64,000 bases of DNA from Thermoanaerobacterium sp. RBIITD (lineage in GTDB: Bacteria > Bacillota > Thermoanaerobacteria > Thermoanaerobacterales > Thermoanaerobacteraceae): assembly GCF_900205865.1 (NCBI RefSeq), contig NZ_LT906662.1, forward strand, positions 2,121,411-2,185,410. Direction: 5' to 3'. Under the pieces are notes generated by a model, which ran no database searches, was not told the DNA's origin, and saw only the letters and a list, made by a program, of their open reading frames with translations. The translations under genes and the position numbers were made by a program. Below, in pieces: positions 1-64,000 of the stretch (within the stretch, counting starts at the first letter, position 1; each line of letters begins with the position of its first letter).

Positions 1-2
1 TT

Positions 3-1077
3 GTTCAGTCCAGGGTTGATATCGATAACGATTCAAATTGGCTAATGGATATGATAAGAAAGAAAAACAAGACTGCTCATCCTATCAGACATTTGCTTTT
101 GTCCCGTTTTCTTGGTATTTCTCTTCCTGATTTATTTTATAAAAAAATGGAATGTAAGCCATTTGGGGATGGACCATGGCCTTGCCTGAATGCAGGTAGA
201 CCACTACCTAAAACCAGTTGTTTCTGACTTAAAAGTCTCATACAGTACGGATTTGAAATGTCCTGTTGGGACTTTTTCTTGTACTTGCGGTTTTGTTTAT
301 ACAAGAAGTGGACCAGATGAATCTGAGGATGCAAGATATAGGTTTGGAAGGATAAAAAAATTTGGGCAAGTGTGGGAGGAGAGACTTAAAGAATTAGTAA
401 ACCAAAAGTTGAGTTTAAGAGAAACAGCGAGGTTATTAGGCGTAGACGCTAATACGGTCAAGAAGTATGCCCGAAAACTTGGGTTAACTACTTACTGGGA
501 AAAGCGGAGTGAGACCGATAGTGAATGTGATAATGATAGGAACAGTTATTCTTCAATGAATTTGGACAGGAATTACTACAGAGAAAAGTAGAAGGAATTA
601 AGAAAGCAATATCCAGAGATGGGGAAAACGCAATTACGGTAGATAGATAAGGCTTTATTTGCATGGCTTTATAGGAATGACAGGGAGTGGTTAAACCAGA
701 ACTCGCCTGATAAAAAAGTGACTAATGCTGTCAACACCAGAGTAGATTGGAACCAAAGGGATAATGTGATATTGTCTCAGGTAAAAGAAATTGTTGATAA
801 GATACTAAATTCAGATGGAAAGCCTGAAAAAATTACTGTTAGTTTAGTTGGGAGTAGATTAGGCATAAGAGGCTTGCTTGAAAAACATTTAGATAAACTT
901 CCAAAGACAAAGGCATATCTGGATTCTGTTAAAGAGACTAATCATGATTTCCGATTAAGGAGGATTTGTTGGGCAGTTCGAGAGTTAGAAAAAGAGGGAC
1001 AAGAATTGCAATTATGGAGAATAATGAGGAAGGCTGGAATTAGGGAGGAATATCTAACAGACTTAAAGAGACTGTAG
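3..1077 (+). pseudogene. tnsD: TnsD/TniQ-type Tn7-like target selector, decayed, 5' end outside window
   Basis: The reading runs in frame 3 from the window edge (segment RHLLLSRFLG), slips to frame 1 near position 190-200 (CPVGTFSCTCGF, a cysteine-rich stretch), then meets TAG stops at 589 and at about 640 before continuing through WLYRNDREW and SLVGSRLGIRG to 1077. This order matches the C-terminal half of TnsD, the protein that directs Tn7-like transposons to a chromosomal site through a helix-turn-helix region (here near DANTVKKYARKLG). One frameshift plus two nonsense codons mean it is dead. A second, differently damaged copy lies at 57168-57998. In Tn7, cargo follows tnsD, and here a defence-like gene pair follows directly. 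Confidence 0.85.
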
Positions 1078-1252
1078 TGAGAAATTTATCATGGGATAAA
1101 CTTGATAATTTTTACATTATTTAGACCGATATTAGGTTGAATTATTGCAGTATTTATGGTTATTTAACAAATAAAAGCCTTATAAAGAGTTGAAATAGTA
1201 TAAAGACTTTGCATTATATTTTTCTATGAATTTATAGTGTTGTATTTACAAC

Positions 1253-1281
1253 TGGAAATAAAATGATTATTGGATTATAAT
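1253..1281 (+). promoter_or_regulatory. candidate promoter for the nitrilase/SMC operon
   Basis: A perfect TATAAT at 1276-1281 stands 17 bases after a weak -35 match (TGGAAA, 1253-1258), about 45 bases before the ATG at 1327. Nothing else recognisable is in the 249 bases between the TnsD relic and the gene. Confidence 0.4.
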
Positions 1282-1326
1282 GTTATTGAATCCAACATTG
1301 TACATTAGATAAGGGGTCTTGGGTTA

Positions 1327-3126
1327 ATGAACGATAAGTTTATATATGTTGAAGATATAATTGCAGAAAAGATAGGTCCAGTATGTCCAGAATTTGATGT
1401 ATGTAATGGAAATCCTTATGTTTTTACTTTGCTGCGTCCACAATTTTGTGGTGAGTTCGAATATGATGAGACTAATGGGCCTGTCATTTGTGATGAAACA
1501 TTTAACGAATTATGTGAAGATTTGATTAAAAAAGCGAAATATGAGAATGTTGATATACTAATAACTCCAGAATATTGCATTTCCCTAGATTTAATTACAA
1601 AAATAATTTCAGATACTTCAGAATCTTTAAAACCAAGTTTAGGAAAAATTTGGTGCCTATGTTGCCAAGGCGCAAAATATTATGATTTCTTACGATATCT
1701 TGACAGGTTTGAAGAATTAGGCGCAAAAGTTATAAGACTTGCTGTTGAAACTGCAACTATAAAGAATTTTGTTAATGCCTTAATTTATGTTTTTATGCTT
1801 ACTGATGGAAGTATATGTATATTACCACAATTAAAGACTCAAATAATGGCTGATAGAGATTTGCTTTGTGAAGGGATGGGAATGAGCGTTGGTAATATTG
1901 TTTATAAATTTGGCAAAGAATGCCCTAATCAACTATGTACGATAATCTGTGCTGATGCACTTAATTTCAGATATATTTCATTAGATAACATAAATAATGG
2001 AAATGAAAATGTTATTTTATTACATCCTCAACTCAACGATAAACCAAGAAATAGCACTTTTTGTAGTTTGAAGTATATTCTTTATAGTAATATTGAATGC
2101 GATAGTTTGATTTATATTACCGCTAATTGGGCATATGGTACCAGGTTAATTAATAGAAATAACCCTCAAGCAGATACAACCTTAAGTATTATAAATCCTT
2201 GGTCTTGCATATATGTTAAAGATGCAGGTAATACTTGGTTAGAACAGCAAAAGGATTTAAGAAAGCATAATTATAGTAAAGGATTAGGCTTTGGATACTT
2301 TAACAGGTATAAATTAAAAGTGTGGTATTGCCTAAAAAACGAAATTATTCACTTGCTTACTATAAAAAAGCCTAAGGGAATTGGACCTAGTGTTGCACAA
2401 CCTAAGCAAGATGTGACAGTTAATAAAGTATATGAAGCGAAAGATAGAAGATACTTAATAGAGAAGGATTATATAAGGAAAGATAATAATTTAAGGGAAT
2501 TACTCGATGTAAGGGAAGATGAAATAGATTATAATTTCCCTTTAAGAGCAGATAAAGAAAATAGAGATATATTTTTTGGAGTATGTCTTGGATATTTAGA
2601 AAAAGATTTAGAAAAAGGCCAATTGGCTATAGTAGATAATGAAGTATGTAATATTGTTAGTATACATATTGATGATGAATGCGAGGAACAAAGATTAAAA
2701 CTAATAAATCATTTTAATATATTAGTCAACCTTCTAAAAGCAGGAAAACTTCCTCCTTATATGAAGGATTTGGTTCGCTCACATATGTTTTCATTAGAGG
2801 ATTGTATTTTTAACCTTGTATCTAAAGATAATAATGTAAGAGCAAAGGCTATAGTATCTTACGTACCTTACGAAACAGATGCAAAGAAAGTAAGTAGTAA
2901 GATGAAAGAAGAGCAGAAAAATAAACATGCCGAACTGAACATGGATATAATAAACGAATTAACCTCTGAGGGAAGAGAAAATGAAATCCGTAAATTTATT
3001 ACAAATACATATGTTTGTGTGTTTACCCAAAAGAGGGGGACAACACAAATTATTAGTTATCCCGAATATAAGACAGAAATAACTTCGTCTGACCGTATGG
3101 TAGATGAAACATCAATTCTGAGGTGA
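1327..3126 (+). CDS. Nitrilase-superfamily (carbon-nitrogen hydrolase) protein, putative defence effector
   Basis: 599 residues. The first ~270 carry the nitrilase catalytic layout: E82 in ITPEYC, K170 in LPQLKTQ, E178 in LLCEG, and C208 in CTIICADAL, followed by NVILLHP. Spacing E-K-C of 88 and 38 residues fits the family. These enzymes hydrolyse or condense amide and nitrile bonds through a thioester on the cysteine. The remaining ~330 residues are unfamiliar and highly charged. The gene starts at an ATG behind AAGGGG, and its stop overlaps the start region of the SMC-like gene, so the two are translationally coupled. The context resembles Lamassu-type cassettes, where a variable effector precedes an SMC ATPase; the substrate is unknown. 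Identification of the fold is fairly secure, the defence role is inferred. Confidence 0.72.
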   Translation: MNDKFIYVEDIIAEKIGPVCPEFDVCNGNPYVFTLLRPQFCGEFEYDETNGPVICDETFNELCEDLIKKAKYENVDILITPEYCISLDLITKIISDTSESLKPSLGKIWCLCCQGAKYYDFLRYLDRFEELGAKVIRLAVETATIKNFVNALIYVFMLTDGSICILPQLKTQIMADRDLLCEGMGMSVGNIVYKFGKECPNQLCTIICADALNFRYISLDNINNGNENVILLHPQLNDKPRNSTFCSLKYILYSNIECDSLIYITANWAYGTRLINRNNPQADTTLSIINPWSCIYVKDAGNTWLEQQKDLRKHNYSKGLGFGYFNRYKLKVWYCLKNEIIHLLTIKKPKGIGPSVAQPKQDVTVNKVYEAKDRRYLIEKDYIRKDNNLRELLDVREDEIDYNFPLRADKENRDIFFGVCLGYLEKDLEKGQLAIVDNEVCNIVSIHIDDECEEQRLKLINHFNILVNLLKAGKLPPYMKDLVRSHMFSLEDCIFNLVSKDNNVRAKAIVSYVPYETDAKKVSSKMKEEQKNKHAELNMDIINELTSEGRENEIRKFITNTYVCVFTQKRGTTQIISYPEYKTEITSSDRMVDETSILR

Positions 3127-3131
3127 GGATT

Positions 3132-6100
3132 ATGGAATTAAAAGAGTTGATTACTAAAAGTGGATTAGAGTGTGAAAATAACTATCCCTTGGATGTAGAG
3201 TTTGATGTAGTTGTTGCAAATTATACATATAAAAAGAAAGTAGTTAGTAAATATATTTTTATTTACTTAAACTATTCTCAATACAAAAAGTATATTGTTG
3301 ATAAAGAGCAGTATAAAAAAATTATTGAGGAAAAATGTCTTGAGCCAATATTTTTTGAATTAGAGGGTGATTTGAGTTGGAACCTATACCTTGTATGTGT
3401 GCTACTAAGCGAAGAATATGAGAAAATTTCATCAGAAGAGTTAGTTGAGTTTGAGAAAAATGAGAAATATGCCCGAAAGTTAGTAATTAATGAGATGCAT
3501 TTTAATAAACTCATCCCTGTTGGCAAGGTTATCACAGGGGATAGTACTAAAGAGATTGTTGACCCCATTGATGATTGGTATAAAGAACTAAATGATAACG
3601 GAATGACTTTTTGTCTTGATACATATTCAAAGTATAAAATAGATGTTTTTTTAAAAGGCAAGAATGTTGAAAGTGAAAACAATTATGATTTAACTTTAAT
3701 TAGTAATGAAGAAAATAAGACACATTCTTTATATAAAATTAAGCAGTTAAAAATGACTGAACAGTTTCGCCCACATTGTTTCGGTTTAAATACAGAACTT
3801 GAATTTGGAGATGTTAATTTACTTTTCGGTGCTAATGGAAGTGGAAAAACTTCTATACTTGAGGCAATAGAATTAGTAATGACAGGGCAAATAAGAAAAA
3901 ACAACACAGGTGAAATAGATAATGATATTTACTACAACGATTTAAAGAGTGATATTACATTACAAATGGAAGGCGATGAAACAGTACATATCCCTAATGA
4001 TATTAGAGAAAGAAAGTCAAGAGAGAGTCGCTTTTATCAAAATAGACAGGGAACAAGGCAAAAAGAAAAATTAAATAAGGCATTTCATCAATATAATTAC
4101 TATTCGTTTGAGGATACGTTTTCATTTTGTTTCTTAGGGGAGCAGCCTAATTATAGTGAAGAATTTAGCAAAATAATTTATGGTGAAAGTACTAAAACAA
4201 TAGAAAAAAATTGGTTAACTTATAAGGAAAAGTTTGAGCAGGAGAAAGCCTCTATTGAAAGTGAAATAAACAGTCTTGAAGATGAGGTTAAACTCTTAGA
4301 AAAAATTGATAGTAGTAGTATCCAGATTAGATTGGAATCACTTTATAATTTATTAAGCGAAGTTAAGTTATGTTTCGAAAGAGTAGAAGATGAAACAAAT
4401 TTATATTCAGTATCAAATTGGTTGCTGCAACTTAATACTAAACTGGCTAAGATAAAAATGTTATTGGAAAATTTCTTGTCTGAAAGTGGAGAGATTGATT
4501 CAAAAAAGGATATAAATGATAGTCTTGATAGAATTACGAGAAATAGAAGCAGTTTAGAGGAAAAATTCGCTTTAATTGAAAAAAATATAATTAACATAAA
4601 TAGTGTTATTAATAAACTATCTGATGAATTACAACAAGCCATAAGTGATGATGTTTTAATAAATGGAGTTATTGAGGATACACAAAATCAAGTAAACACG
4701 TTAAACAATTATGTATTAGAAATTAAGGATATTGAAAAATGTAATTTACTATTGGAGTTAGAACATAAAAAAGTTAATCTAAAGCAAAAAATCAGCGTAT
4801 TAAGTTACTTTAAAGATACATGGGGACATCTTTCTAATGAGCAGATAATTGATAAAAGTCTTGATGATTTAGAAATGCTTATACTTGAAAAGTCAAAGAG
4901 AAAAGATGAGTTGGGAAAAGAAATGAAAAACATTTGTGATAAGATAAAAATTGAGGAAGCAAAAAAGAATAGTATAGATAATATAATTATCCAAGTAAAA
5001 GCATTAGGTATGAGATATTTTAACGAAAGAAGTAATAGCACAAGATGCCCATTATGTGGCACTGATTTTTTCACTAAAGAAAAGTTTCTAGAAGCAATAG
5101 ACAAAGAAATAAAAATGGATGATTCTTACTATAAAAAATTAATTGAGGAAAAAGATGCTGTTGACAAGGAATTGAATAAAGTTAATAAAGAAATTGAATA
5201 TTACACTACTCAACAACAATACATTAATAATCTATATGATGCCTTTAAATTTATTGTTGAGAACAGATTGTTGGAAAATAACACCTGCCCCAATAACAGA
5301 TGTAATGACAACATGATACAGGCGGTTAATGAAGTATTAAGATTACTAGATGTAAATATACAACAATTAAGGAAGTTGGAATACGATATAAGCAGTTTAG
5401 AATTAGCAGGATATAATTACGACTTTATAAAGAGTGCCCTGGATTATATTAATAATATGGCAGGTACTAAAGATAGTAAACTGACTTTAGAGACAATTAC
5501 TTTTGCAAAAAATGACCTGGAAGAAAAACTAAAAGAGAATCTGACTAAAAAAGAGAATTTACAACATAAAATAGATAATTTAAAAAATTTAATAAAAGAT
5601 GAAAAAAGAAAGATTAACGAAGAGGAAACAAATAAGCAGACTTTACAAAAAGATTTGCAATTACTAGATGCATATGAATCCAAAATCAATATTTTAAAGG
5701 AGTTTGCTGATGAAATTGAAGAAAATGATATTTGTATTGAAAATAATACTTCTATAACAAAGGTTAGAAACTTTATACAGACAATATTAGATGAAGTTTC
5801 AATGGTTACTGATAAAGTTAACAATACTATTAAGCAAAAAGAAGATACCGAGAAATTAGAACTATTAAAGCAACAAATTGGGTTAAAGAAACAACAAATT
5901 GAAAAGTGTATACATGCAATCGGTGTTTTAAATAGTCTAAAACTATCTTCACAATATGCGGAAGAATTTATCAGGGAAAATATTTGTGACATAAGTGATT
6001 TATTTATAAGTCTACATTCACCGAGAGAGTTCGATAAACTTGCTTTGAATGAAAAAGGGGAAATTGTTGGATATAGAAAGATAAATGATGTTGAAGTTGA

Positions 6101-6473
6101 AGTGCCTATATATCTAATGAGCGCAGGACAGAGAACGGCAGTTGTAATATCTATCTTTTTTAAGTTGCATATAAGTATGAGAACCGTGCCTAAATTTATA
6201 TTACTTGATGAACCTGTTTCAAATATTGATGATTTAAATATCCTTGGGCTATTGGATTTTTTAAGAGAAATGGCTATATCAAATGGAACTCAAATATTCT
6301 TCACTACTGCAAATTACAATGTGGCCAAATTGTTTAAGAGAAAGTTTAGTTTTCTAAGAGATAAATTCTATGAATTTAAATTTGTAAGATATGGTAATAC
6401 AAAATCAAAAATACGAAGATATACCTATAATGAATTTGAAGATGGAAAAGTAAAAGAGGTTATTATTTCATAA
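3132..6473 (+). CDS. SMC/Rad50-like ATPase, partner of the nitrilase-fold protein (LmuB-like candidate)
   Basis: 1113 residues from the ATG at 3132, preferred over an in-frame GTG at 3123 because GAGGTGA lies 6 bases upstream. A ~230-residue N-terminal region precedes the Walker A motif GANGSGKTS (from residue 233). Long charged, Lys/Glu-rich helices follow, typical of coiled coil, with a hinge-like centre holding two cysteine pairs, CPLC (639-642) and CPNNRC (719-724). The C-terminal head has the ABC signature MSAGQ (996-1000) and Walker B FILLDEP with D1026 and E1027. This is the Rad50/SMC plan: a DNA-binding ATPase whose coils are joined at the tip. The long segment before Walker A is unusual for Rad50. 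Paired with an effector gene it fits a DNA-sensing subunit as in Lamassu; that role is inference. Confidence 0.8.
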   Translation: MELKELITKSGLECENNYPLDVEFDVVVANYTYKKKVVSKYIFIYLNYSQYKKYIVDKEQYKKIIEEKCLEPIFFELEGDLSWNLYLVCVLLSEEYEKISSEELVEFEKNEKYARKLVINEMHFNKLIPVGKVITGDSTKEIVDPIDDWYKELNDNGMTFCLDTYSKYKIDVFLKGKNVESENNYDLTLISNEENKTHSLYKIKQLKMTEQFRPHCFGLNTELEFGDVNLLFGANGSGKTSILEAIELVMTGQIRKNNTGEIDNDIYYNDLKSDITLQMEGDETVHIPNDIRERKSRESRFYQNRQGTRQKEKLNKAFHQYNYYSFEDTFSFCFLGEQPNYSEEFSKIIYGESTKTIEKNWLTYKEKFEQEKASIESEINSLEDEVKLLEKIDSSSIQIRLESLYNLLSEVKLCFERVEDETNLYSVSNWLLQLNTKLAKIKMLLENFLSESGEIDSKKDINDSLDRITRNRSSLEEKFALIEKNIININSVINKLSDELQQAISDDVLINGVIEDTQNQVNTLNNYVLEIKDIEKCNLLLELEHKKVNLKQKISVLSYFKDTWGHLSNEQIIDKSLDDLEMLILEKSKRKDELGKEMKNICDKIKIEEAKKNSIDNIIIQVKALGMRYFNERSNSTRCPLCGTDFFTKEKFLEAIDKEIKMDDSYYKKLIEEKDAVDKELNKVNKEIEYYTTQQQYINNLYDAFKFIVENRLLENNTCPNNRCNDNMIQAVNEVLRLLDVNIQQLRKLEYDISSLELAGYNYDFIKSALDYINNMAGTKDSKLTLETITFAKNDLEEKLKENLTKKENLQHKIDNLKNLIKDEKRKINEEETNKQTLQKDLQLLDAYESKINILKEFADEIEENDICIENNTSITKVRNFIQTILDEVSMVTDKVNNTIKQKEDTEKLELLKQQIGLKKQQIEKCIHAIGVLNSLKLSSQYAEEFIRENICDISDLFISLHSPREFDKLALNEKGEIVGYRKINDVEVEVPIYLMSAGQRTAVVISIFFKLHISMRTVPKFILLDEPVSNIDDLNILGLLDFLREMAISNGTQIFFTTANYNVAKLFKRKFSFLRDKFYEFKFVRYGNTKSKIRRYTYNEFEDGKVKEVIIS

Positions 6474-6584
6474 TCAATGTATGTAATTCAGGTATTACCT
6501 GAATGCTTATGCGTTAAGTGTTGAACCTACGCTATATATAATGAGAGAAACTTGAACCTAAACCCTTATTCCAAGGTCCAACTA

Positions 6585-7098
6585 TGTATATACAAAATAA
6601 ACTCCACTCCATGATAGTAAACTTCGCTCTATAAAAATAAAGTTCGTTCCAAAACCTCGCAGTAAATGCAGGATAACTCCTGTTTTGCTGCGGGGTTTGC
6701 TTTTTGGGAGGGTAGACAGGGATAAGGTGTAAGGGTCAAGGAGAATAGATATTGCATTAAAATATTATGATGTTTACAGCCTTGAAAGTACTGATTTTAA
6801 AGGGATTGAGAGAAGTATTGATTATTATATTGATTGAAATATTGATACCACGATGGATAAAAAGAATTAGAAAAAGGATATGAGAAAATGCAACATTATC
6901 CCTTCTTCCTTTCAACTTGCCCCTGAAAAGAACCGACTTTATTTTAAAAATTATTACAAAGATTAAGGAAAAAATGTTAATAAATGGGATAAGAATATGA
7001 GATTTTAGAACGGACTTTATTATCTGGTAGAAATTAGGATATAGGAAAATCAAGGGTTTGAGGGGTGTGGGTGGAGTGGAGATTATTTTAAATATACA
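6585..7098. mobile_element. Non-autonomous mini Tn7-like element, copy 1 (~514 bp)
   Basis: Bounded by TGTATATAC at the left and its inverted counterpart ATATACA at the right. Inside the left end lie three contiguous 20-bp units (6594-6653; consensus ATAAAGTTNNTTCTATGATA). Reading inward from the right, three related sites are spaced out (near 7070-7090, 7008-7030 and 6928-6948). One end with tandem sites and the other with spaced sites is the layout of Tn7 ends bound by TnsB. The interior has no convincing gene, only a terminator-like hairpin. The flanking pentamers (aacta left, tcagg right) do not match, so no target duplication is visible. The right end cuts an IS110 gene. A second copy lies at 8479-8962. 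Confidence 0.62.
6652..6705 (+). terminator. Hairpin plus T-tract inside mini-element 1
   Basis: AAACCTCGCAG pairs with CTGCGGGGTTT (one G-T pair), with a smaller inner stem CAGGA/TCCTG, then TTGCTTTTT. It would terminate transcripts coming from the SMC gene. The same structure is conserved in the second element. Confidence 0.6.
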
Positions 7099-7637
7099 TC
7101 AGGGAAATATATATCAAGCCATCTTGCAACCCGGTTCATTATCTTATTTAAGTCCTTTGTAAGCCTTTCCCTTATGTCCACTGCAATTCTAAGCTCGCTG
7201 TATATACCCTCAGGTATATTAGGTTCAACATATCTTCCATCTTTAATTAGCATTGCAATTGTCTTAGGGTCTTTCCTGTCATTTTTAGTTGGCGAGTTAT
7301 CATCAAATTCCTTACTTCTCTTTACGTGAAATGGATTTACCAGTACCACCTTATGGCTCTTATCTCTAAGAAACTGTGCAAAGCAGAGCCAATAATGGCC
7401 TGTTGGTTCCATACCAACCATCAGATGCTCTTTGTTGCTTTTATTCATAATCTCTGCAGCCCATTTAAAGAATCTTTCCATTCCATCACTGTCATTGCTA
7501 AATTCAATACGCTTACCGTATTCTATTCCTCTAAAATCAAAAGCTCTTGCGTGGTGTGTCTCTTTAGCAATGTCTACACCTACAATTAATGTCTTTTCTG
7601 TTATTTGCAATATCTTTAAATTTTGGTTATACTTCAT
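7083..7637 (-). pseudogene. IS110-family transposase, 3'-truncated
   Basis: 184 residues against about 400 for intact family members. The N-terminal DEDD domain is clear: GVDIAKETHHA with the first Asp, the glutamate in VGMEPTGHYW, and NDRKDPKTIAMLI. It starts at an ATG behind AAGGAGG. The protein stops a few codons after PDVYLK where the TGTATAT end of the mini Tn7-like element begins, so the C-terminal serine domain is missing. No remainder is present on the far side of that element (6474-6584), so this is a deletion or rearrangement rather than a clean insertion. IS110 elements use a bridge RNA from the noncoding end; the 7638-7800 region could hold a relic of that end, but I cannot delimit it. 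Confidence 0.8.
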
Positions 7638-7806
7638 ATTAGGTACCTCCTTGTTATTTGAGAGTCGTGTTCATGAACAATCGACATCTTGTATTTTATC
7701 AGGAGGTACTTTTTATTTAAAATCTTATATTTTTTTATTACAGGAATGCTCCAAATATAATTATGGGCTTTGAGAAAAACAATATATTTGAATTGGAGGA
7801 AATTAT

Positions 7807-8370
7807 ATGACAAAAGTATATTTTGTAAGACATGCTAAACCAGACTTTTCAATTAAAGATGATTTAATGCGGCCACTTACTGAAGATGCTATAAATGACT
7901 GTAAAAAGGTAACAGAATTTTTATCAGATAAAAATATTACGAAAGCATTTTCAAGTCCTTATAAAAGAGCCATCGACACAATAAGGGATTTTACAGAAAG
8001 TTTAAACTTAGAAATTAATGTCATTGACGATTTTAGAGAAAGAAAAATAGGTAATACATGGATAGAGGATTTTGATAAATTTGCAAAAGAGCAGTGGACT
8101 AATTTTGATTATAAATTACCTGAAGGAGAAAGTTTAAATGAGGTTCAAAAGAGAAATATAAAGGCTCTTATGCATATACTTAAAGAAAATGCAGACGAGA
8201 ATATTGTTATAGGCTCCCATGGTACTGCTTTAAGTACAATAATAAACTATTTTAATAAAGAATTCGGTTATACTGAATTTGAAAGAATTAAGAATCTTAT
8301 GCCTTTTATTGTCTGTTTTACTTTTGATGGTCAAGATATTATGAATATAGAAGAGTTTATTATGGAGTAA
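7807..8370 (+). CDS. Histidine phosphatase (phosphoglycerate-mutase-like) family protein
   Basis: 187 residues. The N-terminus has the family motif as VRHAKPD, with R8-H9 forming the phospho-histidine centre; RPLTEDA, SSPYKRAIDTI and GSHGTALSTI supply the other conserved phosphate-pocket residues (Arg and the second His). Members dephosphorylate small metabolites or proteins in the cytosol; the substrate cannot be told. Good ribosome site GGAGG just before the ATG. It is isolated between two mini Tn7-like elements and looks like cargo. Confidence 0.82.
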   Translation: MTKVYFVRHAKPDFSIKDDLMRPLTEDAINDCKKVTEFLSDKNITKAFSSPYKRAIDTIRDFTESLNLEINVIDDFRERKIGNTWIEDFDKFAKEQWTNFDYKLPEGESLNEVQKRNIKALMHILKENADENIVIGSHGTALSTIINYFNKEFGYTEFERIKNLMPFIVCFTFDGQDIMNIEEFIME

Positions 8371-8478
8371 CAATATAATATAAAGAAAAAATTAATTTCT
8401 GTCACAATATTCTTATGTTGTACAGTAATTGTATGATATTGTTCAACAGAGTGAATAGGTACTAGGCACTTGACATTG

Positions 8479-8962
8479 TGTATATAAACAATAAATTCCA
8501 ATCCATGATAATAAACTTGGCTCTATAAAAATAAAGTTTATTCTAAGACCTCGCAGTAGATGCAGGATAACTCCTGATTTGCTGCGGGGTTTGCTTTTTT
8601 GTAGGGGGGAGAGGGCTAAGGTGTAAGGGTTAAGGGATTAGAATTTTTATTGGTTACAGCCTTCAAACTATTGATTTTAAAGGGATTGAGGAAAGTATTG
8701 AAGATAATATTGATATAGCAACTGAAAGGATGGAATAAAACCTTAAACCTTACCTCATGAAACTTATCCCTATTTTCCTTTCAAAACATCCCTATTTGGA
8801 ACCGACTTTATTTTAAAAATTAGTACAAGGATTAAGGAAAAAGTGTTAATAAATGGGATAAAAATATGAGATTTTAGAGCGGACTTTATTATCTGGTAGA
8901 AATTAGGATATAGGAAAATCAAGGGTTTGAGGGGTGTGGGTGGAGTTTATTTTAAATATACA
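8479..8962. mobile_element. Non-autonomous mini Tn7-like element, copy 2 (~484 bp)
   Basis: Same plan as copy 1: left TGTATATAA followed by three contiguous 20-bp units (8488-8547), the conserved hairpin (8547-8600), and a right end ATATACA with spaced sites near 8945, 8885 and 8810. The two copies share long stretches such as the one around 8805-8945, matching 6930-7075. Flanks are cattg and tagtt, with no target duplication. Interestingly tagtt is the reverse complement of the aacta beside copy 1. No coding potential seen. Confidence 0.62.
8547..8600 (+). terminator. Hairpin plus T-tract inside mini-element 2
   Basis: GACCTCGCAG/CTGCGGGGTT stem with an inner CAGGA/TCCTG stem and TTGCTTTTTT. 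Counterpart of the hairpin at 6652-6705; also downstream of the phosphatase gene. Confidence 0.55.
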
Positions 8963-9003
8963 TAGTTAATGGCAAGGATTTTTTGGGATAAGGATTAAGG
9001 GGA

Positions 9004-9113
9004 TGTATATGAAATAATAAAGTTTGCTCTGTGATAATAAAGTAAGTTCTATGATAATAAAGTCAATTCTATAATAATAAAGTTGATTCTATAATAATAA
9101 AGTTAGTTCTTAA
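9004..9113 (+). repeat. Orphan Tn7-like transposon end with five tandem 20-bp units
   Basis: TGTATATGAA at 9004 is followed by five perfectly phased 20-bp units at 9014, 9034, 9054, 9074 and 9094, each beginning ATAATAAAGT and ending near TTCTATAATA. They match the units in the two mini-elements. Contiguous identical-sense sites next to a TGT terminus fit TnsB-type transposase binding sites. The element this end belongs to would extend to the right; no matching opposite end was found in the window. Not a CRISPR: no spacers. Confidence 0.65.
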
Positions 9114-9268
9114 ACAGAATAATGCTTTCATAAACGGTAAAATTTTATTAAAATGAAATTAAAGTAATAATGAAAATTTATCGTTATTATGTTCATGGGC
9201 ATGGATATTAAAAAAGAGAAGCCGATGTTGACAGCAAGGTATTTTGGCTATAAGAGAGGTTAATTAAC

Positions 9269-9915
9269 ATGATTCTGTGGGGGATTTTCATTAGTGCATT
9301 TTTAATAGGTTTTTCAGGAGCAATGATGCCTGGGCCTATGTTGGGGGTTACAATTGACGGCAGCCTTAAAAAAGGGTGGACAGCAGGCCCTTTGACAGTA
9401 TTAGGACATGGAATCCTGGAACTTATACTAATTGTTATCATGACATTCGGGCTTAAAGATTTCTTCGCTAATCCGACAGTTGCAGGACTTATCGGATTAT
9501 TTGGCGGTGCTTTTCTTGCATGGATGGGGTATGAAATGATAAAGTCTGGTATAAATAAATCAGTTTTTCTGGAGAATCAAAGAGCAGGGAATAGTGCAGG
9601 TATGAGAAATCTTGTATTAGAAGGAGCACTTGTAAGCGCTACTAATCCATACTTCATTCTCTGGTGGGCGTCAACGGGGATGGAATCAATACGACAGTCT
9701 TATACTTCAGGGTTAATTGGTGTTTTGTTCTTTTTTATAGGACATATTTTATCGGACTTTGTATGGTATACAGCAATATCCACAGCATTTTACAGAGGCA
9801 AGAAATGATAAGTGATGCAGTGTATCGCTGGATTATTTTATTGTTGGGCATATTTATTATAGCATTTTCAATCTATTTTATAGGCAGCGGATGGAAGATG
9901 CTGCAAATCTCATGA
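9269..9915 (+). pseudogene. LysE/RhtB-family exporter, one frameshift
   Basis: Family members are ~200-residue membrane exporters of amino acids or related compounds. Frame 2 encodes 179 residues with the N-terminal FSGAMMPGPMLGV signature and ATNPYFILWW, and several hydrophobic spans. It stops at 9806-9808, and the expected last helix (WIILLLGIFIIAFSIYF) continues in the next frame to 9915. A single missing base near 9804 explains both halves; a sequencing error would look the same. Start ATG behind AGAGAGG. Confidence 0.8.
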
Positions 9916-9987
9916 TGTAATATAAAAGGTAAGCCAAAGCAGTAACAGTTATGCTTACAAAATATAAAAGAGAAATGGGATGGGCAT

Positions 9988-10524
9988 ATGGGAATTGATA
10001 TGCATGAAGAAGCAAGAAAAATAGGTAAGTTAGTAGGGGAGATGTCTTGTACATTGCAAATTGTAAAGAAATTAAAAGAAATGGGTTTTAGTATAAAACA
10101 AGTGTTACAGACTATTGAGTTGCCAGAGAGTGCTGTTTTGCGGGTTTTTGATGGCAAAGAAAATATTAGAAAAATAGCAGAGGATACTGTAAATCAGCAA
10201 ATAGCAGAAAATGGCGGTAAAATTCCAGAAGAGCGGGACTTTATAAAATGGGTAGAGAATGCGCTTGAATATTTTATGCCGCCACAAGATAAGGAAGAAC
10301 TAATACCTCTTAAAGAACCACAGAGGCTCACTTGTGAGCAGTGGGCTCAGTATACTCCATACGAAAACAAATTGGAACTCTTTGATGGACAGGCGCTGGG
10401 GGATTTAAGAGAACGGGAAAATATGATAATTGCCCTTGTATACAACATCGGACTGGAACACTTTATTAAAATACTTCCGCAGGAATCTAAAGCAATATTG
10501 AAGGAACTTTTAAATGGGCAATAG
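9988..10524 (+). CDS. Hypothetical protein, 178 residues
   Basis: Not recognised. Mostly helical and charged; residues 5-55 (EARKIGKLVGEM, then KQVLQTIELPESAVLRVF) resemble the N-terminus of small Rpn/PD-(D/E)XK-associated clostridial proteins with a C-terminal helix, but no nuclease residues are present. No signal peptide or membrane span. An internal ATG at 10000 is an alternative start. Stands alone on the plus strand. Confidence 0.6.
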   Translation: MGIDMHEEARKIGKLVGEMSCTLQIVKKLKEMGFSIKQVLQTIELPESAVLRVFDGKENIRKIAEDTVNQQIAENGGKIPEERDFIKWVENALEYFMPPQDKEELIPLKEPQRLTCEQWAQYTPYENKLELFDGQALGDLRERENMIIALVYNIGLEHFIKILPQESKAILKELLNGQ

Positions 10525-10655
10525 AAAAAAGGTTTATGTTTCAAATCTATATAAGACAAAGTTTTTAAGATATATCATACAATTCAATGCAATTATGATA
10601 GAAATTCATACCTGCTAGTAGTATATTATAAATTATAGGAAGGAGTTTTTGTGAA

Positions 10656-10895
10656 ATGAAATATGTTCTATCGACAACGATATTTTTAGTTGTATTAAGT
10701 TTGATTGTAGGTTTTATTGTTCATGGATTAAAGAAGGGTGCTTCAGGTTTTAAAGTAATGCTTTTAGGAATAAATATAACTTTATTCGGAGGAATAATTG
10801 CAGTTGACCCTAATTCTAATCTTGGTGGTATTGAATATTTAATAGCGCTTTCTGGCTTATTAATTTCTCTTATAGGTCTTGAGAAAAAGGATTAA
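10656..10895 (+). CDS. Small integral membrane protein, 79 residues
   Basis: Three hydrophobic stretches (about residues 3-24, 34-48, 57-74) separated by short polar turns, ending in GLEKKD. GGAAGGAG lies just before the ATG. No family recognised; probably a three-helix inner-membrane protein of unknown role. Confidence 0.6.
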   Translation: MKYVLSTTIFLVVLSLIVGFIVHGLKKGASGFKVMLLGINITLFGGIIAVDPNSNLGGIEYLIALSGLLISLIGLEKKD

Positions 10896-10968
10896 CTTCA
10901 ATCAAGCGGTCTTTTTATACATTATGGTGAAATAAGTAAGGTATATTAGTTTTATCTGAATATGCTCT

Positions 10969-11169
10969 CATGGAGGGCAGGTAAGGCTTCCGTTTATAGG
11001 CGGATTAATTGCGCCTAATCAGAATTTTTTCCCTCAATATACATAAGAAGAATATAAAAGAGGGAACTGCACTATGATTGTAAGCAGGGGGCTTGGAAAC
11101 AGTATCATTCCCCAAAGCCTTTTCAACCATCCAGAAATTGTTGTTTTGACGCTGTCAAAAGAAAAGTAA
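10969..11169 (+). pseudogene. Metallophosphoesterase C-terminal relic
   Basis: Sixty-seven codons, one of them TAA, reading HGGQVRLPFIGG, then (after the stop) MIVSRGLGNS and FNHPEIVVLTL to the terminal TAA at 11167. This is the C-terminal third of the calcineurin-like phosphoesterases represented intact at 27056-27928 (HGGMVRIPFMGG, NRGLGNS, FNRPEISVI). The upstream two thirds are missing. The rest of 10896-11283 holds only the terminator below. Confidence 0.8.
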
Positions 11170-11217
11170 ACAAGCATTTGTTTAAGGGATAGTAAAGGCA
11201 AAAAATGATATTATATG

Positions 11218-11270
11218 AATGAGCCTATAAAATATATAGGTACAATGCTATATTCTACAGGCTCATTTTT
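11218..11270. terminator. Bidirectional intrinsic terminator
   Basis: AATGAGCCT and AGGCTCATT form a perfect 9-bp stem with T and A runs on both sides. It lies between the phosphoesterase relic and the 3' end of the four-helix-bundle gene and can serve the minus-strand gene. Confidence 0.65.
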
Positions 11271-11283
11271 ATGTAATATTAAA

Positions 11284-11700
11284 TCAACCCATAGTAGGAT
11301 CCTTTAACTCGTTACTTGGCTCAGGTTCCAGTTTTTTGATACACCCATACAGCATTTTGATAATTTCAATAAGTCTTAGTTCCAGGGCATCATATTCCTC
11401 TTTTGTAATATATTCATTCATCAGGGCTATGGCAAGGAAGTTACAGGTCTCCCCTGCACTTCCAAGTGCGAGATTGTAGTGGTAGTATTCTCTGCTTTTA
11501 TATAATTGTGTGTTGCCCTCTGCGATATTGGCACAAATACTAGTACACGCCCTTAGAAGTTGAGATACAATTATATGGGTTTCAAATTTAGGGAATTTCT
11601 TAATAATTTTGTATATTTCACTTGCTAATTCTGCTGATTCCTGCCATACTTTCAGGTTCTTGAAATCTTTTATGTATAAATTTTGGCTCATAAAACTCAT
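11284..11700 (-). CDS. Four-helix-bundle protein (23S rRNA intervening-sequence family)
   Basis: 138 residues with the family pattern FKNLKVWQESAELASEIY, SQLLRACTSICANIAEG and REYYHYNLALGSAGET. These small soluble helical bundles were first noticed in 23S rRNA intervening sequences but are widespread in bacteria without a known reaction. The C-terminus (EPEPSNELKDPTMG) is an unusual acidic tail. A possible shorter start is the ATG four codons in. Terminator just downstream. Confidence 0.85.
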   Translation of the reverse strand: MSFMSQNLYIKDFKNLKVWQESAELASEIYKIIKKFPKFETHIIVSQLLRACTSICANIAEGNTQLYKSREYYHYNLALGSAGETCNFLAIALMNEYITKEEYDALELRLIEIIKMLYGCIKKLEPEPSNELKDPTMG

Positions 11701-12083
11701 CCTTTCAAAAAATTTTTCACATTATAAGGATTACTAGGAATTAAATCAAATTTTAATAAGATATTTTTGTAAAGTAATCTCTATAAGGTGAAAGGGTTTA
11801 GGAGAGTATACAGGGAATGCACTTAATCCATAATCCGTACATCCTTTTCACAGTATCCTGAAGTAATTTTTGTCGCTTAAAAATCCATATAAATGCTGTA
11901 ATTTCAAGGTTTTTGGGGAATTTACTAAATACATATATATTATGATTAGGATTCAAGGATGAGTAAGGATAAAGGGATAAGGATTTAAAAATATCATGGA
12001 TGAATAATAAATAATACTTGATTTTATATTAAAAGAATTAATATAAAATAATCGTCTTGATAATAAGGTATTTTGCAAAATTG
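11701..12083. other. Gene-free stretch
   Basis: About 380 AT-rich bases upstream of the four-helix-bundle gene. I see no frame with protein-like content, only runs such as AAGGATAAAGGGATAAGG that also occur in the other transposon-littered gaps. Confidence 0.4.
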
Positions 12084-12127
12084 TCTATGTTACACTAAAT
12101 TTTTCACTTGACAAATGCATTTCGAAA
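12084..12127 (+). repeat. Second-type transposon-end repeat, copy 1
   Basis: TCTATGTTACACTAAA followed after a short gap by CACTTGACAAATGCATTT. The same pair recurs at 58361-58405, the first part alone at 58049-58064, and the second part alone near 59982-60016. A TGT-starting terminus followed by an internal repeated site is what Tn7/Mu-type ends look like. Confidence 0.5.
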
Positions 12128-12162
12128 CAAATAGCTAAATCATTACAATAGGCAAAAATGAA

Positions 12163-12212
12163 GTGCACCCCAGATGTTAGATAAAAAATCTAATATTCGA
12201 AGGTGCATTTTT
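12163..12212. terminator. Nested hairpin with flanking T/A runs
   Basis: Outer stem TGCACC/GGTGCA (12164-12169 with 12202-12207), inner stem TTAGAT/ATCTAA (12177-12182 with 12188-12193), followed by TTTTT. It can terminate the small minus-strand gene downstream of 12239; the outer sequence also resembles IS3-family termini, so an IS end relic is an alternative. Confidence 0.5.
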
Positions 12213-12238
12213 CATGGATAAAATTAAATTTATTTAAA

Positions 12239-12355
12239 TTATTTAAAGATTTTACGTATATAGTTAAAAATTCCTGAACCCACAAAGTGTGTCAACTTTA
12301 CAAAGATTATTATAAAAATTAAAATTAAAAAAAAACCTATTATAATGTTAAACAT
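12239..12355 (-). CDS. Small hydrophobic peptide, 38 residues
   Basis: MFNIIIGFFLILIFIIIFV forms one transmembrane helix, followed by a basic tail ending YIRKIFK. GAGGTG sits six bases before the ATG and a hairpin terminator follows, so it looks expressed although tiny. Size and charge pattern resemble type I toxin peptides; no antisense RNA could be demonstrated. Confidence 0.45.
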   Translation of the reverse strand: MFNIIIGFFLILIFIIIFVKLTHFVGSGIFNYIRKIFK

Positions 12356-12617
12356 AACAACACCTCAAATAATTTTATTTTTTAATTATGATTTAGCTGC
12401 AAATACTCATTTTCTGGAATCTTCATCTTCCATCAGTAACGCTTCGATTTGCAATTTTTCGCACGATGACTCATCTCTAAATGCCTCAGTCGGCATCTAA
12501 GCTTCAAAATTGCTTCATCTTCAGCGACTGATTTCAGCGACTGATTTTGCGGTTCGGCTTCAAAGAAAATTCGTCTTTTTGCACTTAAATTAATTATACA
12601 TTTTTTAAGCAAATTTA
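12356..12617. other. Gene-free stretch with small direct repeats
   Basis: No convincing gene. It contains repeats of CTTCATCTTC and of CAGCGACTGATTT (twice, near 12525-12547) with a higher GC content than the surroundings. Origin unclear. Confidence 0.35.
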
Positions 12618-12910
12618 TCAACTGTAAGTTTGTAAATAAGGGATTGGATTCTCTTTTTCACAAAAATTGGCAACAAATTTTTCTATGGATTTATTCTTAC
12701 CGTCTAAATCAATGTCCTCTAAAAATCTATCTAAACCGTAACAAGTCAACAAGGCTGTACCACCCTTCAGGATAAAATCATAAGTTTTGCTGTTAAGATA
12801 TATTTGGTATGATGAGATAACCTCACCGTGTCTTGTCTGCCACTCTTTGTATTTTGAAATATATTTTCACGCTCCTTAAATTTGAGCCATTTTGAATAGT
12901 ATTCACGCCC
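12618..12910 (-). pseudogene. AbiEii-type nucleotidyltransferase toxin fragment
   Basis: On the minus strand 12618-12866 reads without a stop through FILKGGTALLTCYGLDRF and LEDIDLDG, the nucleotidyltransferase signature (GG plus DxD) of the AbiEii/AbiGii toxins, which act in phage abortive infection with an AbiEi antitoxin. The ORF ends after ~75 codons, and further 5' the frame is broken; the stretch GREYYSKWLKF near 12885 may be its remains in another frame. The IS21-family element starts at 12911. No antitoxin gene is left. Confidence 0.7.
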
Positions 12911-12969
12911 TGTAAAAGTCAATATATCCTTGTACAAAAAGTGGAATATAATTTTGTACAAAAAATATA

Positions 12970-13560
12970 CTAAGATGCATTCGAAGAACTGTTAAAATAT
13001 TCAACTTTTGATTTTAATCTATATGAAGGTCCCTTTATTGATATAACATGCGAATGATGAAGTAATCTATCTAATATTGCATTGGCTAATGTTGCTGATC
13101 CAAATACTTCTGCCCAATTTGAAAAGGGCATATTAGTTGTAATAATTGTACTATGTTTTTCATATCTTTTAGATATTAGCTGAAAAAATATATTTGAAGC
13201 ATCTGTGTCTATTGGTAAATACCCTACTTCGTCTATTATTAACACCTTATATTTTGAAAAATGCTTTAATCGGATTTCTAAACGGTTTTCTGCTAAAGCC
13301 TTTTTTAATTGAGTCATCAATTCTTGAAAATGAACGAAATATGTAGAATATCTGTGTTTTGCACATTCTATCCCTATGGCGGTGGCAAGATGTGTCTTGC
13401 CTACACCTGGAGTACCTACAAACAATATATTTTCGTTATTTTCTACAAATCTTAAACTTTTTAAATCAAGAATTTCTTGTTTGTTTATGCTTGGTTGAAA
13501 TTCAAAATCAAAATCATCAAGTTCTCCTAAATTGTTTAATAGCTTGGTATAGTTACTCAC
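12970..13560 (-). CDS. istB: IstB-like ATPase of IS21 element
   Basis: 196 residues, with Walker A GTPGVGKTHLA, Walker B VLIIDEVGYLP and TTNMPFSNW, the AAA+ helper that selects target DNA for IstA. It begins at a GTG immediately after the istA stop. Family proteins are ~245-260 residues; here the N-terminal ~50 residues before EDFDFxFQPS-type sequence are mostly missing, so the protein may be impaired. The translated sequence is identical to that of copy 2. Confidence 0.85.
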   Translation of the reverse strand: MSNYTKLLNNLGELDDFDFEFQPSINKQEILDLKSLRFVENNENILFVGTPGVGKTHLATAIGIECAKHRYSTYFVHFQELMTQLKKALAENRLEIRLKHFSKYKVLIIDEVGYLPIDTDASNIFFQLISKRYEKHSTIITTNMPFSNWAEVFGSATLANAILDRLLHHSHVISIKGPSYRLKSKVEYFNSSSNAS

Positions 13561-13568
13561 ATTTTCAC

Positions 13569-14756
13569 CTACCTATGCAATAATTTATCCAATTCGTTAA
13601 GATTATTTGTGCATATTTGTTCAATATCCTCCTTGCTTTTGATAAGATTTTCTATTAGCTCTCTATAATGAGATTCGTGATAATTTATCTTTTTATCACT
13701 TAATATATGGACAGATATCAAGTCTGTGTTAAAATATACATGTAATTCATTTTCTACTGTTTTAAGAGTTACAGTTTTATTTATTGAGTATCTACTATAT
13801 TTGTAATATATCATAGAATCTTTATGGACAGTTGCTTTTTGTTCGAAGTTCATATAACTTTCTATGATATCGTTACTTGGCAGAGGAGATAGATACTCCT
13901 TTTCTTTTTGGAATAATATTATCGGTTGTATCCCTGTTGACTGATTTGTAGATTGATTAACTTTTTTGTTTATTTCACCAATTATCTTTATTAAATCTTC
14001 TTCATTCTCAAATTCACCATTGTATGGCAGTAGCCAGTCAATAAATTTATTAGATGATTCCACATTTCCTTTGGTATATGAGTGTCTTGGCTTACATAAG
14101 CGTATCTTAAAGTCAAAATCATTTGCAAATGCTTTTATTTTATTATTTATCTTCCTCCCCTCGTTTGTTATATCAACTATTGTTTTCATATTGTCAAAAA
14201 GTATTTCATCTGGAACGCCTCCTGTAGCTTTAAAAGCGTTTATCAAGCATTCAATTACATCTTGTTGTGTTTTTGCTTTCCTATATTCAAAGTAGCAATA
14301 TCTTGAATATCCAAGCTTATAGTTAAAAACATTAAAAATGAATTCTTCTCCATATTTAGAAACTAATTTTATCTCTTCTTTCCAATCTACCTGTGCTTGC
14401 TTTTCCGCAGGAGTTTCAAATCGTGGATGACCACTTACTTTTTTAGCAGGTTTCAAGCCTTTTCGCTTTACATATTTGTTGAAATTAGAATATGTTCCAA
14501 TATCATAATTTTTAGAAACAAAGTATTCATATACTCCCTTTACCGTAACCCCCTTTATTTCAAGTTTTGCTTTTATTTCATCGTAGTATTTGTCTAATTT
14601 GCTTTGTTTGTTTCTTGTTTTTGGTTTGCCTTCATATCCTTCATAATACTTTTTAACAGTTCTTCTATCTACTCCATATTCCCTTGCTAGCTCTGAAAAA
14701 TTAGGTTTTATCTCCATAGCCTTTAATATGCTAATTTGACCTAATAGATTTTTCAT
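13569..14756 (-). CDS. istA: IstA transposase of IS21 element, read through from an upstream primase
   Basis: 395 residues from the ATG at 14756, chosen because AGGAGGG lies just before it. It has an N-terminal helix-turn-helix (ELAREYGVDRRTVKKYYEG) and the DDE catalytic core with Asp in AQVDWKEE, Asp in LFDNMKTIVD and Glu in KGNVESSNKF. It cuts and joins IS ends with IstB. The frame remains open upstream through the IS end into the primase gene, giving a 920-codon chimeric ORF (13569-16331). Confidence 0.85.
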   Translation of the reverse strand: MKNLLGQISILKAMEIKPNFSELAREYGVDRRTVKKYYEGYEGKPKTRNKQSKLDKYYDEIKAKLEIKGVTVKGVYEYFVSKNYDIGTYSNFNKYVKRKGLKPAKKVSGHPRFETPAEKQAQVDWKEEIKLVSKYGEEFIFNVFNYKLGYSRYCYFEYRKAKTQQDVIECLINAFKATGGVPDEILFDNMKTIVDITNEGRKINNKIKAFANDFDFKIRLCKPRHSYTKGNVESSNKFIDWLLPYNGEFENEEDLIKIIGEINKKVNQSTNQSTGIQPIILFQKEKEYLSPLPSNDIIESYMNFEQKATVHKDSMIYYKYSRYSINKTVTLKTVENELHVYFNTDLISVHILSDKKINYHESHYRELIENLIKSKEDIEQICTNNLNELDKLLHR

Positions 14757-14815
14757 TGCTGGTATCCCTCCTACGAACAGAAGGATACCAAATTTATGTA
14801 CAAATTTGTACATTT

Positions 14816-16331
14816 TTTGGGCATTGTCTTTAGAAATCTGGACTGCCATTGCTCTTAATCTTTGATTAACTTGTTTATATGGGATTTTGTTGAGCAATCC
14901 TAAGGTGCAGAATAAATTGATGTATTTATTTATATTAACAACACTTTTATTTCTTTTTCCTGCCAGGTACCGATTGGAAAAGAAAAATATGCTTTCTCCA
15001 TTTGTGCTAAAGAAGCGGTTGATAATATTTTCTTTACCTATTTCAAGAATATCCATCAACAGAGAAATACCGAACCTAATGATACGGTTTAGATTTGGGA
15101 ATTCATCTTTTTTTTCTCCAAATTGGCTCAAAAGCATCATGTTGATTTCAAATTTTTTGCTTTGCTCATTTATCCAAGTTGAATCTTCTAATTTAATATG
15201 AAAATATTCAATCAACTTCCTTATAGCGGTTGAAGTATCACAGTTTTCTTTAATTTTAAATATATCAATAATATCCATACCTTTGCCAGCATTATAGCAA
15301 GTGCAAACGGGAGAATTACAAAAATACTTGTAATATCCACCTTTACTTTTTATGACAGCACTAGGATTATTGTCTTTATGGAATATGCATTTAAAGTTTA
15401 AATTGGGCTTCGCATCAATACCCGGGTAACTTATTAAATCCTGCTGTTTTAAAAACGGAATCAAGTCATCATACTGTAAGACTGGAGAAGAATGAACTTT
15501 GGGGCTTTCTTTTCGCAAATTGTTTATCTCAGTCCTCACAGTAACAGGTTTTATTTCAGTACTTTCTGTATTACCGACCAATTCAATGATATTGTATCCT
15601 ATAGCAGCAGCAATATCTTCTTGAGTGTATTTTACATCTGTATTTAGGTATATACATTTTATCGTGAAAGGGTCATTTGGATTTTTAAGATGCTGATAGT
15701 TTATAATTCTTAAAACCCTGTTAAATTCTTTTACGTTGTTGTCAGCATGTTCATGTCTTTCTTCAAGAGCAGCAAAATATTCAATTAGATTTTCCTGAAG
15801 CGGGGTAAAAGCGTCTAATCTTTGTGGTTTCTCAAGGTTAAGCAGCCAATATACATGAAAGCCGTTCTTGGTTTCTACAATAATATTCGGGTTCAGTTTA
15901 AAATTCTCCAATTTCTTTAAAAAAGCAATCTTATATTCTTCTATTTCTTCCTTGCTCCTGTACTCATATACAGTCTTTCCTTCAGAGTCCGTTGTTAATT
16001 TTCCACCGTCTATTTTTGGAACTTTCCTAAAATCCATATCAATAAAGTGTGCGTTTATTCTTTTAATAGAATTCTTTTCCTGCCCGCCGCTATTTACAAC
16101 AAAATAAACACTATAGCCTTGTTTCTGATACCTTTTAAAGATTTTTTGAATAAGCGGATATTCTAAATCATCGTCTAAAGTTAATATACAGTCAAATTTT
16201 TTTGCTATACGCTTCTTTTCTTGAATAAGCCTAAAATATACATTTTCGTTTGGTTTCTTAAATAGTGATAAAAATTCAAAATCTGTAATAGTTAATACTT
16301 CACGGTTTTCAAAATCAATGTTTAAACCCAT
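14816..16331 (-). pseudogene. RepB/prim-pol-type DNA primase, 3' truncated by the IS21 element
   Basis: About 505 codons. The N-terminal region has the AEP primase features VNAHFIDMDFRK-like (INAHFIDMDFRKVP) and VETKNGFHVYWLL; a CHC2-like zinc segment follows (KCIFHKDNNPSAV, then CNSPVCTC). Such primases are found on plasmids, phages and integrative elements and may also act in island replication. The gene ends in RAMAVQISKDNAQK where the IS sequence begins and continues in frame as IstA. The missing C-terminus is not on the other side of the element. Confidence 0.72.
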
Positions 16332-16512
16332 TTACCTGGGGAATTATATTGGATAAATCAATCTTAGGCGTTAGGACGAATGAAACATATGCTACACTTT
16401 ACACGTCAAATAAAAAATAAAAATATTATAGCACGGATATAAGCATTTTATATTATAATTAAAGAATAGAATGATTTTAATGAGAATAAAGTGGAAGGAG
16501 TCATAAGTTTAA

Positions 16513-16731
16513 ATGGAAAAGCAGTTTGAATGTTTAAGGTGTAAAGAGCAAATGAAGTATCTAAAAGAATACCGTTTTGATTCCCAAGATAATAATAGAG
16601 GAATATTGGGAGCCTTATTTGATGTTGAAGAGCATTTGACTTTTGACGTATATGTCTGCCCTAAATGCAGGCATACAGAGTTTTTCTTTACAGGAGCAAG
16701 GGAAGGGTTTGACGAATGGAATGACTGGTAG
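16513..16731 (+). CDS. Small zinc-ribbon protein, 72 residues
   Basis: Two cysteine pairs, CLRC (residues 7-10) and CPKC (54-57), frame a ~45-residue middle, which is a zinc-ribbon layout. The end is acidic and aromatic (GFDEWNDW). AAGGAG precedes the ATG. Common in Bacillota as a short hypothetical nucleic-acid-binding protein; partner unknown. Confidence 0.7.
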   Translation: MEKQFECLRCKEQMKYLKEYRFDSQDNNRGILGALFDVEEHLTFDVYVCPKCRHTEFFFTGAREGFDEWNDW

Positions 16732-16793
16732 AGTTATTCGTTAATGTTATGTAATGTTTATTTTATGTGTTTATGGTGCAAGGGGGCAGGGTG

Positions 16794-17055
16794 ATGGGGA
16801 AATACTCGTTAATAAAATTTATATCAGAGTTGTTGATGGGCTTAGGATTTATTTTTTCAATTAGTCCGATAATTTTTTATATTGGTTTATTCATTGCGAT
16901 TATGAAAGATATTTTTTGGATTATAAATGGGGCTATATCCATTTAGCCATTTTGGTGGGGGACCATTTAAGTTGTTTATGTATATAGGGTTGTTTGTAAT
17001 TGGGGCAGCATTGATTGTTATTTCAATGATTTTAAAAAGAGTAAAGAAAAAGTGA
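16794..17055 (+). pseudogene. Broken small membrane protein gene
   Basis: The ATG at 16794, behind AGGGGG, opens a 50-residue hydrophobic frame ending at TAG 16944-16946. A second hydrophobic stretch (LFMYIGLFVIGAALIVISM, ending RVKKK) follows in another frame to 17055. Together they look like one ~85-residue two- or three-helix membrane protein with one frameshift. Two separate small genes is the alternative. Confidence 0.4.
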
Positions 17056-17082
17056 GACTAAACATGAAGGTTGATAAAGGCA

Positions 17083-17994
17083 ATGAACTGCACAGAATTG
17101 GCTTTAAAAGAATTTCTGGTCACAGCAAAGATAAATACATATGCTGGAGATGGAGTTCTTTGTGCATCTTTAAGGCTGAACTCAAAGGATTTACATTATA
17201 ATGAAGGGAATTTACTATACATAGACTATTACTTCGGGAGCGCCGATTTCATTGGTGAAGAAGTGGTATTTGAAAATCAAAAGCCCATATGGGGAATGAA
17301 TTACTATGGAAAGATGCTCATTGACGAAATTCCGTCAGGATTCAGTTCTCCAAAATCTGGATATTTGTCACAATATAATCTGTATTTCCAGTTTACAATC
17401 ACAGGCTACGCCAAACTCCTGGAACCCAATGTTGTTGATACAAATGAGGCAGTCAAGCAGATGGAGCAACTGGCTCGAAGGTACTCACCGCAGCAAATTA
17501 ATTGGAGATTTAACCCTATCATTCTTAGCATCAAGGGAGAGAACGAGCCGATACCAGATAACTTTGCAAGTGCAAGGCTAAAGGTGTTTGAGGCTTTATG
17601 CAGGGATATTTCTTCCTTTGGGGTCAATCGCTGTACCATAAGTTTTCTTTGCCTGTATAAAAAAGTAGAACAAAGAATGAAAGAATCGAAGTTTACTTAT
17701 TTAATTCCTTCACAACAACAGCAGATTGAGTTAGTAAGCCAATTTGTGGAGATTGCTGATAAATATGGAGTTACTATTTATACATGCACCAGCCCCATCA
17801 TTGAAGGAGTACCTGGGGTGAAGAAAGGCCATTGTATAGATGGGGCCTACCTTGGAGCATTGTTCGGTAAGAGAGCCTCCCATGCAAAAGATGCATGGCA
17901 AAGAAAAGAATGCGGATGTACCAGGTCAAAAGATATTGGAGCATATAGTGGACAGAGTTGCGGGCATGGGTGCCTTTATTGCTATGCGAGATAA
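17083..17994 (+). CDS. Chimeric DUF5680 / DUF1848 protein
   Basis: 303 residues; ATG 17083 preferred to an upstream TTG at 17071. Residues ~1-85 (KEFLVTAKINTYAGDG, YIDYYFGSADFIGEE, PIWGMNYYG) match DUF5680. From about residue 95 the sequence (YFQFTITGYAKLLEPN, WRFNPIIL, ISFLCLYKK) is DUF1848, ending in a cysteine cluster CGCTR...CGHGCLYCYA that could bind a metal cluster. The first ~100 residues of DUF1848 are absent, so an in-frame deletion probably joined two neighbouring genes. Whether the hybrid works is doubtful. Confidence 0.7.
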   Translation: MNCTELALKEFLVTAKINTYAGDGVLCASLRLNSKDLHYNEGNLLYIDYYFGSADFIGEEVVFENQKPIWGMNYYGKMLIDEIPSGFSSPKSGYLSQYNLYFQFTITGYAKLLEPNVVDTNEAVKQMEQLARRYSPQQINWRFNPIILSIKGENEPIPDNFASARLKVFEALCRDISSFGVNRCTISFLCLYKKVEQRMKESKFTYLIPSQQQQIELVSQFVEIADKYGVTIYTCTSPIIEGVPGVKKGHCIDGAYLGALFGKRASHAKDAWQRKECGCTRSKDIGAYSGQSCGHGCLYCYAR

Positions 17995-18050
17995 TTGAAT
18001 ATGTTATTGAAATACAGTTTCCTGTCAGAAAAATTATTTGTTCATCTGTA

Positions 18051-18079
18051 TTGACAATATAGGAAATATATGTAATAAT
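18051..18079 (+). promoter_or_regulatory. Promoter of the methyltransferase leader
   Basis: TTGACA at 18051-18056 and TAATAAT at 18073-18079, spacing 16. It drives a ~220-base leader before the methyltransferase gene. Confidence 0.6.
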
Positions 18080-18130
18080 ACACTAAAAAGTGAGTATGCT
18101 TAAGCATTGATGTGCGAGCAGATAGGGACT

Positions 18131-18157
18131 ATGAATGTCCTACACGAATGGTTATAA
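18131..18157 (+). promoter_or_regulatory. Possible 8-codon leader peptide
   Basis: ATG...TAA encoding MNVLHEWL, preceded closely by AGGG, with its stop codon overlapping the upstream arm of a terminator hairpin. This arrangement is known from ribosome-mediated attenuation of resistance genes, in which a stalled ribosome opens the terminator. Translation is not proven; the ribosome site is only three bases away. Confidence 0.4.
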
Positions 18158-18200
18158 CCCTTCGGAGTCACTCTTATGAGTGATTCTGCGGGGTTTTTTA
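18156..18200 (+). terminator. Terminator/attenuator ahead of the methyltransferase gene
   Basis: AACCC pairs with GGGTT, and inside it AGTCACTC pairs with GAGTGATT over a TTAT loop, followed by TTTTTT. It lies ~105 bases before the methyltransferase start and ~80 after the promoter, so it could be a regulated stop or the end of a short RNA. Confidence 0.65.
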
Positions 18201-18304
18201 TATTTAAAAAATTATAAGTGCTTTAATTTCTTTTAAATGCTTCGCCTGCGCCTTATATTGAAAGATATACTGTGGGCAAAATCTGAATTTGGGGGGAAGT
18301 TTAT

Positions 18305-19153
18305 ATGTACAACCCAGAACAAATCAAGAATTTTTATAACAATTATGGGATGCGGGAGTGGGAGAGATTTAATTTAACCGCATACGATAGAATCAACTAT
18401 CTTCTGCATATGCACTTTCTTCAAGGACATATTGGTAAAGGTAAAAAAGTTCTTGATGCTGGTTGTGGAGCAGGAAGGTTTAGCATAGCAATTGCCCAGT
18501 CTGGAAGTGAAGTTACTTTGTTAGATATTTCTGATGAACAAATAAATATCGCAAGGAACAAGATTTTAGAAAGTGCATTATCAGGTAGAGTTTCTAATTT
18601 TATAGTTGGTGATTTGTGTGAAATGTCTATGATAGAAGATGAAACTTTTGATACAACTGTATGTTACGGGGTTGCACTGAACTACCTTTTTGATAATTTA
18701 AGTAAAGGCGTGAGCGAACTTGTTAGAGTCACAAAAAGAGGTGGGACAATACTCATTAGTGTAAATAGTAAATGGGGAGTTATTCATTCTTTACTCGGAA
18801 AAGAGAACTTTGATATCTTAGATTTTTTTGGACGGCCTGATTATTGGTATATTGATAAAGTTGTGGATACAGGTGATTTACCTCAGCACCCTGGTGTTTC
18901 CCATCCACCAAGGCATTTTTTCGATGCAGAGGAACTCATGGGAGTATTACAGAAAGCAGGGCTGAAAGATATTGCGTTGGGGAGCAGTCCATGCCTGACA
19001 GCGGGATTCAGTTCCAAGGTTGAATTGCTTGAGAAAGATGATAAAGCATGGGAAACAATTATTCGATTGGAAGAGAAATCGCATTGCCTCCCTACAATGT
19101 TAGACTACGGAGAGTTTCTACTGGCTAAAGGTGTAAGAGAATATTTGATTTGA
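18305..19153 (+). CDS. Class I SAM-dependent methyltransferase
   Basis: 282 residues. Motif I VLDAGCGAGRF (from residue 49), followed by the acidic end of strand 2 (TLLDIS) and VTKRGGTILISV, define a Rossmann-fold methyltransferase using S-adenosylmethionine. Substrate unknown; nothing marks it as DNA- or rRNA-specific. GGGG precedes the ATG. The attenuator-like leader and a GNAT acetyltransferase 20 bases downstream hint at a resistance role, which is inference. Confidence 0.8.
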   Translation: MYNPEQIKNFYNNYGMREWERFNLTAYDRINYLLHMHFLQGHIGKGKKVLDAGCGAGRFSIAIAQSGSEVTLLDISDEQINIARNKILESALSGRVSNFIVGDLCEMSMIEDETFDTTVCYGVALNYLFDNLSKGVSELVRVTKRGGTILISVNSKWGVIHSLLGKENFDILDFFGRPDYWYIDKVVDTGDLPQHPGVSHPPRHFFDAEELMGVLQKAGLKDIALGSSPCLTAGFSSKVELLEKDDKAWETIIRLEEKSHCLPTMLDYGEFLLAKGVREYLI

Positions 19154-19172
19154 AATGAAGGGGGGTTTTTAA

Positions 19173-19757
19173 ATGGGAAATGACAGTTATTTTTTTCAGA
19201 CAGAAAGGTTGATTCCGAGAGTTTATACGAAAGAGGATGTTGATATAATCCATCCTGTTATAAGTAGAAGGGAAATTGCGGAGACGACAATTATGATTCC
19301 ACACCCTTACCCTAAAGAAACTGTATACTGGTGGATAGATTATATCCAAAAAAATATTGAAAAAGAAGAAGGTTTTGAATTTGGTATATTTAGTAAATCT
19401 GACCCTAAAACATACATTGGCAATATAGGACTTATTGGTATATCAAAACAGCATAACAATGCTGAGTTAGCCTACTTTATTAATCCAGATTTATGGAACA
19501 TGGGATATGCCACAGAAGCATGTAAATGGATAATCGACTTCGGATTTGATAAATTAGGATTAGAACGTATTTATGGAAGATGCATGGCAAAAAATATTGC
19601 TTCAAAAAGAGTAATGGAAAAGTCAGGTCTATCATATGAAGGTATTGCTAAACATGAGGTTTTAAAATGGAATAACTATGAAGATGTCTGCAAATATGGG
19701 ATAATTCGTAGCGAGTGGGAAAACAGAAAAACGGATAAGTCAGTAGTTAAATATTAG
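19173..19757 (+). CDS. GNAT acetyltransferase (RimJ/RimL-like)
   Basis: 194 residues. ELAYFINPDLWNMGYATEA contains the acetyl-CoA-binding strand and Gly-rich loop, with LGLERIYGRCMAKNIASKRVMEKSGL typical of the Rim family that acetylates protein N-termini or small amines. ATG behind AAGGGGGG. Probably cotranscribed with the methyltransferase upstream. Confidence 0.82.
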   Translation: MGNDSYFFQTERLIPRVYTKEDVDIIHPVISRREIAETTIMIPHPYPKETVYWWIDYIQKNIEKEEGFEFGIFSKSDPKTYIGNIGLIGISKQHNNAELAYFINPDLWNMGYATEACKWIIDFGFDKLGLERIYGRCMAKNIASKRVMEKSGLSYEGIAKHEVLKWNNYEDVCKYGIIRSEWENRKTDKSVVKY

Positions 19758-19970
19758 TTTTAACTACAAAACAGGATTATTGGGAATGCCCTGCTGGACG
19801 TATGAAATTTGGTGAGATACATGAAGAGCCTTTTATAAGAGGAATGATATTAATGGGGCGCTTATGCAAAAAAGACAAAAATTCTATTAATCATTACCAT
19901 GGCATTAATATTTATATTAAATAATTACATTTTACCTAGATTCAATTTGAAGACAAATAGGAGGAGATTT

Positions 19971-20414
19971 ATGTTTATAGAGAATAATCCTGAGGATAAG
20001 ATTTATAGAGATTTAATTGATTTGGCTTTTGATATCTGTGATGAGTTCATTTTAGTAGTAAGACGTGATATGGATATATCAGACAATATGAATAATGTTC
20101 TCGAAAAATTAAAGCCATTTTTAAAAGAAGTAAAAGAACAGTTTGAATGGCCTGGAACAATAACTTTGTATGAACAACCAGCATTAGTATACTATTATAG
20201 TACCGATAACAACGCTAAAGAAATATTAAAGCAAGCAACAAATTCCTTGCATGAGTGGCTTCAACCTCACCTGCCAGAAGATTTATGTTTTATAAAAAAT
20301 TCTAAGCCGTGGCTAATAAATACTTCACATGAAAGGTTAAGTTATATTTTAACAGAAGACAAAGAAGATATTGACCGAATTATAAAAATCAAAGGGTTAA
20401 AAATAAAATTATAG
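19971..20414 (+). CDS. Hypothetical cytoplasmic protein, 147 residues
   Basis: The ATG at 19971 has AGGAGGAG directly upstream, so it is preferred over a longer frame from 19899. Not recognised. Acidic, mixed alpha/beta, with EQFEWPGTITLYEQPALVYYY in the middle. No catalytic motif or membrane span. The preceding 19758-19970 may hold a short relic (CPAGRMKFGEIHEEP) of another gene. Confidence 0.55.
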   Translation: MFIENNPEDKIYRDLIDLAFDICDEFILVVRRDMDISDNMNNVLEKLKPFLKEVKEQFEWPGTITLYEQPALVYYYSTDNNAKEILKQATNSLHEWLQPHLPEDLCFIKNSKPWLINTSHERLSYILTEDKEDIDRIIKIKGLKIKL

Positions 20415-20766
20415 TATATGTAATTTATTTTAAAATTTTACTTTTAGGTGCAATGCCATAATTTATAGAGTTAATATGATAAAAGGACAGATGCAGGAAA
20501 CACCCGACATTATAATGACAAAAGAAAAATCATTTATTTTGATATCAGTTATTGATTTTTATATAAGTTGTGAGATAAAACCATGAAAAGTATGATGCAT
20601 TTTTCTGTGCCTATTGCAATGAATTGGTAGAATCCAAATAATGTCTTTTCTTATATTATTAGGCTTAGCCTGTAGTTTAGTGAGAAAGAAAGGGTAGGAA
20701 ATTTTACAACTAAAAAGCCAACCTCAAAGATTTGTAAAAATATTTTTTACAAACCGTATCTTTTTT
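20415..20766. other. Gene-free stretch with inverted repeat
   Basis: No gene. A short open segment around 20600-20640 (FFCAYCNELVESK) looks like the tail of a lost zinc-binding protein. TTTGTAAAAA and TTTTTTACAAA at 20731-20753 form an inverted repeat just upstream of the TA-module promoter. Confidence 0.35.
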
Positions 20767-20785
20767 TACACTTTTGGTGTATAAT
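20767..20785 (+). promoter_or_regulatory. Operator overlapping -10 of the HTH/ImmA/PIN operon
   Basis: TACAC-ttttg-GTGTA (20767-20781) overlaps TATAAT (20780-20785), 20 bases before the HTH gene. A palindrome on the -10 box suggests autoregulation by the HTH protein. Confidence 0.5.
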
Positions 20786-20804
20786 ATAGCAGGAGGTGTA
20801 AAAA

Positions 20805-21179
20805 ATGAGTATGGAATTATTATTCGAAAATAGAAAACTAATTGGCAAAAATATATTGAATATCATTAAAAACAATGGGTATACAAAGTCTTCCTTCTCA
20901 AGGCTTACTAATATTTCAAGGCCGACTTTAGATAAACTAATCAAAGGAGAAGTTGACAGCCTTGCCACCTTTAAAACCCATATACAAAAAATTTTAGAAA
21001 GCCAGGATATAAACGAAGAACAATTATTAAATTATGTTCCAAAATACAAGCCAAAGAAAGAACCTATATTTGCATTATCCGATAATGCTCCCGAGAATCA
21101 TATACTAAAACCTAAGACACGAGAAATGTTTGATATTCTAAATGATATAGTTCATCTATGTGAACTTTATTATAATTAA
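20805..21179 (+). CDS. HTH antitoxin-like regulator
   Basis: 124 residues. An XRE-like helix-turn-helix near residues 14-50 (NNGYTKSSFSRLTNISRPTLDKLIKG). The C-terminal half (PKTREMFDILNDIVHLC) is probably the interaction part. AGGAGGTG lies 9 bases before the ATG. First gene of a three-gene run with ImmA/IrrE peptidase and PIN proteins; it probably represses the operon and may be the target of the peptidase. Confidence 0.72.
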   Translation: MSMELLFENRKLIGKNILNIIKNNGYTKSSFSRLTNISRPTLDKLIKGEVDSLATFKTHIQKILESQDINEEQLLNYVPKYKPKKEPIFALSDNAPENHILKPKTREMFDILNDIVHLCELYYN

Positions 21180-21193
21180 GCAGGTGTATAGTT

Positions 21194-21988
21194 ATGTCAG
21201 AATTAATAACACGGAAGAATCTTGAGCAGGTTATTGAAAAAAATAAACTGATTAAAGATGACATATCAAGGCTAATTAAAGATTTTACAGTCAGATTTAA
21301 TAAGTCGGGAGTAACGGGGCAGGATAAACTATCTTTTTCGGTATTAAAAGAGAACCATTTAATTCAGATTCCTATCGATGATGAGTATTGGGGCGGGGCT
21401 ATTATTACAAAGGGAAATATTAAAATACCAGTTATCAATACTGCTCAGCCCCGTGTTTATCAATATTTTGTTGCATGGCATGAAATATATCATTTGTTCT
21501 ATGACCCTAGTTTAAGTGATGAGACCCATAATATTGCCGTTGATATGGATTTAAATGAGAGAAGAGCAGATTATTTTGCTGCAAAAATAATTTTTGGCAA
21601 TGTGTACGATTACTACTATTCATTAGACGATGAAGATTTTATCGATAGAGTTATAAAATGCATGGATGTATATAAGGCACCATATAAGGCGGTACTGATA
21701 GAACTATTTGAAGAAGCCTTTACAAAATATAATGATTTGGATTTAAAAGAAAAAATCCTTGAGCATTTTGATAATAAGCCTGAGGACTTAGTGCAAAAAT
21801 TTATAGATTTAGAATTGGATGCAGAGTTAGTGAAACCCTCCTATGTTGTAAGTTTAGGTGGATTGGAGAAAAAGATACAAAGTGTTATGAAGGAGAACCT
21901 AGATGTTTCCTACCATAAAGATAACTATCAGTATCTACTCACGCTAAAGAGAAAAATTAAAAAAGCAGTGGAGGACCTTGCCAAATGA
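21194..21988 (+). CDS. ImmA/IrrE-family metallopeptidase
   Basis: 264 residues. The zinc site HEIYH (H96, E97, H100) in WHEIYHLFYDP is followed by a downstream acidic helix NERRADYFAAKIIFG, the third ligand region. ImmA/IrrE proteins cleave or antagonise paired HTH repressors, relieving repression. Its TGA overlaps the ATG of the PIN gene (ATGA), so production is coupled. Confidence 0.8.
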   Translation: MSELITRKNLEQVIEKNKLIKDDISRLIKDFTVRFNKSGVTGQDKLSFSVLKENHLIQIPIDDEYWGGAIITKGNIKIPVINTAQPRVYQYFVAWHEIYHLFYDPSLSDETHNIAVDMDLNERRADYFAAKIIFGNVYDYYYSLDDEDFIDRVIKCMDVYKAPYKAVLIELFEEAFTKYNDLDLKEKILEHFDNKPEDLVQKFIDLELDAELVKPSYVVSLGGLEKKIQSVMKENLDVSYHKDNYQYLLTLKRKIKKAVEDLAK

Positions 21989-22854
21989 ATGGAGAAAGCA
22001 TAAATGACTTAAAAAAATACCTTTCCATGGGCAGGTCTCTCAAAGTTTGCATCCTGGATAATAACTCTGTTGAATTTTAAACATGGGTACGCAAGAGCGT
22101 CAGCCTTGAAAAGATATTTGAGCAATATGATATGATTCTTATTCCCCAATGGGTATGGACTGAGGTTTGTGATAGCGAAAATAGAAAAAGTTACATAAAT
22201 GATTTAAAACATTATTCGAAGGTCCAAATTATAGATGAAGTCGATTATTTAACATTGGTGGATTACAAAGAAGCAGAATTATACTATCTGTTCCTGTACT
22301 GCTGTTACAATGTGAGCAGGCTTGTTAGTTTTATCAAGAAAAACATCTTAAAGAACAGATCTGTAGAAGACTTGGACCCCTATGAAGAATGGCTAAATAT
22401 ATTTTATGAAGAGGGACTAGACCAAAGGAAACTTTCAAACGGCAGGATTCAAAGGAAAAATGCAGGAGAGATATCTATTTCCGTTTTAAGTTATATCCTT
22501 TCTTATTATTATAATGGAAACATTGATATTATAACCATCTTTAGCAGTGACAGGGATACCTATGAATTTATTTCTAAAGCAAAGGAAATGCTTTATAAAG
22601 ATGAGCGCTTTAAAGACAGAATTAACACTTCCATAACTTTCAAATCAAATGATTTTCTGATTTATGAATGGACAAGGCTTGGATATATAGATGAACATAA
22701 TATTGATACCTTTGTTCAAAATTACAGGCAGACGAAGAGAATAAAATTCACGAGAAAAAAGCAGGATAATTCAATTGATGAGCAAGATAGATTGATAGAA
22801 AATACTGCCTTTTTAGAGATGTTAAAGGACAGCACAATACATTTAATCTTTTGA
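21985..22854 (+). pseudogene. PIN-domain protein with one internal stop
   Basis: 289 codons with TAA at 22078-22080. Before the stop: CILDNNSVEF, with the first PIN aspartate. After it: WVWTEVCDSE (conserved Glu), AGEISISVLSYIL, and SSDRDTYEF with the SxDxD pair. These are the metal-binding acids of PIN ribonucleases. Apart from the stop the frame is intact, so the mutation is recent, a readthrough case or a sequencing error. Translation could restart near ATG 22132, but without the first Asp the nuclease would be inactive. Toxin of a coupled HTH/ImmA module by inference. Confidence 0.7.
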
Positions 22855-22884
22855 ATATACTGGATTGAATTTTATGGCATTATT

Positions 22885-22926
22885 AAAAAAGGTTTTAGTA
22901 GATTATTAGCCTACCAAAACCTTTTT
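22885..22926 (+). terminator. Terminator of the HTH/ImmA/PIN operon
   Basis: AAAAAAGGTTTTaGTAG and CTACcAAAACCTTTTT form a long stem ending in T residues, 31 bases after the PIN stop. Confidence 0.75.
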
Positions 22927-22972
22927 CAATAACTTTACTATATCTTCTCTTTATTAAATATAGATTGAACTT

Positions 22973-23125
22973 TTACAGTAAAGGAAAAAGTATAATAAGG
23001 GATATACCTAGTAAAGAGCCCGTAATAAAGCGAATAATTATATTTTCTGAAATTACAGCAAATGGTATCAAAAATATACTTATGAGAATTACCAATTTTA
23101 TAGTCAAAAAAACACTATGCCTCAT
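22973..23125 (-). CDS. Small membrane protein, 50 residues
   Basis: The ATG at 23125 is preceded at five bases by AAGGAGG, a near-perfect ribosome site, so the shorter reading is chosen. Two hydrophobic helices (residues ~6-24 and ~33-50) with the motif RHSVFLTIKL at the front. No family recognised. Lies head to head with the TnsA/IS21 relic region. Confidence 0.55.
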   Translation of the reverse strand: MRHSVFLTIKLVILISIFLIPFAVISENIIIRFITGSLLGISLIILFPLL

Positions 23126-23203
23126 AAAATACCTCCTTATGTTCAGAGTTACATAGAATCTTATCTGACTACTACATATTATTTCAAGTGAGAATTTACG
23201 TTT

Positions 23204-23226
23204 AAAATAAAGTTGGTCCATGATAT
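23204..23226 (+). repeat. Solitary Tn7-like end site near TnsA relic
   Basis: AAAATAAAGTTGGTCCATGA fits the 20-bp unit of the arrays at 6594, 8488 and 9014. It also contains a TATAAT-like box and could be a promoter. A similar single site is at about 26947-26970. Confidence 0.4.
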
Positions 23227-23258
23227 AATGGAAATAAATTAAAGAGGAATGTATTAAG

Positions 23259-23319
23259 TGCCATTGACACAGACACCCTTAGAGGCGTTCAACTGTTGTC
23301 AGTGGCATTTTTGTTTTTT
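23259..23319 (+). terminator. Hairpin with T-tract
   Basis: TGCCATTGACA pairs with TGTCAGTGGCA (one G-T), followed by TTTTTGTTTTTT. It lies between the solitary end site and the TnsA-like segment; no gene precedes it on the plus strand. Confidence 0.55.
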
Positions 23320-23384
23320 AGAGGATAGAAGAATAAAGGGAGAAGGGATTAGGAACAAGAGTTCTTACAAAAAGAATACACCAT

Positions 23385-24074
23385 TTTTTTACGGATACAG
23401 AGACAAGATACTTTTATTTGCTTGAATGGGAAGATGATGTTTTAGATATCAAGGAACATTATCCTTTGTTTAACTGTGAGGAAGTGATAAATCGAATAAA
23501 GTTTTATCTTAGAGAAAATGAACAAAAAAGATATTTGGGACAAGCCAAACAACAAAAAAGAAAATCGATATATAACTCATTAAAAGAAGAAGGTTATGAC
23601 ATTGGTTACACGTCAGTCTGCCAAGCAATAAATAAGATAATAAATAAGCATAAAGAAGCATACATAAAAGCTCAATACCAGCTTGGTGATGTATGTGAGT
23701 TTGATTGGGGTGAAGTCAAATTATTTATTAAAGGTGAGTTAAAAACATTTCAGATGGCGGTATTTACAAGTGCCAAAGGTAATTACAGATTTTCGAAACT
23801 TTTTCCAAAACAAGATACTTCATGCTTTCAAGAGCACATGCATCATTCTTTGAAGATATAAAAGGTGTTTATCATACCGTAGTATATGACAATGCAAATG
23901 CTTAGACAGGCAGACCCAAGGTTGCAAAATATCTACAGTACCTATTATACCACCAGAGAGAAAGAATTCATAGATCTCTTGCAATATGTAGGTATAGTAG
24001 GTATGCAAAAAATACTTGATGCTAGGTTGTGTCTGAAAACGAGAAACTGCACTAATTTGGAAAATAGTATATAG
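23385..24074 (+). pseudogene. TnsA-like segment fused to a degenerate IS21 IstA
   Basis: About 23385-23480 reads RYFYLLEWEDDVLDIKEHYP, the characteristic strand of the TnsA endonuclease of Tn7-like transposons. In the same frame it runs into an IS21-type transposase: SVCQAINKIINKHKEAYIK, LGDVCEFDWGEVKLF (catalytic Asp) and, after a frameshift near 23845, YHTVVYDNANA ending in TAG. A further C-terminal scrap (EFIDLLQYVGIVGMQKILDA) follows to 24074. This transposase differs from the IS21 copies at 12911 and 25418. Confidence 0.68.
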
Positions 24075-24110
24075 TGGAACAAAATTGGAGTGAAATAAAA
24101 TGCCATTATG

Positions 24111-24306
24111 CGCTATGAAATAACAGATTGACATAGAGCAATTTAAAGATGTGTTCCCCAAAGCAAAACAGGACAGCCTTTGAAAGATAATGGAATTGAT
24201 GTTCAATGCCATACTGTGGTTGGTCCGTAGCGGTGCAGCCTGAAGAAGCCTGTTCGAATGTTTTGGTCCATGGAAAACAGTATGCAGCCGTTTCTGCAAA
24301 TGGCAT
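24111..24306 (+). pseudogene. IS5-family transposase N-terminal relic
   Basis: Read with three stops: EQF-like start, DVFPKAK, MFNAILWLVRSGAA, and ECFGPWKTVCSRFCKWH, the conserved N-terminus (DUF4096) of small IS5-family transposases. The catalytic DDE part is gone. Confidence 0.75.
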
Positions 24307-24583
24307 GATTTTGTTTAATTAGTAGACATTTATTGAATTTCAGACATAGTATAAGGCTAATTGTATAACTTTTTTTGCTTTTATTGTTGACAAAATTACA
24401 ATATAGGTATATAATGGAAATAGGATTGATGATATGCATATAATCTTTCCAGAAACGCGACTAGGTAATTGCGAATTTTATAAAATTAAAAATTATTTAC
24501 TTTGCGTAAGAGTTTAGTATTTAATCGGAATCTAAAGTTTCGCAAATACCTTACCGCTAAGCTTTTAGAAAGGGGGAAATTTT

Positions 24584-25237
24584 ATGAAACGATTCAAAAA
24601 ATTACTCTCGCTGGTAACTATGTTCGTTATGTTACTTTGCTTTAGCGTTCCAGCATTTGCTGCTACTGACACTACGGATAAGTCTGCATTAACAGTTGAT
24701 GAATACATCTCATTCTTGCAGAAGGAGTCTCCCGAAGATTTGGCTAAATTTACAGCTCTAAGCCCCGACCAGCAGCAGGAGTTTATTGACCTTTTGCTTG
24801 ATCCTGCGACGTACAACACAACAAATAATGAGAACAAAAATGTATCACGTAGTACAAAATATACTACCAATCTTCCCAATTCCAGTCCTATGCTGAGTAG
24901 TTCTACGGATTGGGATGCATGGGGGACACAAACTGTTTCTATTTTTGGAATTTCAATTCTAGAATATAGAATTGAAGTTGGCTATAGGGTATCTAATGGA
25001 ACTGTAACTCAGATTCTCTATAATGACGCATATGTAGTTAGAAATCTTAATCCTATGGTGCAGACTGACACAATTAGTTCAAGTGCTTATATCAGCGGCA
25101 ATAAGGCGATTGCTAGAGGTGTTTTCTATTACAAACTTGGGCCGATAAATGACATGTCTGTACAGATTGGAAATATTTACGGTGAATTGATTGGGTACCC
25201 AAACGGTGATACAAGCATTTCCTATTGGAGAGATTAA
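24584..25237 (+). CDS. Secreted hypothetical protein with signal peptide
   Basis: 217 residues. MKRFKKLLSLVTMFVMLLCF and the site VPAFAA give a standard Sec signal, cleaved near residue 26. The mature part starts acidic (DEYISFLQKESPEDLAKF), then is Ser/Thr/Asn rich and probably beta (YRIEVGYRVSNGTVTQ). No cysteines or catalytic motif recognised. AAGGGGG before the ATG. A 31-residue membrane peptide follows two bases later and is probably coexpressed. Confidence 0.7.
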   Translation: MKRFKKLLSLVTMFVMLLCFSVPAFAATDTTDKSALTVDEYISFLQKESPEDLAKFTALSPDQQQEFIDLLLDPATYNTTNNENKNVSRSTKYTTNLPNSSPMLSSSTDWDAWGTQTVSIFGISILEYRIEVGYRVSNGTVTQILYNDAYVVRNLNPMVQTDTISSSAYISGNKAIARGVFYYKLGPINDMSVQIGNIYGELIGYPNGDTSISYWRD

Positions 25238-25239
25238 CA

Positions 25240-25335
25240 ATGAAAAAACATAAAATATTGATTACTATTTTCATAATAGTTGGGATTGCAGTTGTCTTAT
25301 CAATTGTCGGTTATATCACTTACTTAAATGTATAA
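25240..25335 (+). CDS. 31-residue membrane peptide
   Basis: MKKHKILITIFIIVGIAVV and a second hydrophobic turn to YITYLNV: one transmembrane helix with a basic N-terminus. Directly follows the secreted protein gene and precedes a strong terminator. Ribosome site is weak (GGAGAG inside the previous gene), so coupling is likely. Confidence 0.5.
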   Translation: MKKHKILITIFIIVGIAVVLSIVGYITYLNV

Positions 25336-25353
25336 AGATATAGCTGAACCATA

Positions 25354-25393
25354 AAAAGCCACTTGGTCTTTAAGTAAAGACAAGTGGCTTTTA
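25354..25393 (+). terminator. Strong intrinsic terminator
   Basis: AAAAGCCACTTG and CAAGTGGCTTTT with TCTTT/AAAGA inside: a long near-perfect stem closing the secreted-protein operon. Confidence 0.85.
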
Positions 25394-25476
25394 CACTGTG
25401 GAAGTGTTATTGATGTGTGTAAAAGTCAATATATCCTTGTACAAAAAGTGGAATATAATTTTGTACAAAAAATATA

Positions 25477-26067
25477 CTAAGATGCATTCGAAGAACTGTT
25501 AAAGTATTCAACTTTTGATTTTAATCTATATGAAGGTCCCTTTATTGATATAACATGCGAATGATGAAGTAATCTATCTAATATTGCATTGGCTAATGTT
25601 GCTGATCCAAATACTTCTGCCCAATTTGAAAAGGGCATATTAGTTGTAATAATTGTACTATGTTTTTCATATCTTTTAGATATTAGCTGAAAAAATATAT
25701 TTGAAGCATCTGTGTCTATTGGTAAATACCCTACTTCGTCTATTATTAACACCTTATATTTTGAAAAATGCTTTAATCGGATTTCTAAACGGTTTTCTGC
25801 TAAAGCCTTTTTTAATTGAGTCATCAATTCTTGAAAATGAACGAAATATGTAGAATATCTGTGTTTTGCACATTCTATCCCTATGGCGGTGGCAAGATGT
25901 GTCTTGCCTACACCTGGAGTACCTACAAACAATATATTTTCGTTATTTTCTACAAATCTTAAACTTTTTAAATCAAGAATTTCTTGTTTGTTTATGCTTG
26001 GTTGAAATTCAAAATCAAAATCATCAAGTTCTCCTAAATTGTTTAATAGCTTGGTATAGTTACTCAC
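25477..26067 (-). CDS. istB: IstB-like ATPase, copy 2
   Basis: 196 residues, identical in translation to the copy at 12970-13560, with Walker A GTPGVGKTHLA and the same missing N-terminal part. With its own IstA disabled, it could only work with IstA from copy 1. Confidence 0.85.
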   Translation of the reverse strand: MSNYTKLLNNLGELDDFDFEFQPSINKQEILDLKSLRFVENNENILFVGTPGVGKTHLATAIGIECAKHRYSTYFVHFQELMTQLKKALAENRLEIRLKHFSKYKVLIIDEVGYLPIDTDASNIFFQLISKRYEKHSTIITTNMPFSNWAEVFGSATLANAILDRLLHHSHVISIKGPSYRLKSKVEYFNSSSNAS

Positions 26068-26075
26068 ATTTTCAC

Positions 26076-26825
26076 CTACCTATGCAATAATTTATCCAAT
26101 TCGTTAAGATTATTTGTGCATATTTGTTCAATATCCTCCTTGCTTTTGATAAGATTTTCTATTAGCTCTCTATAATGAGATTCGTGATAATTTATCTTTT
26201 TATTACTTAATATATGGACAGATATCAAGTCTGTGTTAAAATATACATGTAATTCATTTTCTACTGTTTTAAGAGTTACAGTTTTATTTATTGAGTATCT
26301 ACTATATTTGTAATATATCATAGAATCTTTATGGACAGTTGCTTTTTGTTCGAAGTTCATATAACTTTCTATGATATCGTTACTTGGCAGAGGAGATAGA
26401 TACTCCTTTTCTTTTTGGAATAATATTATCGGTTGTATCCCTGTTGATTGATTTGTAGATTGATTAACTTTTTTGTTTATTTCATCAATTATCTTTATTA
26501 AATCTTCTTCATCTTCAAATTCACAATTGTATGGCAGTAACCAATTAATAAATTTATTAGATGATTCCACTTTTCCTTTGGTATATGAGTGTCTTGGCTT
26601 ACATAAGCGTATCTTAAAGTCAAAATCATTTGCAAATGCTTTTATTTCATCATAGTATTTATCTAATTTACTTTGTTTGTTTCTTGTTTTTGGTTTGCCT
26701 TCATATCCTTCATAATACTTTTTAACAGTTCTTCTATCTACTCCATATTCCCTTGCTAGCTCTGAAAAATTAGGTTTTATCTCCATAACCTTTAATATGC
26801 TAATTTGACCTAATAGATTTTTCAT
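26076..26825 (-). pseudogene. istA: IstA transposase, copy 2, catalytic core deleted
   Basis: 249 residues against 395. The frame passes from KLDKYYDEIK directly to AFANDFDFKIRL, losing 146 residues that include both catalytic aspartates; only the Glu (KGKVESSNKF) remains. The helix-turn-helix is intact, so it could still bind ends and possibly interfere with transposition. Start at ATG 26825 behind GGAGGG. Confidence 0.8.
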
Positions 26826-27055
26826 TGCTGGTATCCCTCCTACGAACAGAAGGATACCAAATTTATGTACAAATTTGTACATTTTTATTTTCCACTTTTC
26901 GCAATTCTTATTTTATCATTTATAGTTTTTATATATAATGATGGTATAAAATAAAGTTGACTTTGTGATATAAGAAACGGATAAAATTAATATATACTGC
27001 AAGTTGCAGTTGTAAAATAATATGAACTATACTTATACTATGGGGGTATATAAAA

Positions 27056-27928
27056 GTGAAAATTAAGAAAAAGAGAAATTCCATTATTTTTGTTGTATTT
27101 TTGTTAGTTCTAATTACTTCAACAATTATATATTTTGATAATAATATCTTGCAAGTGTCGCAATATACAGTAAGATCACATAAAATTCCAACATTATTTA
27201 ATGGTTTCAAAATAATGCAATTATCTGATTTGCATAGCAAGAACTTTGGAAAGAACAATTATAGACTTATAAAAAAGATTAATAGTGAAAATCCTGATAT
27301 TATTGTAATGACAGGAGATATGGTTAATACAAAAGATACTGATTTTGAAGTGTTTATTAATTTAGCTGAACAGCTAAGTAAAAGTTATGAAACATATTAT
27401 ATCGTTGGCAACCATGAACAAAATTTAAGTGACAATAAATTGAAGTCATTAACAGATAAACTTAATACAATTGGAATTAGGGTGCTGGATAATGAAAAAG
27501 TTACAATTACAAAAGGCAATGATAGTATTAATCTATATGGGCTATGGTTTAATCTTAAATATTATAAAGATGTGAGCAACGAATACACAAAGAATGCGTA
27601 TTTTGGGACCGAACAAATCAAAACTGTTTTAGGTAGTTTGGATAATAACTCATATAACATTTTGTTAACTCATAATCCAGTGTATTTTGACACATATTCG
27701 AATTGGGGTGCAGATTTAACTTTGTCTGGTCATATTCATGGCGGTATGGTAAGAATACCTTTTATGGGTGGATTACTTTCCCCTGAAAGAGAAATTTTTC
27801 CTAAATATGATGCAGGAGAGTATCAGATTAATGGAAAAGAACTAATTGTTAATAGAGGATTGGGCAATAGTTTTGGGTTTAGAATATTTAATCGGCCGGA
27901 AATATCAGTAATTATACTGTCAAATTAA
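27056..27928 (+). CDS. Membrane-anchored calcineurin-like metallophosphoesterase
   Basis: 290 residues. An N-terminal helix (IIFVVFLLVLITSTIIYF) anchors it; then the metal motifs LSDLH, TGDMVN, GNHE, THNP and GHIHGG in the canonical order. The family (YkuE-like) hydrolyses phosphodiesters or phospholipid headgroups outside the membrane. GTG start behind GGGGG. Pieces of the C-terminus of related genes occur at 10969-11169 and 52292-52397. Confidence 0.85.
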   Translation: MKIKKKRNSIIFVVFLLVLITSTIIYFDNNILQVSQYTVRSHKIPTLFNGFKIMQLSDLHSKNFGKNNYRLIKKINSENPDIIVMTGDMVNTKDTDFEVFINLAEQLSKSYETYYIVGNHEQNLSDNKLKSLTDKLNTIGIRVLDNEKVTITKGNDSINLYGLWFNLKYYKDVSNEYTKNAYFGTEQIKTVLGSLDNNSYNILLTHNPVYFDTYSNWGADLTLSGHIHGGMVRIPFMGGLLSPEREIFPKYDAGEYQINGKELIVNRGLGNSFGFRIFNRPEISVIILSN

Positions 27929-28148
27929 CCGCGGTGGTGAACATTGATTGAATTTCATGGATACGAATGAGCTTTACTTAGGACCAACCAATTTGTTGAA
28001 TTGCTTAATAATAATGCTGAAAACCAGATCGTTATCTATCCAATTATTATCGGATTATTCATAAACAAGACTTGTTTTTGGCAGGAGTAAATTAATCTTC
28101 ATATTCATAATGGAGTAGAAGAAAGAGCTATACTGAATCCGCATTTAT
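27929..28148. other. Gene-free stretch
   Basis: Between the phosphoesterase gene and the terminator I see only a possible short relic (MDTNELYLGPTN from 27957). Nothing supportable. Confidence 0.35.
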
Positions 28149-28175
28149 AAAAACAGGATGTCTGTGCCTGTTTTT
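28149..28175. terminator. Bidirectional terminator
   Basis: AAAAACAGG/CCTGTTTTT stem over a 9-base loop, followed by ATTTTTTT. It isolates the large operon that follows. Confidence 0.75.
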
Positions 28176-28248
28176 ATTTTTTTGTGGCATTATGTGATGA
28201 TTGGTTATATGCTGTTTTATTTTTCAGAAAAAATTGGAAGCAAATCTA

Positions 28249-28277
28249 TTGACTTTTCTTAAAAATAGTAATAATAT
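28249..28277 (+). promoter_or_regulatory. Candidate promoter of the 14-gene operon
   Basis: TTGACT at 28249-28254 and TAATAT at 28272-28277, spacing 17, 60-70 bases before the first gene. No equally good promoter was seen in the short junctions downstream, apart from the 69-base gap before the last gene. Confidence 0.5.
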
Positions 28278-28336
28278 ATACATATAAACGAACTGTGTTT
28301 TAAGGGAAATTATGTGATATATTAATGGTGAGTTAA

Positions 28337-29620
28337 GTGGAGTATATGTTTATTAAACCAGATAATATGGATGGACAAAGGATTTCTTATAATTATGTAG
28401 TGCAACGATATAAAATACAACAATTATTAAAGGAACAACCGCTTGTTGTATTAAATAATATTTGTGAAGAAATCACAAGCGGAATTAGAGTGAAAAAAGA
28501 ATATTATACAGATAAGGATGGGTACAGAATCGTTGCTCCTGGAGATATAAGAAGTGATATTGTATATGTTAATGAACTAAAGATGGTACGGACTGAAGTG
28601 GTGAAAGAAAAAGACATTATTAATAGTGGTGATGTTTTGATTACATCGTCAGGCAAATCAGGACAGATAATATACGCAAATGAAGCATTAGAAGGCTGTG
28701 TAGTAACGTCGGATATTATAAAAATTACGTTAAGGGACAGGAGTAAAGGTGTAAAGTTATATAGATTTTTAAAAAGTGATACAGGGCAAATGCTCTTAAA
28801 CTCTATAAAAATAGGGATTCTAAATAAAATTTTTGTGGAGGATGTTGCAAATTTATTAATTCCTGAAGATTTTGGCGCATATAAAGAAGGCTATTCTGAT
28901 GATGCTTTACGGTATGCAAGGGCAGAAAAATTATATAAATCAGCGGAAAACATGTTTTATAAAATAATTGATTATAAAGGGGAAGAAGAGTACCTTAAAT
29001 ACTTTTATGTTACAGATCATCTTGATAGCCATAGGTTAGACCCTGAATATTATTCGAATTTTTATACTGAATTGTATAGGGTGATTCAGAAAAACACGGA
29101 AAATGTTAAATGGCAGGAACTTGGAGAACTTGTAAAAATCAAAGTGGCCGAGAGACCTAAAATAAACGAAAATCAAAAGGTAAAGTATTTTTTGTTGGCT
29201 GATATAGACCCTTATTTTTCAATTATAAAAGAAACTCACGAGGATTTTTACGGCAATTTAAGCAATCGGATGAGATATATTGTCAGAAGTGGAGAAATAG
29301 TAACTGCCAAAGGTGGAAGTGCCACAGGGACTAAGGGACATGCAACGGCGCTTATCACAGAAGAATTTGATGGTATGGTCACAACAGATGCGCTGTACAA
29401 TTTGGTTCCCAGAAATATTAGTCCTTATTATCTCTTATTTTTATTTAAACAGCCAGTGATTTTAAATCAGATAAATATGTTTACTAAAGGAACATTGTAT
29501 AAACTTATTCAGAGAAAGGACTTTGAAAGAATTAGAATACCACGGCTGAGGACAGATTTAGAGTGGCAAATAGCAGATAAAATGATGAATTATTTAAATC
29601 AGTTACAAAACAAATTTTAA
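28337..29620 (+). CDS. Type I restriction specificity-like subunit, first of two (HsdS-like)
   Basis: 427 residues. Two half-repeats of the HsdS kind: SGDVLITSSGKSGQIIYAN with IFVEDVANLLIP in the first, and SGEIVTAKGGSATGTKGHAT with RKDFERIRIPRL in the second; each would be a DNA-target-recognition domain followed by a helix. HsdS proteins choose the sequence the methylase modifies. It lies three genes ahead of hsdM, which is unusual. GTG 28337 or ATG 28346 may be the start. Opens the 14-gene operon. Confidence 0.75.
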   Translation: MEYMFIKPDNMDGQRISYNYVVQRYKIQQLLKEQPLVVLNNICEEITSGIRVKKEYYTDKDGYRIVAPGDIRSDIVYVNELKMVRTEVVKEKDIINSGDVLITSSGKSGQIIYANEALEGCVVTSDIIKITLRDRSKGVKLYRFLKSDTGQMLLNSIKIGILNKIFVEDVANLLIPEDFGAYKEGYSDDALRYARAEKLYKSAENMFYKIIDYKGEEEYLKYFYVTDHLDSHRLDPEYYSNFYTELYRVIQKNTENVKWQELGELVKIKVAERPKINENQKVKYFLLADIDPYFSIIKETHEDFYGNLSNRMRYIVRSGEIVTAKGGSATGTKGHATALITEEFDGMVTTDALYNLVPRNISPYYLLFLFKQPVILNQINMFTKGTLYKLIQRKDFERIRIPRLRTDLEWQIADKMMNYLNQLQNKF

Positions 29621-29634
29621 AAGAGGTGTTATAT

Positions 29635-29865
29635 ATGGGTAAAAATCAATGGGTTGTAAAACATGGCGACAAATGGGCTGTTAAAGGTGAAGGCAACGAA
29701 AGAGTAACTAAAGTTACTGATACGCAAAAACAAGCAATAAATGTAGCAAAAGGAATTGCCCAAAACCAGAAATCAGAACTGATTATCCAAGGAAGAGACG
29801 GCAAAATAAGAAGTAAAGATAGTTATGGAAATGACACGTGTCCACCACGAGATAAGGAACATTAA
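29635..29865 (+). CDS. DUF2188 protein
   Basis: 76 residues from the ATG at 29635 (AAGAGGTG upstream). WVVKHGDKWAVKGEGNERVT, followed by QKQAINVAKGIAQNQKSELI and GRDGKIRSKDSYGND, is the DUF2188 fold, a small domain with a beta hairpin and helix commonly encoded beside restriction-modification genes. Biochemical role not established. Spacing to both neighbours is 15 bases or less. Confidence 0.82.
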   Translation: MGKNQWVVKHGDKWAVKGEGNERVTKVTDTQKQAINVAKGIAQNQKSELIIQGRDGKIRSKDSYGNDTCPPRDKEH

Positions 29866-29880
29866 TGGAGGTGGATGCTG

Positions 29881-30243
29881 TTGGTAGAAATAATATATGA
29901 TCAACTTAAAACTCCTAAGTCCATTGAAGAGTTACATCAAAGATTAAATGAATCGGGTATAAGATGGAACAAAGCACAAGTAGAATTATTTCTTCAAATG
30001 GATAGCAATATCAAAAAAATAGGAGACATATACAGTGCTGCAGGAAATGATTTAAATAACATTATACTGGATGTAATAGATAAAGCCATAGAGGGAAAGC
30101 CAGTCATACCCATTAAAAAAATTATGGAGTATGTACCAAGTGATATTACTGTTAGTGCAGAGGAGATATCAAAAATTGCCGAGCAAAGTGGAAGGTATAT
30201 ACTTCATCCCAACGGAGCTGTTTTAATGAGAGCAGAAAATTAA
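29881..30243 (+). CDS. Hypothetical protein, winged-helix-like, 120 residues
   Basis: TTG at 29881 is preferred because GGAGGTG is seven bases upstream; an ATG at 29875 is too close. The start (IIYDQLKTPKSIEELHQRLNESGIRW) has the look of a winged-helix domain. The rest, with PVIPIKKIMEYVPSDITVS, is unfamiliar. Lies 12 bases before hsdM; may be a modulator of the methylase. Function unknown. Confidence 0.6.
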   Translation: MVEIIYDQLKTPKSIEELHQRLNESGIRWNKAQVELFLQMDSNIKKIGDIYSAAGNDLNNIILDVIDKAIEGKPVIPIKKIMEYVPSDITVSAEEISKIAEQSGRYILHPNGAVLMRAEN

Positions 30244-30255
30244 GGAGGAACTTGC

Positions 30256-32142
30256 ATGCAGGAACTAAAGGATAAAATCAAAAAACTTGGTTACGATGAA
30301 ATAAAGGATATTGATGATGCTACCTTTGTAGCCAGTCATAAAGATGTATATGTATATGTAAAAAAAGTAGATGAAGAACAGTTGAAACCAGAACTGGTTA
30401 CAAGCATAACCTATGAAGCAATGGCAACAGATCCTATATCTACATATGCTTGGATTACAAATGGTACCAGCAATGCCTATATACTTGTGGAAGAGGAAAA
30501 GGCTGTTTCTGAAATTCCATCGGTCTTTGAAGATGAAAACAAATTGTACTCAGGCAAAAGGCAACTTACTGATAGGGACAAATGGTCAATAAGAAAATAT
30601 CAGGAGCTACAAGAGAAATTTGATGGACTCCATGAAATGATTTATGCAAATAAAGACCATGTGAATAATTCCAATGATGTAATTGATGAATTTAGTAAAC
30701 TTATTTTCATGGAAACATTCAGGCTATATCACCCAGATTATCAGTTGAAAAAAGGAAATTTATCAGGAAAATTTTTTAATGATATTTACAGTTACGAATA
30801 TGTAGCAAAAAACAAGGGTAAAGCCGTCCAAGAGATAAGGGAAGCCTTTAAAGAAATAAAGGACCATGCAGATTATGTTGCTATTTTGGATAATGGGGAA
30901 AAGGCAAACATATTTAGTGCAGATGAATATATAAAACTGGAGAATCCCAACATTTATATTGCTGTTTTAAAGGCTCTCCAGGATTTAGGACCGATAGTAA
31001 TTGACGGTGTAGAGAAACCTGCCACTTTAAGGGATTTGACTGGGGATGTATTGGGCAGGGTTTTTGATGTACTGCTTCGTGGAAAGTTTGAGAATAAAGG
31101 CGGTATGGGTATCTATCTTACTCCAAGACAGGTAACGGAAGCAGCAGCAGAAATGGTTTTACACGACCTTACCAAAGATGGGGCAGCAAAACTAATTGGT
31201 AAAGACCCAAAAACAGGAATCCCTACCCTCCGCATAGGTGATTTGTGCTGCGGTTCGGCGGGATTTTTAATAAAAATGCTTCAGAAGATAGAACACTACC
31301 TCCTAAATAAATTAACAGGAGACAAGAAACAATATGAAGAACTTTTTGAACAAATGAAGGAACACTGCTTTATCGGTGCGGATAATGCCCCGGGAATGGT
31401 TCTCAAGGCAAGAATCAATATGGCGCTACATGGAGCGCCTAAGTGTCCTATTTTCCAAACGAGAAATTCACTAGTGAATACACGCCTTAAACCAGGGACA
31501 TTCGATGCAATCCTTACAAATCCTCCATTTTCGAAAACTGGTATTTCAAAAACGATTAAGAAAGGGAATACCACTGTTGAAAACCCTGAAGGCGCTGAAA
31601 TTATCAAATATTATTCTTCTGACATAGATGAGGATGGACAAAACAGAATGAATCCTTATGGCTTATCACTTGGGTCAAAGCCAGACAGCAGAGGTCAGTG
31701 GAAAGAAGTAAATTCTGTAGACCCTGCAGTATTGTTTATCGATAGAAACCTTCAATTATTGAAACCAGGCGGGCTACTCATGATAGTTGTACCAGACGGC
31801 ATACTCTCAAACTCAGGGGATAAATATGTCCGTGAATACATCATGGGTAAAAAGAACCCTGTAACTGGGGAATTTGAAGGTGGTAAAGCAATACTGAAAG
31901 CAGTAATTAGCCTTCCGCAAGAAACCTTTGCCCTTTCAGGAGCAGGTGCAAAAACTTCGCTGCTGTACCTAAAAAAGAAGGAACATCCAGGAGAAAAACA
32001 GGGTCCTGTATTTATGGCAGTAGCAGATGAGGTTGGATTTACTGTAAAACAGAATGTAGAAGTACAACTAGGCGATGACCACAATGACCTACTAAAGATT
32101 GTGGAGGCTTATAAGAAGGGTATGCCGGAGGATGTAGAATAG
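30256..32142 (+). CDS. hsdM: Type I-like N6-adenine DNA methyltransferase (HsdM-like)
   Basis: 628 residues. SAM motif I at 329-337 (DLCCGSAGF) and catalytic motif IV NPPF at 422-425 define the adenine N6 methylase; both DNA strands' target would be set by HsdS. The first ~250 residues are the helical HsdM N-domain plus an extra part, and the C-terminus has the expected LPQETFALSGAGAKTSLLYL. GGAGGA before ATG. No hsdR gene follows, so methylation probably protects self DNA from other proteins of this operon. Confidence 0.88.
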   Translation: MQELKDKIKKLGYDEIKDIDDATFVASHKDVYVYVKKVDEEQLKPELVTSITYEAMATDPISTYAWITNGTSNAYILVEEEKAVSEIPSVFEDENKLYSGKRQLTDRDKWSIRKYQELQEKFDGLHEMIYANKDHVNNSNDVIDEFSKLIFMETFRLYHPDYQLKKGNLSGKFFNDIYSYEYVAKNKGKAVQEIREAFKEIKDHADYVAILDNGEKANIFSADEYIKLENPNIYIAVLKALQDLGPIVIDGVEKPATLRDLTGDVLGRVFDVLLRGKFENKGGMGIYLTPRQVTEAAAEMVLHDLTKDGAAKLIGKDPKTGIPTLRIGDLCCGSAGFLIKMLQKIEHYLLNKLTGDKKQYEELFEQMKEHCFIGADNAPGMVLKARINMALHGAPKCPIFQTRNSLVNTRLKPGTFDAILTNPPFSKTGISKTIKKGNTTVENPEGAEIIKYYSSDIDEDGQNRMNPYGLSLGSKPDSRGQWKEVNSVDPAVLFIDRNLQLLKPGGLLMIVVPDGILSNSGDKYVREYIMGKKNPVTGEFEGGKAILKAVISLPQETFALSGAGAKTSLLYLKKKEHPGEKQGPVFMAVADEVGFTVKQNVEVQLGDDHNDLLKIVEAYKKGMPEDVE

Positions 32143-32157
32143 GTGGTGATATATAAA

Positions 32158-33567
32158 GTGAATGCTTATATTTCAATTATGAAAAAGCCAAACATAATTT
32201 GGATTAATAGTAGTTTCATAGATGACAGAATTAACAGCAATCATTATAAAGAAAAAATGTTGACTAATATAGAAAATATATTAAATAGTGGATTATATAT
32301 ACTCAAAATAAATGATATTGTTGAAGTAAATCGAAGGGGTAAAGGGTTAAGTGTATTAAAGGATGGAGAAATACCTAATTATAAAGTTCGTAATTTAACT
32401 AATTTTGGAGTAGATGAAGAACCTGATTATGTATCAAAAGAAGACTTTATCAAAAATAAATCGTGCCATATAAAAAAGGGAGATGTTTTGTTGGCATCAA
32501 CGGGCGTTGGCTCATTGGGAAAAGTTGATTTATTTTATGGTAATTTTCCAGCAACTGTCGATGGACATATAACTATTTTAAGAACTAAAGAAAATTTCGA
32601 TAGTGGATATTTAAAGGCATACTTACAGAGTAAATATGGGCAAATTATGATTGAACAAAATACTTTAGGAAGTACTGGTCAGACCGAATTATATCCAAAA
32701 GATATTGAAAAATTTTTAATCCCCATCCCATCTCCTGAAATTCAAAAATACATAGGAGATAAGGTTAGAAAAGCAGATGAGTTGAGAGAAGAAGCGAAAA
32801 GATTGAAGAAAGAGGCTGAAACATTTCTTTATGAAATGCTTCAACTTAAACCATTAAATGATTTTGATAAAGATATGTTTTCATTTGTCAATAGTAATTA
32901 TATTGATTCTGAAAGATTAGATTCGGAGTATTATAAAACAAAATATATTACATTAGAGAAACTCTTAAAAAGTAAAAAAGTTACTTCTTTTAAGGATATT
33001 ATAATCGAAAGTAAGTATGGAGCATCTGTGCCAGCAGATTACACAATGGTTGGTATACCTTTTATTAGAGGAAATAATTTAACTGATAATGAAATTAATA
33101 TTGATGATATTGTATATTTAAATAAAAAATTAAAAGATGAAGTTAAAGACCATCATGTAAATACTGGAGATATTTTGATAACAAGAAGTGGAACTGTTGG
33201 TATTAGTGCAGTTGTTGATGAAAAATGCGATGGGTTCTCATTTGGTTCATTTATGATAAAACTACGTATTGATATGAGAATATGGAACCCTTATTATATA
33301 GCAGCATTCTTAAATTCATTTTGGGGGAAATGGCAAATTGAAAGGTTACAAAATGGTGCTGTTCAGCAAAATATTAATTTACAAGAAATTGGTAGAATTA
33401 TAATACCTATTATTTCAAAAGAAAATCAAGATAAAATTGAAGAATTAATCAAAAATTATATTAATAAAAAAAGACAATCAAAGCAACTAATCCAGGAAGC
33501 CAAGCAAGATGTTGAAGACCTAATAGAAGGCAACTTTGATATGTCAAAAGTAAAAGCAAATAGTTAA
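32158..33567 (+). CDS. hsdS: Type I restriction specificity-like subunit, second (HsdS)
   Basis: 469 residues from GTG 32158, chosen since AGGTGG lies ~10 bases before; GTG 32143 is the longer alternative. Two recognition half-repeats: KKGDVLLASTGVGSLGKVD with TELYPKDIEKFLIPIP, and TGDILITRSGTVGISAV with NINLQEIGRIIIPI, each followed by a conserved helix (EEAKRLKKEAETFL). DNA is visibly more AT-rich than hsdM, as in exchanged specificity genes. Two S subunits for one M subunit suggest two target sites or a divergent use of one. Confidence 0.85.
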   Translation: MNAYISIMKKPNIIWINSSFIDDRINSNHYKEKMLTNIENILNSGLYILKINDIVEVNRRGKGLSVLKDGEIPNYKVRNLTNFGVDEEPDYVSKEDFIKNKSCHIKKGDVLLASTGVGSLGKVDLFYGNFPATVDGHITILRTKENFDSGYLKAYLQSKYGQIMIEQNTLGSTGQTELYPKDIEKFLIPIPSPEIQKYIGDKVRKADELREEAKRLKKEAETFLYEMLQLKPLNDFDKDMFSFVNSNYIDSERLDSEYYKTKYITLEKLLKSKKVTSFKDIIIESKYGASVPADYTMVGIPFIRGNNLTDNEINIDDIVYLNKKLKDEVKDHHVNTGDILITRSGTVGISAVVDEKCDGFSFGSFMIKLRIDMRIWNPYYIAAFLNSFWGKWQIERLQNGAVQQNINLQEIGRIIIPIISKENQDKIEELIKNYINKKRQSKQLIQEAKQDVEDLIEGNFDMSKVKANS

Positions 33568-33590
33568 AATTTTGTACAGAGCAAAGGCAG

Positions 33591-34655
33591 GTGAGACCTT
33601 TGGTAAACATAAACGAGTTGGTTAAAAGTTTAAATAACCTATACGACTACGGGGAAATAAAAAATAACATAGATTTACAATACCTTATAGACCAAAACTT
33701 TATTAGTCTTGTAGAGGACAGGCTGGTTATTACGAAAAAATGGATTAAGTTTAGCGGAAAAGTAAATAGAGAAGATTTTATAACATCGCTTCTCTGTTTC
33801 TATCCACCTCTGTTACATAAGTTGCTAAAAAAAGTATACAAAGAGGCTTGTATTATAGGTCAAAGAGGGGACAGTAAAGCTCTATATGAGTTTATAGACA
33901 GCATCCCTGAATTTGCTGAAACCATATTAAACATCAAGGATAAAGATGTAGAAGAAACGGAAGAAATAAAATCCTTTTATCAGGCTGTGTTTAATGGTTA
34001 TCCTCAATATCCTTCAATACTTACAAAACTAAAAACCATGCAGTTGGCAGAGGATACAGAGGATGTGGAGTTATCACCGATGGGTAATAACCCTAATGAA
34101 ATATGGGTACAGGGCAGGAGGATAACTTCATCTGTTAACCTCTCGAAGTTAAAGGATAAAAACAAATACACCTTTACTCCCTATGAATACAAGGATTTTC
34201 CAGTGGAAGAGAAAGTAGCGGAGGTTCTTTCTTACCCATGGAAAACTTTTTTAACGATACTATCAATGGTAGCCCTTGAATACCAAACGGCTGGTTTTGA
34301 AGGATTATCCATAAGACCCACGGACCACACCAACTACTATACAACTCAAGCCTTAGACTTTTACATCTTTAATACAAAGGGCAGGGAAGTTAGGGTAGGA
34401 AGGCTCAATGATTTTGTATATGAGTTTTGCATGGAAAATGATATGTACCTTTTCCCAGATAAGGCTCCTGAAGTAGACAAGGTGGTTTTTGATATGATGG
34501 ATGAGCAGAAAATTGATTTTAAAGATGGGGAATATGTCCTCAATGAAAAGTTTAAAGACCTGATATACTCAAAGGATATTATTATAAAAAACCGCTCCAG
34601 AAAGTTTAAAAGCACCCTTAAAGACTATGTAGAAAAGTTGAGGAATACATTATGA
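33591..34655 (+). CDS. Unknown protein A of the operon, 354 residues
   Basis: I do not recognise it. Soluble, mostly helical, with acidic stretches (ILNIKDKDVEETEEIK). Contains TPYEYKDFPVEEKVAEV and LSIRPTDHTNYYTTQALDF. No Walker, nuclease or methylase motif. GTG start behind GGCAG; TTG 33600 is possible. Its TGA overlaps the next ATG (ATGA), so it is coupled with protein B. Confidence 0.65.
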   Translation: MRPLVNINELVKSLNNLYDYGEIKNNIDLQYLIDQNFISLVEDRLVITKKWIKFSGKVNREDFITSLLCFYPPLLHKLLKKVYKEACIIGQRGDSKALYEFIDSIPEFAETILNIKDKDVEETEEIKSFYQAVFNGYPQYPSILTKLKTMQLAEDTEDVELSPMGNNPNEIWVQGRRITSSVNLSKLKDKNKYTFTPYEYKDFPVEEKVAEVLSYPWKTFLTILSMVALEYQTAGFEGLSIRPTDHTNYYTTQALDFYIFNTKGREVRVGRLNDFVYEFCMENDMYLFPDKAPEVDKVVFDMMDEQKIDFKDGEYVLNEKFKDLIYSKDIIIKNRSRKFKSTLKDYVEKLRNTL

Positions 34656-35707
34656 TTATAAAAATAGGTACGGACAGATTTTGGGTAAAGGCATCCAATA
34701 TAGAAAGATGGGCAGAAATTTTAAAATCCTTACCAAAGAAAGTACCCTGCAGCAGTAAAAAAGATTTAGCCAAGGATTATCTGGGCTATAAGGTTGACGA
34801 GAGCGGAAGAATTGTTAATGCTGATGAGGTATATGGTCTGTTTGGTGCAGAAAAAGATAAAAACTCTTTAACTATTGTTGGATGTAACTTTATAAAGGAA
34901 ATTGAAGGCGGATATGAACTTACAGAGGGTGCCACTGAACTGGTAGAAAGATTTAAACATAATGAAGAATGGGAAAAGGTATTGGCCAAGCAATTATTAA
35001 AGTATTCCATAAGAATTAGGACCATTGCTTATGCGATGCTAAATGGAGGATATCTCTATTTTGAAAAAGGATATATGGAAAACTTCGCAAAGGCTTATAT
35101 AACCCTAAATGACAAGAAGTTTTACATTTTCAGCAGTAAGCCTGATGAAATGAACATTAATAGTTTAATGAAGGAGAATCAATCAAAAATATTAGGGGAT
35201 TTCTGGAAAATGGAACTTGATATTGGAAATGGGGAAGAAATAGAATTTAGGGGCGTTAATAAAGATTATCCTTCTTTAGGTTCTATGAGTACTTATTTAA
35301 AAATACCAATGCTGTTATTTGATTATTTAGGGTGGATTGTTGAAAGCGAAGATGGAAGGTACATCTTAGATAAACATAAGATAAAAGAGGATACAGGTAT
35401 TGATGTATATGAAAGTTTAGTAAATGAAGCCGATATGGATGATATAGAAATACTACATAAATTAATTAAAGAATACTCGGATGCAAGGGGATTTTTCCCA
35501 ATAGGAATAGTAGGCTCCATATTGAAAAAGAAGGTTGACAGTGAGAATACCATGGCAGAAGAACAATGGATTGACCATTACTTTGTTACAGGTATAAACA
35601 AAGGGAAGTTTATAATTAAAGACCATGAGCAGGGACAGCCCAGGCACGGCAGGGGCTTGCTGGGGAAAAAAGATTATCAATTAATTAAGTTGGAGATTAG
35701 AGATTAG
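34652..35707 (+). CDS. Unknown protein B of the operon, 351 residues
   Basis: Not recognised. Similar in size to the coupled protein A; helical, with a pattern suggesting winged-helix parts (ANGGYLYFEKGYMENFAK-like region at ~130 and FFPIGIVGSILKKKV near 270). Ends basic (PRHGRGLLGKKDYQLIKLEI). Could be a DNA- or partner-binding subunit. No catalytic motif visible. Confidence 0.65.
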   Translation: MIIKIGTDRFWVKASNIERWAEILKSLPKKVPCSSKKDLAKDYLGYKVDESGRIVNADEVYGLFGAEKDKNSLTIVGCNFIKEIEGGYELTEGATELVERFKHNEEWEKVLAKQLLKYSIRIRTIAYAMLNGGYLYFEKGYMENFAKAYITLNDKKFYIFSSKPDEMNINSLMKENQSKILGDFWKMELDIGNGEEIEFRGVNKDYPSLGSMSTYLKIPMLLFDYLGWIVESEDGRYILDKHKIKEDTGIDVYESLVNEADMDDIEILHKLIKEYSDARGFFPIGIVGSILKKKVDSENTMAEEQWIDHYFVTGINKGKFIIKDHEQGQPRHGRGLLGKKDYQLIKLEIRD

Positions 35708-35718
35708 GAGGGATGGAT

Positions 35719-38700
35719 ATGTCTATATGGGCTCCTTTTGGTACCAGTGATTTTCCGTTAAATCAGCCAATGGTAGGACAGAAAGAGTTTTATGAAATTT
35801 TCAAAGGCTTTACGAAGACTATGAAAAGTGCAGGGATGGCAACTATTTTCCCGCTGATTTCAAAGTGGGGTGTAGGTAAATCCCGTATCGGTTTCGAACT
35901 TATTTCAGAACTCCTTGGAATGGATAAAGGATGGATTATAAATGAAGATGGTGAGCAAAAAGAAGTAAGGATTTTTAAACCCAATTTTGAAGATGGAGTT
36001 CTGCCTTTATACATAAGGTATTCTCAAATGTGCCATGAGGATTTAATAGGGGATAACTGGGTGGCATATGGCATATATACTGCACTGTCAGTTTTAAGTA
36101 AGGAATCTGATGGTAGCATACAGGGAAAGATTGTGGAGTGTATTCAAGATGCCTTATCCCCCATGGGATTTGATAGAAACATATTGGGAGATTTGCTTCA
36201 AGTAAATAGCGTGAATTTGGATGAATTGGTGATAAGTAAAGAAAGGCTGGATGAATTAACCCGCAGGGGAATCGAGTATATTAAGAAGTTTGGTATTGAC
36301 CATCTTCTAATTGTTTGTGATGAACTTGAAACAGCGGGAGAAATCGCAAAGTACGGAATTGAAAAAGACAAGGAACTGGTAAGTAAAATTGATGGAGAAG
36401 CAATTCAGGTAATTACCAATGCTATAAAACATGAAGATCCAAGAAAGAAATACCCTGAAGTATCATTCCTTCTTTTATGTTCTACAGTCATAGGGGGAAG
36501 TATCCAGGGTATAGGAGCATTGGATAGAAGGACTGAAATGTATGAAATGCTTCAAAATTCCTTTGCGGATATATCGGATTTTATAGATTATCTCAATAAA
36601 AAAGGTATGATACCCGAATATCCTAAGGGTTTAGTTGAAGCGGCCTATACTATTGCAGGGGGCAATTTTGGCTGGTTCAATGTTATTATGCATAATGTGG
36701 ACCAGAAGATGGAAGATGATACAATCAGAAAAGATACGGGATATATCTTTGAAAACATATTGAATTCAAGCAACCGTTTTAAGGAAAGTTTGATTGACAA
36801 ACCTGCCTTTGACTACATTCAATGTGATGACAGATTTAGACAGACTATAAAACATGCCCTTCTAAAGCAAATTCCGCAGAAAAAGGCCAGTTATTCTATT
36901 GAAGAAATCAAAGCCATGATGAATGCAAAGGCAGAAGATGGCGAAAAGTTATTCAAAGAGTTTTACTGTGTGAAATTAGAAAAGGATGATTTGGCGGTTT
37001 ACCTCAATTCTCAAGGCTACAAAAGAGAAACGGGAGATATATTTGTTAATAATTTCGGAAGCAGTTTTGATTTAGGCATACTTTTGAGAAGCCTAAAAAC
37101 TTTTTCTCTCAATGTAAAAGAAAATGAGTATATTGTGGGGAAGGAAGAAGAAACATTTTTAGACCAGGTCAGGATGTTGTATCCGAAGGATGATATTGAA
37201 GAATCAGCAAGATATATCTATGGATATATCCTTGAAAAATTAGAAAAAGAAGATATAAAAGAAGCAGAATATATTGGACCTAACTTTGCTTATTTAAGTC
37301 GACTTGATAAAAGGTACAGGGTAGAAAAAGATGATTTTGGGTATGTTCCTGACACCGAAAAGAACAAAGAGATTGAAAAATTAATAAAAGAAAGAAGTAA
37401 AAATAGAAAAGAAGAAGTAAAAAGAGTTCTTTCGGGTGCATGCAGGGCTTTAGAGATAAATTACCCTGAAGAAAGTTTTTATACTATTAATGGTGTTGAA
37501 TGTGTCAGAACCAAGGTAGAAGGGGGACCCTATCTTGACGTTCATGGAGATAGGATAGTAGACATCATATGGGGCAAGGATGAAGAAAAATTAAGAGATG
37601 TGTTGCTTGACAATAGGCTCCTTAAAGATGGAGTTCATCCAGTAATTGTGCTTTCTGATTCGGTTATAAGTACTGATTACACTGAAAAATTTGTTAAGGA
37701 AAAGTATGAAGGTATAGGAAAGTGCTTGATATTTATCAATATAACAAGACTTCAGAAAGATATTTTGGAAGTTATGTCCCTGGATAAGAATATATTGGAT
37801 ATAAGGGAGAATAGAAATTTCATTACTTCAACCTTTAGGGATAGAATTCGTAAGATTAGAGACCATTTCAACTTGAAAGCAAGAGAATGGTTTGAACGGT
37901 TAGATGAGGAAGGCTGGATATTAAGACCTATCATCTACAAGAAACATGATGAAAAGCAAATAGGAATTCTTGCAAATGCCTTCAAACGAATGCTCATATA
38001 CGACCTTGATTTTGAAGAACTTGGCAGTAAAAAAGATGTGAGATTGTCAGATGCTGAATATACGGAATTAAAAGTTGCTTTGAAATCAACTACCATAGGA
38101 AGAATGAATGAAGGGCAAGGCTACAAGGAGACAGGACTGTTCATAAAAGAGGACGAAAACAGGTACAAAATCAGTATACCTCCATGTATGAACAGAATAC
38201 TGAAATTCAACGCAAATCATAATCAGTCTTTGACTGACTATGAGAACAAATTCTTTTTTAGCCTCATCAAAGAAGTAAAGCCTAAGCGCATTGTAGAGCA
38301 GTGGATAGAGTTTATGATGGGTTTAAATCTTCTGTTAAAGACCAAGGATGGCTTTATTGAAAGAATATCCAGTTACGAGTTGAATGGAAGATATTCTGTA
38401 GTTAAAAGGTGGCTTGAAGATGACTGCAAGAAGGAAATAGAGAATATGAAGAAGGTTATCAACGGCCCTTACCTGGATGTGCTTGAGAAGAATCAGGTTC
38501 CTTACTATAAAGTACAACTTCAGGAGGCTGAAAGAATAAAAGATAGTATCAATATTGACAAATTATCTGAAAGAGATGATAAAAATTTTGAGAACTTCAA
38601 AGAAGTTATTTCGAAAATTGAGGAATTCTTGAAAATTTGCGACCAAGTATATGACAGGGATGGATGGAACAACAATAAAACCTATAATCCTAACATTATA

Positions 38701-39780
38701 AAGGATATTAAAATTGACGACAAAGATAAGCCTTTGTGGTTTAGGATAAGGCATATTAGATTGTTTATAGACTATATCAATAATTTGAAAGACCCAGCGG
38801 TAAAGTGCATTACTGACAAGATAGATGAAATCAAAGATAAATGTGAGTATGAAGGCTTTATGCTTCCTATTTCTCCAATAACAAATATACTTCAAAAGTA
38901 TTGCAATGAACTAGAAAATTCAACAGACTACGATAAGATGACAATATCAGGTACGGGGACTATGGTTTCATATGTAAATACTCTTGCATATAAGTTAAAA
39001 GACGGAGACTTTAGCGGGGCATATAAGCGAATTGAAGAAATACTTGATGCCTGTGGGCTGGAAGTCATTGATAATAATGAATTAAAGTGGGCTAATGATA
39101 AGGGAATAATTGGGGAGTACAGAAACATCTATAAAAATTTTACATCTATTATAGACTGCTATAAGAAGTTGTCTGAAAGTGAAAGGTGGGTTCATTATTT
39201 TTCCGATGCCCCAGATAAATTAAGAAATCACCCGGAAGTAAGAAACTTGAGCAACTGTATTAAGGAAATAGAGATGTTTGTGGATGGTGGTCTTGAACAG
39301 GAGATAGAGGATAATGAGCCTGTTATGCTGAGTAAGTCTGATGAATTTTTGGAACTTCTTAAAAAGAATGTTGAAGATATGCAGCAGTATGTGGGACTTA
39401 TTGAAGGGTATAAAAATAATGTAATGAATTTCGCAAGGACAAAGAAGAATGAGTTTTATGATTTATTGGTTATAAAAACCCTGGATAAGATACGAAGAGT
39501 TCAAGGAAAGACTCCTGTATCTGCTGAAATCAACATGGAAGAGTATCCGAAAGAGCCGACATATGAGGCCACCAAAAAAGCAATACAGGATAAAATGAAT
39601 AGACTCGTCGAGGAAGGTGAATCTTTCTTTAAAAACTCACCAATTACCAAGAAAACAACCTTCAGTTTCTTTAAGCAGGTGGTAGAAAAAGATGGTGATA
39701 TTAACTGGGATGATTTCCTCGATGAGAAGAGAGAATTAGAATCGATAAAATTGATTAGAACAAAAGTTGAGGTGCTGTGA
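35719..39780 (+). CDS. Very large P-loop ATPase, 1353 residues
   Basis: Start ATG 35719 (AGGAGG seven bases upstream). Walker A-like KWGVGKSR at residues 49-56 and Walker B LLIVCDELE with D201-E202, so an AAA/ORC-like NTPase near the N-terminus. The remaining ~1000 residues are helical, rich in Lys/Glu and without recognised domains. Size and position resemble BrxC-type ATPases of BREX and large ATPases of MADS, but I cannot assign it to either from sequence alone. Its TGA overlaps the next ATG. Confidence 0.78.
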   Translation: MSIWAPFGTSDFPLNQPMVGQKEFYEIFKGFTKTMKSAGMATIFPLISKWGVGKSRIGFELISELLGMDKGWIINEDGEQKEVRIFKPNFEDGVLPLYIRYSQMCHEDLIGDNWVAYGIYTALSVLSKESDGSIQGKIVECIQDALSPMGFDRNILGDLLQVNSVNLDELVISKERLDELTRRGIEYIKKFGIDHLLIVCDELETAGEIAKYGIEKDKELVSKIDGEAIQVITNAIKHEDPRKKYPEVSFLLLCSTVIGGSIQGIGALDRRTEMYEMLQNSFADISDFIDYLNKKGMIPEYPKGLVEAAYTIAGGNFGWFNVIMHNVDQKMEDDTIRKDTGYIFENILNSSNRFKESLIDKPAFDYIQCDDRFRQTIKHALLKQIPQKKASYSIEEIKAMMNAKAEDGEKLFKEFYCVKLEKDDLAVYLNSQGYKRETGDIFVNNFGSSFDLGILLRSLKTFSLNVKENEYIVGKEEETFLDQVRMLYPKDDIEESARYIYGYILEKLEKEDIKEAEYIGPNFAYLSRLDKRYRVEKDDFGYVPDTEKNKEIEKLIKERSKNRKEEVKRVLSGACRALEINYPEESFYTINGVECVRTKVEGGPYLDVHGDRIVDIIWGKDEEKLRDVLLDNRLLKDGVHPVIVLSDSVISTDYTEKFVKEKYEGIGKCLIFINITRLQKDILEVMSLDKNILDIRENRNFITSTFRDRIRKIRDHFNLKAREWFERLDEEGWILRPIIYKKHDEKQIGILANAFKRMLIYDLDFEELGSKKDVRLSDAEYTELKVALKSTTIGRMNEGQGYKETGLFIKEDENRYKISIPPCMNRILKFNANHNQSLTDYENKFFFSLIKEVKPKRIVEQWIEFMMGLNLLLKTKDGFIERISSYELNGRYSVVKRWLEDDCKKEIENMKKVINGPYLDVLEKNQVPYYKVQLQEAERIKDSINIDKLSERDDKNFENFKEVISKIEEFLKICDQVYDRDGWNNNKTYNPNIIKDIKIDDKDKPLWFRIRHIRLFIDYINNLKDPAVKCITDKIDEIKDKCEYEGFMLPISPITNILQKYCNELENSTDYDKMTISGTGTMVSYVNTLAYKLKDGDFSGAYKRIEEILDACGLEVIDNNELKWANDKGIIGEYRNIYKNFTSIIDCYKKLSESERWVHYFSDAPDKLRNHPEVRNLSNCIKEIEMFVDGGLEQEIEDNEPVMLSKSDEFLELLKKNVEDMQQYVGLIEGYKNNVMNFARTKKNEFYDLLVIKTLDKIRRVQGKTPVSAEINMEEYPKEPTYEATKKAIQDKMNRLVEEGESFFKNSPITKKTTFSFFKQVVEKDGDINWDDFLDEKRELESIKLIRTKVEVL

Positions 39781-40580
39781 TGTTTATTCAGGTATTGGAT
39801 GAATATAAAAACAGGACGGAGTATAGGCTTCTAAAAAATTTCTATGCCTGCAAAGCAGTAAAGGAAGATGCACTTCAAACTGGAGTTTTGGTTTTGCCGG
39901 GGATTCTTTTGAATAAAATGAATAAGCAGCGGTTAAATGTATTAAATAGATGGCTTGAAGACAGTAGGAATCAGTTAGTACTTACACCTGCTTGGATTGA
40001 GATGAATTTAAAGGATATATTTCATTCATCTGTAGATATAAAAATCTGTAGGGCAGATGGAAGTTTTGATGAAGTTCCAGTAGGCTATGAAATTGAAACT
40101 TATGCTAAAGAAGTTGTATTTCAGCAAGATGGTAAATGTTTTGGCATTCACTACAGAAAGAATACGGTGTCAGGTCTAATAACGGTAGTGACGCTGCCGT
40201 TATTAGACTATAAACTAATTCAGTTTGAAGATAAGTTCAAGATTTTATTTGATTCTTTGTTGTATGTTGACAATATAAGGCCAGAATTTCAAGTACAAGA
40301 TAGAGGTTTGCTTTTAGATGATATTCATATTTATTTAATTATTTTATCAGGTGCTAAAGTGGATTTAAGCCAACAAATATCTGCAAAAGTTAGTAAATAT
40401 TTTGGAGTAACAGTTGATGACAAAGATGTTGAACAAAAATATAAGGAGTTAATTGATAATGAATATGTAGGTGGTAATGGATTGACTGAAAAGGGGCTGG
40501 CTATAGTAAAGGAAAGAAAATTAAAGGCTTTTATCAACGCTGTAAAACTAAGAGGTGAAAAGGAAGATGGATGGGATTAA
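39780..40580 (+). CDS. Unknown protein C of the operon, 266 residues
   Basis: ATG overlaps the stop of the ATPase gene (TGATG), with GAGGTG five bases upstream. Unrecognised; alpha/beta. The C-terminal ~70 residues (KYFGVTVDDKDVEQKYKEL, then GLTEKGLAIVKERKL) look like a winged helix. Overlaps the following NurA-like gene by 14 bases. Perhaps a structural partner of the ATPase or of NurA/HerA. Confidence 0.65.
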   Translation: MFIQVLDEYKNRTEYRLLKNFYACKAVKEDALQTGVLVLPGILLNKMNKQRLNVLNRWLEDSRNQLVLTPAWIEMNLKDIFHSSVDIKICRADGSFDEVPVGYEIETYAKEVVFQQDGKCFGIHYRKNTVSGLITVVTLPLLDYKLIQFEDKFKILFDSLLYVDNIRPEFQVQDRGLLLDDIHIYLIILSGAKVDLSQQISAKVSKYFGVTVDDKDVEQKYKELIDNEYVGGNGLTEKGLAIVKERKLKAFINAVKLRGEKEDGWD

Positions 40581-41727
40581 AGAAGGTGGCACCCCAGTAT
40601 CCCAAAGTATAGTAGCCAATATTCAGTTGGGGCTGCCAGCCACAGTTTCCAAGTTATCATCAAAAATGCGGTTTATAGATAAGATTGCCCCTGCATTAAA
40701 AGAAAGTGGAGTAATTAGGAATATTGAACTAATAAATCCCCTTACCATTAAGGCTTCAGGAATTGCAGCAACCGATAGGACCTCCAATGCATTTGGCGGA
40801 ATACTATATGTTGCTGGAGCAGTAAGGCAGGATATCCTTATTCAGGAAGGTTCTATTTACAAAACAAGGCAGGAAAGCACAGTGGATGTAGACGAGATAG
40901 ATGATTTGGATAGTCAGAAAAAGTTAAAGTTTATAGATATTATTAATGTATATAAGCTACTTGAAGATTTAATGGAAGATGATGAAAAACCAGAATTGGT
41001 GATTTTAGACGTTCCCCTTGTTCTTGAAAGAGCAGATGCTCCTCTTGAGGAAAGAAAGGATATTATAAATATTTATAATAAATGCAGGAAAACTATAGAA
41101 AAATTTTGGGATAGATATATAGGGAAAATATATCCCTTTAATAAAAACGGGGTTAAAATAGCATCAGTTGGAAACAAAAGATTTGGTGCCATTATATTCG
41201 GACTTTCTAATGACAATATCAAGTATATACCTGACCCAATAGACAGAAGCATTATTAACAGATTAGATACTTTAATGCCAAAAATTCAGAGTGTAGGTAT
41301 TAAAAGGTTATTAACAGGTATTCTTGTAAAGAAAACAAGAACAGCAGCATTTCAGTATGATGGGTTAAATAAAGATAGTAGATTGGAACCAGAATCATTG
41401 CGAGAAGTTGGACTTATTGGTATGCACATAAAAGCTGGAAATGTTACTCCACCACTTCTTGTAGAGGTCCTTGGAAAAGTGGAAAACTGGACTTCAGATA
41501 TGCTGGATGAACTGGCTTCTCAGATTATTTCATTAATTGCATTTGACCAGCAGAAAGCCATGCCAATTCCACTATGGTATGCAAAGTATGCTTTAAAGCC
41601 TTTAGAAGCGACAAATAATGGGAAAAATGCCATCTTGCAATATTATAAAACACAGGCCAGGGAAATGCTCAAGAATGAAGAGTTGGAAAATATATGGAAA
41701 GAAGACTTAGATGCATTCGAGGAGTAG
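40567..41727 (+). CDS. NurA-like nuclease candidate
   Basis: 386 residues from ATG 40567. Two acidic sites fit the NurA fold: D70 in GIAATDRTSN near the N-terminus and D148 in LVILDVPLVLE, with KKTRTAAFQYDGL downstream and a C-terminal helical part. NurA is a 5'-3' exonuclease that forms a complex with the HerA ring translocase. The very next gene encodes a HerA-type ATPase, the main support. Sequence match is loose, so it may be a divergent or inactive member. Confidence 0.5.
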   Translation: MDGIKEGGTPVSQSIVANIQLGLPATVSKLSSKMRFIDKIAPALKESGVIRNIELINPLTIKASGIAATDRTSNAFGGILYVAGAVRQDILIQEGSIYKTRQESTVDVDEIDDLDSQKKLKFIDIINVYKLLEDLMEDDEKPELVILDVPLVLERADAPLEERKDIINIYNKCRKTIEKFWDRYIGKIYPFNKNGVKIASVGNKRFGAIIFGLSNDNIKYIPDPIDRSIINRLDTLMPKIQSVGIKRLLTGILVKKTRTAAFQYDGLNKDSRLEPESLREVGLIGMHIKAGNVTPPLLVEVLGKVENWTSDMLDELASQIISLIAFDQQKAMPIPLWYAKYALKPLEATNNGKNAILQYYKTQAREMLKNEELENIWKEDLDAFEE

Positions 41728-41745
41728 GTAAAAGAGGTGGTTTTA

Positions 41746-43431
41746 ATGGATAAATACATAGGTAAACTTATCGGTAATACAGGGAACCCGAATGACTTAA
41801 AAATTGCCCTTGAAAATAGTTTCTCGGCTAAAAGGGGAGAGTTTGTAAAAATCAGGCATAGAGAATCAGAAGAAGATGGGGATACATACGTTCTTGGGAG
41901 AATTGTATCCATATCCAGAAGCAATATTCTGTATAACTCCAATATGGGGGAGGGTTTGTCATCCCTTGAAATACTACCAGGGGCACAAGTTACTGGAGAG
42001 ACTTTGTTTGGCACAATAGAACTGGTTGGATACAGGGACAACTATGGACAGATAAAAATGCCCAGGAGACCTCTTAACCCAGGGGAAAAAGTGTATGGCG
42101 TTGATTATGAGTTTTTATCAAAATTTTATAAATTTGATGAAAATACAAGCATTAATATAGGTAATTTGATTGGATATGATAAGGGAAATAATATAGTTCC
42201 TGTTTATCTGGATGTAAATAAACTGGTTACAGAGCATCTGGCGGTACTGGCTATGACTGGTTCGGGGAAATCATATACTGTAGGCAGAATTATTGAAAGA
42301 CTTGTAGCAGAAATGAATGGCACAGTAGTGGTATTTGACGTTCATGGAGAATACGGGAAGGCTTTTGAAAAGGGAGAAATACATTTCAATAACAATCTTG
42401 ATTTTATTGAGGATGAGAAGGAAAAAAAGAGTATCCAGAGAATTCAGGAGAAGTTCTTAAAATTATTAAAGGCTGGTGGAGGAATTAAAGTATATACTCC
42501 ACAAATGGATTCCTTTGACTATAAATATAGTGGTAAAAATCATCATCTTGCGCTTCAGTTTGATAGATTAGACATGGACGATTTATCTTCTATCCTTCCA
42601 GGTTTGACAGAAGCCCAGGAGAGAGTATTAGATGTCGCGATCAGGTATTGGAAAGCAAAATATAATAATCCGCCACGGGATATTCAGGATTTAACATATC
42701 TGCTTTCAGATGAGCAAGGGCTTGAGGAATTAAAGAATTGGGATAATTTGACCGAAGGGGAGGCAAAAGTGCTAAATAACAGGAGTGCAGCAGTTGCTTC
42801 CATGAAATTGACCCGGGTAATCAATGAAGCAAAGAGCTTTTATACAAGGGCTATTGGTGAACCGACAGACATTTATAAGATGGTTGGAGAAAAAGGAAAT
42901 AGCGTGGGAAGACTTGTAATTATAGATTTGCAAGGCCTGTCTGATGATGCTAAGCAGATTATCACAGCATTGATATCCAGTGAGATTATGAGGGCAGCGT
43001 CAGATAAGAAAAGACAGATAAGGCCATGTTTCCTTGTTTATGAAGAGGGACATAATTTTGCACCAGCAGGTATTCCAAGCATATCTAAAAAAATTATTAA
43101 GAAGATTGCTGCAGAAGGAAGAAAATTTGGTACAGGATTTGCAATTATATCTCAAAGACCTTCAAAACTGGACCCAGATGTTACATCACAATGTAATACA
43201 ATTATTACAATGAGATTAAAGAATCCAGATGATCAGAAATTTATTGCCAAAACGTCAGACATGTTTTCAACATCTGATATTGAAGAACTACCATCTTTAT
43301 CGACAGGGGAAGCATTGATAAACGGAAGGTCAATACCCGCGCCATTGTTAGTAAAAATAGGAACAAAAGCGTTGATACATGGCGGGGAATCTCCAGAAGT
43401 CATCAAAGAATGGGGCGTATTCAATGAATAA
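41746..43431 (+). CDS. herA: HerA-type hexameric ATPase/translocase
   Basis: 561 residues from ATG 41746 (AAAGAGGTGG upstream). An N-terminal HAS-barrel-like region, Walker A AMTGSGKSYTVG (K175, S176), VVFDVHGEYG, Walker B CFLVYEEGHNFAP (E433-E434) and the conserved ISQRPSKLDPDV. HerA rings pump DNA, usually feeding a nuclease such as NurA; HerA with other effectors occurs in several phage-defence systems. Overlaps the next gene by 8 bases. Confidence 0.88.
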   Translation: MDKYIGKLIGNTGNPNDLKIALENSFSAKRGEFVKIRHRESEEDGDTYVLGRIVSISRSNILYNSNMGEGLSSLEILPGAQVTGETLFGTIELVGYRDNYGQIKMPRRPLNPGEKVYGVDYEFLSKFYKFDENTSINIGNLIGYDKGNNIVPVYLDVNKLVTEHLAVLAMTGSGKSYTVGRIIERLVAEMNGTVVVFDVHGEYGKAFEKGEIHFNNNLDFIEDEKEKKSIQRIQEKFLKLLKAGGGIKVYTPQMDSFDYKYSGKNHHLALQFDRLDMDDLSSILPGLTEAQERVLDVAIRYWKAKYNNPPRDIQDLTYLLSDEQGLEELKNWDNLTEGEAKVLNNRSAAVASMKLTRVINEAKSFYTRAIGEPTDIYKMVGEKGNSVGRLVIIDLQGLSDDAKQIITALISSEIMRAASDKKRQIRPCFLVYEEGHNFAPAGIPSISKKIIKKIAAEGRKFGTGFAIISQRPSKLDPDVTSQCNTIITMRLKNPDDQKFIAKTSDMFSTSDIEELPSLSTGEALINGRSIPAPLLVKIGTKALIHGGESPEVIKEWGVFNE

Positions 43432-44065
43432 AGAAAAAATCATTGCATTTATAAAGAAAGAATTTAAAGAGGGAAAAATTAGAAATGAAATGTTTCCCAT
43501 GATGACAAACTTCGGAATAAAGGACTACTCTGAAACTGTTCATACCGTAGGCCTTAATTATATAACCGCGATAGGCAGATTCATTGATGGGGTTACATCT
43601 CTTTCTGAATGTCCTGTATTCCCTTATAATGTGGAAAATAATTATGGAGAAATGGTCGCAGAAAGCCAAGCCAGTTATGGAAATAAGGAAGACGAAGTAA
43701 GACCAGATTCCATTTGGTTTTCAAAAAAAGATAACAGCCCTATACTGATTTGTGAATTTGAAAGATATGAAAAAAATAGACGTAAAGATTTAAAAGTCAA
43801 AGAGAAGATAGAAAATTTACTTCTTGCTTATCATCAATTAGGAGGGAATGTACCTATTATATTGTTTATATACTGGAGTTATGCCGGGGAAAATCCAGGG
43901 GATATTGAAGAATATATATCAATACTGGATAATGGCTTTAAGAAAAGTAATGGCACCTATGTACGGGGAATAAATGCTTTGAAAACTACCTATCTGGTAT
44001 ATCGTTGTGTTGCTTCAGGCAATATTGATAATCTAACACTAAATCAATGGGTAGAGGTAGGTTAA
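43424..44065 (+). CDS. Possible PD-(D/E)XK-type protein, 213 residues
   Basis: Start ATG 43424 lies inside the herA end. The stretch VRPDSIWF (D95), then a short loop and ILICEFERYEKN (E111, E113), followed by a helix, resembles the catalytic core of PD-(D/E)XK nucleases, though the usual lysine is replaced by Glu. The rest is unfamiliar. Coupled between HerA and the kinase; it may cut DNA delivered by HerA. Tentative. Confidence 0.45.
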   Translation: MNKEKIIAFIKKEFKEGKIRNEMFPMMTNFGIKDYSETVHTVGLNYITAIGRFIDGVTSLSECPVFPYNVENNYGEMVAESQASYGNKEDEVRPDSIWFSKKDNSPILICEFERYEKNRRKDLKVKEKIENLLLAYHQLGGNVPIILFIYWSYAGENPGDIEEYISILDNGFKKSNGTYVRGINALKTTYLVYRCVASGNIDNLTLNQWVEVG

Positions 44066-44066
44066 A

Positions 44067-45533
44067 ATGAGAAAGAAGAAAGTCGTTAATTTTCATCCAC
44101 AGATAGATATGAATATAGGAGACAGGTATTTACTAAAAGAATTTATTGATGAGGGCTCATTTGGTTCTGTATGGAAAGCAGTAAATCTTGAAAACAGACA
44201 AACAGTGGCTCTTAAAATACCTAAGGACCAGGAACGGGGAGACAACACTCTATCGGAAGGAAAAGAATTCATCGGGAATCATCATCCTAATGTAATTTCT
44301 ATATACTGGATGGGACGGGTAGATGGAGTTTTTATCATCGAAATGGAATATTTTAATGGGCATAAATTATCAGATGAATTATGTGAAACGGGCTTTAAAA
44401 GCCCCAGAACATTTGAAGAAATATATAATCTGTTTTTGCAAATACTTGATGGTGTAGAATATATTCATTCAAAGCATATTTGCCATGGGGATATTAAGCC
44501 CCAAAATATTTTAACAGATGGTAAAATAGCCAAAATAACTGATTTTGGCACAAGTAAATTGATAGAGGATTTGTTTATAAAAACAATTGATGGTGGGGGT
44601 ACATGGGCTTATATGGCTCCTGAAGTGGCTGGGTCAAATCGCAGGTATCTTAACTCGGATATATATGCATTAGGTGTGCTTTTATATAAGTTTTTAACTG
44701 GCAGGACCCCTCATGAAACTGCAAATCAACTAATAAATAATATGCCTTATCCAAAGCCGAGAGAAATAAATGACAATATACCTGAATCTGTTGAAAAAAT
44801 TATTTTAAAGTTACTAAAAAGAAATCCTGAAGAAAGGTATCAGAATGTTGAGGAAATAAAAAGAGATTTCGAAGTTGTATTTAGAAATGAAAATAGTAAT
44901 ATAGTATCTTACAGTAAGAATGTTGAGTCAGGGCATGATAATACAGATTGGATAGAGTTTGTAATCCAATGCTACAAGAATAAAGAATTTGATAAAGCAG
45001 AATTGCTGCTTAAAACGGAGTATGAGAATGGGAATAAATCTCCTGATATTTTATACCATACTGCCTATACATATTATCAGCAAGGCAGATATTTTGACAG
45101 TATGGATGTGCTAAACAGTATAGAAATTAAAGAGGTAGAGGATATCAGAAGAGAGGCTTTAGAAGATAATCTTTTATATCTAAAAGGAAAACTATTGCTT
45201 GAACTGAAAAGATATGACGAAGCAACAAAGGTCTATGAAAAACTTGTATCAAGAAATCCAGATGACTTGAACTATAGATATAAACTGGCATGTGCCTATG
45301 GCTTAAATAATGAACAGGAAAAATCCATAGAGATTCTGGAGGATATTAATAAAAAGACTCCTGGAATGCTTTATATAGTAAAAAAACTTGGTCACGCATA
45401 CGACCAGAGAAAAGACTTTAAAAAGGCAAGGGCTTATTTTAATTATGCCATACGCTTAGACCCGAATGATACGCTGATTAGAAGTAGGTTGGAGGAATAT
45501 AGTAAGTATTTAAGTTATCTGAGAATGATGTAA
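44067..45533 (+). CDS. Ser/Thr protein kinase with C-terminal TPR repeats
   Basis: 488 residues. Complete Hanks-type kinase: Gly loop DEGSFGSVWKA, VALKIPKD (K50), HGDIKPQN with D142, DFGTSK with D159, and APEV. Residues from ~300 form at least four TPR-like units (DILYHTAYTYYQQGRYFDSM, KGKLLLELKRYDEATKVYEKL, KLGHAYDQRKDFKKARAYF). Cytosolic, with no transmembrane helix. It could sense infection via TPR contacts and phosphorylate system partners, as kinases do in MADS and in PglW-containing BREX; that role is inference. Confidence 0.88.
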   Translation: MRKKKVVNFHPQIDMNIGDRYLLKEFIDEGSFGSVWKAVNLENRQTVALKIPKDQERGDNTLSEGKEFIGNHHPNVISIYWMGRVDGVFIIEMEYFNGHKLSDELCETGFKSPRTFEEIYNLFLQILDGVEYIHSKHICHGDIKPQNILTDGKIAKITDFGTSKLIEDLFIKTIDGGGTWAYMAPEVAGSNRRYLNSDIYALGVLLYKFLTGRTPHETANQLINNMPYPKPREINDNIPESVEKIILKLLKRNPEERYQNVEEIKRDFEVVFRNENSNIVSYSKNVESGHDNTDWIEFVIQCYKNKEFDKAELLLKTEYENGNKSPDILYHTAYTYYQQGRYFDSMDVLNSIEIKEVEDIRREALEDNLLYLKGKLLLELKRYDEATKVYEKLVSRNPDDLNYRYKLACAYGLNNEQEKSIEILEDINKKTPGMLYIVKKLGHAYDQRKDFKKARAYFNYAIRLDPNDTLIRSRLEEYSKYLSYLRMM

Positions 45534-45602
45534 TATTGCAATTTAAGAGGAAATAACTATATATATCAAAAATTTAGAAAATTATATTAAGGGGGATAAA
45601 AA

Positions 45603-46268
45603 GTGAATACAGTTATAAAGAAGGAAATCGAAGATATAAGCGCTTCATACGATTTACTAGAGGACAGTTTAGAAAACCTCAAGAATAAGATACTGCAAGA
45701 ATATATACCTGATTGCAGCAAAAATGATCAAGTTGAAGAAATACGGAATGCATTACAAATATTAGAACAGGTTAAAAGTCATATGGAAGAACTTGCAAAA
45801 TTGCGAAATTCTTATAATCAAGTATTTGGGAGTTATATTCATAGCAATAATGAAGAGGATAACGAAGAAATTGAAGAGGAGAGCGAAAAAGATATAAAAG
45901 ATGTAGCAGATAGAACGACGTGGAAGAAAGAAAATGAAAATATAAGGATTGAAACGACAAGGCCTGACGGAAGCAGTAGTTATCCTAATATTATTCCAGT
46001 ACATATATTTGAAGAAATTGTTAAAACCATCGTTGATCAATTTGTAAGATATAATAAGGATTATATAAAGACATCGACAATATCTGCATTACTAAATGAT
46101 AAAATTATGCAGGAAACAAATTACAAAAAGTCTCCTAAAACTTTGGTGTACAGCGTTATTAAGGTTATGATAAAAGAAAATATATTAGAAAATAAAGATA
46201 ACTATAAAAGAATGTATGTTTTGAAGGAGAGTCCTGAATATATATTAAGTTGGCTAAAGAATATTTAA
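45603..46268 (+). CDS. Unknown protein D of the operon, coiled-coil, 221 residues
   Basis: GTG start behind GGGGG. Residues ~1-85 predict a coiled coil (DLLEDSLENLKNKILQEY), then a very acidic linker (EEDNEEIEEESEKD), and a C-terminal winged-helix-like part (SAKLLNDKI-type, KSPKTLVYSVIKVMIKENIL). Sits 69 bases after the kinase gene, the widest gap in the run, so it might have its own promoter. Unrecognised. Confidence 0.6.
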   Translation: MNTVIKKEIEDISASYDLLEDSLENLKNKILQEYIPDCSKNDQVEEIRNALQILEQVKSHMEELAKLRNSYNQVFGSYIHSNNEEDNEEIEEESEKDIKDVADRTTWKKENENIRIETTRPDGSSSYPNIIPVHIFEEIVKTIVDQFVRYNKDYIKTSTISALLNDKIMQETNYKKSPKTLVYSVIKVMIKENILENKDNYKRMYVLKESPEYILSWLKNI

Positions 46269-46417
46269 TTGTTTGAATAAACAAGATTATCAGAGGTTAG
46301 ATGATGCTTATTTAAGATACGTGTAGAAGGATGATATATGTATATAAAGGTTGTTTTGACTATTATATTTATATTACCAATATTACCAATGAAATGAACT
46401 ACGGGTGAGATAAAAGC

Positions 46418-46812
46418 ATGATTTCTGCTTCTATAGAAAATATTATTAAGATGTTTGATTGGGACATTATCACCAGAATGTACGGCAGTTCTCACAGTTC
46501 CGTTATAGGATTTTTGTCAAGTGAATGGATTAAAAAGTCATCTGACCATTCTGTGTTGGATGGAGCCCCATCCCATTTTGTCGGCAAGGGAAGAAAAGGG
46601 CAAAAGAATATGCCATAAGTAAAGATATCCCGATTGCATTTGTTTCCATTGAAAAGAGAAAGGCAGATTTAGGGGATACTGTTTTGGACCAATTAAAGAA
46701 AAGAAATGAATATTACCCGTGGGAAACCAGCAGTATTGATTATTGGGTTTGTGGAAGTGATAGAAAGATAATTGAAGGGAACTTGTTGATAAGAAAGATA
46801 AAAAAATCTTAA
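46418..46812 (+). pseudogene. Broken hypothetical gene
   Basis: Frame 2 from 46418 (MISASIENIIKMFDWDIITR) and, after a frameshift near 46590, frame 1 (YAISKDIPIAFVSIEKRKAD, WVCGSDRKIIEG) to TAA 46810-46812. I do not recognise the family. It lies between the large operon and the ADP-ribosylhydrolase gene. Confidence 0.4.
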
Positions 46813-46829
46813 TTAAGGAAGTGTATTTT

Positions 46830-47708
46830 ATGGATAGATATGAACGCATACTCGGAGGGCTTTTTGGCGTTGCGTGCGGGGATGCTCTCGGTGGAACTGT
46901 AGAATTTATGTCTAAGTCTGAAATTAAAAAGAAATATGGATATCTAAAAGATATTATCGGTGGAGGCTGTTGGGACTTGGCACCTGGAGAAGTGACGGAT
47001 GATACAATGATGACTATTGCTGTGGCAGAAGGCATCCTGGATAACCCAGAGAATCCTACCGAAGATATCGGCAAACACTTTATTAAATGGTATGAAAGTA
47101 AACCCAAGGACATTGGCAACATTATCCGAATTGCACTTAGCGAGTATAAACGAAGCAATGACTGGATGAAAACTGCCTACTATGCTCATCAGGCAACAGG
47201 TGGTATGAGTGCTGGAAATGGTTCACTTATGAGGTGCTTGCCAGTTGCGTTATATTATAATGATGTTGAAAAAATGCTGGAGATAACTGCTTCTCAAAGT
47301 GTTCTTACCCATTATGACCAGAAAGCAACGGATGCCTGCCAGTTTTATAATCTGTTAGTTTACCAGTATCTAAATGATAAGGCTAAAATACCACCTATTA
47401 GGGAATATATTGAAAAGTATCCAGAATATAAGCAGGTATTCCAGTTATCAAAAGATGAATTGAAGCCAACGGGATATGTGTTTGATACCTTGATATGTGC
47501 ATTATGGTGTTTTATTAACACTTCTTCCTTCGAGGATGCTGTATGTGAAGCAGCCAACCTTGGAGGAGATGCGGACACTATAGCAGCAATTACAGGAGGA
47601 ATGGCTGGGGTATACTATGGCTATGATGCTATTCCCGATAGGTGGAAGGAAAAGATATTGGTAAAAGACCAGTTAATTTCTATTGCACAACGGATTTTAA
47701 AAGGGTAA
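46830..47708 (+). CDS. ADP-ribosylglycohydrolase (DraG family)
   Basis: 292 residues from ATG 46830 (AAGGAAG nine bases upstream; a GTG at 46821 is too close). GLFGVACGDALGGTVEF, VTDDTMMT and LGGDADTIAAI hold the acidic residues binding two divalent metals in DraG-type hydrolases. They remove ADP-ribose from arginine or other acceptors in proteins or nucleic acids. Immediately after the defence operon; a link with defence is possible but only positional. Confidence 0.88.
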   Translation: MDRYERILGGLFGVACGDALGGTVEFMSKSEIKKKYGYLKDIIGGGCWDLAPGEVTDDTMMTIAVAEGILDNPENPTEDIGKHFIKWYESKPKDIGNIIRIALSEYKRSNDWMKTAYYAHQATGGMSAGNGSLMRCLPVALYYNDVEKMLEITASQSVLTHYDQKATDACQFYNLLVYQYLNDKAKIPPIREYIEKYPEYKQVFQLSKDELKPTGYVFDTLICALWCFINTSSFEDAVCEAANLGGDADTIAAITGGMAGVYYGYDAIPDRWKEKILVKDQLISIAQRILKG

Positions 47709-48023
47709 TTCCGTCTACCAGCCCAGCAAAAGCCATACGATTCAAAGATAAGTTAGACCAGTGGAAGGTTGTTTTATCGTATTTAGGACTTATTGATAAG
47801 CATGGATTAAATGAGGAAAACATTTTAAAACAGTTGCATTCAATGAACATAGAAAAAGGAGCAAATGAATTTTATTATTGGATACACTGATGACCCACAT
47901 TACACCTTGATTGGAGAAATCAAGGGCAATCAGGTAGTTTTAACTAATATAGTAAAAGCAATTGCTTTTAAAGAAATGGATAACTCAGATATTTTTGAAT
48001 TTATCAATGAACAAAGTGATTAG
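47709..48023 (+). pseudogene. Degraded relic downstream of DraG
   Basis: AKAIRFKDKLDQWKVVLSYL in one frame to TGA 47888-47890, then DDPHYTLIGEIKGNQVVLTN in the next frame to TAG 48021-48023. Likely one lost gene with a frameshift. Unrecognised. Confidence 0.4.
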
Positions 48024-48030
48024 GATTAAG

Positions 48031-48078
48031 AAATAAGGCTTTGGGGATAGGGTTGTCTATCTTGCAAGGCCTTATTTT
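48031..48078. terminator. Bidirectional terminator
   Basis: AAATAAGGC/GCCTTATTT stem with a 29-base loop and T-rich flank, closing the DraG-relic unit before the XRE operon. Confidence 0.65.
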
Positions 48079-48130
48079 ATTAGAATCTGGGTATCTCGGA
48101 TTTTACTTTTTCCATGAAAATTCTTTATAT

Positions 48131-48190
48131 GTAATAAAATATTACATAAACACATAAAATATTGACACAAAACTAATATTGATTTAATAT
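48131..48190 (+). promoter_or_regulatory. Promoter and operator of the XRE/ImmA pair
   Basis: TTGACA at 48162-48167 and TAATAT at 48185-48190, spacing 17. Upstream, GTAATA-aaa-TATTAC (48131-48145) is a perfect inverted repeat and half of it (ATATTAC) recurs after the -10, suiting autoregulation by the XRE protein. Confidence 0.6.
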
Positions 48191-48216
48191 AATATTACAA
48201 AAAGGAGGAATTAAAG

Positions 48217-48606
48217 ATGTCAAAGGATATTCCTATTGGATTAAAAATAAAGGATGCTAGAGAGGCAAGGGGATTAAGCCAGATTGAGGTAGTAGAAAGA
48301 CTTGCCGAAAAGGATATTAACATGAGCAGGGAAACATTAAGCAAAATAGAAAACGGCAACAGGACCGTATCGGCCGTGGAGTTAAATGCTCTATGTAAGG
48401 TTTTAAATATAGATATAAATATTCTTTTTGAAGATGAAGAAGACGATGATTTAGTTACACTATTCAGGAAGAAAAATTTTTCAGAGAAAACCGTTGAAGA
48501 AGTGGAGAAACTTCAGGATATGATAAAGATGTTCATTTATCAAAAGAAAATATATAATGGAGAGTTTAAACCACAAAAGAAAAAGCCACTGTGGGAGGAG
48601 TGTTAA
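48217..48606 (+). CDS. XRE-family HTH regulator
   Basis: 129 residues. Clean XRE helix-turn-helix: GLKIKDAREARGLSQIEVVE, MSRETLSKIENGNRTVSAVE. The acidic middle (FEDEEDDDLVT) and C-terminal helix probably contact the partner peptidase. AAAGGAGG before the ATG. Ends three bases before the inferred start of the ImmA gene. Confidence 0.85.
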   Translation: MSKDIPIGLKIKDAREARGLSQIEVVERLAEKDINMSRETLSKIENGNRTVSAVELNALCKVLNIDINILFEDEEDDDLVTLFRKKNFSEKTVEEVEKLQDMIKMFIYQKKIYNGEFKPQKKKPLWEEC

Positions 48607-48608
48607 AA

Positions 48609-49370
48609 TTGCAAAAGAATAATTTGAATCTCCCAGAAGAATCTTTCAGACTGCAAATCAAAGATTTGGCAGAAGATGTGAGAATGAAATTTGCGAGGAA
48701 AGGGCTTTCTGATATATTTGATATTCTTTCAGAGGCTGCATTTTTAATAAGAAAGCCATTGGATACTGACGAGTTATCAGGATTTAGTACCTATTTTGAA
48801 GAGCAGTTTATTGTTTATTTAAACAGTAATTTTACTTTGGGACATGAACGCTATACTGGTGCTCATGAACTATACCATCTTATTTATAATGCTGACATCC
48901 TGAAAAAAGAAAAAATCCTTTTGGATGATGAAAAGCATAAAGCGGAAGATACGAAAGCGGATGTATTTGCTTCCGAATTTTTAATGCCTGAGGACTATGT
49001 GAAAGAAGTATTTTATAAAATTGTTAATGTAGATAAAAGTAATGTCTTGCCAAGGCATATCATTAGAATGCACAATTATTTTAAAGTAAGTTATAAGGCT
49101 ATGTTAAAAAGGCTTATCCAACTTGATTTATGCTCTATTGACAAATATGAGGAACTTGTAGATATTTGTTCATTAGAGAAAGCAGAGATGCTCCAATCTT
49201 TAACCAGACGGGAAGGTTACAGTATAGACTTGATAACTCCATCAAAAGAAACATATGTACCAAAAGAATATATCGAGTTTGTAAAAACCAACTACGAAAG
49301 AGGGAATATCTCGTACAAGAACATGAAAACCAGCCTTGAATTTATCGGACTTACTCCTGAACAATTCTGA
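48609..49370 (+). CDS. ImmA/IrrE-family metallopeptidase, second
   Basis: 253 residues from TTG 48609, chosen because GGGAGGAG lies 8 bases upstream; GTG 48591 or 48600 are alternatives. Zinc motif HELYH (H86, E87, H90), then KADVFASEFLMP. Pairs with the XRE regulator upstream as an induced repressor-cleavage switch like ImmR/ImmA. No integrase or excision genes accompany it here, so its regulated target is unclear. Confidence 0.82.
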   Translation: MQKNNLNLPEESFRLQIKDLAEDVRMKFARKGLSDIFDILSEAAFLIRKPLDTDELSGFSTYFEEQFIVYLNSNFTLGHERYTGAHELYHLIYNADILKKEKILLDDEKHKAEDTKADVFASEFLMPEDYVKEVFYKIVNVDKSNVLPRHIIRMHNYFKVSYKAMLKRLIQLDLCSIDKYEELVDICSLEKAEMLQSLTRREGYSIDLITPSKETYVPKEYIEFVKTNYERGNISYKNMKTSLEFIGLTPEQF

Positions 49371-49483
49371 TATGAGTACCCCTTGGAAGAGGAGTATAGC
49401 AAAAACATTAATAAATCAAGGGTATGAGTCAAATTTATTAACAAAGCTTTTGACGATACCTAAATAAAGAAGGAGGGGTTATT

Positions 49484-49911
49484 ATGTATCCTAATTATCG
49501 AATTTCTGTTGAAATCATTTTGTTGCATGAGGGAAAGATTCTTTTGACAAAACGTGCAGAACATTGCAAGGTTGCTCCGAATGTTTGGAATGTCCCCGCA
49601 GGGAAAGTAAAATATGATGAAATTCCTGTTCAAGGTTTGTATCGAGAAGCAAAAGAGGAAATCAATTTGGATGTGGAATTGTTGGAAGAGCTATTAGTTA
49701 GGAATTTAAAAAGTAAAAGTGGAGATGAAGATATCTACCGAGTTGTGTTTACGTATCTTGTTAAACCTAAAAGCGTTATATTTCTTCGCTCAAACTGAAT
49801 GATGAACACTCCGAGTTAGCTTGGATTACCAAAGAAGAACTCAATAATCCAAGATATGAAACGCTTCACGCTGATATACTAAACATTCTTTTAACGAAAG
49901 CGATTAAGTAA
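49484..49911 (+). pseudogene. Nudix hydrolase, one frameshift
   Basis: Nudix box GKVKYDEIPVQGLYREAKEE followed by INLD is intact in the first frame (to TGA at 49796-49798). The C-terminal part (LKLNDEHSELAWITKEEL, to TAA at 49909) continues in another frame, so one indel near 49780 splits it. Nudix proteins hydrolyse nucleoside-diphosphate-linked compounds. AAGGAGGGG upstream. Confidence 0.8.
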
Positions 49912-50008
49912 AGATGAATTTTTTTCATTTATTCTTCTCACCATGCGAAAAAAGTGGTTCTATTTGAGGAAGAATAAGGGAAAAGGATTAAAGATCAAGT
50001 ACACACGG

Positions 50009-50255
50009 AGTAACAAATGGATAAGTGATAAGGCCTCGAAAAATTCGGGATTTACGCCACTTATCCTTTTTTTCCTTTTATCCCTGACACTGCACCTTTG
50101 GAACAACTTTTTTCACACAAATTAGAGTAGTATCTGGGAATTTATAAGAGAAATAATACTGCTTCGCGGAAAAACTTTATTACCTCCCAGAAAATCCTAT
50201 GTAGATTTTGTGCAGGTTGGAGAGATGGGGAATGGAAAGAGTATTTTAAGTTAAC
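50009..50255. repeat. Noncoding repeat, copy 1
   Basis: Roughly 245 bases sharing long blocks with 58655-58893, for instance TTTGGAACAACTTTTTTCAC and GAGAAATAATACTGCTTC. It holds a palindromic start (AAGTGATAAGG with CCACTTATCC). No gene inside; looks like a small noncoding mobile repeat. A partial third relative is near 59850-59960. Confidence 0.5.
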
Positions 50256-50257
50256 AA

Positions 50258-50320
50258 TTGGAATTTTACAAAAGATATGGTTTCTACAAAGGAAGGACAA
50301 TTCTAGAGCAGAAAAATTAG
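50258..50320 (+). pseudogene. GNAT 3'-end fragment
   Basis: LEFYKRYGFYKGRTILEQ and a TAG stop: the last ~20 residues of the GNAT gene at 54795-55256 (LEFYKRYGFYKRRTILEQ). Nothing of the rest. Joined directly to the noncoding repeat. Confidence 0.7.
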
Positions 50321-50748
50321 TAATTTTTATTGCAAAATTTTTTTAAGTAAACTAATATTCTCTATATCTATTTAAGACGGCTTGATTTTGCACTAGGACG
50401 TTAATACTATAAACATATTTACTTTTATTATGAAAAGATGGGGAAAGTTGATACATTGGCAAACATTCTGGTCATAAAATTTTTATAAGGTGACAATATT
50501 GTAAAAGGTATATTGTGGGGAGGTTGTAAGCTTTTAATAAGGTAAATGGTATTAGTTTTGGCAGATTTAAAGATTATTCAATGAGGAAAGGGATGTATTA
50601 TGAGACTAAACTTCAAAGAGAATGGGTGTACAACACTGTTAGTGATCCATTTATAGAATTGTTTGGAATACATATAAAAATAAGTTTTATGCTGAGGGTT
50701 TTAATGTATAATAAAGATATTATTATAGAGAAATGAAAGGGGATCTAC
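50321..50748. other. Gene-free stretch
   Basis: AT-rich, no gene. GGGGAGG at 50517 and GAGGAAAGGG near 50583 resemble ribosome sites but the following frames are short. Confidence 0.35.
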
Positions 50749-51392
50749 ATGGATATATTTAAAACCTTTTACAAAGCACGGGATGATGAAAATGCTGCAA
50801 AAATGTCGGCATACATGAAAAATAAATTTTCTTTTTTGGGTATACCAAAGCCAATGAGGACAAAACTCTCCAAGAATTTTATAAATCAAAAGAAAATGGA
50901 GGGAAAAATTGACTGGCAGTTTATATTCGAATGCTATGGTATGCCAGAAAGAGAATTTCACTATTTAGCATTGGATTATTTAAATGCTGTAAAAGATTTT
51001 CTAATCCCTGAAACGTTGATAATATAGAGAAACTTGTAGTTACAAATTTCTGGTGGGATAGTACAGATTGTCTCGATGCGATTGTAGGACATCTCTGTTT
51101 AAAATATCCTGAATTAAAAGATAGTATTATACTAAAATGGATTAACAGCAGAAATATATGGTTAAAGAGGATATCTATTGATTTTCAGTTGCAATATAAG
51201 GAGAAAACTGACACCAACATTTTAAGTCAGGCGATACTTAAAAATTGCGATACAGGGGAGTTTTTCATAAACAAAGCTATCGGTTGGGCGTTAAGACAAT
51301 ATTCAAAAACAGATAAGGAGTGGGTAAAACAGTTTATTGCCAATAATAAATTGCATCCTTTAAGTGTAAAAGAAGCAAGCAAATATCTCTAA
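50749..51392 (+). pseudogene. AlkD-type DNA alkylation repair protein, one frameshift
   Basis: The first 92 codons (FYKARDDENAAKMSAYMKN, FSFLGIPKPMRTKLSK) match the N-terminus of AlkD HEAT-repeat glycosylases; after a lost base near 51018 the second frame gives FWWDSTDCLDAIVGH, INSRNIWLKRISIDFQLQYK, GWALRQYSKTDKEWV, ending at 51392. AlkD removes 3-methyladenine and 7-methylguanine. A single base restores the frame. Confidence 0.85.
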
Positions 51393-51536
51393 GTTTTGAC
51401 AAAAATAGTTTTATGAACAATAAATAGGCTTATTTTTGAAAAATTTTGATCGCATTCCAATGAAAAATCACTACGCAGTTACTATGAGTTTTGTTTTTTC
51501 TACCTCCTATAGACTATATATGCAATTAAATGATAG

Positions 51537-51595
51537 CATAGCATTAAAAGCAGGATTTAGAAAGGATAGGCGGATATATTGGATAAACTAAATTA
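51537..51595 (+). pseudogene. Nudix-GNAT 3'-end fragment
   Basis: ALKAGFRKDRR with nearly identical DNA to the last ~55 bases of the gene at 55886-57001. It sits immediately before the ribosome site of the LUD gene. Confidence 0.65.
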
Positions 51596-51607
51596 GGAGG
51601 AATTTGT

Positions 51608-52249
51608 ATGGAGGAAAACGTTGAATGGTATATAGATAAGAAAATTGAAAGAACAATAGAAGGTCTAAGAAAACGCAACATGGAAGGATATTTTGTTAAT
51701 GATGAAGTAGAATTGATAGAATTATTAACAAAACTTATTCCTCAAAACTCTTTAGTAGGTGTAGGGGATTCTATGACGCTTTTTGAGACAGGAGTAATAG
51801 ATTTTCTTCGTAAAGGCAATTTTATTTTTCTTGACAAATATAGAGATGGTATAACGAGTGAAGAAAAAAGAGAGATTTATATAAAAAATTTTTCTGCTGA
51901 CATCTTTATTTGCAGCACAAATGCTTTAACTGAAAGTGGTGAACATTATAATATTGATGGTAATGGAAGTAGAGTAGCACCTATGCTATATGGACCTAAG
52001 AATGTTATATTAGTTGTAGGCATAAATAAAATAGTTCGCGATATTGAGGAAGCGGAAAAAAGAGTTAGACAATATGCTGCTCCAATCGATGCAAAAAGAT
52101 TGGGAAAAGATACACCTTATACTACTTTAGGTTACTGCATAGATTGTAAAAGCCCATATAGAATATGCAATGATTTTGTAGTGATTAAGGGTCAATTTAT
52201 AAAAGGCAGGATAAAGGTAATTATTGTTAGAAAACAATTGGGATATTAG
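51608..52249 (+). CDS. LUD-domain (LutC/YkgG-like) protein
   Basis: 213 residues. RTIEGLRKRNMEGYFVND, LVGVGDSMTLFETGV, DIFICSTNALTESG and KNVILVVGINKIVRD are the LUD core, and CIDCKSPYRICND gives three cysteines near the end. LutC acts in an iron-sulfur lactate-oxidising complex, but lutA/lutB are absent here, so this stand-alone type has an unknown role. AGGAGGAA just before the ATG. Confidence 0.8.
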   Translation: MEENVEWYIDKKIERTIEGLRKRNMEGYFVNDEVELIELLTKLIPQNSLVGVGDSMTLFETGVIDFLRKGNFIFLDKYRDGITSEEKREIYIKNFSADIFICSTNALTESGEHYNIDGNGSRVAPMLYGPKNVILVVGINKIVRDIEEAEKRVRQYAAPIDAKRLGKDTPYTTLGYCIDCKSPYRICNDFVVIKGQFIKGRIKVIIVRKQLGY

Positions 52250-52291
52250 CAATTTGGTTTATAACAGTGCATTCATAATTAGCGTGCAAAT

Positions 52292-52397
52292 CAGATTGAT
52301 GGAAAAGAACTAAATGTTAATAGAGGGTTGGGTAATGGTGATTTTGGGTTTAGAATATTTAATCGGCCAGAAATATCAGTAATTATACTCAAATTAA
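52292..52397 (+). pseudogene. Metallophosphoesterase 3'-end fragment
   Basis: QIDGKELNVNRGLGN and FGFRIFNRPEISVIIL: the last ~35 codons of a close relative of 27056-27928, with similar DNA. The upstream part is missing. Confidence 0.75.
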
Positions 52398-52403
52398 TTA
52401 CTT

Positions 52404-52553
52404 TACAGTATGCTTACCTTTCAAAAACGAATTTGGCTTTCTTGATGATGCGTTTGAGCACCCACATAAACATGATGAATATGTTTTAAAATCAAAATGG
52501 AGTTTGCATCATGAATTGAGGGATGCATATAGAAAGGTTTGTTGGCGTAAATG
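52404..52553 (+). pseudogene. Unidentified 3'-end fragment
   Basis: LPFKNEFGFLDDAFEHPHKH and SKWSLHHELRDAYRKVCW to a TGA stop. Looks like the end of a protein, but I do not know which family. It follows the phosphoesterase tail directly. Confidence 0.35.
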
Positions 52554-52679
52554 ATATAAATAAGAGCATGATGGCTATTTATACATCTATATTTAAATGT
52601 TTTATGATAAAATTATAAATATGAAAAGCATTATTATTCCAAAAGGTTTATAAACATTCTTCAGTTGGGAGATGAGTAA

Positions 52680-53144
52680 ATGTTTAGAGAAATGAGAAGG
52701 CAAGATAGAAGAATGGATAATGAAGAAGCAATTGAATTATTAAAAAAGTGCCAATATGGAGTTTTATCTACAGTAGGTATAGATGGCTATGCATATAGGG
52801 TGCCGTTAAGCTATGTATACTTAAACAATAGCATATATTTTCATTGTGCATCAGTAGGTTACAAATTAGATAATATAAAAAATAATAACAAAGTGTCATT
52901 TTGTATTGTAGGGGAAGTAGAGCCTGTGCCGGAAAAGTTTACTACAAAATATGAAAGTGTAATACTATTTTGCAAGGCTTCAGAAGTTAATGGTGATGAA
53001 AAATACTCGGCTCTTATAGCAATATTAGAGAAATATGCAGACAAGTATATGGACAAAGGAAAAGAATATATAAAAAGTGCCGGTGAAAAAGTAAAAATTA
53101 TAAAAATATCTATTGACTATATTGAGGGAAAGACGAATAGATGA
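52680..53144 (+). CDS. NimA-like pyridoxamine 5'-phosphate oxidase family flavoprotein
   Basis: 154 residues. MRRQDRRMDNEEAIELLKKC with YGVLSTVGIDGYAYRVPLSY and YFHCASVGYKLDNIK is the pattern of NimA-type FMN-binding split barrels, associated with reduction of 5-nitroimidazoles and other compounds. TTGGGAG precedes the ATG. Soluble; single gene. Confidence 0.85.
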   Translation: MFREMRRQDRRMDNEEAIELLKKCQYGVLSTVGIDGYAYRVPLSYVYLNNSIYFHCASVGYKLDNIKNNNKVSFCIVGEVEPVPEKFTTKYESVILFCKASEVNGDEKYSALIAILEKYADKYMDKGKEYIKSAGEKVKIIKISIDYIEGKTNR

Positions 53145-53238
53145 AAATTAGTTTTAAATTATAAATCATGGTAAAATTTTTACTTTATGCAATTATGATA
53201 CTGCGGTTTTGTTAATTAATTTAGAGAGGGGAAAACTC

Positions 53239-54081
53239 ATGAAATTTATAATATTAGGAAGTGGAGGATGTACTGCATTACCCAGGCCGTTGTGTAAATG
53301 CAAAATTTGTAAAGAGGCAAGAGAAAAAGGTAAATCTTATTCAAGATTTGGTTGCAGTTTGTTTTTGGACGATTTAAAATTATTAGTAGATACACCTGAA
53401 GATATAGTTCATGCGTTAAATTATGCTGGTATTCAGCAAGTTAATTCTGTTTTGTTTAGTCATATGGATCCTGACCACACACTTGGCATGAGAGTCTTTG
53501 AACATATGCGTCTTGATTGGCTTCAAATTTCAGAAGGGAAAGAATGTACAAATCCAATAGATGTTTTTGCTATGGAACATGTCATGTCTGATGTAAATTC
53601 TATAGGCTCAAAATTTGGTTCTTATTTAGATTATTATGAAAATATCAGAAATATTATAAAAAGAAAAGTTGTATCAGATTTTGTTTATTTAGATGATATA
53701 AAAATAGCGTTTATTAAGGCCAATTCAGCGACCGTATTTGTATTTGAGCAAGGGAAAAGAAAAGCTATCTATGCTCCATGTGATGTAAAACCGTTTCCTA
53801 ATAATGACATTTTCACAGACACAGATATTATGATAATTGGGAATACCGTCATTGGTGAAATTTTAAAAGATGGTTTTATTTTAGAAGAAAATAATAGTCT
53901 TAGAAATGAATTGTTTAGCATGAATGAAATTGAGCAGCTTAAAAATGATTATGGCATCAAAAAGGTTATTATCACCCATATAGAAGAAGACTGGGGCAAG
54001 TCATATGACGATTATTTGGAATTACAAAAGCAATACAAAGACATTGTGTTTGCTTATGATGGAATGACTTTTGAAGTATAG
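53239..54081 (+). CDS. PhnP-like metallo-beta-lactamase-fold hydrolase
   Basis: 280 residues from ATG 53239 (GAGAGGGG upstream, better than TTG 53209). ILGSGGCTALPRPLCKCKIC is the PhnP-type start with a cysteine cluster; LFSHMDPDHTLGMR is the metal site HxxxDH, and IITHIEEDW carries a later His. PhnP is a phosphodiesterase acting on 1,2-cyclic ribose phosphates. No phn genes nearby, so the substrate is uncertain. A piece of a related 3' end is at 57075-57157. Confidence 0.8.
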   Translation: MKFIILGSGGCTALPRPLCKCKICKEAREKGKSYSRFGCSLFLDDLKLLVDTPEDIVHALNYAGIQQVNSVLFSHMDPDHTLGMRVFEHMRLDWLQISEGKECTNPIDVFAMEHVMSDVNSIGSKFGSYLDYYENIRNIIKRKVVSDFVYLDDIKIAFIKANSATVFVFEQGKRKAIYAPCDVKPFPNNDIFTDTDIMIIGNTVIGEILKDGFILEENNSLRNELFSMNEIEQLKNDYGIKKVIITHIEEDWGKSYDDYLELQKQYKDIVFAYDGMTFEV

Positions 54082-54107
54082 ATTTAATTTTATGGAGGAT
54101 TAATTAC

Positions 54108-54722
54108 ATGAAGGATATATTAGAAGATGTTAAAGAATATTTGATAAAAAAGTATAATTGCCATTCAATAATATTATATGGTTCTTATGCTAATGGAGAT
54201 TTTACAGAAGAAAGTGATATAGATTTAATATGCTTTTGCGACAACCCTCATGCAGAGAATGACACATCTATAATTAGCGGTAGACAGCTAGATGCCTGGA
54301 TTTATGAAACAAGTATGATGGATAACTTTATTCAGTTTCTTCATATTAGAGATGGCAAGATACTTTTAGATAAAAGAAATAAGTGCGATAATTTTCTTAA
54401 AGAAATAGATAAGCAGTTTAAAAAAGGGCCTGAACAATTGACAGCAGAGAAAAAATATTTTCTAAAAAATTGGCTTGCCAAGATGCTCAATAGAGCACAA
54501 AAAGGAGATATAGAAGGTAATTTTAGATATCATTGGTTACTTGTAGATTCATTAGAAATTTACTTTAATATCAAAGGTTTATGGTATTTGGGACCAAAGA
54601 AATCTTTAAAATGGCTATATGAAAATGATAGGGATGCATACAATGTGTTTGATAATGCATTAAAAGTCAATGCAGATATTGCTGATGTGGAAAAGTTAGT
54701 TGAATTCATAAGGACATTATAA
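54108..54722 (+). CDS. Nucleotidyltransferase-fold protein with C-terminal helical domain
   Basis: 204 residues. ILYGSYANGDFTEESDIDL has the GS and D-x-D signature of the DNA polymerase beta superfamily, with D and D probably metal-binding; the C-terminal half (WLAKMLNRAQKGDIEGNFR, DAYNVFDNAL) is helical, as in aminoglycoside nucleotidyltransferases and HEPN-fused forms. May transfer a nucleotide to a drug or a protein. GGAGG before ATG. Confidence 0.8.
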   Translation: MKDILEDVKEYLIKKYNCHSIILYGSYANGDFTEESDIDLICFCDNPHAENDTSIISGRQLDAWIYETSMMDNFIQFLHIRDGKILLDKRNKCDNFLKEIDKQFKKGPEQLTAEKKYFLKNWLAKMLNRAQKGDIEGNFRYHWLLVDSLEIYFNIKGLWYLGPKKSLKWLYENDRDAYNVFDNALKVNADIADVEKLVEFIRTL

Positions 54723-54794
54723 AAATTATCAAGGCATATGTTTATTTGGATGCAAAATAACTCTATTTAACATAGTAAAAACGAGGGATTGTAT

Positions 54795-55256
54795 ATGAGC
54801 AATTTTGAATTTATAAGTGGAGGCAGAGAACTACTTGACCTAGTACAGCCATTATGGGAAAAGTTAAATAAGCACCACGAAATGAATTCAAAGTATTTTT
54901 CTGATAAGTACAGAAATTTAAAATTCGAGGACAGAAAAAATAAGTTTATAAGCGATAAAAATTTAAAGGTTAAAATAGATTTAATTAGGGATAAGGAAAA
55001 AGACTTATATATTGGTTACTGTATCAGCTCGATAGACAAAGATTTAATTGGAGAAATTGACTCTCTTTTTGTTGAGATGGAATATCGCAATTGTGGCTTG
55101 GGAGATAAATTGATGAATAGGGCATTAGAATGGTTGAACATCAATGATGCAAAAATGATAATTATTGGGGTAGCGGAAGGTAATGAAAATGTATTAGAAT
55201 TTTACAAAAGATATGGTTTTTACAAAAGAAGGACAATTTTAGAGCAGATAAATTAG
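54795..55256 (+). CDS. GNAT acetyltransferase
   Basis: 153 residues from ATG 54795, with GAGGG seven bases upstream; TTG 54789 rejected. GEIDSLFVEMEYRNCGLGDKL is the acetyl-CoA loop (R-x-x-G-x-G-like, here RNCGLG) and NVLEFYKRYGF the C-terminal signature. A paralogous 3' end lies at 50258-50320. Substrate unknown. Confidence 0.82.
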   Translation: MSNFEFISGGRELLDLVQPLWEKLNKHHEMNSKYFSDKYRNLKFEDRKNKFISDKNLKVKIDLIRDKEKDLYIGYCISSIDKDLIGEIDSLFVEMEYRNCGLGDKLMNRALEWLNINDAKMIIIGVAEGNENVLEFYKRYGFYKRRTILEQIN

Positions 55257-55289
55257 CAATTTCAAATTAGATAGTTAGGAGTATGAGTG

Positions 55290-55745
55290 GTGAGAAAAGT
55301 ATCAGTATTTTTAATTAGCGCTTTGCTATTGATAATATCATTTAGTACTGTATTGGTGGTGGCATCTGTATTTAAAACGTTGAATAAACCCTATACTGAA
55401 ATTATTTATATGAATTGGTCAATAAAGTTGCCTAGCACATATAAGGAAGTTTATTCAGTAGATAGTGGACCAAGTTTCCATGGAGATGGTGAGAGATATC
55501 ACATATTTGATTATAAAAACAATGATGATATTGAGCTATCTTTAAAATGGAATGATGGTAAAAATGCGTCAATAGAATCAGCAATAAAGCATGTCCTAAA
55601 TTCTTTAACTATCCCTAATGAATACATGCCAAATTTTAAATCTAAATATAAATATTATTAAAAAAGAAAAGAAGACTCTTCAGTAATATATTTGGTATTT
55701 GTTCCTGATACAAAAAGGCTTTACGTAATCGAAGATATTATTTAA
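55290..55745 (+). pseudogene. Exported/membrane-anchored protein with one nonsense codon
   Basis: From GTG 55290: SVFLISALLLIISFSTVLVV is a signal or anchor helix, followed by a hydrophilic domain of about 90 residues (WSIKLPSTYKEVYSVDSGPS, GERYHIFDYKNNDD). TAA at 55659-55661 interrupts it; the same frame goes on to VIYLVFVPDTKRLYVIED and TAA at 55743. Family unknown. Start GTG 55287 is equally possible. Confidence 0.6.
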
Positions 55746-55885
55746 GTATTTGTTTTGAAGCTCAATCGAATATAGCTCTATCGCTTTCAAGTAAGTTGAA
55801 GCCATTTTTTAAAGATTTTCAAATATTTTATTTAAGGGACTATAAAAATTTCAAGAAAAAAGTAAAATGAGATTGGGGTATAGCT

Positions 55886-57001
55886 ATGGAGATAAAGTTT
55901 TACAGGATAGATGAAGTAAGCAATAGTCAGTTTAATTTTGCTGTTATATTCGCTACTTATAAAGGAAAATGGATATTTGTAAAGTATGAGGACAGAAATA
56001 CATGGGAAGTGCCTGGCGGTCACAGAGAAAAGAATGAAGATATTAATGTAACTGCTTCAAGGGAGCTGTTTGAGGAAACAGGGGCGTTAAATTACGAAAT
56101 TGAGCCCGTATGTGATTACTCTGTTACCATAGATGAGATAACTACATTTGGGAGATTGCTTTATGCAAAAGTAAATGAAATGGGATCTTTGCCAGATAGT
56201 GAGATATGCGAAGTAAGCTTTTTTAATATGATGCCTGATAATCTTACTTATGCGGATATACAGCCGATACTTCTAAGAAAGGTATTAGATTTTTTAAGTG
56301 GCAAGGTATTAAAACTGCTTAAAAAAGACAAAACAAGAAACATTAATATCATTAACTTTATTAGAAATTATCCTATTTATACCTTTGAAACAGTTGGAGA
56401 TTCAGTACTTGTTAGAGGAAGAAGCGATGAAGTTTGGGTTTATATTAGCAGCAAATCCTATGATGAGTTCTTCAAACTTATTCACGTATTGGATGGAGAT
56501 GACAAATGTTTTGCAGTCATTGAGGACTGGATGCTCCCATATATTGTGAAAAATAGGAAAATAAAGTCCCGACTGACCAGTATGAAACTAGTCTATGATT
56601 CTAATGTACCACTGCCGACCGTAAAATCACATATTGTTGACCTTTCGGCTGCAGATGCCCCATATATATTCGAGAACTCCAAGTATAAAGAGTATATATC
56701 AATTGAATATATTGAAGATAGGATAAAAAATGGCATTGGTCTTGGCATCTATGAAGATGAAAAGTTGGTGGCATGGGCGATTACACATGATGATGGAGCC
56801 ATAGGTTTTTTGAATGTATTGGAAGATTACAGAAGGAAGGGATATGGCATGGATGTAACTGTTGCAATGATAAAGAGGCTTCTGGAACTTGGCGAACTGC
56901 CATTTGTACATATTGAAGAGGATAATGTAAAGTCTATGAACCTGGCATTAAAAGCAGGATTTAGAAAAGATAGGCGAGTACATTGGATAAAATTAAATTA
57001 G
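55886..57001 (+). CDS. Two-domain Nudix hydrolase plus GNAT acetyltransferase
   Basis: 371 residues. N-terminal Nudix domain with box GGHREKNEDINVTASRELFE and ETGAL (residues ~46-70). The C-terminal ~230 residues are an FR47-like GNAT domain: GFLNVLEDYRRKGYGMDVTV and ALKAGFRKDRRVHWIKL. Fusion of a nucleotide-sugar or nucleotide hydrolase with an acetyltransferase occurs in clostridial cargo genes; substrate unknown. GGGG before ATG. A 3' fragment of a sister gene lies at 51537-51595. Confidence 0.85.
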   Translation: MEIKFYRIDEVSNSQFNFAVIFATYKGKWIFVKYEDRNTWEVPGGHREKNEDINVTASRELFEETGALNYEIEPVCDYSVTIDEITTFGRLLYAKVNEMGSLPDSEICEVSFFNMMPDNLTYADIQPILLRKVLDFLSGKVLKLLKKDKTRNINIINFIRNYPIYTFETVGDSVLVRGRSDEVWVYISSKSYDEFFKLIHVLDGDDKCFAVIEDWMLPYIVKNRKIKSRLTSMKLVYDSNVPLPTVKSHIVDLSAADAPYIFENSKYKEYISIEYIEDRIKNGIGLGIYEDEKLVAWAITHDDGAIGFLNVLEDYRRKGYGMDVTVAMIKRLLELGELPFVHIEEDNVKSMNLALKAGFRKDRRVHWIKLN

Positions 57002-57074
57002 GATTGGCGTTTCATGAACTTTAAAAAGGACATTTTTGATCTTAAATTGCAATATTAAATGCAACACCCAATAA

Positions 57075-57157
57075 AAGTCATATGACGATTATTTGGAATT
57101 ATAAAAGAATACAAAGATATTGTATTTGCTTATGATGGAATGACATTAGAAGTATAG
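57075..57157 (+). pseudogene. PhnP-like 3'-end fragment
   Basis: DNA closely similar to the last ~80 bases of the gene at 53239-54081 (SYDDYLE, then DIVFAYDGMT to a TAG), with one lost base. No upstream part. Confidence 0.7.
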
Positions 57158-57167
57158 TGTTTATGTT

Positions 57168-57998
57168 ATGCTAAAAATTTTTGTTGACAATAACATTTCA
57201 ATTGAACTGGCAAAAGATGTTGAATTTTTACTTAACAGCCATCTCGAACGGCGCCCCATGGAATGGTTTCATGAGCAGTATCGAGCGAGGTTAGCTTAAG
57301 AAACTTGTCAAAAAAGGTTAAGCTTACGAGAGACAGCGAAGTTGATGGAACGGATCTCAATACGGTAAAGAAATATGCTGCTAAGCTGTGGTTTGAGACT
57401 TACTGAGAGAAAAGAAGTAACCGAGAAGTTATTCACGCTAAAGGGAGCAGTATTACGGCTGCCGATAAAACGGATTATTACCGACAAGAATGGCTTAAGT
57501 TGATGAATCATTACCATGATAAAAGCAAAACGGAACTGCGGAGGCTAAACAAGGCAGTTTATGCTTGGCTATATAGAAATGATAAAGAATGGCTCCAGCT
57601 AAATTCTCCAGAGCCAAGGTATACATACAAAAATACACGTGTTGATTGGGGACAAAAGGTATAGAGAGTTATTAGCCAAGGTAAAATTGTTAATCGATGA
57701 AATGCTGAACTCTACTGAAAAGCTTGAAAGGATTACTATAAGCCTAGTAGGCAGCAAATTAGGTATAAGGGGACTCTTTGAAAAACATTTGGATAAGTAG
57801 CCCCTCACTAAGCAATATCTGGATTCGGTGAAAGAAAGCAGAAAGGACTTCCAGTTAAGAAGGATAAATTAGGCAATTAGGGAACTGGAGCAAGAAGGAC
57901 AAGAACTAAAACTGTGGAAAGTGTTAAGAAAAGCGGGGATAAGGAAGGAATTTTGCCAAGATATGAAGAATTATATAATGAAATTATTAATAATGTAA
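57168..57998 (+). pseudogene. tnsD: TnsD/TniQ relic, second copy
   Basis: Begins with HLERRPMEWFHEQYRARLA, then after deletion and several frameshifts and stops reads LSLRETAKLM, TVKKYAAKLW, RQEWLKLMNHYHDK, WLYRNDKEWLQLNSPEPRY, SLVGSKLGIRGLFEKHL, LRKAGIRKEF to 57998. Order and motifs match the TnsD relic at 3-1077, but the damage differs, so two insertions decayed separately. A DUF4297-like relic and transposon-end repeats follow. Confidence 0.82.
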
Positions 57999-58048
57999 AT
58001 GTTGATAATGGATAACCATGTCCATTTCAGGAACATTGCCTAAATCAC

Positions 58049-58064
58049 TCTATGTTACACTAAA
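58049..58064 (+). repeat. Second-type transposon-end repeat, partial
   Basis: TCTATGTTACACTAAA only; the TTGACAAATGC part seen at 12084 and 58361 is absent. Lies between the TnsD relic and the DUF4297-like relic. Confidence 0.45.
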
Positions 58065-58135
58065 GGTTTTAGGAAGATTTGAAGTTAAAAAATTAGAAGT
58101 GAGTAAGATAATGCTATAAGGTTAGGTGAGTAAGT

Positions 58136-58360
58136 ATGGATAGGAAGAACCCAACTAGCCCGATTAGGAGCGGATTTGATTTTTAGGATTTATGGGGAGC
58201 TTTTCTTTGTGTTGAATGGCTAAAGGACCCTGATAAATATAAATGGATTAGGTTTGAAACACTTCCTGATGAATTAAATGACCGAAATTTCTTTCTGGAT
58301 GATATTGTTTTGTGTACCCAGGATGATACTTATCATGTATATCAAATTAAACATAAGCTG
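58136..58360 (+). pseudogene. N-terminal relic of DUF4297-type (Cap4-like) nuclease gene
   Basis: 75 codons with one TAG (58184-58186). IRSGFDF before the stop and FLDDIVLCTQDDTYHVYQIK after it match the core of DUF4297 dsDNA nucleases, in which the Asp of LDDIVL and the Q-x-K of YQIK are catalytic. These nucleases form the killing end of CBASS Cap4 and related defence proteins. The frame is cut at 58360/58361 exactly where the second-type transposon-end repeat starts, and no continuation was found. Confidence 0.65.
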
Positions 58361-58405
58361 TCTATGTTACACTAAAAGTTCACTTGACAAATGCAATTGC
58401 ATTTG
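58361..58405 (+). repeat. Second-type transposon-end repeat, copy 2
   Basis: TCTATGTTACACTAAAAG, then CACTTGACAAATGCA and a palindromic GCAATTGCATTTG. Same orientation and near-identical to 12084-12127. It truncates the DUF4297-type gene. Confidence 0.55.
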
Positions 58406-58654
58406 TGGGGAAGAAAAAAGAGACTCCTCTCCCCTCTCTCCTTACCACTTATTCCTAATCCATGGTACGACTTTATTTACTTTTTGCCTACCACAAATGG
58501 AAGTTAAATGGAAGGGGTTAAAGGAATTATGTAAAATGGAAAAATGGATACAAAATAACAGATAATAACAAGTGCTGATTTCATACGGCTTTCATGGCAC
58601 TTTATGACACGACTTTATTTGCTTTTTGGAACGGGTTTTTTGATGATGACATAC

Positions 58655-58893
58655 AGAATAACAAAGGGATAAGTAATAAGTCCCAAAAATATAGATTTTA
58701 CACCACTTATCCCTTTTTCCTTTATTCCATGATCCTCTCCATTTGGAACAACTTTTTTCACACAAATTGGATGGGAATTTATAGGAGAAATAATACTGCT
58801 TCACAGAAAAACTTTATTACTTCCCATAAAATCCCATGTAGATTTTTACGAGGGGTGGAGGGCGGGGTAAGGGAAAGGGTTTTTTTAAATTAA
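58655..58893. repeat. Noncoding repeat, copy 2
   Basis: Relative of 50009-50255 (TTTGGAACAACTTTTTTCAC, AGAAATAATACTGCTTCACA). Upstream at 58460-58650 are two CGACTTTATTT-containing segments whose reverse complements (AAATAAAGTCG) resemble the Tn7-like 20-bp units. No genes. Confidence 0.5.
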
Positions 58894-59252
58894 CTTTTGC
58901 CTGTAGAATTCTTTTCCTCTGGAGTTAGATACAAATATAATTTTTCTTTATATTGTTCTCCCCATAAATACATTGAATCGAGTATAGGTTTTAAACTAAT
59001 TCCTAATTCAGTTAGGGAATACTCTACCTTTGGTGGAACTTCAGCATATACCTTTCTTTCCACAAGGCCATCTTCTTCCATAGAACGAAGTTGTTGAGTA
59101 AGAACTTTTTGGCTTATAGAATCTATTGCTTTTTTTAATTCATTAAATCGTTTAGTTCCTTTCAATAGTTCTCTTAATATTAATATTTTCCATTTATTTC
59201 CTATAAGCGAAAGAGTTGTTTCAACGGGACAAGATGGCAATTCTTTTTTCAT
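58890..59252 (-). CDS. HxlR-family transcriptional regulator
   Basis: 120 residues from the ATG at 59252; GGAGGG lies eight bases upstream, so the longer start at 59270 is not used. [20 protein letters not shown] with the sensory cysteine, [19 protein letters not shown] as recognition wing and VEYSLTELG complete the winged helix. HxlR proteins answer to reactive or xenobiotic compounds. Divergent from the flavoprotein gene. Confidence 0.9.
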
Positions 59253-59284
59253 AAAATTTTCCCTCCTCATAGTAACTTAAAGGT

Positions 59285-59311
59285 AAGTATAGCACTTATA
59301 AGTGCCTACTT
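59285..59311. promoter_or_regulatory. HxlR operator palindrome
   Basis: GCACTTATAAGTGC (59292-59305) is a perfect palindrome within a longer AAGTA...TACTT frame, between the divergent genes. Likely binding site of the adjacent HxlR protein. Confidence 0.7.
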
Positions 59312-59387
59312 GCAAAAATATACTATATAAATTATTATATACACAGAAAACAACATAAATCAATTTATTTGGAAGGAGATGTTAATT

Positions 59388-59792
59388 ATGAACGAAGTTG
59401 TAAATTTTTTAAGCGAAAATCCTGTTCTATATCTTGCTACAATAGGAAGAGACGGTAAACCAAAGGTTCGTCCATTTCAATTTATGCTTGAAAAGGAGGG
59501 TAAGTTGTTTTTCTGTACGTCAAACCAAAAAGAAGTTTACAAGGAAATTAAACTGAATCCTTATGTTGAGTTTTCTACAACAAACCAAAATAATGTTTGG
59601 ATTCGAATTTCTGGACGAATTAAATTTTCAAATGATTTGGAAGTGAAGACTACAATCATTGAGCACAATCCCCTTGTAAAATCAATTTATAAAACTCCTG
59701 ACAACCCAATTTTTGAAATTTTTTATTTAGATGATGCGAAGGCAGTTATTGCTGATTTTTCAGGTCAACCACCCAAACAATACAATCTTTGA
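59388..59792 (+). CDS. Pyridoxamine 5'-phosphate oxidase family flavoprotein
   Basis: 134 residues from ATG 59388 (GGAAGGAG about 10 bases upstream). VLYLATIGRDGKPKVRPFQF and FFCTSNQKEVYKEI are the FMN-binding split-barrel elements. Probably reduces or binds a compound sensed by HxlR. The pair is a self-contained detoxification cassette. Confidence 0.88.
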   Translation: MNEVVNFLSENPVLYLATIGRDGKPKVRPFQFMLEKEGKLFFCTSNQKEVYKEIKLNPYVEFSTTNQNNVWIRISGRIKFSNDLEVKTTIIEHNPLVKSIYKTPDNPIFEIFYLDDAKAVIADFSGQPPKQYNL

Positions 59793-60579
59793 ACCTAATA
59801 TAATTTCCATTTGATACTTTTATCCATGCAAAAAAAATGAATTTAATTAAGGAGAAATGAAGGAAAAGGGGTAGAATTCAAATCCAGAAAGAAATATCAA
59901 AGGGATAGTTGCAAAGCCTTGTAAATAGAGGTCTTATGCCACTTATCCCTTTTCCTTTTAATCATTAACATACTGTATTTGCCAAGTGAAAAATTTTTGC
60001 TTGACAAATACATTTGATATTTTGAGATTTTACTTTATAAGTTTGGAAGATTTTAACTATATGTAATTATCCCTCATGAGGAAAGAGTTCTTATTGCCCG
60101 TTCCAGATATATTAAAGATTATTATTCAAAAATATATTAATTGCTCAAATGTATGTAAAATTTACTTGTATTATGGTTAGGGATATATATTATTCTATAA
60201 GCTTATAATTTAAACTTGAATTCGGCAAGTAGCAATTATTAAAAAATTTATAGTTCAAAAATATAAAAAACTAACATATTATTACAAATCGTACCTTGAA
60301 AAATGAATATTTGTATAAAGCGGTATTTAATATGGTCTTAAGTTTATCTATTTTTCTGTTTTTTGAGTATAGCAAAACTAACCCTTTTAATAGGGTTTTT
60401 CAATATGTATTGTGCTTAAGTTTAGATTATACTTAATGAAAATGACATCAGCGCCTTTCTTATGTGTGGTATTACATCAAAACTAGGGAATCAAAATACC
60501 AGACAGGATTCTGCATAAATAGTGTATTACATTATGGAGTAGCAAAGGCCAATAATTTCATTGAAAATTTTAACATTTT
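59793..60579. other. Long gene-free stretch
   Basis: No gene. Holds a partial noncoding repeat with CCACTTATCCCTTTT (59840-59960), a lone TTGACAAATACATTTG site of the second transposon-end type (59982-60016), and AT-rich DNA. TAGGGTTTTTC near 60390 pairs with CTAACCCTTTTAATAGGG as a weak terminator-like stem. Confidence 0.4.
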
Positions 60580-60627
60580 GTGGTATTATATATTAAATTA
60601 TATTTAACTTATATATGGGGGATAACT

Positions 60628-61428
60628 ATGTTAAGCATTTTACATCAAGAATATTTTTGCACAGATATGAATAAGGTGTCTTACTATGGTTATTCCTTCA
60701 TAGACAATAGTTTTAAGGATTATTTAGTCAATAAAGTAAAACCTAAACTCGATGATGAAGACTGGACTCAAGAATTATTAAATACAGCGGTTGAAGTGAC
60801 AGGCTTTTCGGCAGATAACTTTGCCGGAATTTTTGAGAATAGAGGGAGTTATAGCTGCTGGAGAATTGGTGAAGTTGTAGCAGAATGTGTACTTGAAGAT
60901 AGTGGTAAGGCACGGTTTTATTATGATTCCTGCCGTGATCTAAAGAATCCGAATGCACATAATACTGGTGCTGATATTGTTGGTTTCTGCGATATTAATG
61001 ATGAAACATTATTTTTATTTGGTGAAGTAAAGACGTCTAATAGTCCGTCTGCTCCACCTTCTGTAGTATATGGCAGAACAGGTATGATCGAACAACTAAC
61101 GGATTTGCAGGTTAAAGAAGACAAAAGAAATAATCTAATTAAATGGATGACGAGTAAAATAAAGTTATTGCCAGAAAAGTTCAAAAGCGATTTAGGAAAG
61201 GCTCTGTGTGCATATACTAAATCAAAGAGAAAAAAAGTACAGTTGGTTGGCGTATTAGTCCGAGACACCCACCCTGACGAATTGGACTTAAAAAATAGAG
61301 CAAAAGTACTTGAAGAAACTGCCTCACCTCTTATAGGAGTGTGGCTATTTGCGTTGTATACAGGTGTTTCTATGGAAAAGGATGCGTGGATATCTATTAT
61401 GAATGGAGGTGCAACCTGTGACAGTTAA
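60628..61428 (+). CDS. ExK nuclease-like protein (HamA/DUF1837-like candidate)
   Basis: 266 residues from ATG 60628 (GGGGG upstream). NTGADIVGFCDINDETLFLF then GEVKTSNS gives D116 with E133-x-K135, the PD-(D/E)XK pattern. Size and the helicase two genes on match HamA of Hachiman, which cuts DNA when HamB senses damage; but the sequence resemblance I can see is limited to the catalytic part. Stop overlaps the start of the next gene by 11 bases. Likely effector of a three-gene defence unit. Confidence 0.65.
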   Translation: MLSILHQEYFCTDMNKVSYYGYSFIDNSFKDYLVNKVKPKLDDEDWTQELLNTAVEVTGFSADNFAGIFENRGSYSCWRIGEVVAECVLEDSGKARFYYDSCRDLKNPNAHNTGADIVGFCDINDETLFLFGEVKTSNSPSAPPSVVYGRTGMIEQLTDLQVKEDKRNNLIKWMTSKIKLLPEKFKSDLGKALCAYTKSKRKKVQLVGVLVRDTHPDELDLKNRAKVLEETASPLIGVWLFALYTGVSMEKDAWISIMNGGATCDS

Positions 61429-62176
61429 TAAGCCTTCACATTGGCTATTGGACAATGTTTCAAATGAAGATTATGCAAAGGCTTTTGAAATTGTTGACAC
61501 TCGTCTGGTTGTTTCCTCTTTATATAAGACTGATTTAGCAGGTACTACAGATTTTGAGAATGAAAACAAATTTATTCAAGGTATCGCTGACTTTATAGAA
61601 CTTGCTACTATTGACCTTATGGCTAAAAAAGATGAACTGGTTGAGGCTGAAAGAAACCAACTTTTTGTAATGTATCAGCATTTATTCCATTTGCTTCGTG
61701 TGCTTCCCTTGCCATCAGACGAAATAAAGAGAATAAAGTTTGTTTACAGATTAATTGCATTTTCATATCTTGGGCAAAAGTGGGAATCTGGTAAGAGATA
61801 TATTGTTGAGAATAAGAATGATATAATTGTTGAAACTACAGAGAATGACACTTGGGATATAAGAATGTTTAAAAAAACTTATTCTGCATTTGTCCATCTT
61901 GTTAGAAAAGATACTTGGGATGATTTGTCTAATGCTTGTAGTATTATTACTGAATTGCGAAATGACCAGAAAACACTTGAAAATGTCTACTTTGATAGCC
62001 TTGGGCAAGATGATAAACTTGGTGGAGCTTATGAATTAATAGGTTTGTATCACTATGCCAAAGCTATCGATACTGTTACGACTTATATGCTTAATGGAAG
62101 CGGAAGTGTTAGTGATATAAGAGAGCAAGTTAAATTCCATTTTGATAAATCGATAGAGGCTTCTGAAAAACATTGA
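61418..62176 (+). CDS. Unknown middle protein of the nuclease/helicase cassette
   Basis: 252 residues from GTG 61418 (GGAGGTG five bases upstream; ATG 61403 also open). Not recognised; helical throughout (RNQLFVMYQHLFHLLRVLP, AGGAYELIGLYHYAKAIDT-like region at 200). No catalytic motif. Lies between nuclease and helicase, overlapping the former and one base before the latter; probably a bridging or sensing subunit. Standard Hachiman has no such gene. Confidence 0.65.
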   Translation: MTVNKPSHWLLDNVSNEDYAKAFEIVDTRLVVSSLYKTDLAGTTDFENENKFIQGIADFIELATIDLMAKKDELVEAERNQLFVMYQHLFHLLRVLPLPSDEIKRIKFVYRLIAFSYLGQKWESGKRYIVENKNDIIVETTENDTWDIRMFKKTYSAFVHLVRKDTWDDLSNACSIITELRNDQKTLENVYFDSLGQDDKLGGAYELIGLYHYAKAIDTVTTYMLNGSGSVSDIREQVKFHFDKSIEASEKH

Positions 62177-62177
62177 A

Positions 62178-64000
62178 ATGAGTTTGTTAATGCAACTGCT
62201 GGAAAAAACTTTGCTGCAAATGCTTTCTAACTCTGTATGGTGTGTTACTGAAAGGATAAATTCCCGAGTAACAAAGTTTGTAAATTCAATTACACGAGCG
62301 TCAAAGCCACTATTTGAGCTTTTATATCCGCAAAGAACTGCTGTATTAGAACAGGGATTGCTTAATCCTGCTCATAAGGCTGTTGTTGTGGATATGCCAA
62401 CTTCAAGTGGAAAAACATTAATTGCAGAATTCAGGATATTACAGGCGTTAAATCAGTTTGCAGAAGATGGTGGCTGGGTGGCATATGTTGTGCCTACTCG
62501 TGCTTTAGTCAACCAAATTACTGCAAGGCTTCGTAAAGATTTATGCCCCATTGGAATAAAGGTTGAAAAAATGAGCGGTGCAATTGAACTTGACTCCTTT
62601 GAAGAAACTATTATAACTGATAAAACGAATAAATTTGATTTGCTTGTAACAACCCCAGAAAAGCTCAATCTTTTAATACGGTATGGAATTGAAGAAAGAA
62701 TAAAAAGAAAACTTGTTCTTGCTGTTATTGATGAAGCCCATAATATAGCAGATAGGACAAGAGGTTTGGCGTTAGAACTACTAATGGCTAATATAAAAAA
62801 TGATTGTGAAAAGGCAAACTTTCTTCTCCTTACTCCATTTGTTCCTAATAGCGATGATATAGCTCGTTGGTTGGATCAAGACAGTCCAAAAGCGATAAGT
62901 ATTTCGTTGAATTGGAAGCCAAACGATAGGGTTATCGGTGTTATTTACCCAGAAGGATCAAAAAGGGATTGGAATACAGTTTTTGAAACGCTTTTAACCA
63001 GTAATGAACGGATTCAATTGGAAAAGAAAATTTCTCTTTCCAAGCAGGCTACTTTAGATATTACAAGAAGCAAATTGACCAAAGGCCTTTTGAGTGTTGC
63101 TGCTGCTAAAGCACTATCTAATAGAAAAGGTATACTAATAATTTGCCAAACACCTAATGATTGTTGGAAAGTAGCAGATAAGTTGTTCAATGAAACACAA
63201 GATTCAACAACAGATGAAGATATTGAATTGATTAAAAAGTTCGTTTCTTCAGAACTTGGTGCGGATTTTAAGCTGATTCACTTGCTTAATAGACGGATAG
63301 GGGTTCACCACTCGGGATTACCTGATGAAATCAGATACTTAATGGAATGGCTAATGGAAAAAGGTAAGTTAAATATTCTTGTTGCAACCACAACCATTGC
63401 ACAGGGGATCAACTTTCCGGTATCCGCTGTATTAATGACAACATATACCCAGAGAAACAAGGGTTTCACAGAAAAAATGTCGACAAGTGACTTTTGGAAT
63501 CTTGTTGGTAGGTCTGGAAGGACTGAACAGGCTTCTTTAGGGGTAGTAGGCATTGTAGTTGGTGCTGAAGAAAATAAAAAGAATGAAGAAATATTAGCAT
63601 TAAAACAGTATGTAAAACAAAATGCAGAAGCACTTGTGTCCAATCTTGTAAAAATGATAGAAAGTGTTGTACAACTTGGCAGTGAGCTGGATTTATCAAA
63701 CCTGGCTTATTTGCCTGAATGGTCGCAATTTTTGCAATATATTACGCATATGTTTAATCAGTGTTCTGAAATGGGTGAGTTTAATACCAAAGCAGAGTTG
63801 TTCCTTCGCAGAACATATGGTTATTCTCATTGTTCCCGTGAAAAGCAAGCAGTTGTGCTGGAAGCAGTTAAGAGATACGGACAAAAACTTAATAGAGATA
63901 AAGGTCTTGCGAAACTTTCTGACTCAACAGGTTTTTCATTTGAGACTATTAAGGCAACTATTGCAAAAGCTAACGCTCTTGGAATTGACCATACTGTTTG
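62178..64000 (+). CDS. DEAH-box helicase (Ski2/HamB-like), 3' end outside window
   Basis: At least 607 codons, open to the window edge. Motif I DMPTSSGKT (residues 72-80), Ib TTPEKLNLL, II VIDEAH with D185-E186-A187-H188, then GVHHSGLP, TTTIAQGINFP and VI NLVGRSGRTEQA. This is a superfamily 2 DEAH helicase with Ski2/Hel308-like features; the C-terminal winged region begins near FLRRTYG. With the ExK protein upstream it forms a Hachiman-like nuclease-helicase set. No terminal domain visible. Confidence 0.85.
   Translation, partial: MSLLMQLLEKTLLQMLSNSVWCVTERINSRVTKFVNSITRASKPLFELLYPQRTAVLEQGLLNPAHKAVVVDMPTSSGKTLIAEFRILQALNQFAEDGGWVAYVVPTRALVNQITARLRKDLCPIGIKVEKMSGAIELDSFEETIITDKTNKFDLLVTTPEKLNLLIRYGIEERIKRKLVLAVIDEAHNIADRTRGLALELLMANIKNDCEKANFLLLTPFVPNSDDIARWLDQDSPKAISISLNWKPNDRVIGVIYPEGSKRDWNTVFETLLTSNERIQLEKKISLSKQATLDITRSKLTKGLLSVAAAKALSNRKGILIICQTPNDCWKVADKLFNETQDSTTDEDIELIKKFVSSELGADFKLIHLLNRRIGVHHSGLPDEIRYLMEWLMEKGKLNILVATTTIAQGINFPVSAVLMTTYTQRNKGFTEKMSTSDFWNLVGRSGRTEQASLGVVGIVVGAEENKKNEEILALKQYVKQNAEALVSNLVKMIESVVQLGSELDLSNLAYLPEWSQFLQYITHMFNQCSEMGEFNTKAELFLRRTYGYSHCSREKQAVVLEAVKRYGQKLNRDKGLAKLSDSTGFSFETIKATIAKANALGIDHTV

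Follow-up and report, generated by a model that had tools for sequence, protein, structure and literature searches.

A phased array of 20-bp repeats in the glmS island of a Thermoanaerobacterium strain is most likely the right end of a decayed Tn7-like element

A short array of perfectly phased repeats, seemingly without an opposite end, raises the question of which mobile element it once delimited in the chromosome of Thermoanaerobacterium sp. RBIITD, and of what became of the rest of that element. The array, designated A2, occupies positions 9004–9112 of the window, the whole stretch of 64,000 nucleotides analyzed here (2121411–2185410 of contig C1 of this genome, G000; seven-digit coordinates below refer to the contig). 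It opens at 9004 with TGTATATGAAAT, followed by AATAAAGTTTGCTCTGTGAT, AATAAAGTAAGTTCTATGAT, AATAAAGTCAATTCTATAAT, AATAAAGTTGATTCTATAAT and AATAAAGTTAGTTCT. The opening TGTATATGAAAT (9004–9015, plus strand; TGTATAT at 9004) is a putative transposon terminus, read from the sequence, whose TGT is variable among relatives. The five direct 20-bp units behind it (9013–9112, plus strand) were delimited by the unit pattern and by site comparison and are putative TnsB-binding sites of a right end. They start at 9013, 9033, 9053, 9073 and 9093, share the core AATAAAGTnnnnTCT and are spaced by exactly 20, 20, 20 and 20 bp.

The initial annotation had reported five phased 20-bp units beside TGTATAT, and this was confirmed by the exact spacing and by the statistics: a two-unit pattern gave seven matches in the window with up to three mismatches, whereas 100 shuffles that kept the dinucleotide composition yielded none. 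Arrays of about 20-bp TnsB sites are an accepted mark of Tn7-like ends (PMC8649781), and the stretch 9004–9112 has the layout of a right end, with TGT followed by phased sites oriented into the element. When the whole genome (3.40 Mb, one contig) was searched, A2 matched only four places, namely A2 itself, 2129912, 2105298 and 2105859, all within 25 kb beside glmS. No units were found in unrelated intergenic regions of this genome, all copies lying in the glmS island.

This island setting, like the tns sequence at 3–1077, had been overlooked in the earlier reading. The glmS gene ends 16 kb left of the window (stop at about 2105265) and is followed by a mini-element (ME1, about 2105286–2105811), another array (A1, from 2105863), cargo, tnsA, and broken copies of tnsB, tnsC and tnsD. 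Inside the window, the order continues with the end of tnsD, cargo (1327–6473), the mini-element ME2, a partial IS110, a histidine phosphatase gene, the mini-element ME3, a 41-bp spacer that is conserved in relatives (8963–9003) and A2. A comparison of gene order past glmS in 19 genomes places the return to shared chromosomal genes about 89 kb beyond the stop codon in G000, far closer in relatives of its genus such as G002 (about 7 kb) and G003 (48 kb), and at about 0.2 kb in G010. Since the chromosomal genes resume only at about 89 kb, the whole window lies inside one attTn7 island. The first unit was located 32–35 bp past the glmS stop in G000, G003, G005, G006 and G011, which places the terminus about 25 bp after the stop, at the Tn7 (attTn7) position. 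Vestiges of a decayed mini-element of another type (TGTATATTTC... and CATGCGAAAAAAGTG) were also observed at the attTn7 position in locus L251 of G035 (about 20–30 bp after glmS) and in G001, and their sequence suggests yet another end family.

Genes for tnsA, tnsB, tnsC and tnsD/tniQ are all present in the island (Pfam TnsA, Mu-transpos_C, TniB, TniQ and TnsD). The tnsA-tnsB-tnsC-tnsD operon runs into the left edge of the window, where the 3' part of the broken tnsD was identified at 3–1077 on the plus strand (Pfam TnsD, tblastn). The genes tnsB, tnsC and tnsD are broken in this genome, and the island tnsB, the sole full-length tnsB match in the genome, carries several stops. In the relative G003, by comparison, tnsA, tnsB, tnsC and tnsD are open at glmS (297, 721, 551 and 623 aa). 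Part of a second tnsA survives at 23203–23489 (plus strand; tblastn, 74% identity to positions 35–92 of TnsA), preceded by one unit. An assignment of this remnant (23.3 kb) to the element of A2 was considered but is uncertain, since its neighbours at 17071–22854 match the G003 element, and the right end there is of a three-unit type.

Just left of A2, two mini-elements of about 0.5 kb each are built of the same unit as A2. By site comparison, ME3 (8479–8962, plus strand) consists of TGT, right-type units, a terminator-like hairpin, inverted left-type units and ACA, and ME2 (6585–7098, plus strand) has the same anatomy, so that both possess TGT...ACA ends with inverted arrays of about 20-bp sites. 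The ACA end of ME2 cuts an IS110 gene. A truncated IS110-family transposase gene and its flank (7099–7745, minus strand; Pfam DEDD_Tnp_IS110) abut the mini-element, and an intact copy at another genomic site, 99% identical, matches this sequence from directly after the ACA at 7098. The left end of ME2 is thus confirmed independently by the IS110 breakpoint; the other half of the cut IS110 was absent from the genome near the island. The hairpin (CCTCGCAG...CTGCGGGGTTTGCTTTTT) lies just inside the right end of each mini-element (6665–6705 and 8560–8600) and could stand in for the terminator of glmS where an insertion has displaced it.

A site model trained on the units was used to call right-type pairs (20-bp spacing) and ACA-ended left-type triples (about 78-bp spacing). 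Right-type pairs were observed only facing away from glmS, and ACA-ended triples only facing back toward it; the few weak triple calls on the plus strand lay within the tandem arrays themselves. Neither pairs nor triples were found in five Markov-shuffled sequences. Right ends outnumbered left ends and also occurred alone, and a right-type array was present 320–520 bp before almost all of the left ends observed. Many left ends were flanked by TAGTTAG, the reverse complement of CTAACTA.

The initial annotation had found no opposite end for the array. This holds for A2 itself: by triple pattern and site model, no left-type triple was detected up to 114 kb to its right, and the triple pattern with site scores revealed no left end for it in 140 kb of its own genome beyond those of the mini-elements. 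The statement did not hold for the surroundings, where ends of the same unit family facing the opposite way (6929–7098 and 8798–8962) had been missed. Of the two fates suggested for the other end, lost or lying outside the window, loss is supported as far as the search extended, to 114 kb on the right. As no inverted partner left end was found for 9004–9112 in these searches, A2 is called a decayed or orphan end and not a complete element. Moreover, a comparison of all ends by eye detected no 5-bp target duplication pairing with A2 and no convincing pair in this genome. A 5-bp spacing between adjacent ends was observed in Lutispora only; there, ACTCG separates the left end TATACA from the TGT of the right end that comes next, the pattern that a tandem insertion with 5-bp duplication should leave.

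Arrays homologous to A2 were recovered in G001, G003, G004, G032, G035, G065 (Lutispora, two contigs), G066, G067 and G063; a class-wide search spanned 37 genomes. These arrays hold 2 to 6 units, the number differing mostly by whole 20-bp steps, and the 41-bp spacer joins the array to the left end of a mini-element at every locus whose flank can be read, G035 excepted. The TGT terminus is kept in A2, G001, contig C46 of Lutispora and G067 and is altered in the rest, including A1 of G000; it is not conserved in about half of the array copies of the relatives, and the end is therefore probably dead in many of them. The lysE gene is the recurring cargo downstream of the array, with another gene between array and lysE in the case of A1. 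The last unit is interrupted by an IS in G026 and G033, both of which retain lysE. Such array decay beside a persisting lysE is the picture expected of a transposon end that is dying out and whose cargo has been kept.

The placement of the cargo to the right of the array was borne out by the orientation of the units and by the downstream lysE conserved in relatives. The first cargo gene right of A2 encodes a LysE-type translocator (9269–9808, plus strand; Pfam LysE), and the order array-lysE is common to G001, G035 and G067. A conserved cargo ORF without a Pfam family (9988–10524, plus strand) also has a 93.8% identical copy after array A1. The cargo of the tnsABCD element (1327–6473, plus strand) comprises a 599-aa ORF, again without a Pfam family, and an SMC-like ATPase, a pair also present after tnsD in Defluviitalea. 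Weak similarity of the ATPase to LmuB and mad3 was detected, and the two genes are a possible Lamassu-like defence pair. Additionally, the cargo block 28337–46268 contains restriction-type specificity and methyltransferase-like genes, a gene for a 1355-aa protein, a HerA/mad8-like ATPase gene (41737) and a mad6-like kinase gene (44067), and by its predicted products resembles an anti-phage defence system of the MADS type, borne by the glmS island. A 920-aa ORF at 13569–16331 is an apparent fusion of a primase-like N-terminal part with an IS21 IstA (rve domain), probably formed by in-frame IS insertion, and a second IS21 copy with a shorter istA is located at 25477–26882.

With these data, A2 is most likely the right end of a Tn7-like transposon that would have inserted downstream of glmS with lysE and additional cargo to its right, and whose own left end and transposase genes would later have been lost or degraded. 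The presence of A2-type units in the ends about 25 bp after glmS and beside tnsABCD supports this reading; the loss of TGT in several homologous arrays, A1 among them, and the want of a left end or 5-bp target duplication that can be paired with A2 count against it. Each 20-bp unit would be a binding site for a TnsB-family transposase, and TnsB bound to the five units would act with TnsA to cut at TGT, making 9004 the cleaved terminus, whereas TnsD would direct the insertion downstream of glmS (attTn7 targeting). Repeated insertions between glmS and the previous element would build the island and displace the older end, and later insertions, including the mini-element 8479–8962 and the tnsABCD element, would have pushed A2 25 kb from glmS. 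Given that its own left end is missing and that tnsB, tnsC and tnsD are broken, A2 should be able to move in this genome only with proteins and a left end provided by an active relative. Of the larger Tn7-like element initially proposed, the Tn7-like nature of the end was upheld, its units being those of the ends at glmS and beside tnsABCD. A single, simple large element was not, and A2 is best read as one decayed end within a pile-up of several Tn7-like elements.

Because an array of the A2 type stands nearly always at a fixed distance after a mini-element left end, it might instead be the inner part of a compound right end of about 640 bp (right-type units, mini-element interior, inverted units, spacer and array) moving as one module. 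Mini-element, spacer and array do occur together in G000 (twice), G003, G004, G032, G066 and Lutispora (twice), but the mini-element is found without the array in G000 (ME2), G006, G020, G022, G062 and Lutispora, its left end is a real breakpoint in IS110, and no such module is needed by Tn7 right ends; we regard this alternative as unlikely. An operator function, in which a regulator, possibly TnsB itself, would act on the lysE promoter via the repeated sites, appears quite improbable. The position of A2 just upstream of lysE (9269) and the single unit upstream of tnsA would suit it, whereas A2-type units are also found in end arrays beside glmS without lysE, another gene parts the array from lysE in A1-type loci, lysE persists in G026 and G033 although the IS destroyed the array, and promoter-like matches were no commoner than in shuffles.

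Hardly any weight can be given to A2 as part of the IS21-type elements of the window or as a plasmid-type iteron set. IS21-type istA/istB genes are indeed present at 12970–16331 and 25477–26882, but these copies have no unit arrays at their flanks, save for one weaker single unit at 26947, and a reading of A2 as an IS21 end was rejected on this ground. Both versions are also at odds with units that track glmS and tnsABCD across genera, and no replication gene was seen nearby among the ORFs read. The megatransposon of Thermoanaerobacter kivui (PMC12056078) was also considered and set aside, being IS1182-based and unrelated.

Returning to the Tn7-like right end, its repetition may bear on how such islands change. 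In G003, the tns genes sit between the end at glmS and a second right end, the two being identical over 634 bp. In the five tnsABCD loci with sequence reaching far enough (G000, G003, L060, L064 and L065), the cargo behind tnsD extends up to a direct copy of the right end, with CTAACTA (CCAACTA in G000) before that copy. We tentatively propose, as a rather doubtful idea, that the transposition core of this Tn7-like lineage lies between directly repeated right ends, where RecA recombination could reduce an element to a 0.5-kb solo mini-Tn7 that keeps both ends, and could allow the core circle to reinsert at any right end. Such a collapse would account for orphan arrays like 9004–9112 and for the excess of right ends. 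Two-ended mini-elements and direct right-end repeats would be natural minimal substrates, offering a testable route for island growth and collapse. The locus also shows that a decayed Tn7-like element can be recognized from its end arrays alone, and that layered islands bearing defence-like cargo, about 89 kb long in this case, occur at glmS in Thermoanaerobacterium-type clostridia.

The locus resembles Tn7 and the Tn7-like elements targeted by TnsD to glmS (attTn7) in its tnsA-B-C-D order, its TGT...ACA ends, a right end with a direct array of sites of about 20 bp, a left end with three spaced sites, and an insertion about 25 bp after glmS with the right end nearest to that gene. Unlike in Tn7, the array of this locus is made up of five to six units in strict 20-bp register and stands apart from its own left end and machinery, and tnsABCD is located about 10 kb from the glmS-proximal end, whereas in Tn7 it is right beside the end. 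Tandem Tn7-like islands at glmS (PMC8649781) likewise show several right and left ends in a row past one glmS, and a 5-bp gap from a left end to the next right end is seen in Lutispora; here, by contrast, right ends exceed left ends, and nearly all left ends observed belong to mini-elements some 0.5 kb long. Such arrays and multiple ends were described by Benler et al. (2021; PMC8649781), and A2 is a well-preserved, essentially ordinary example of a kind of Tn7-like right end already known.
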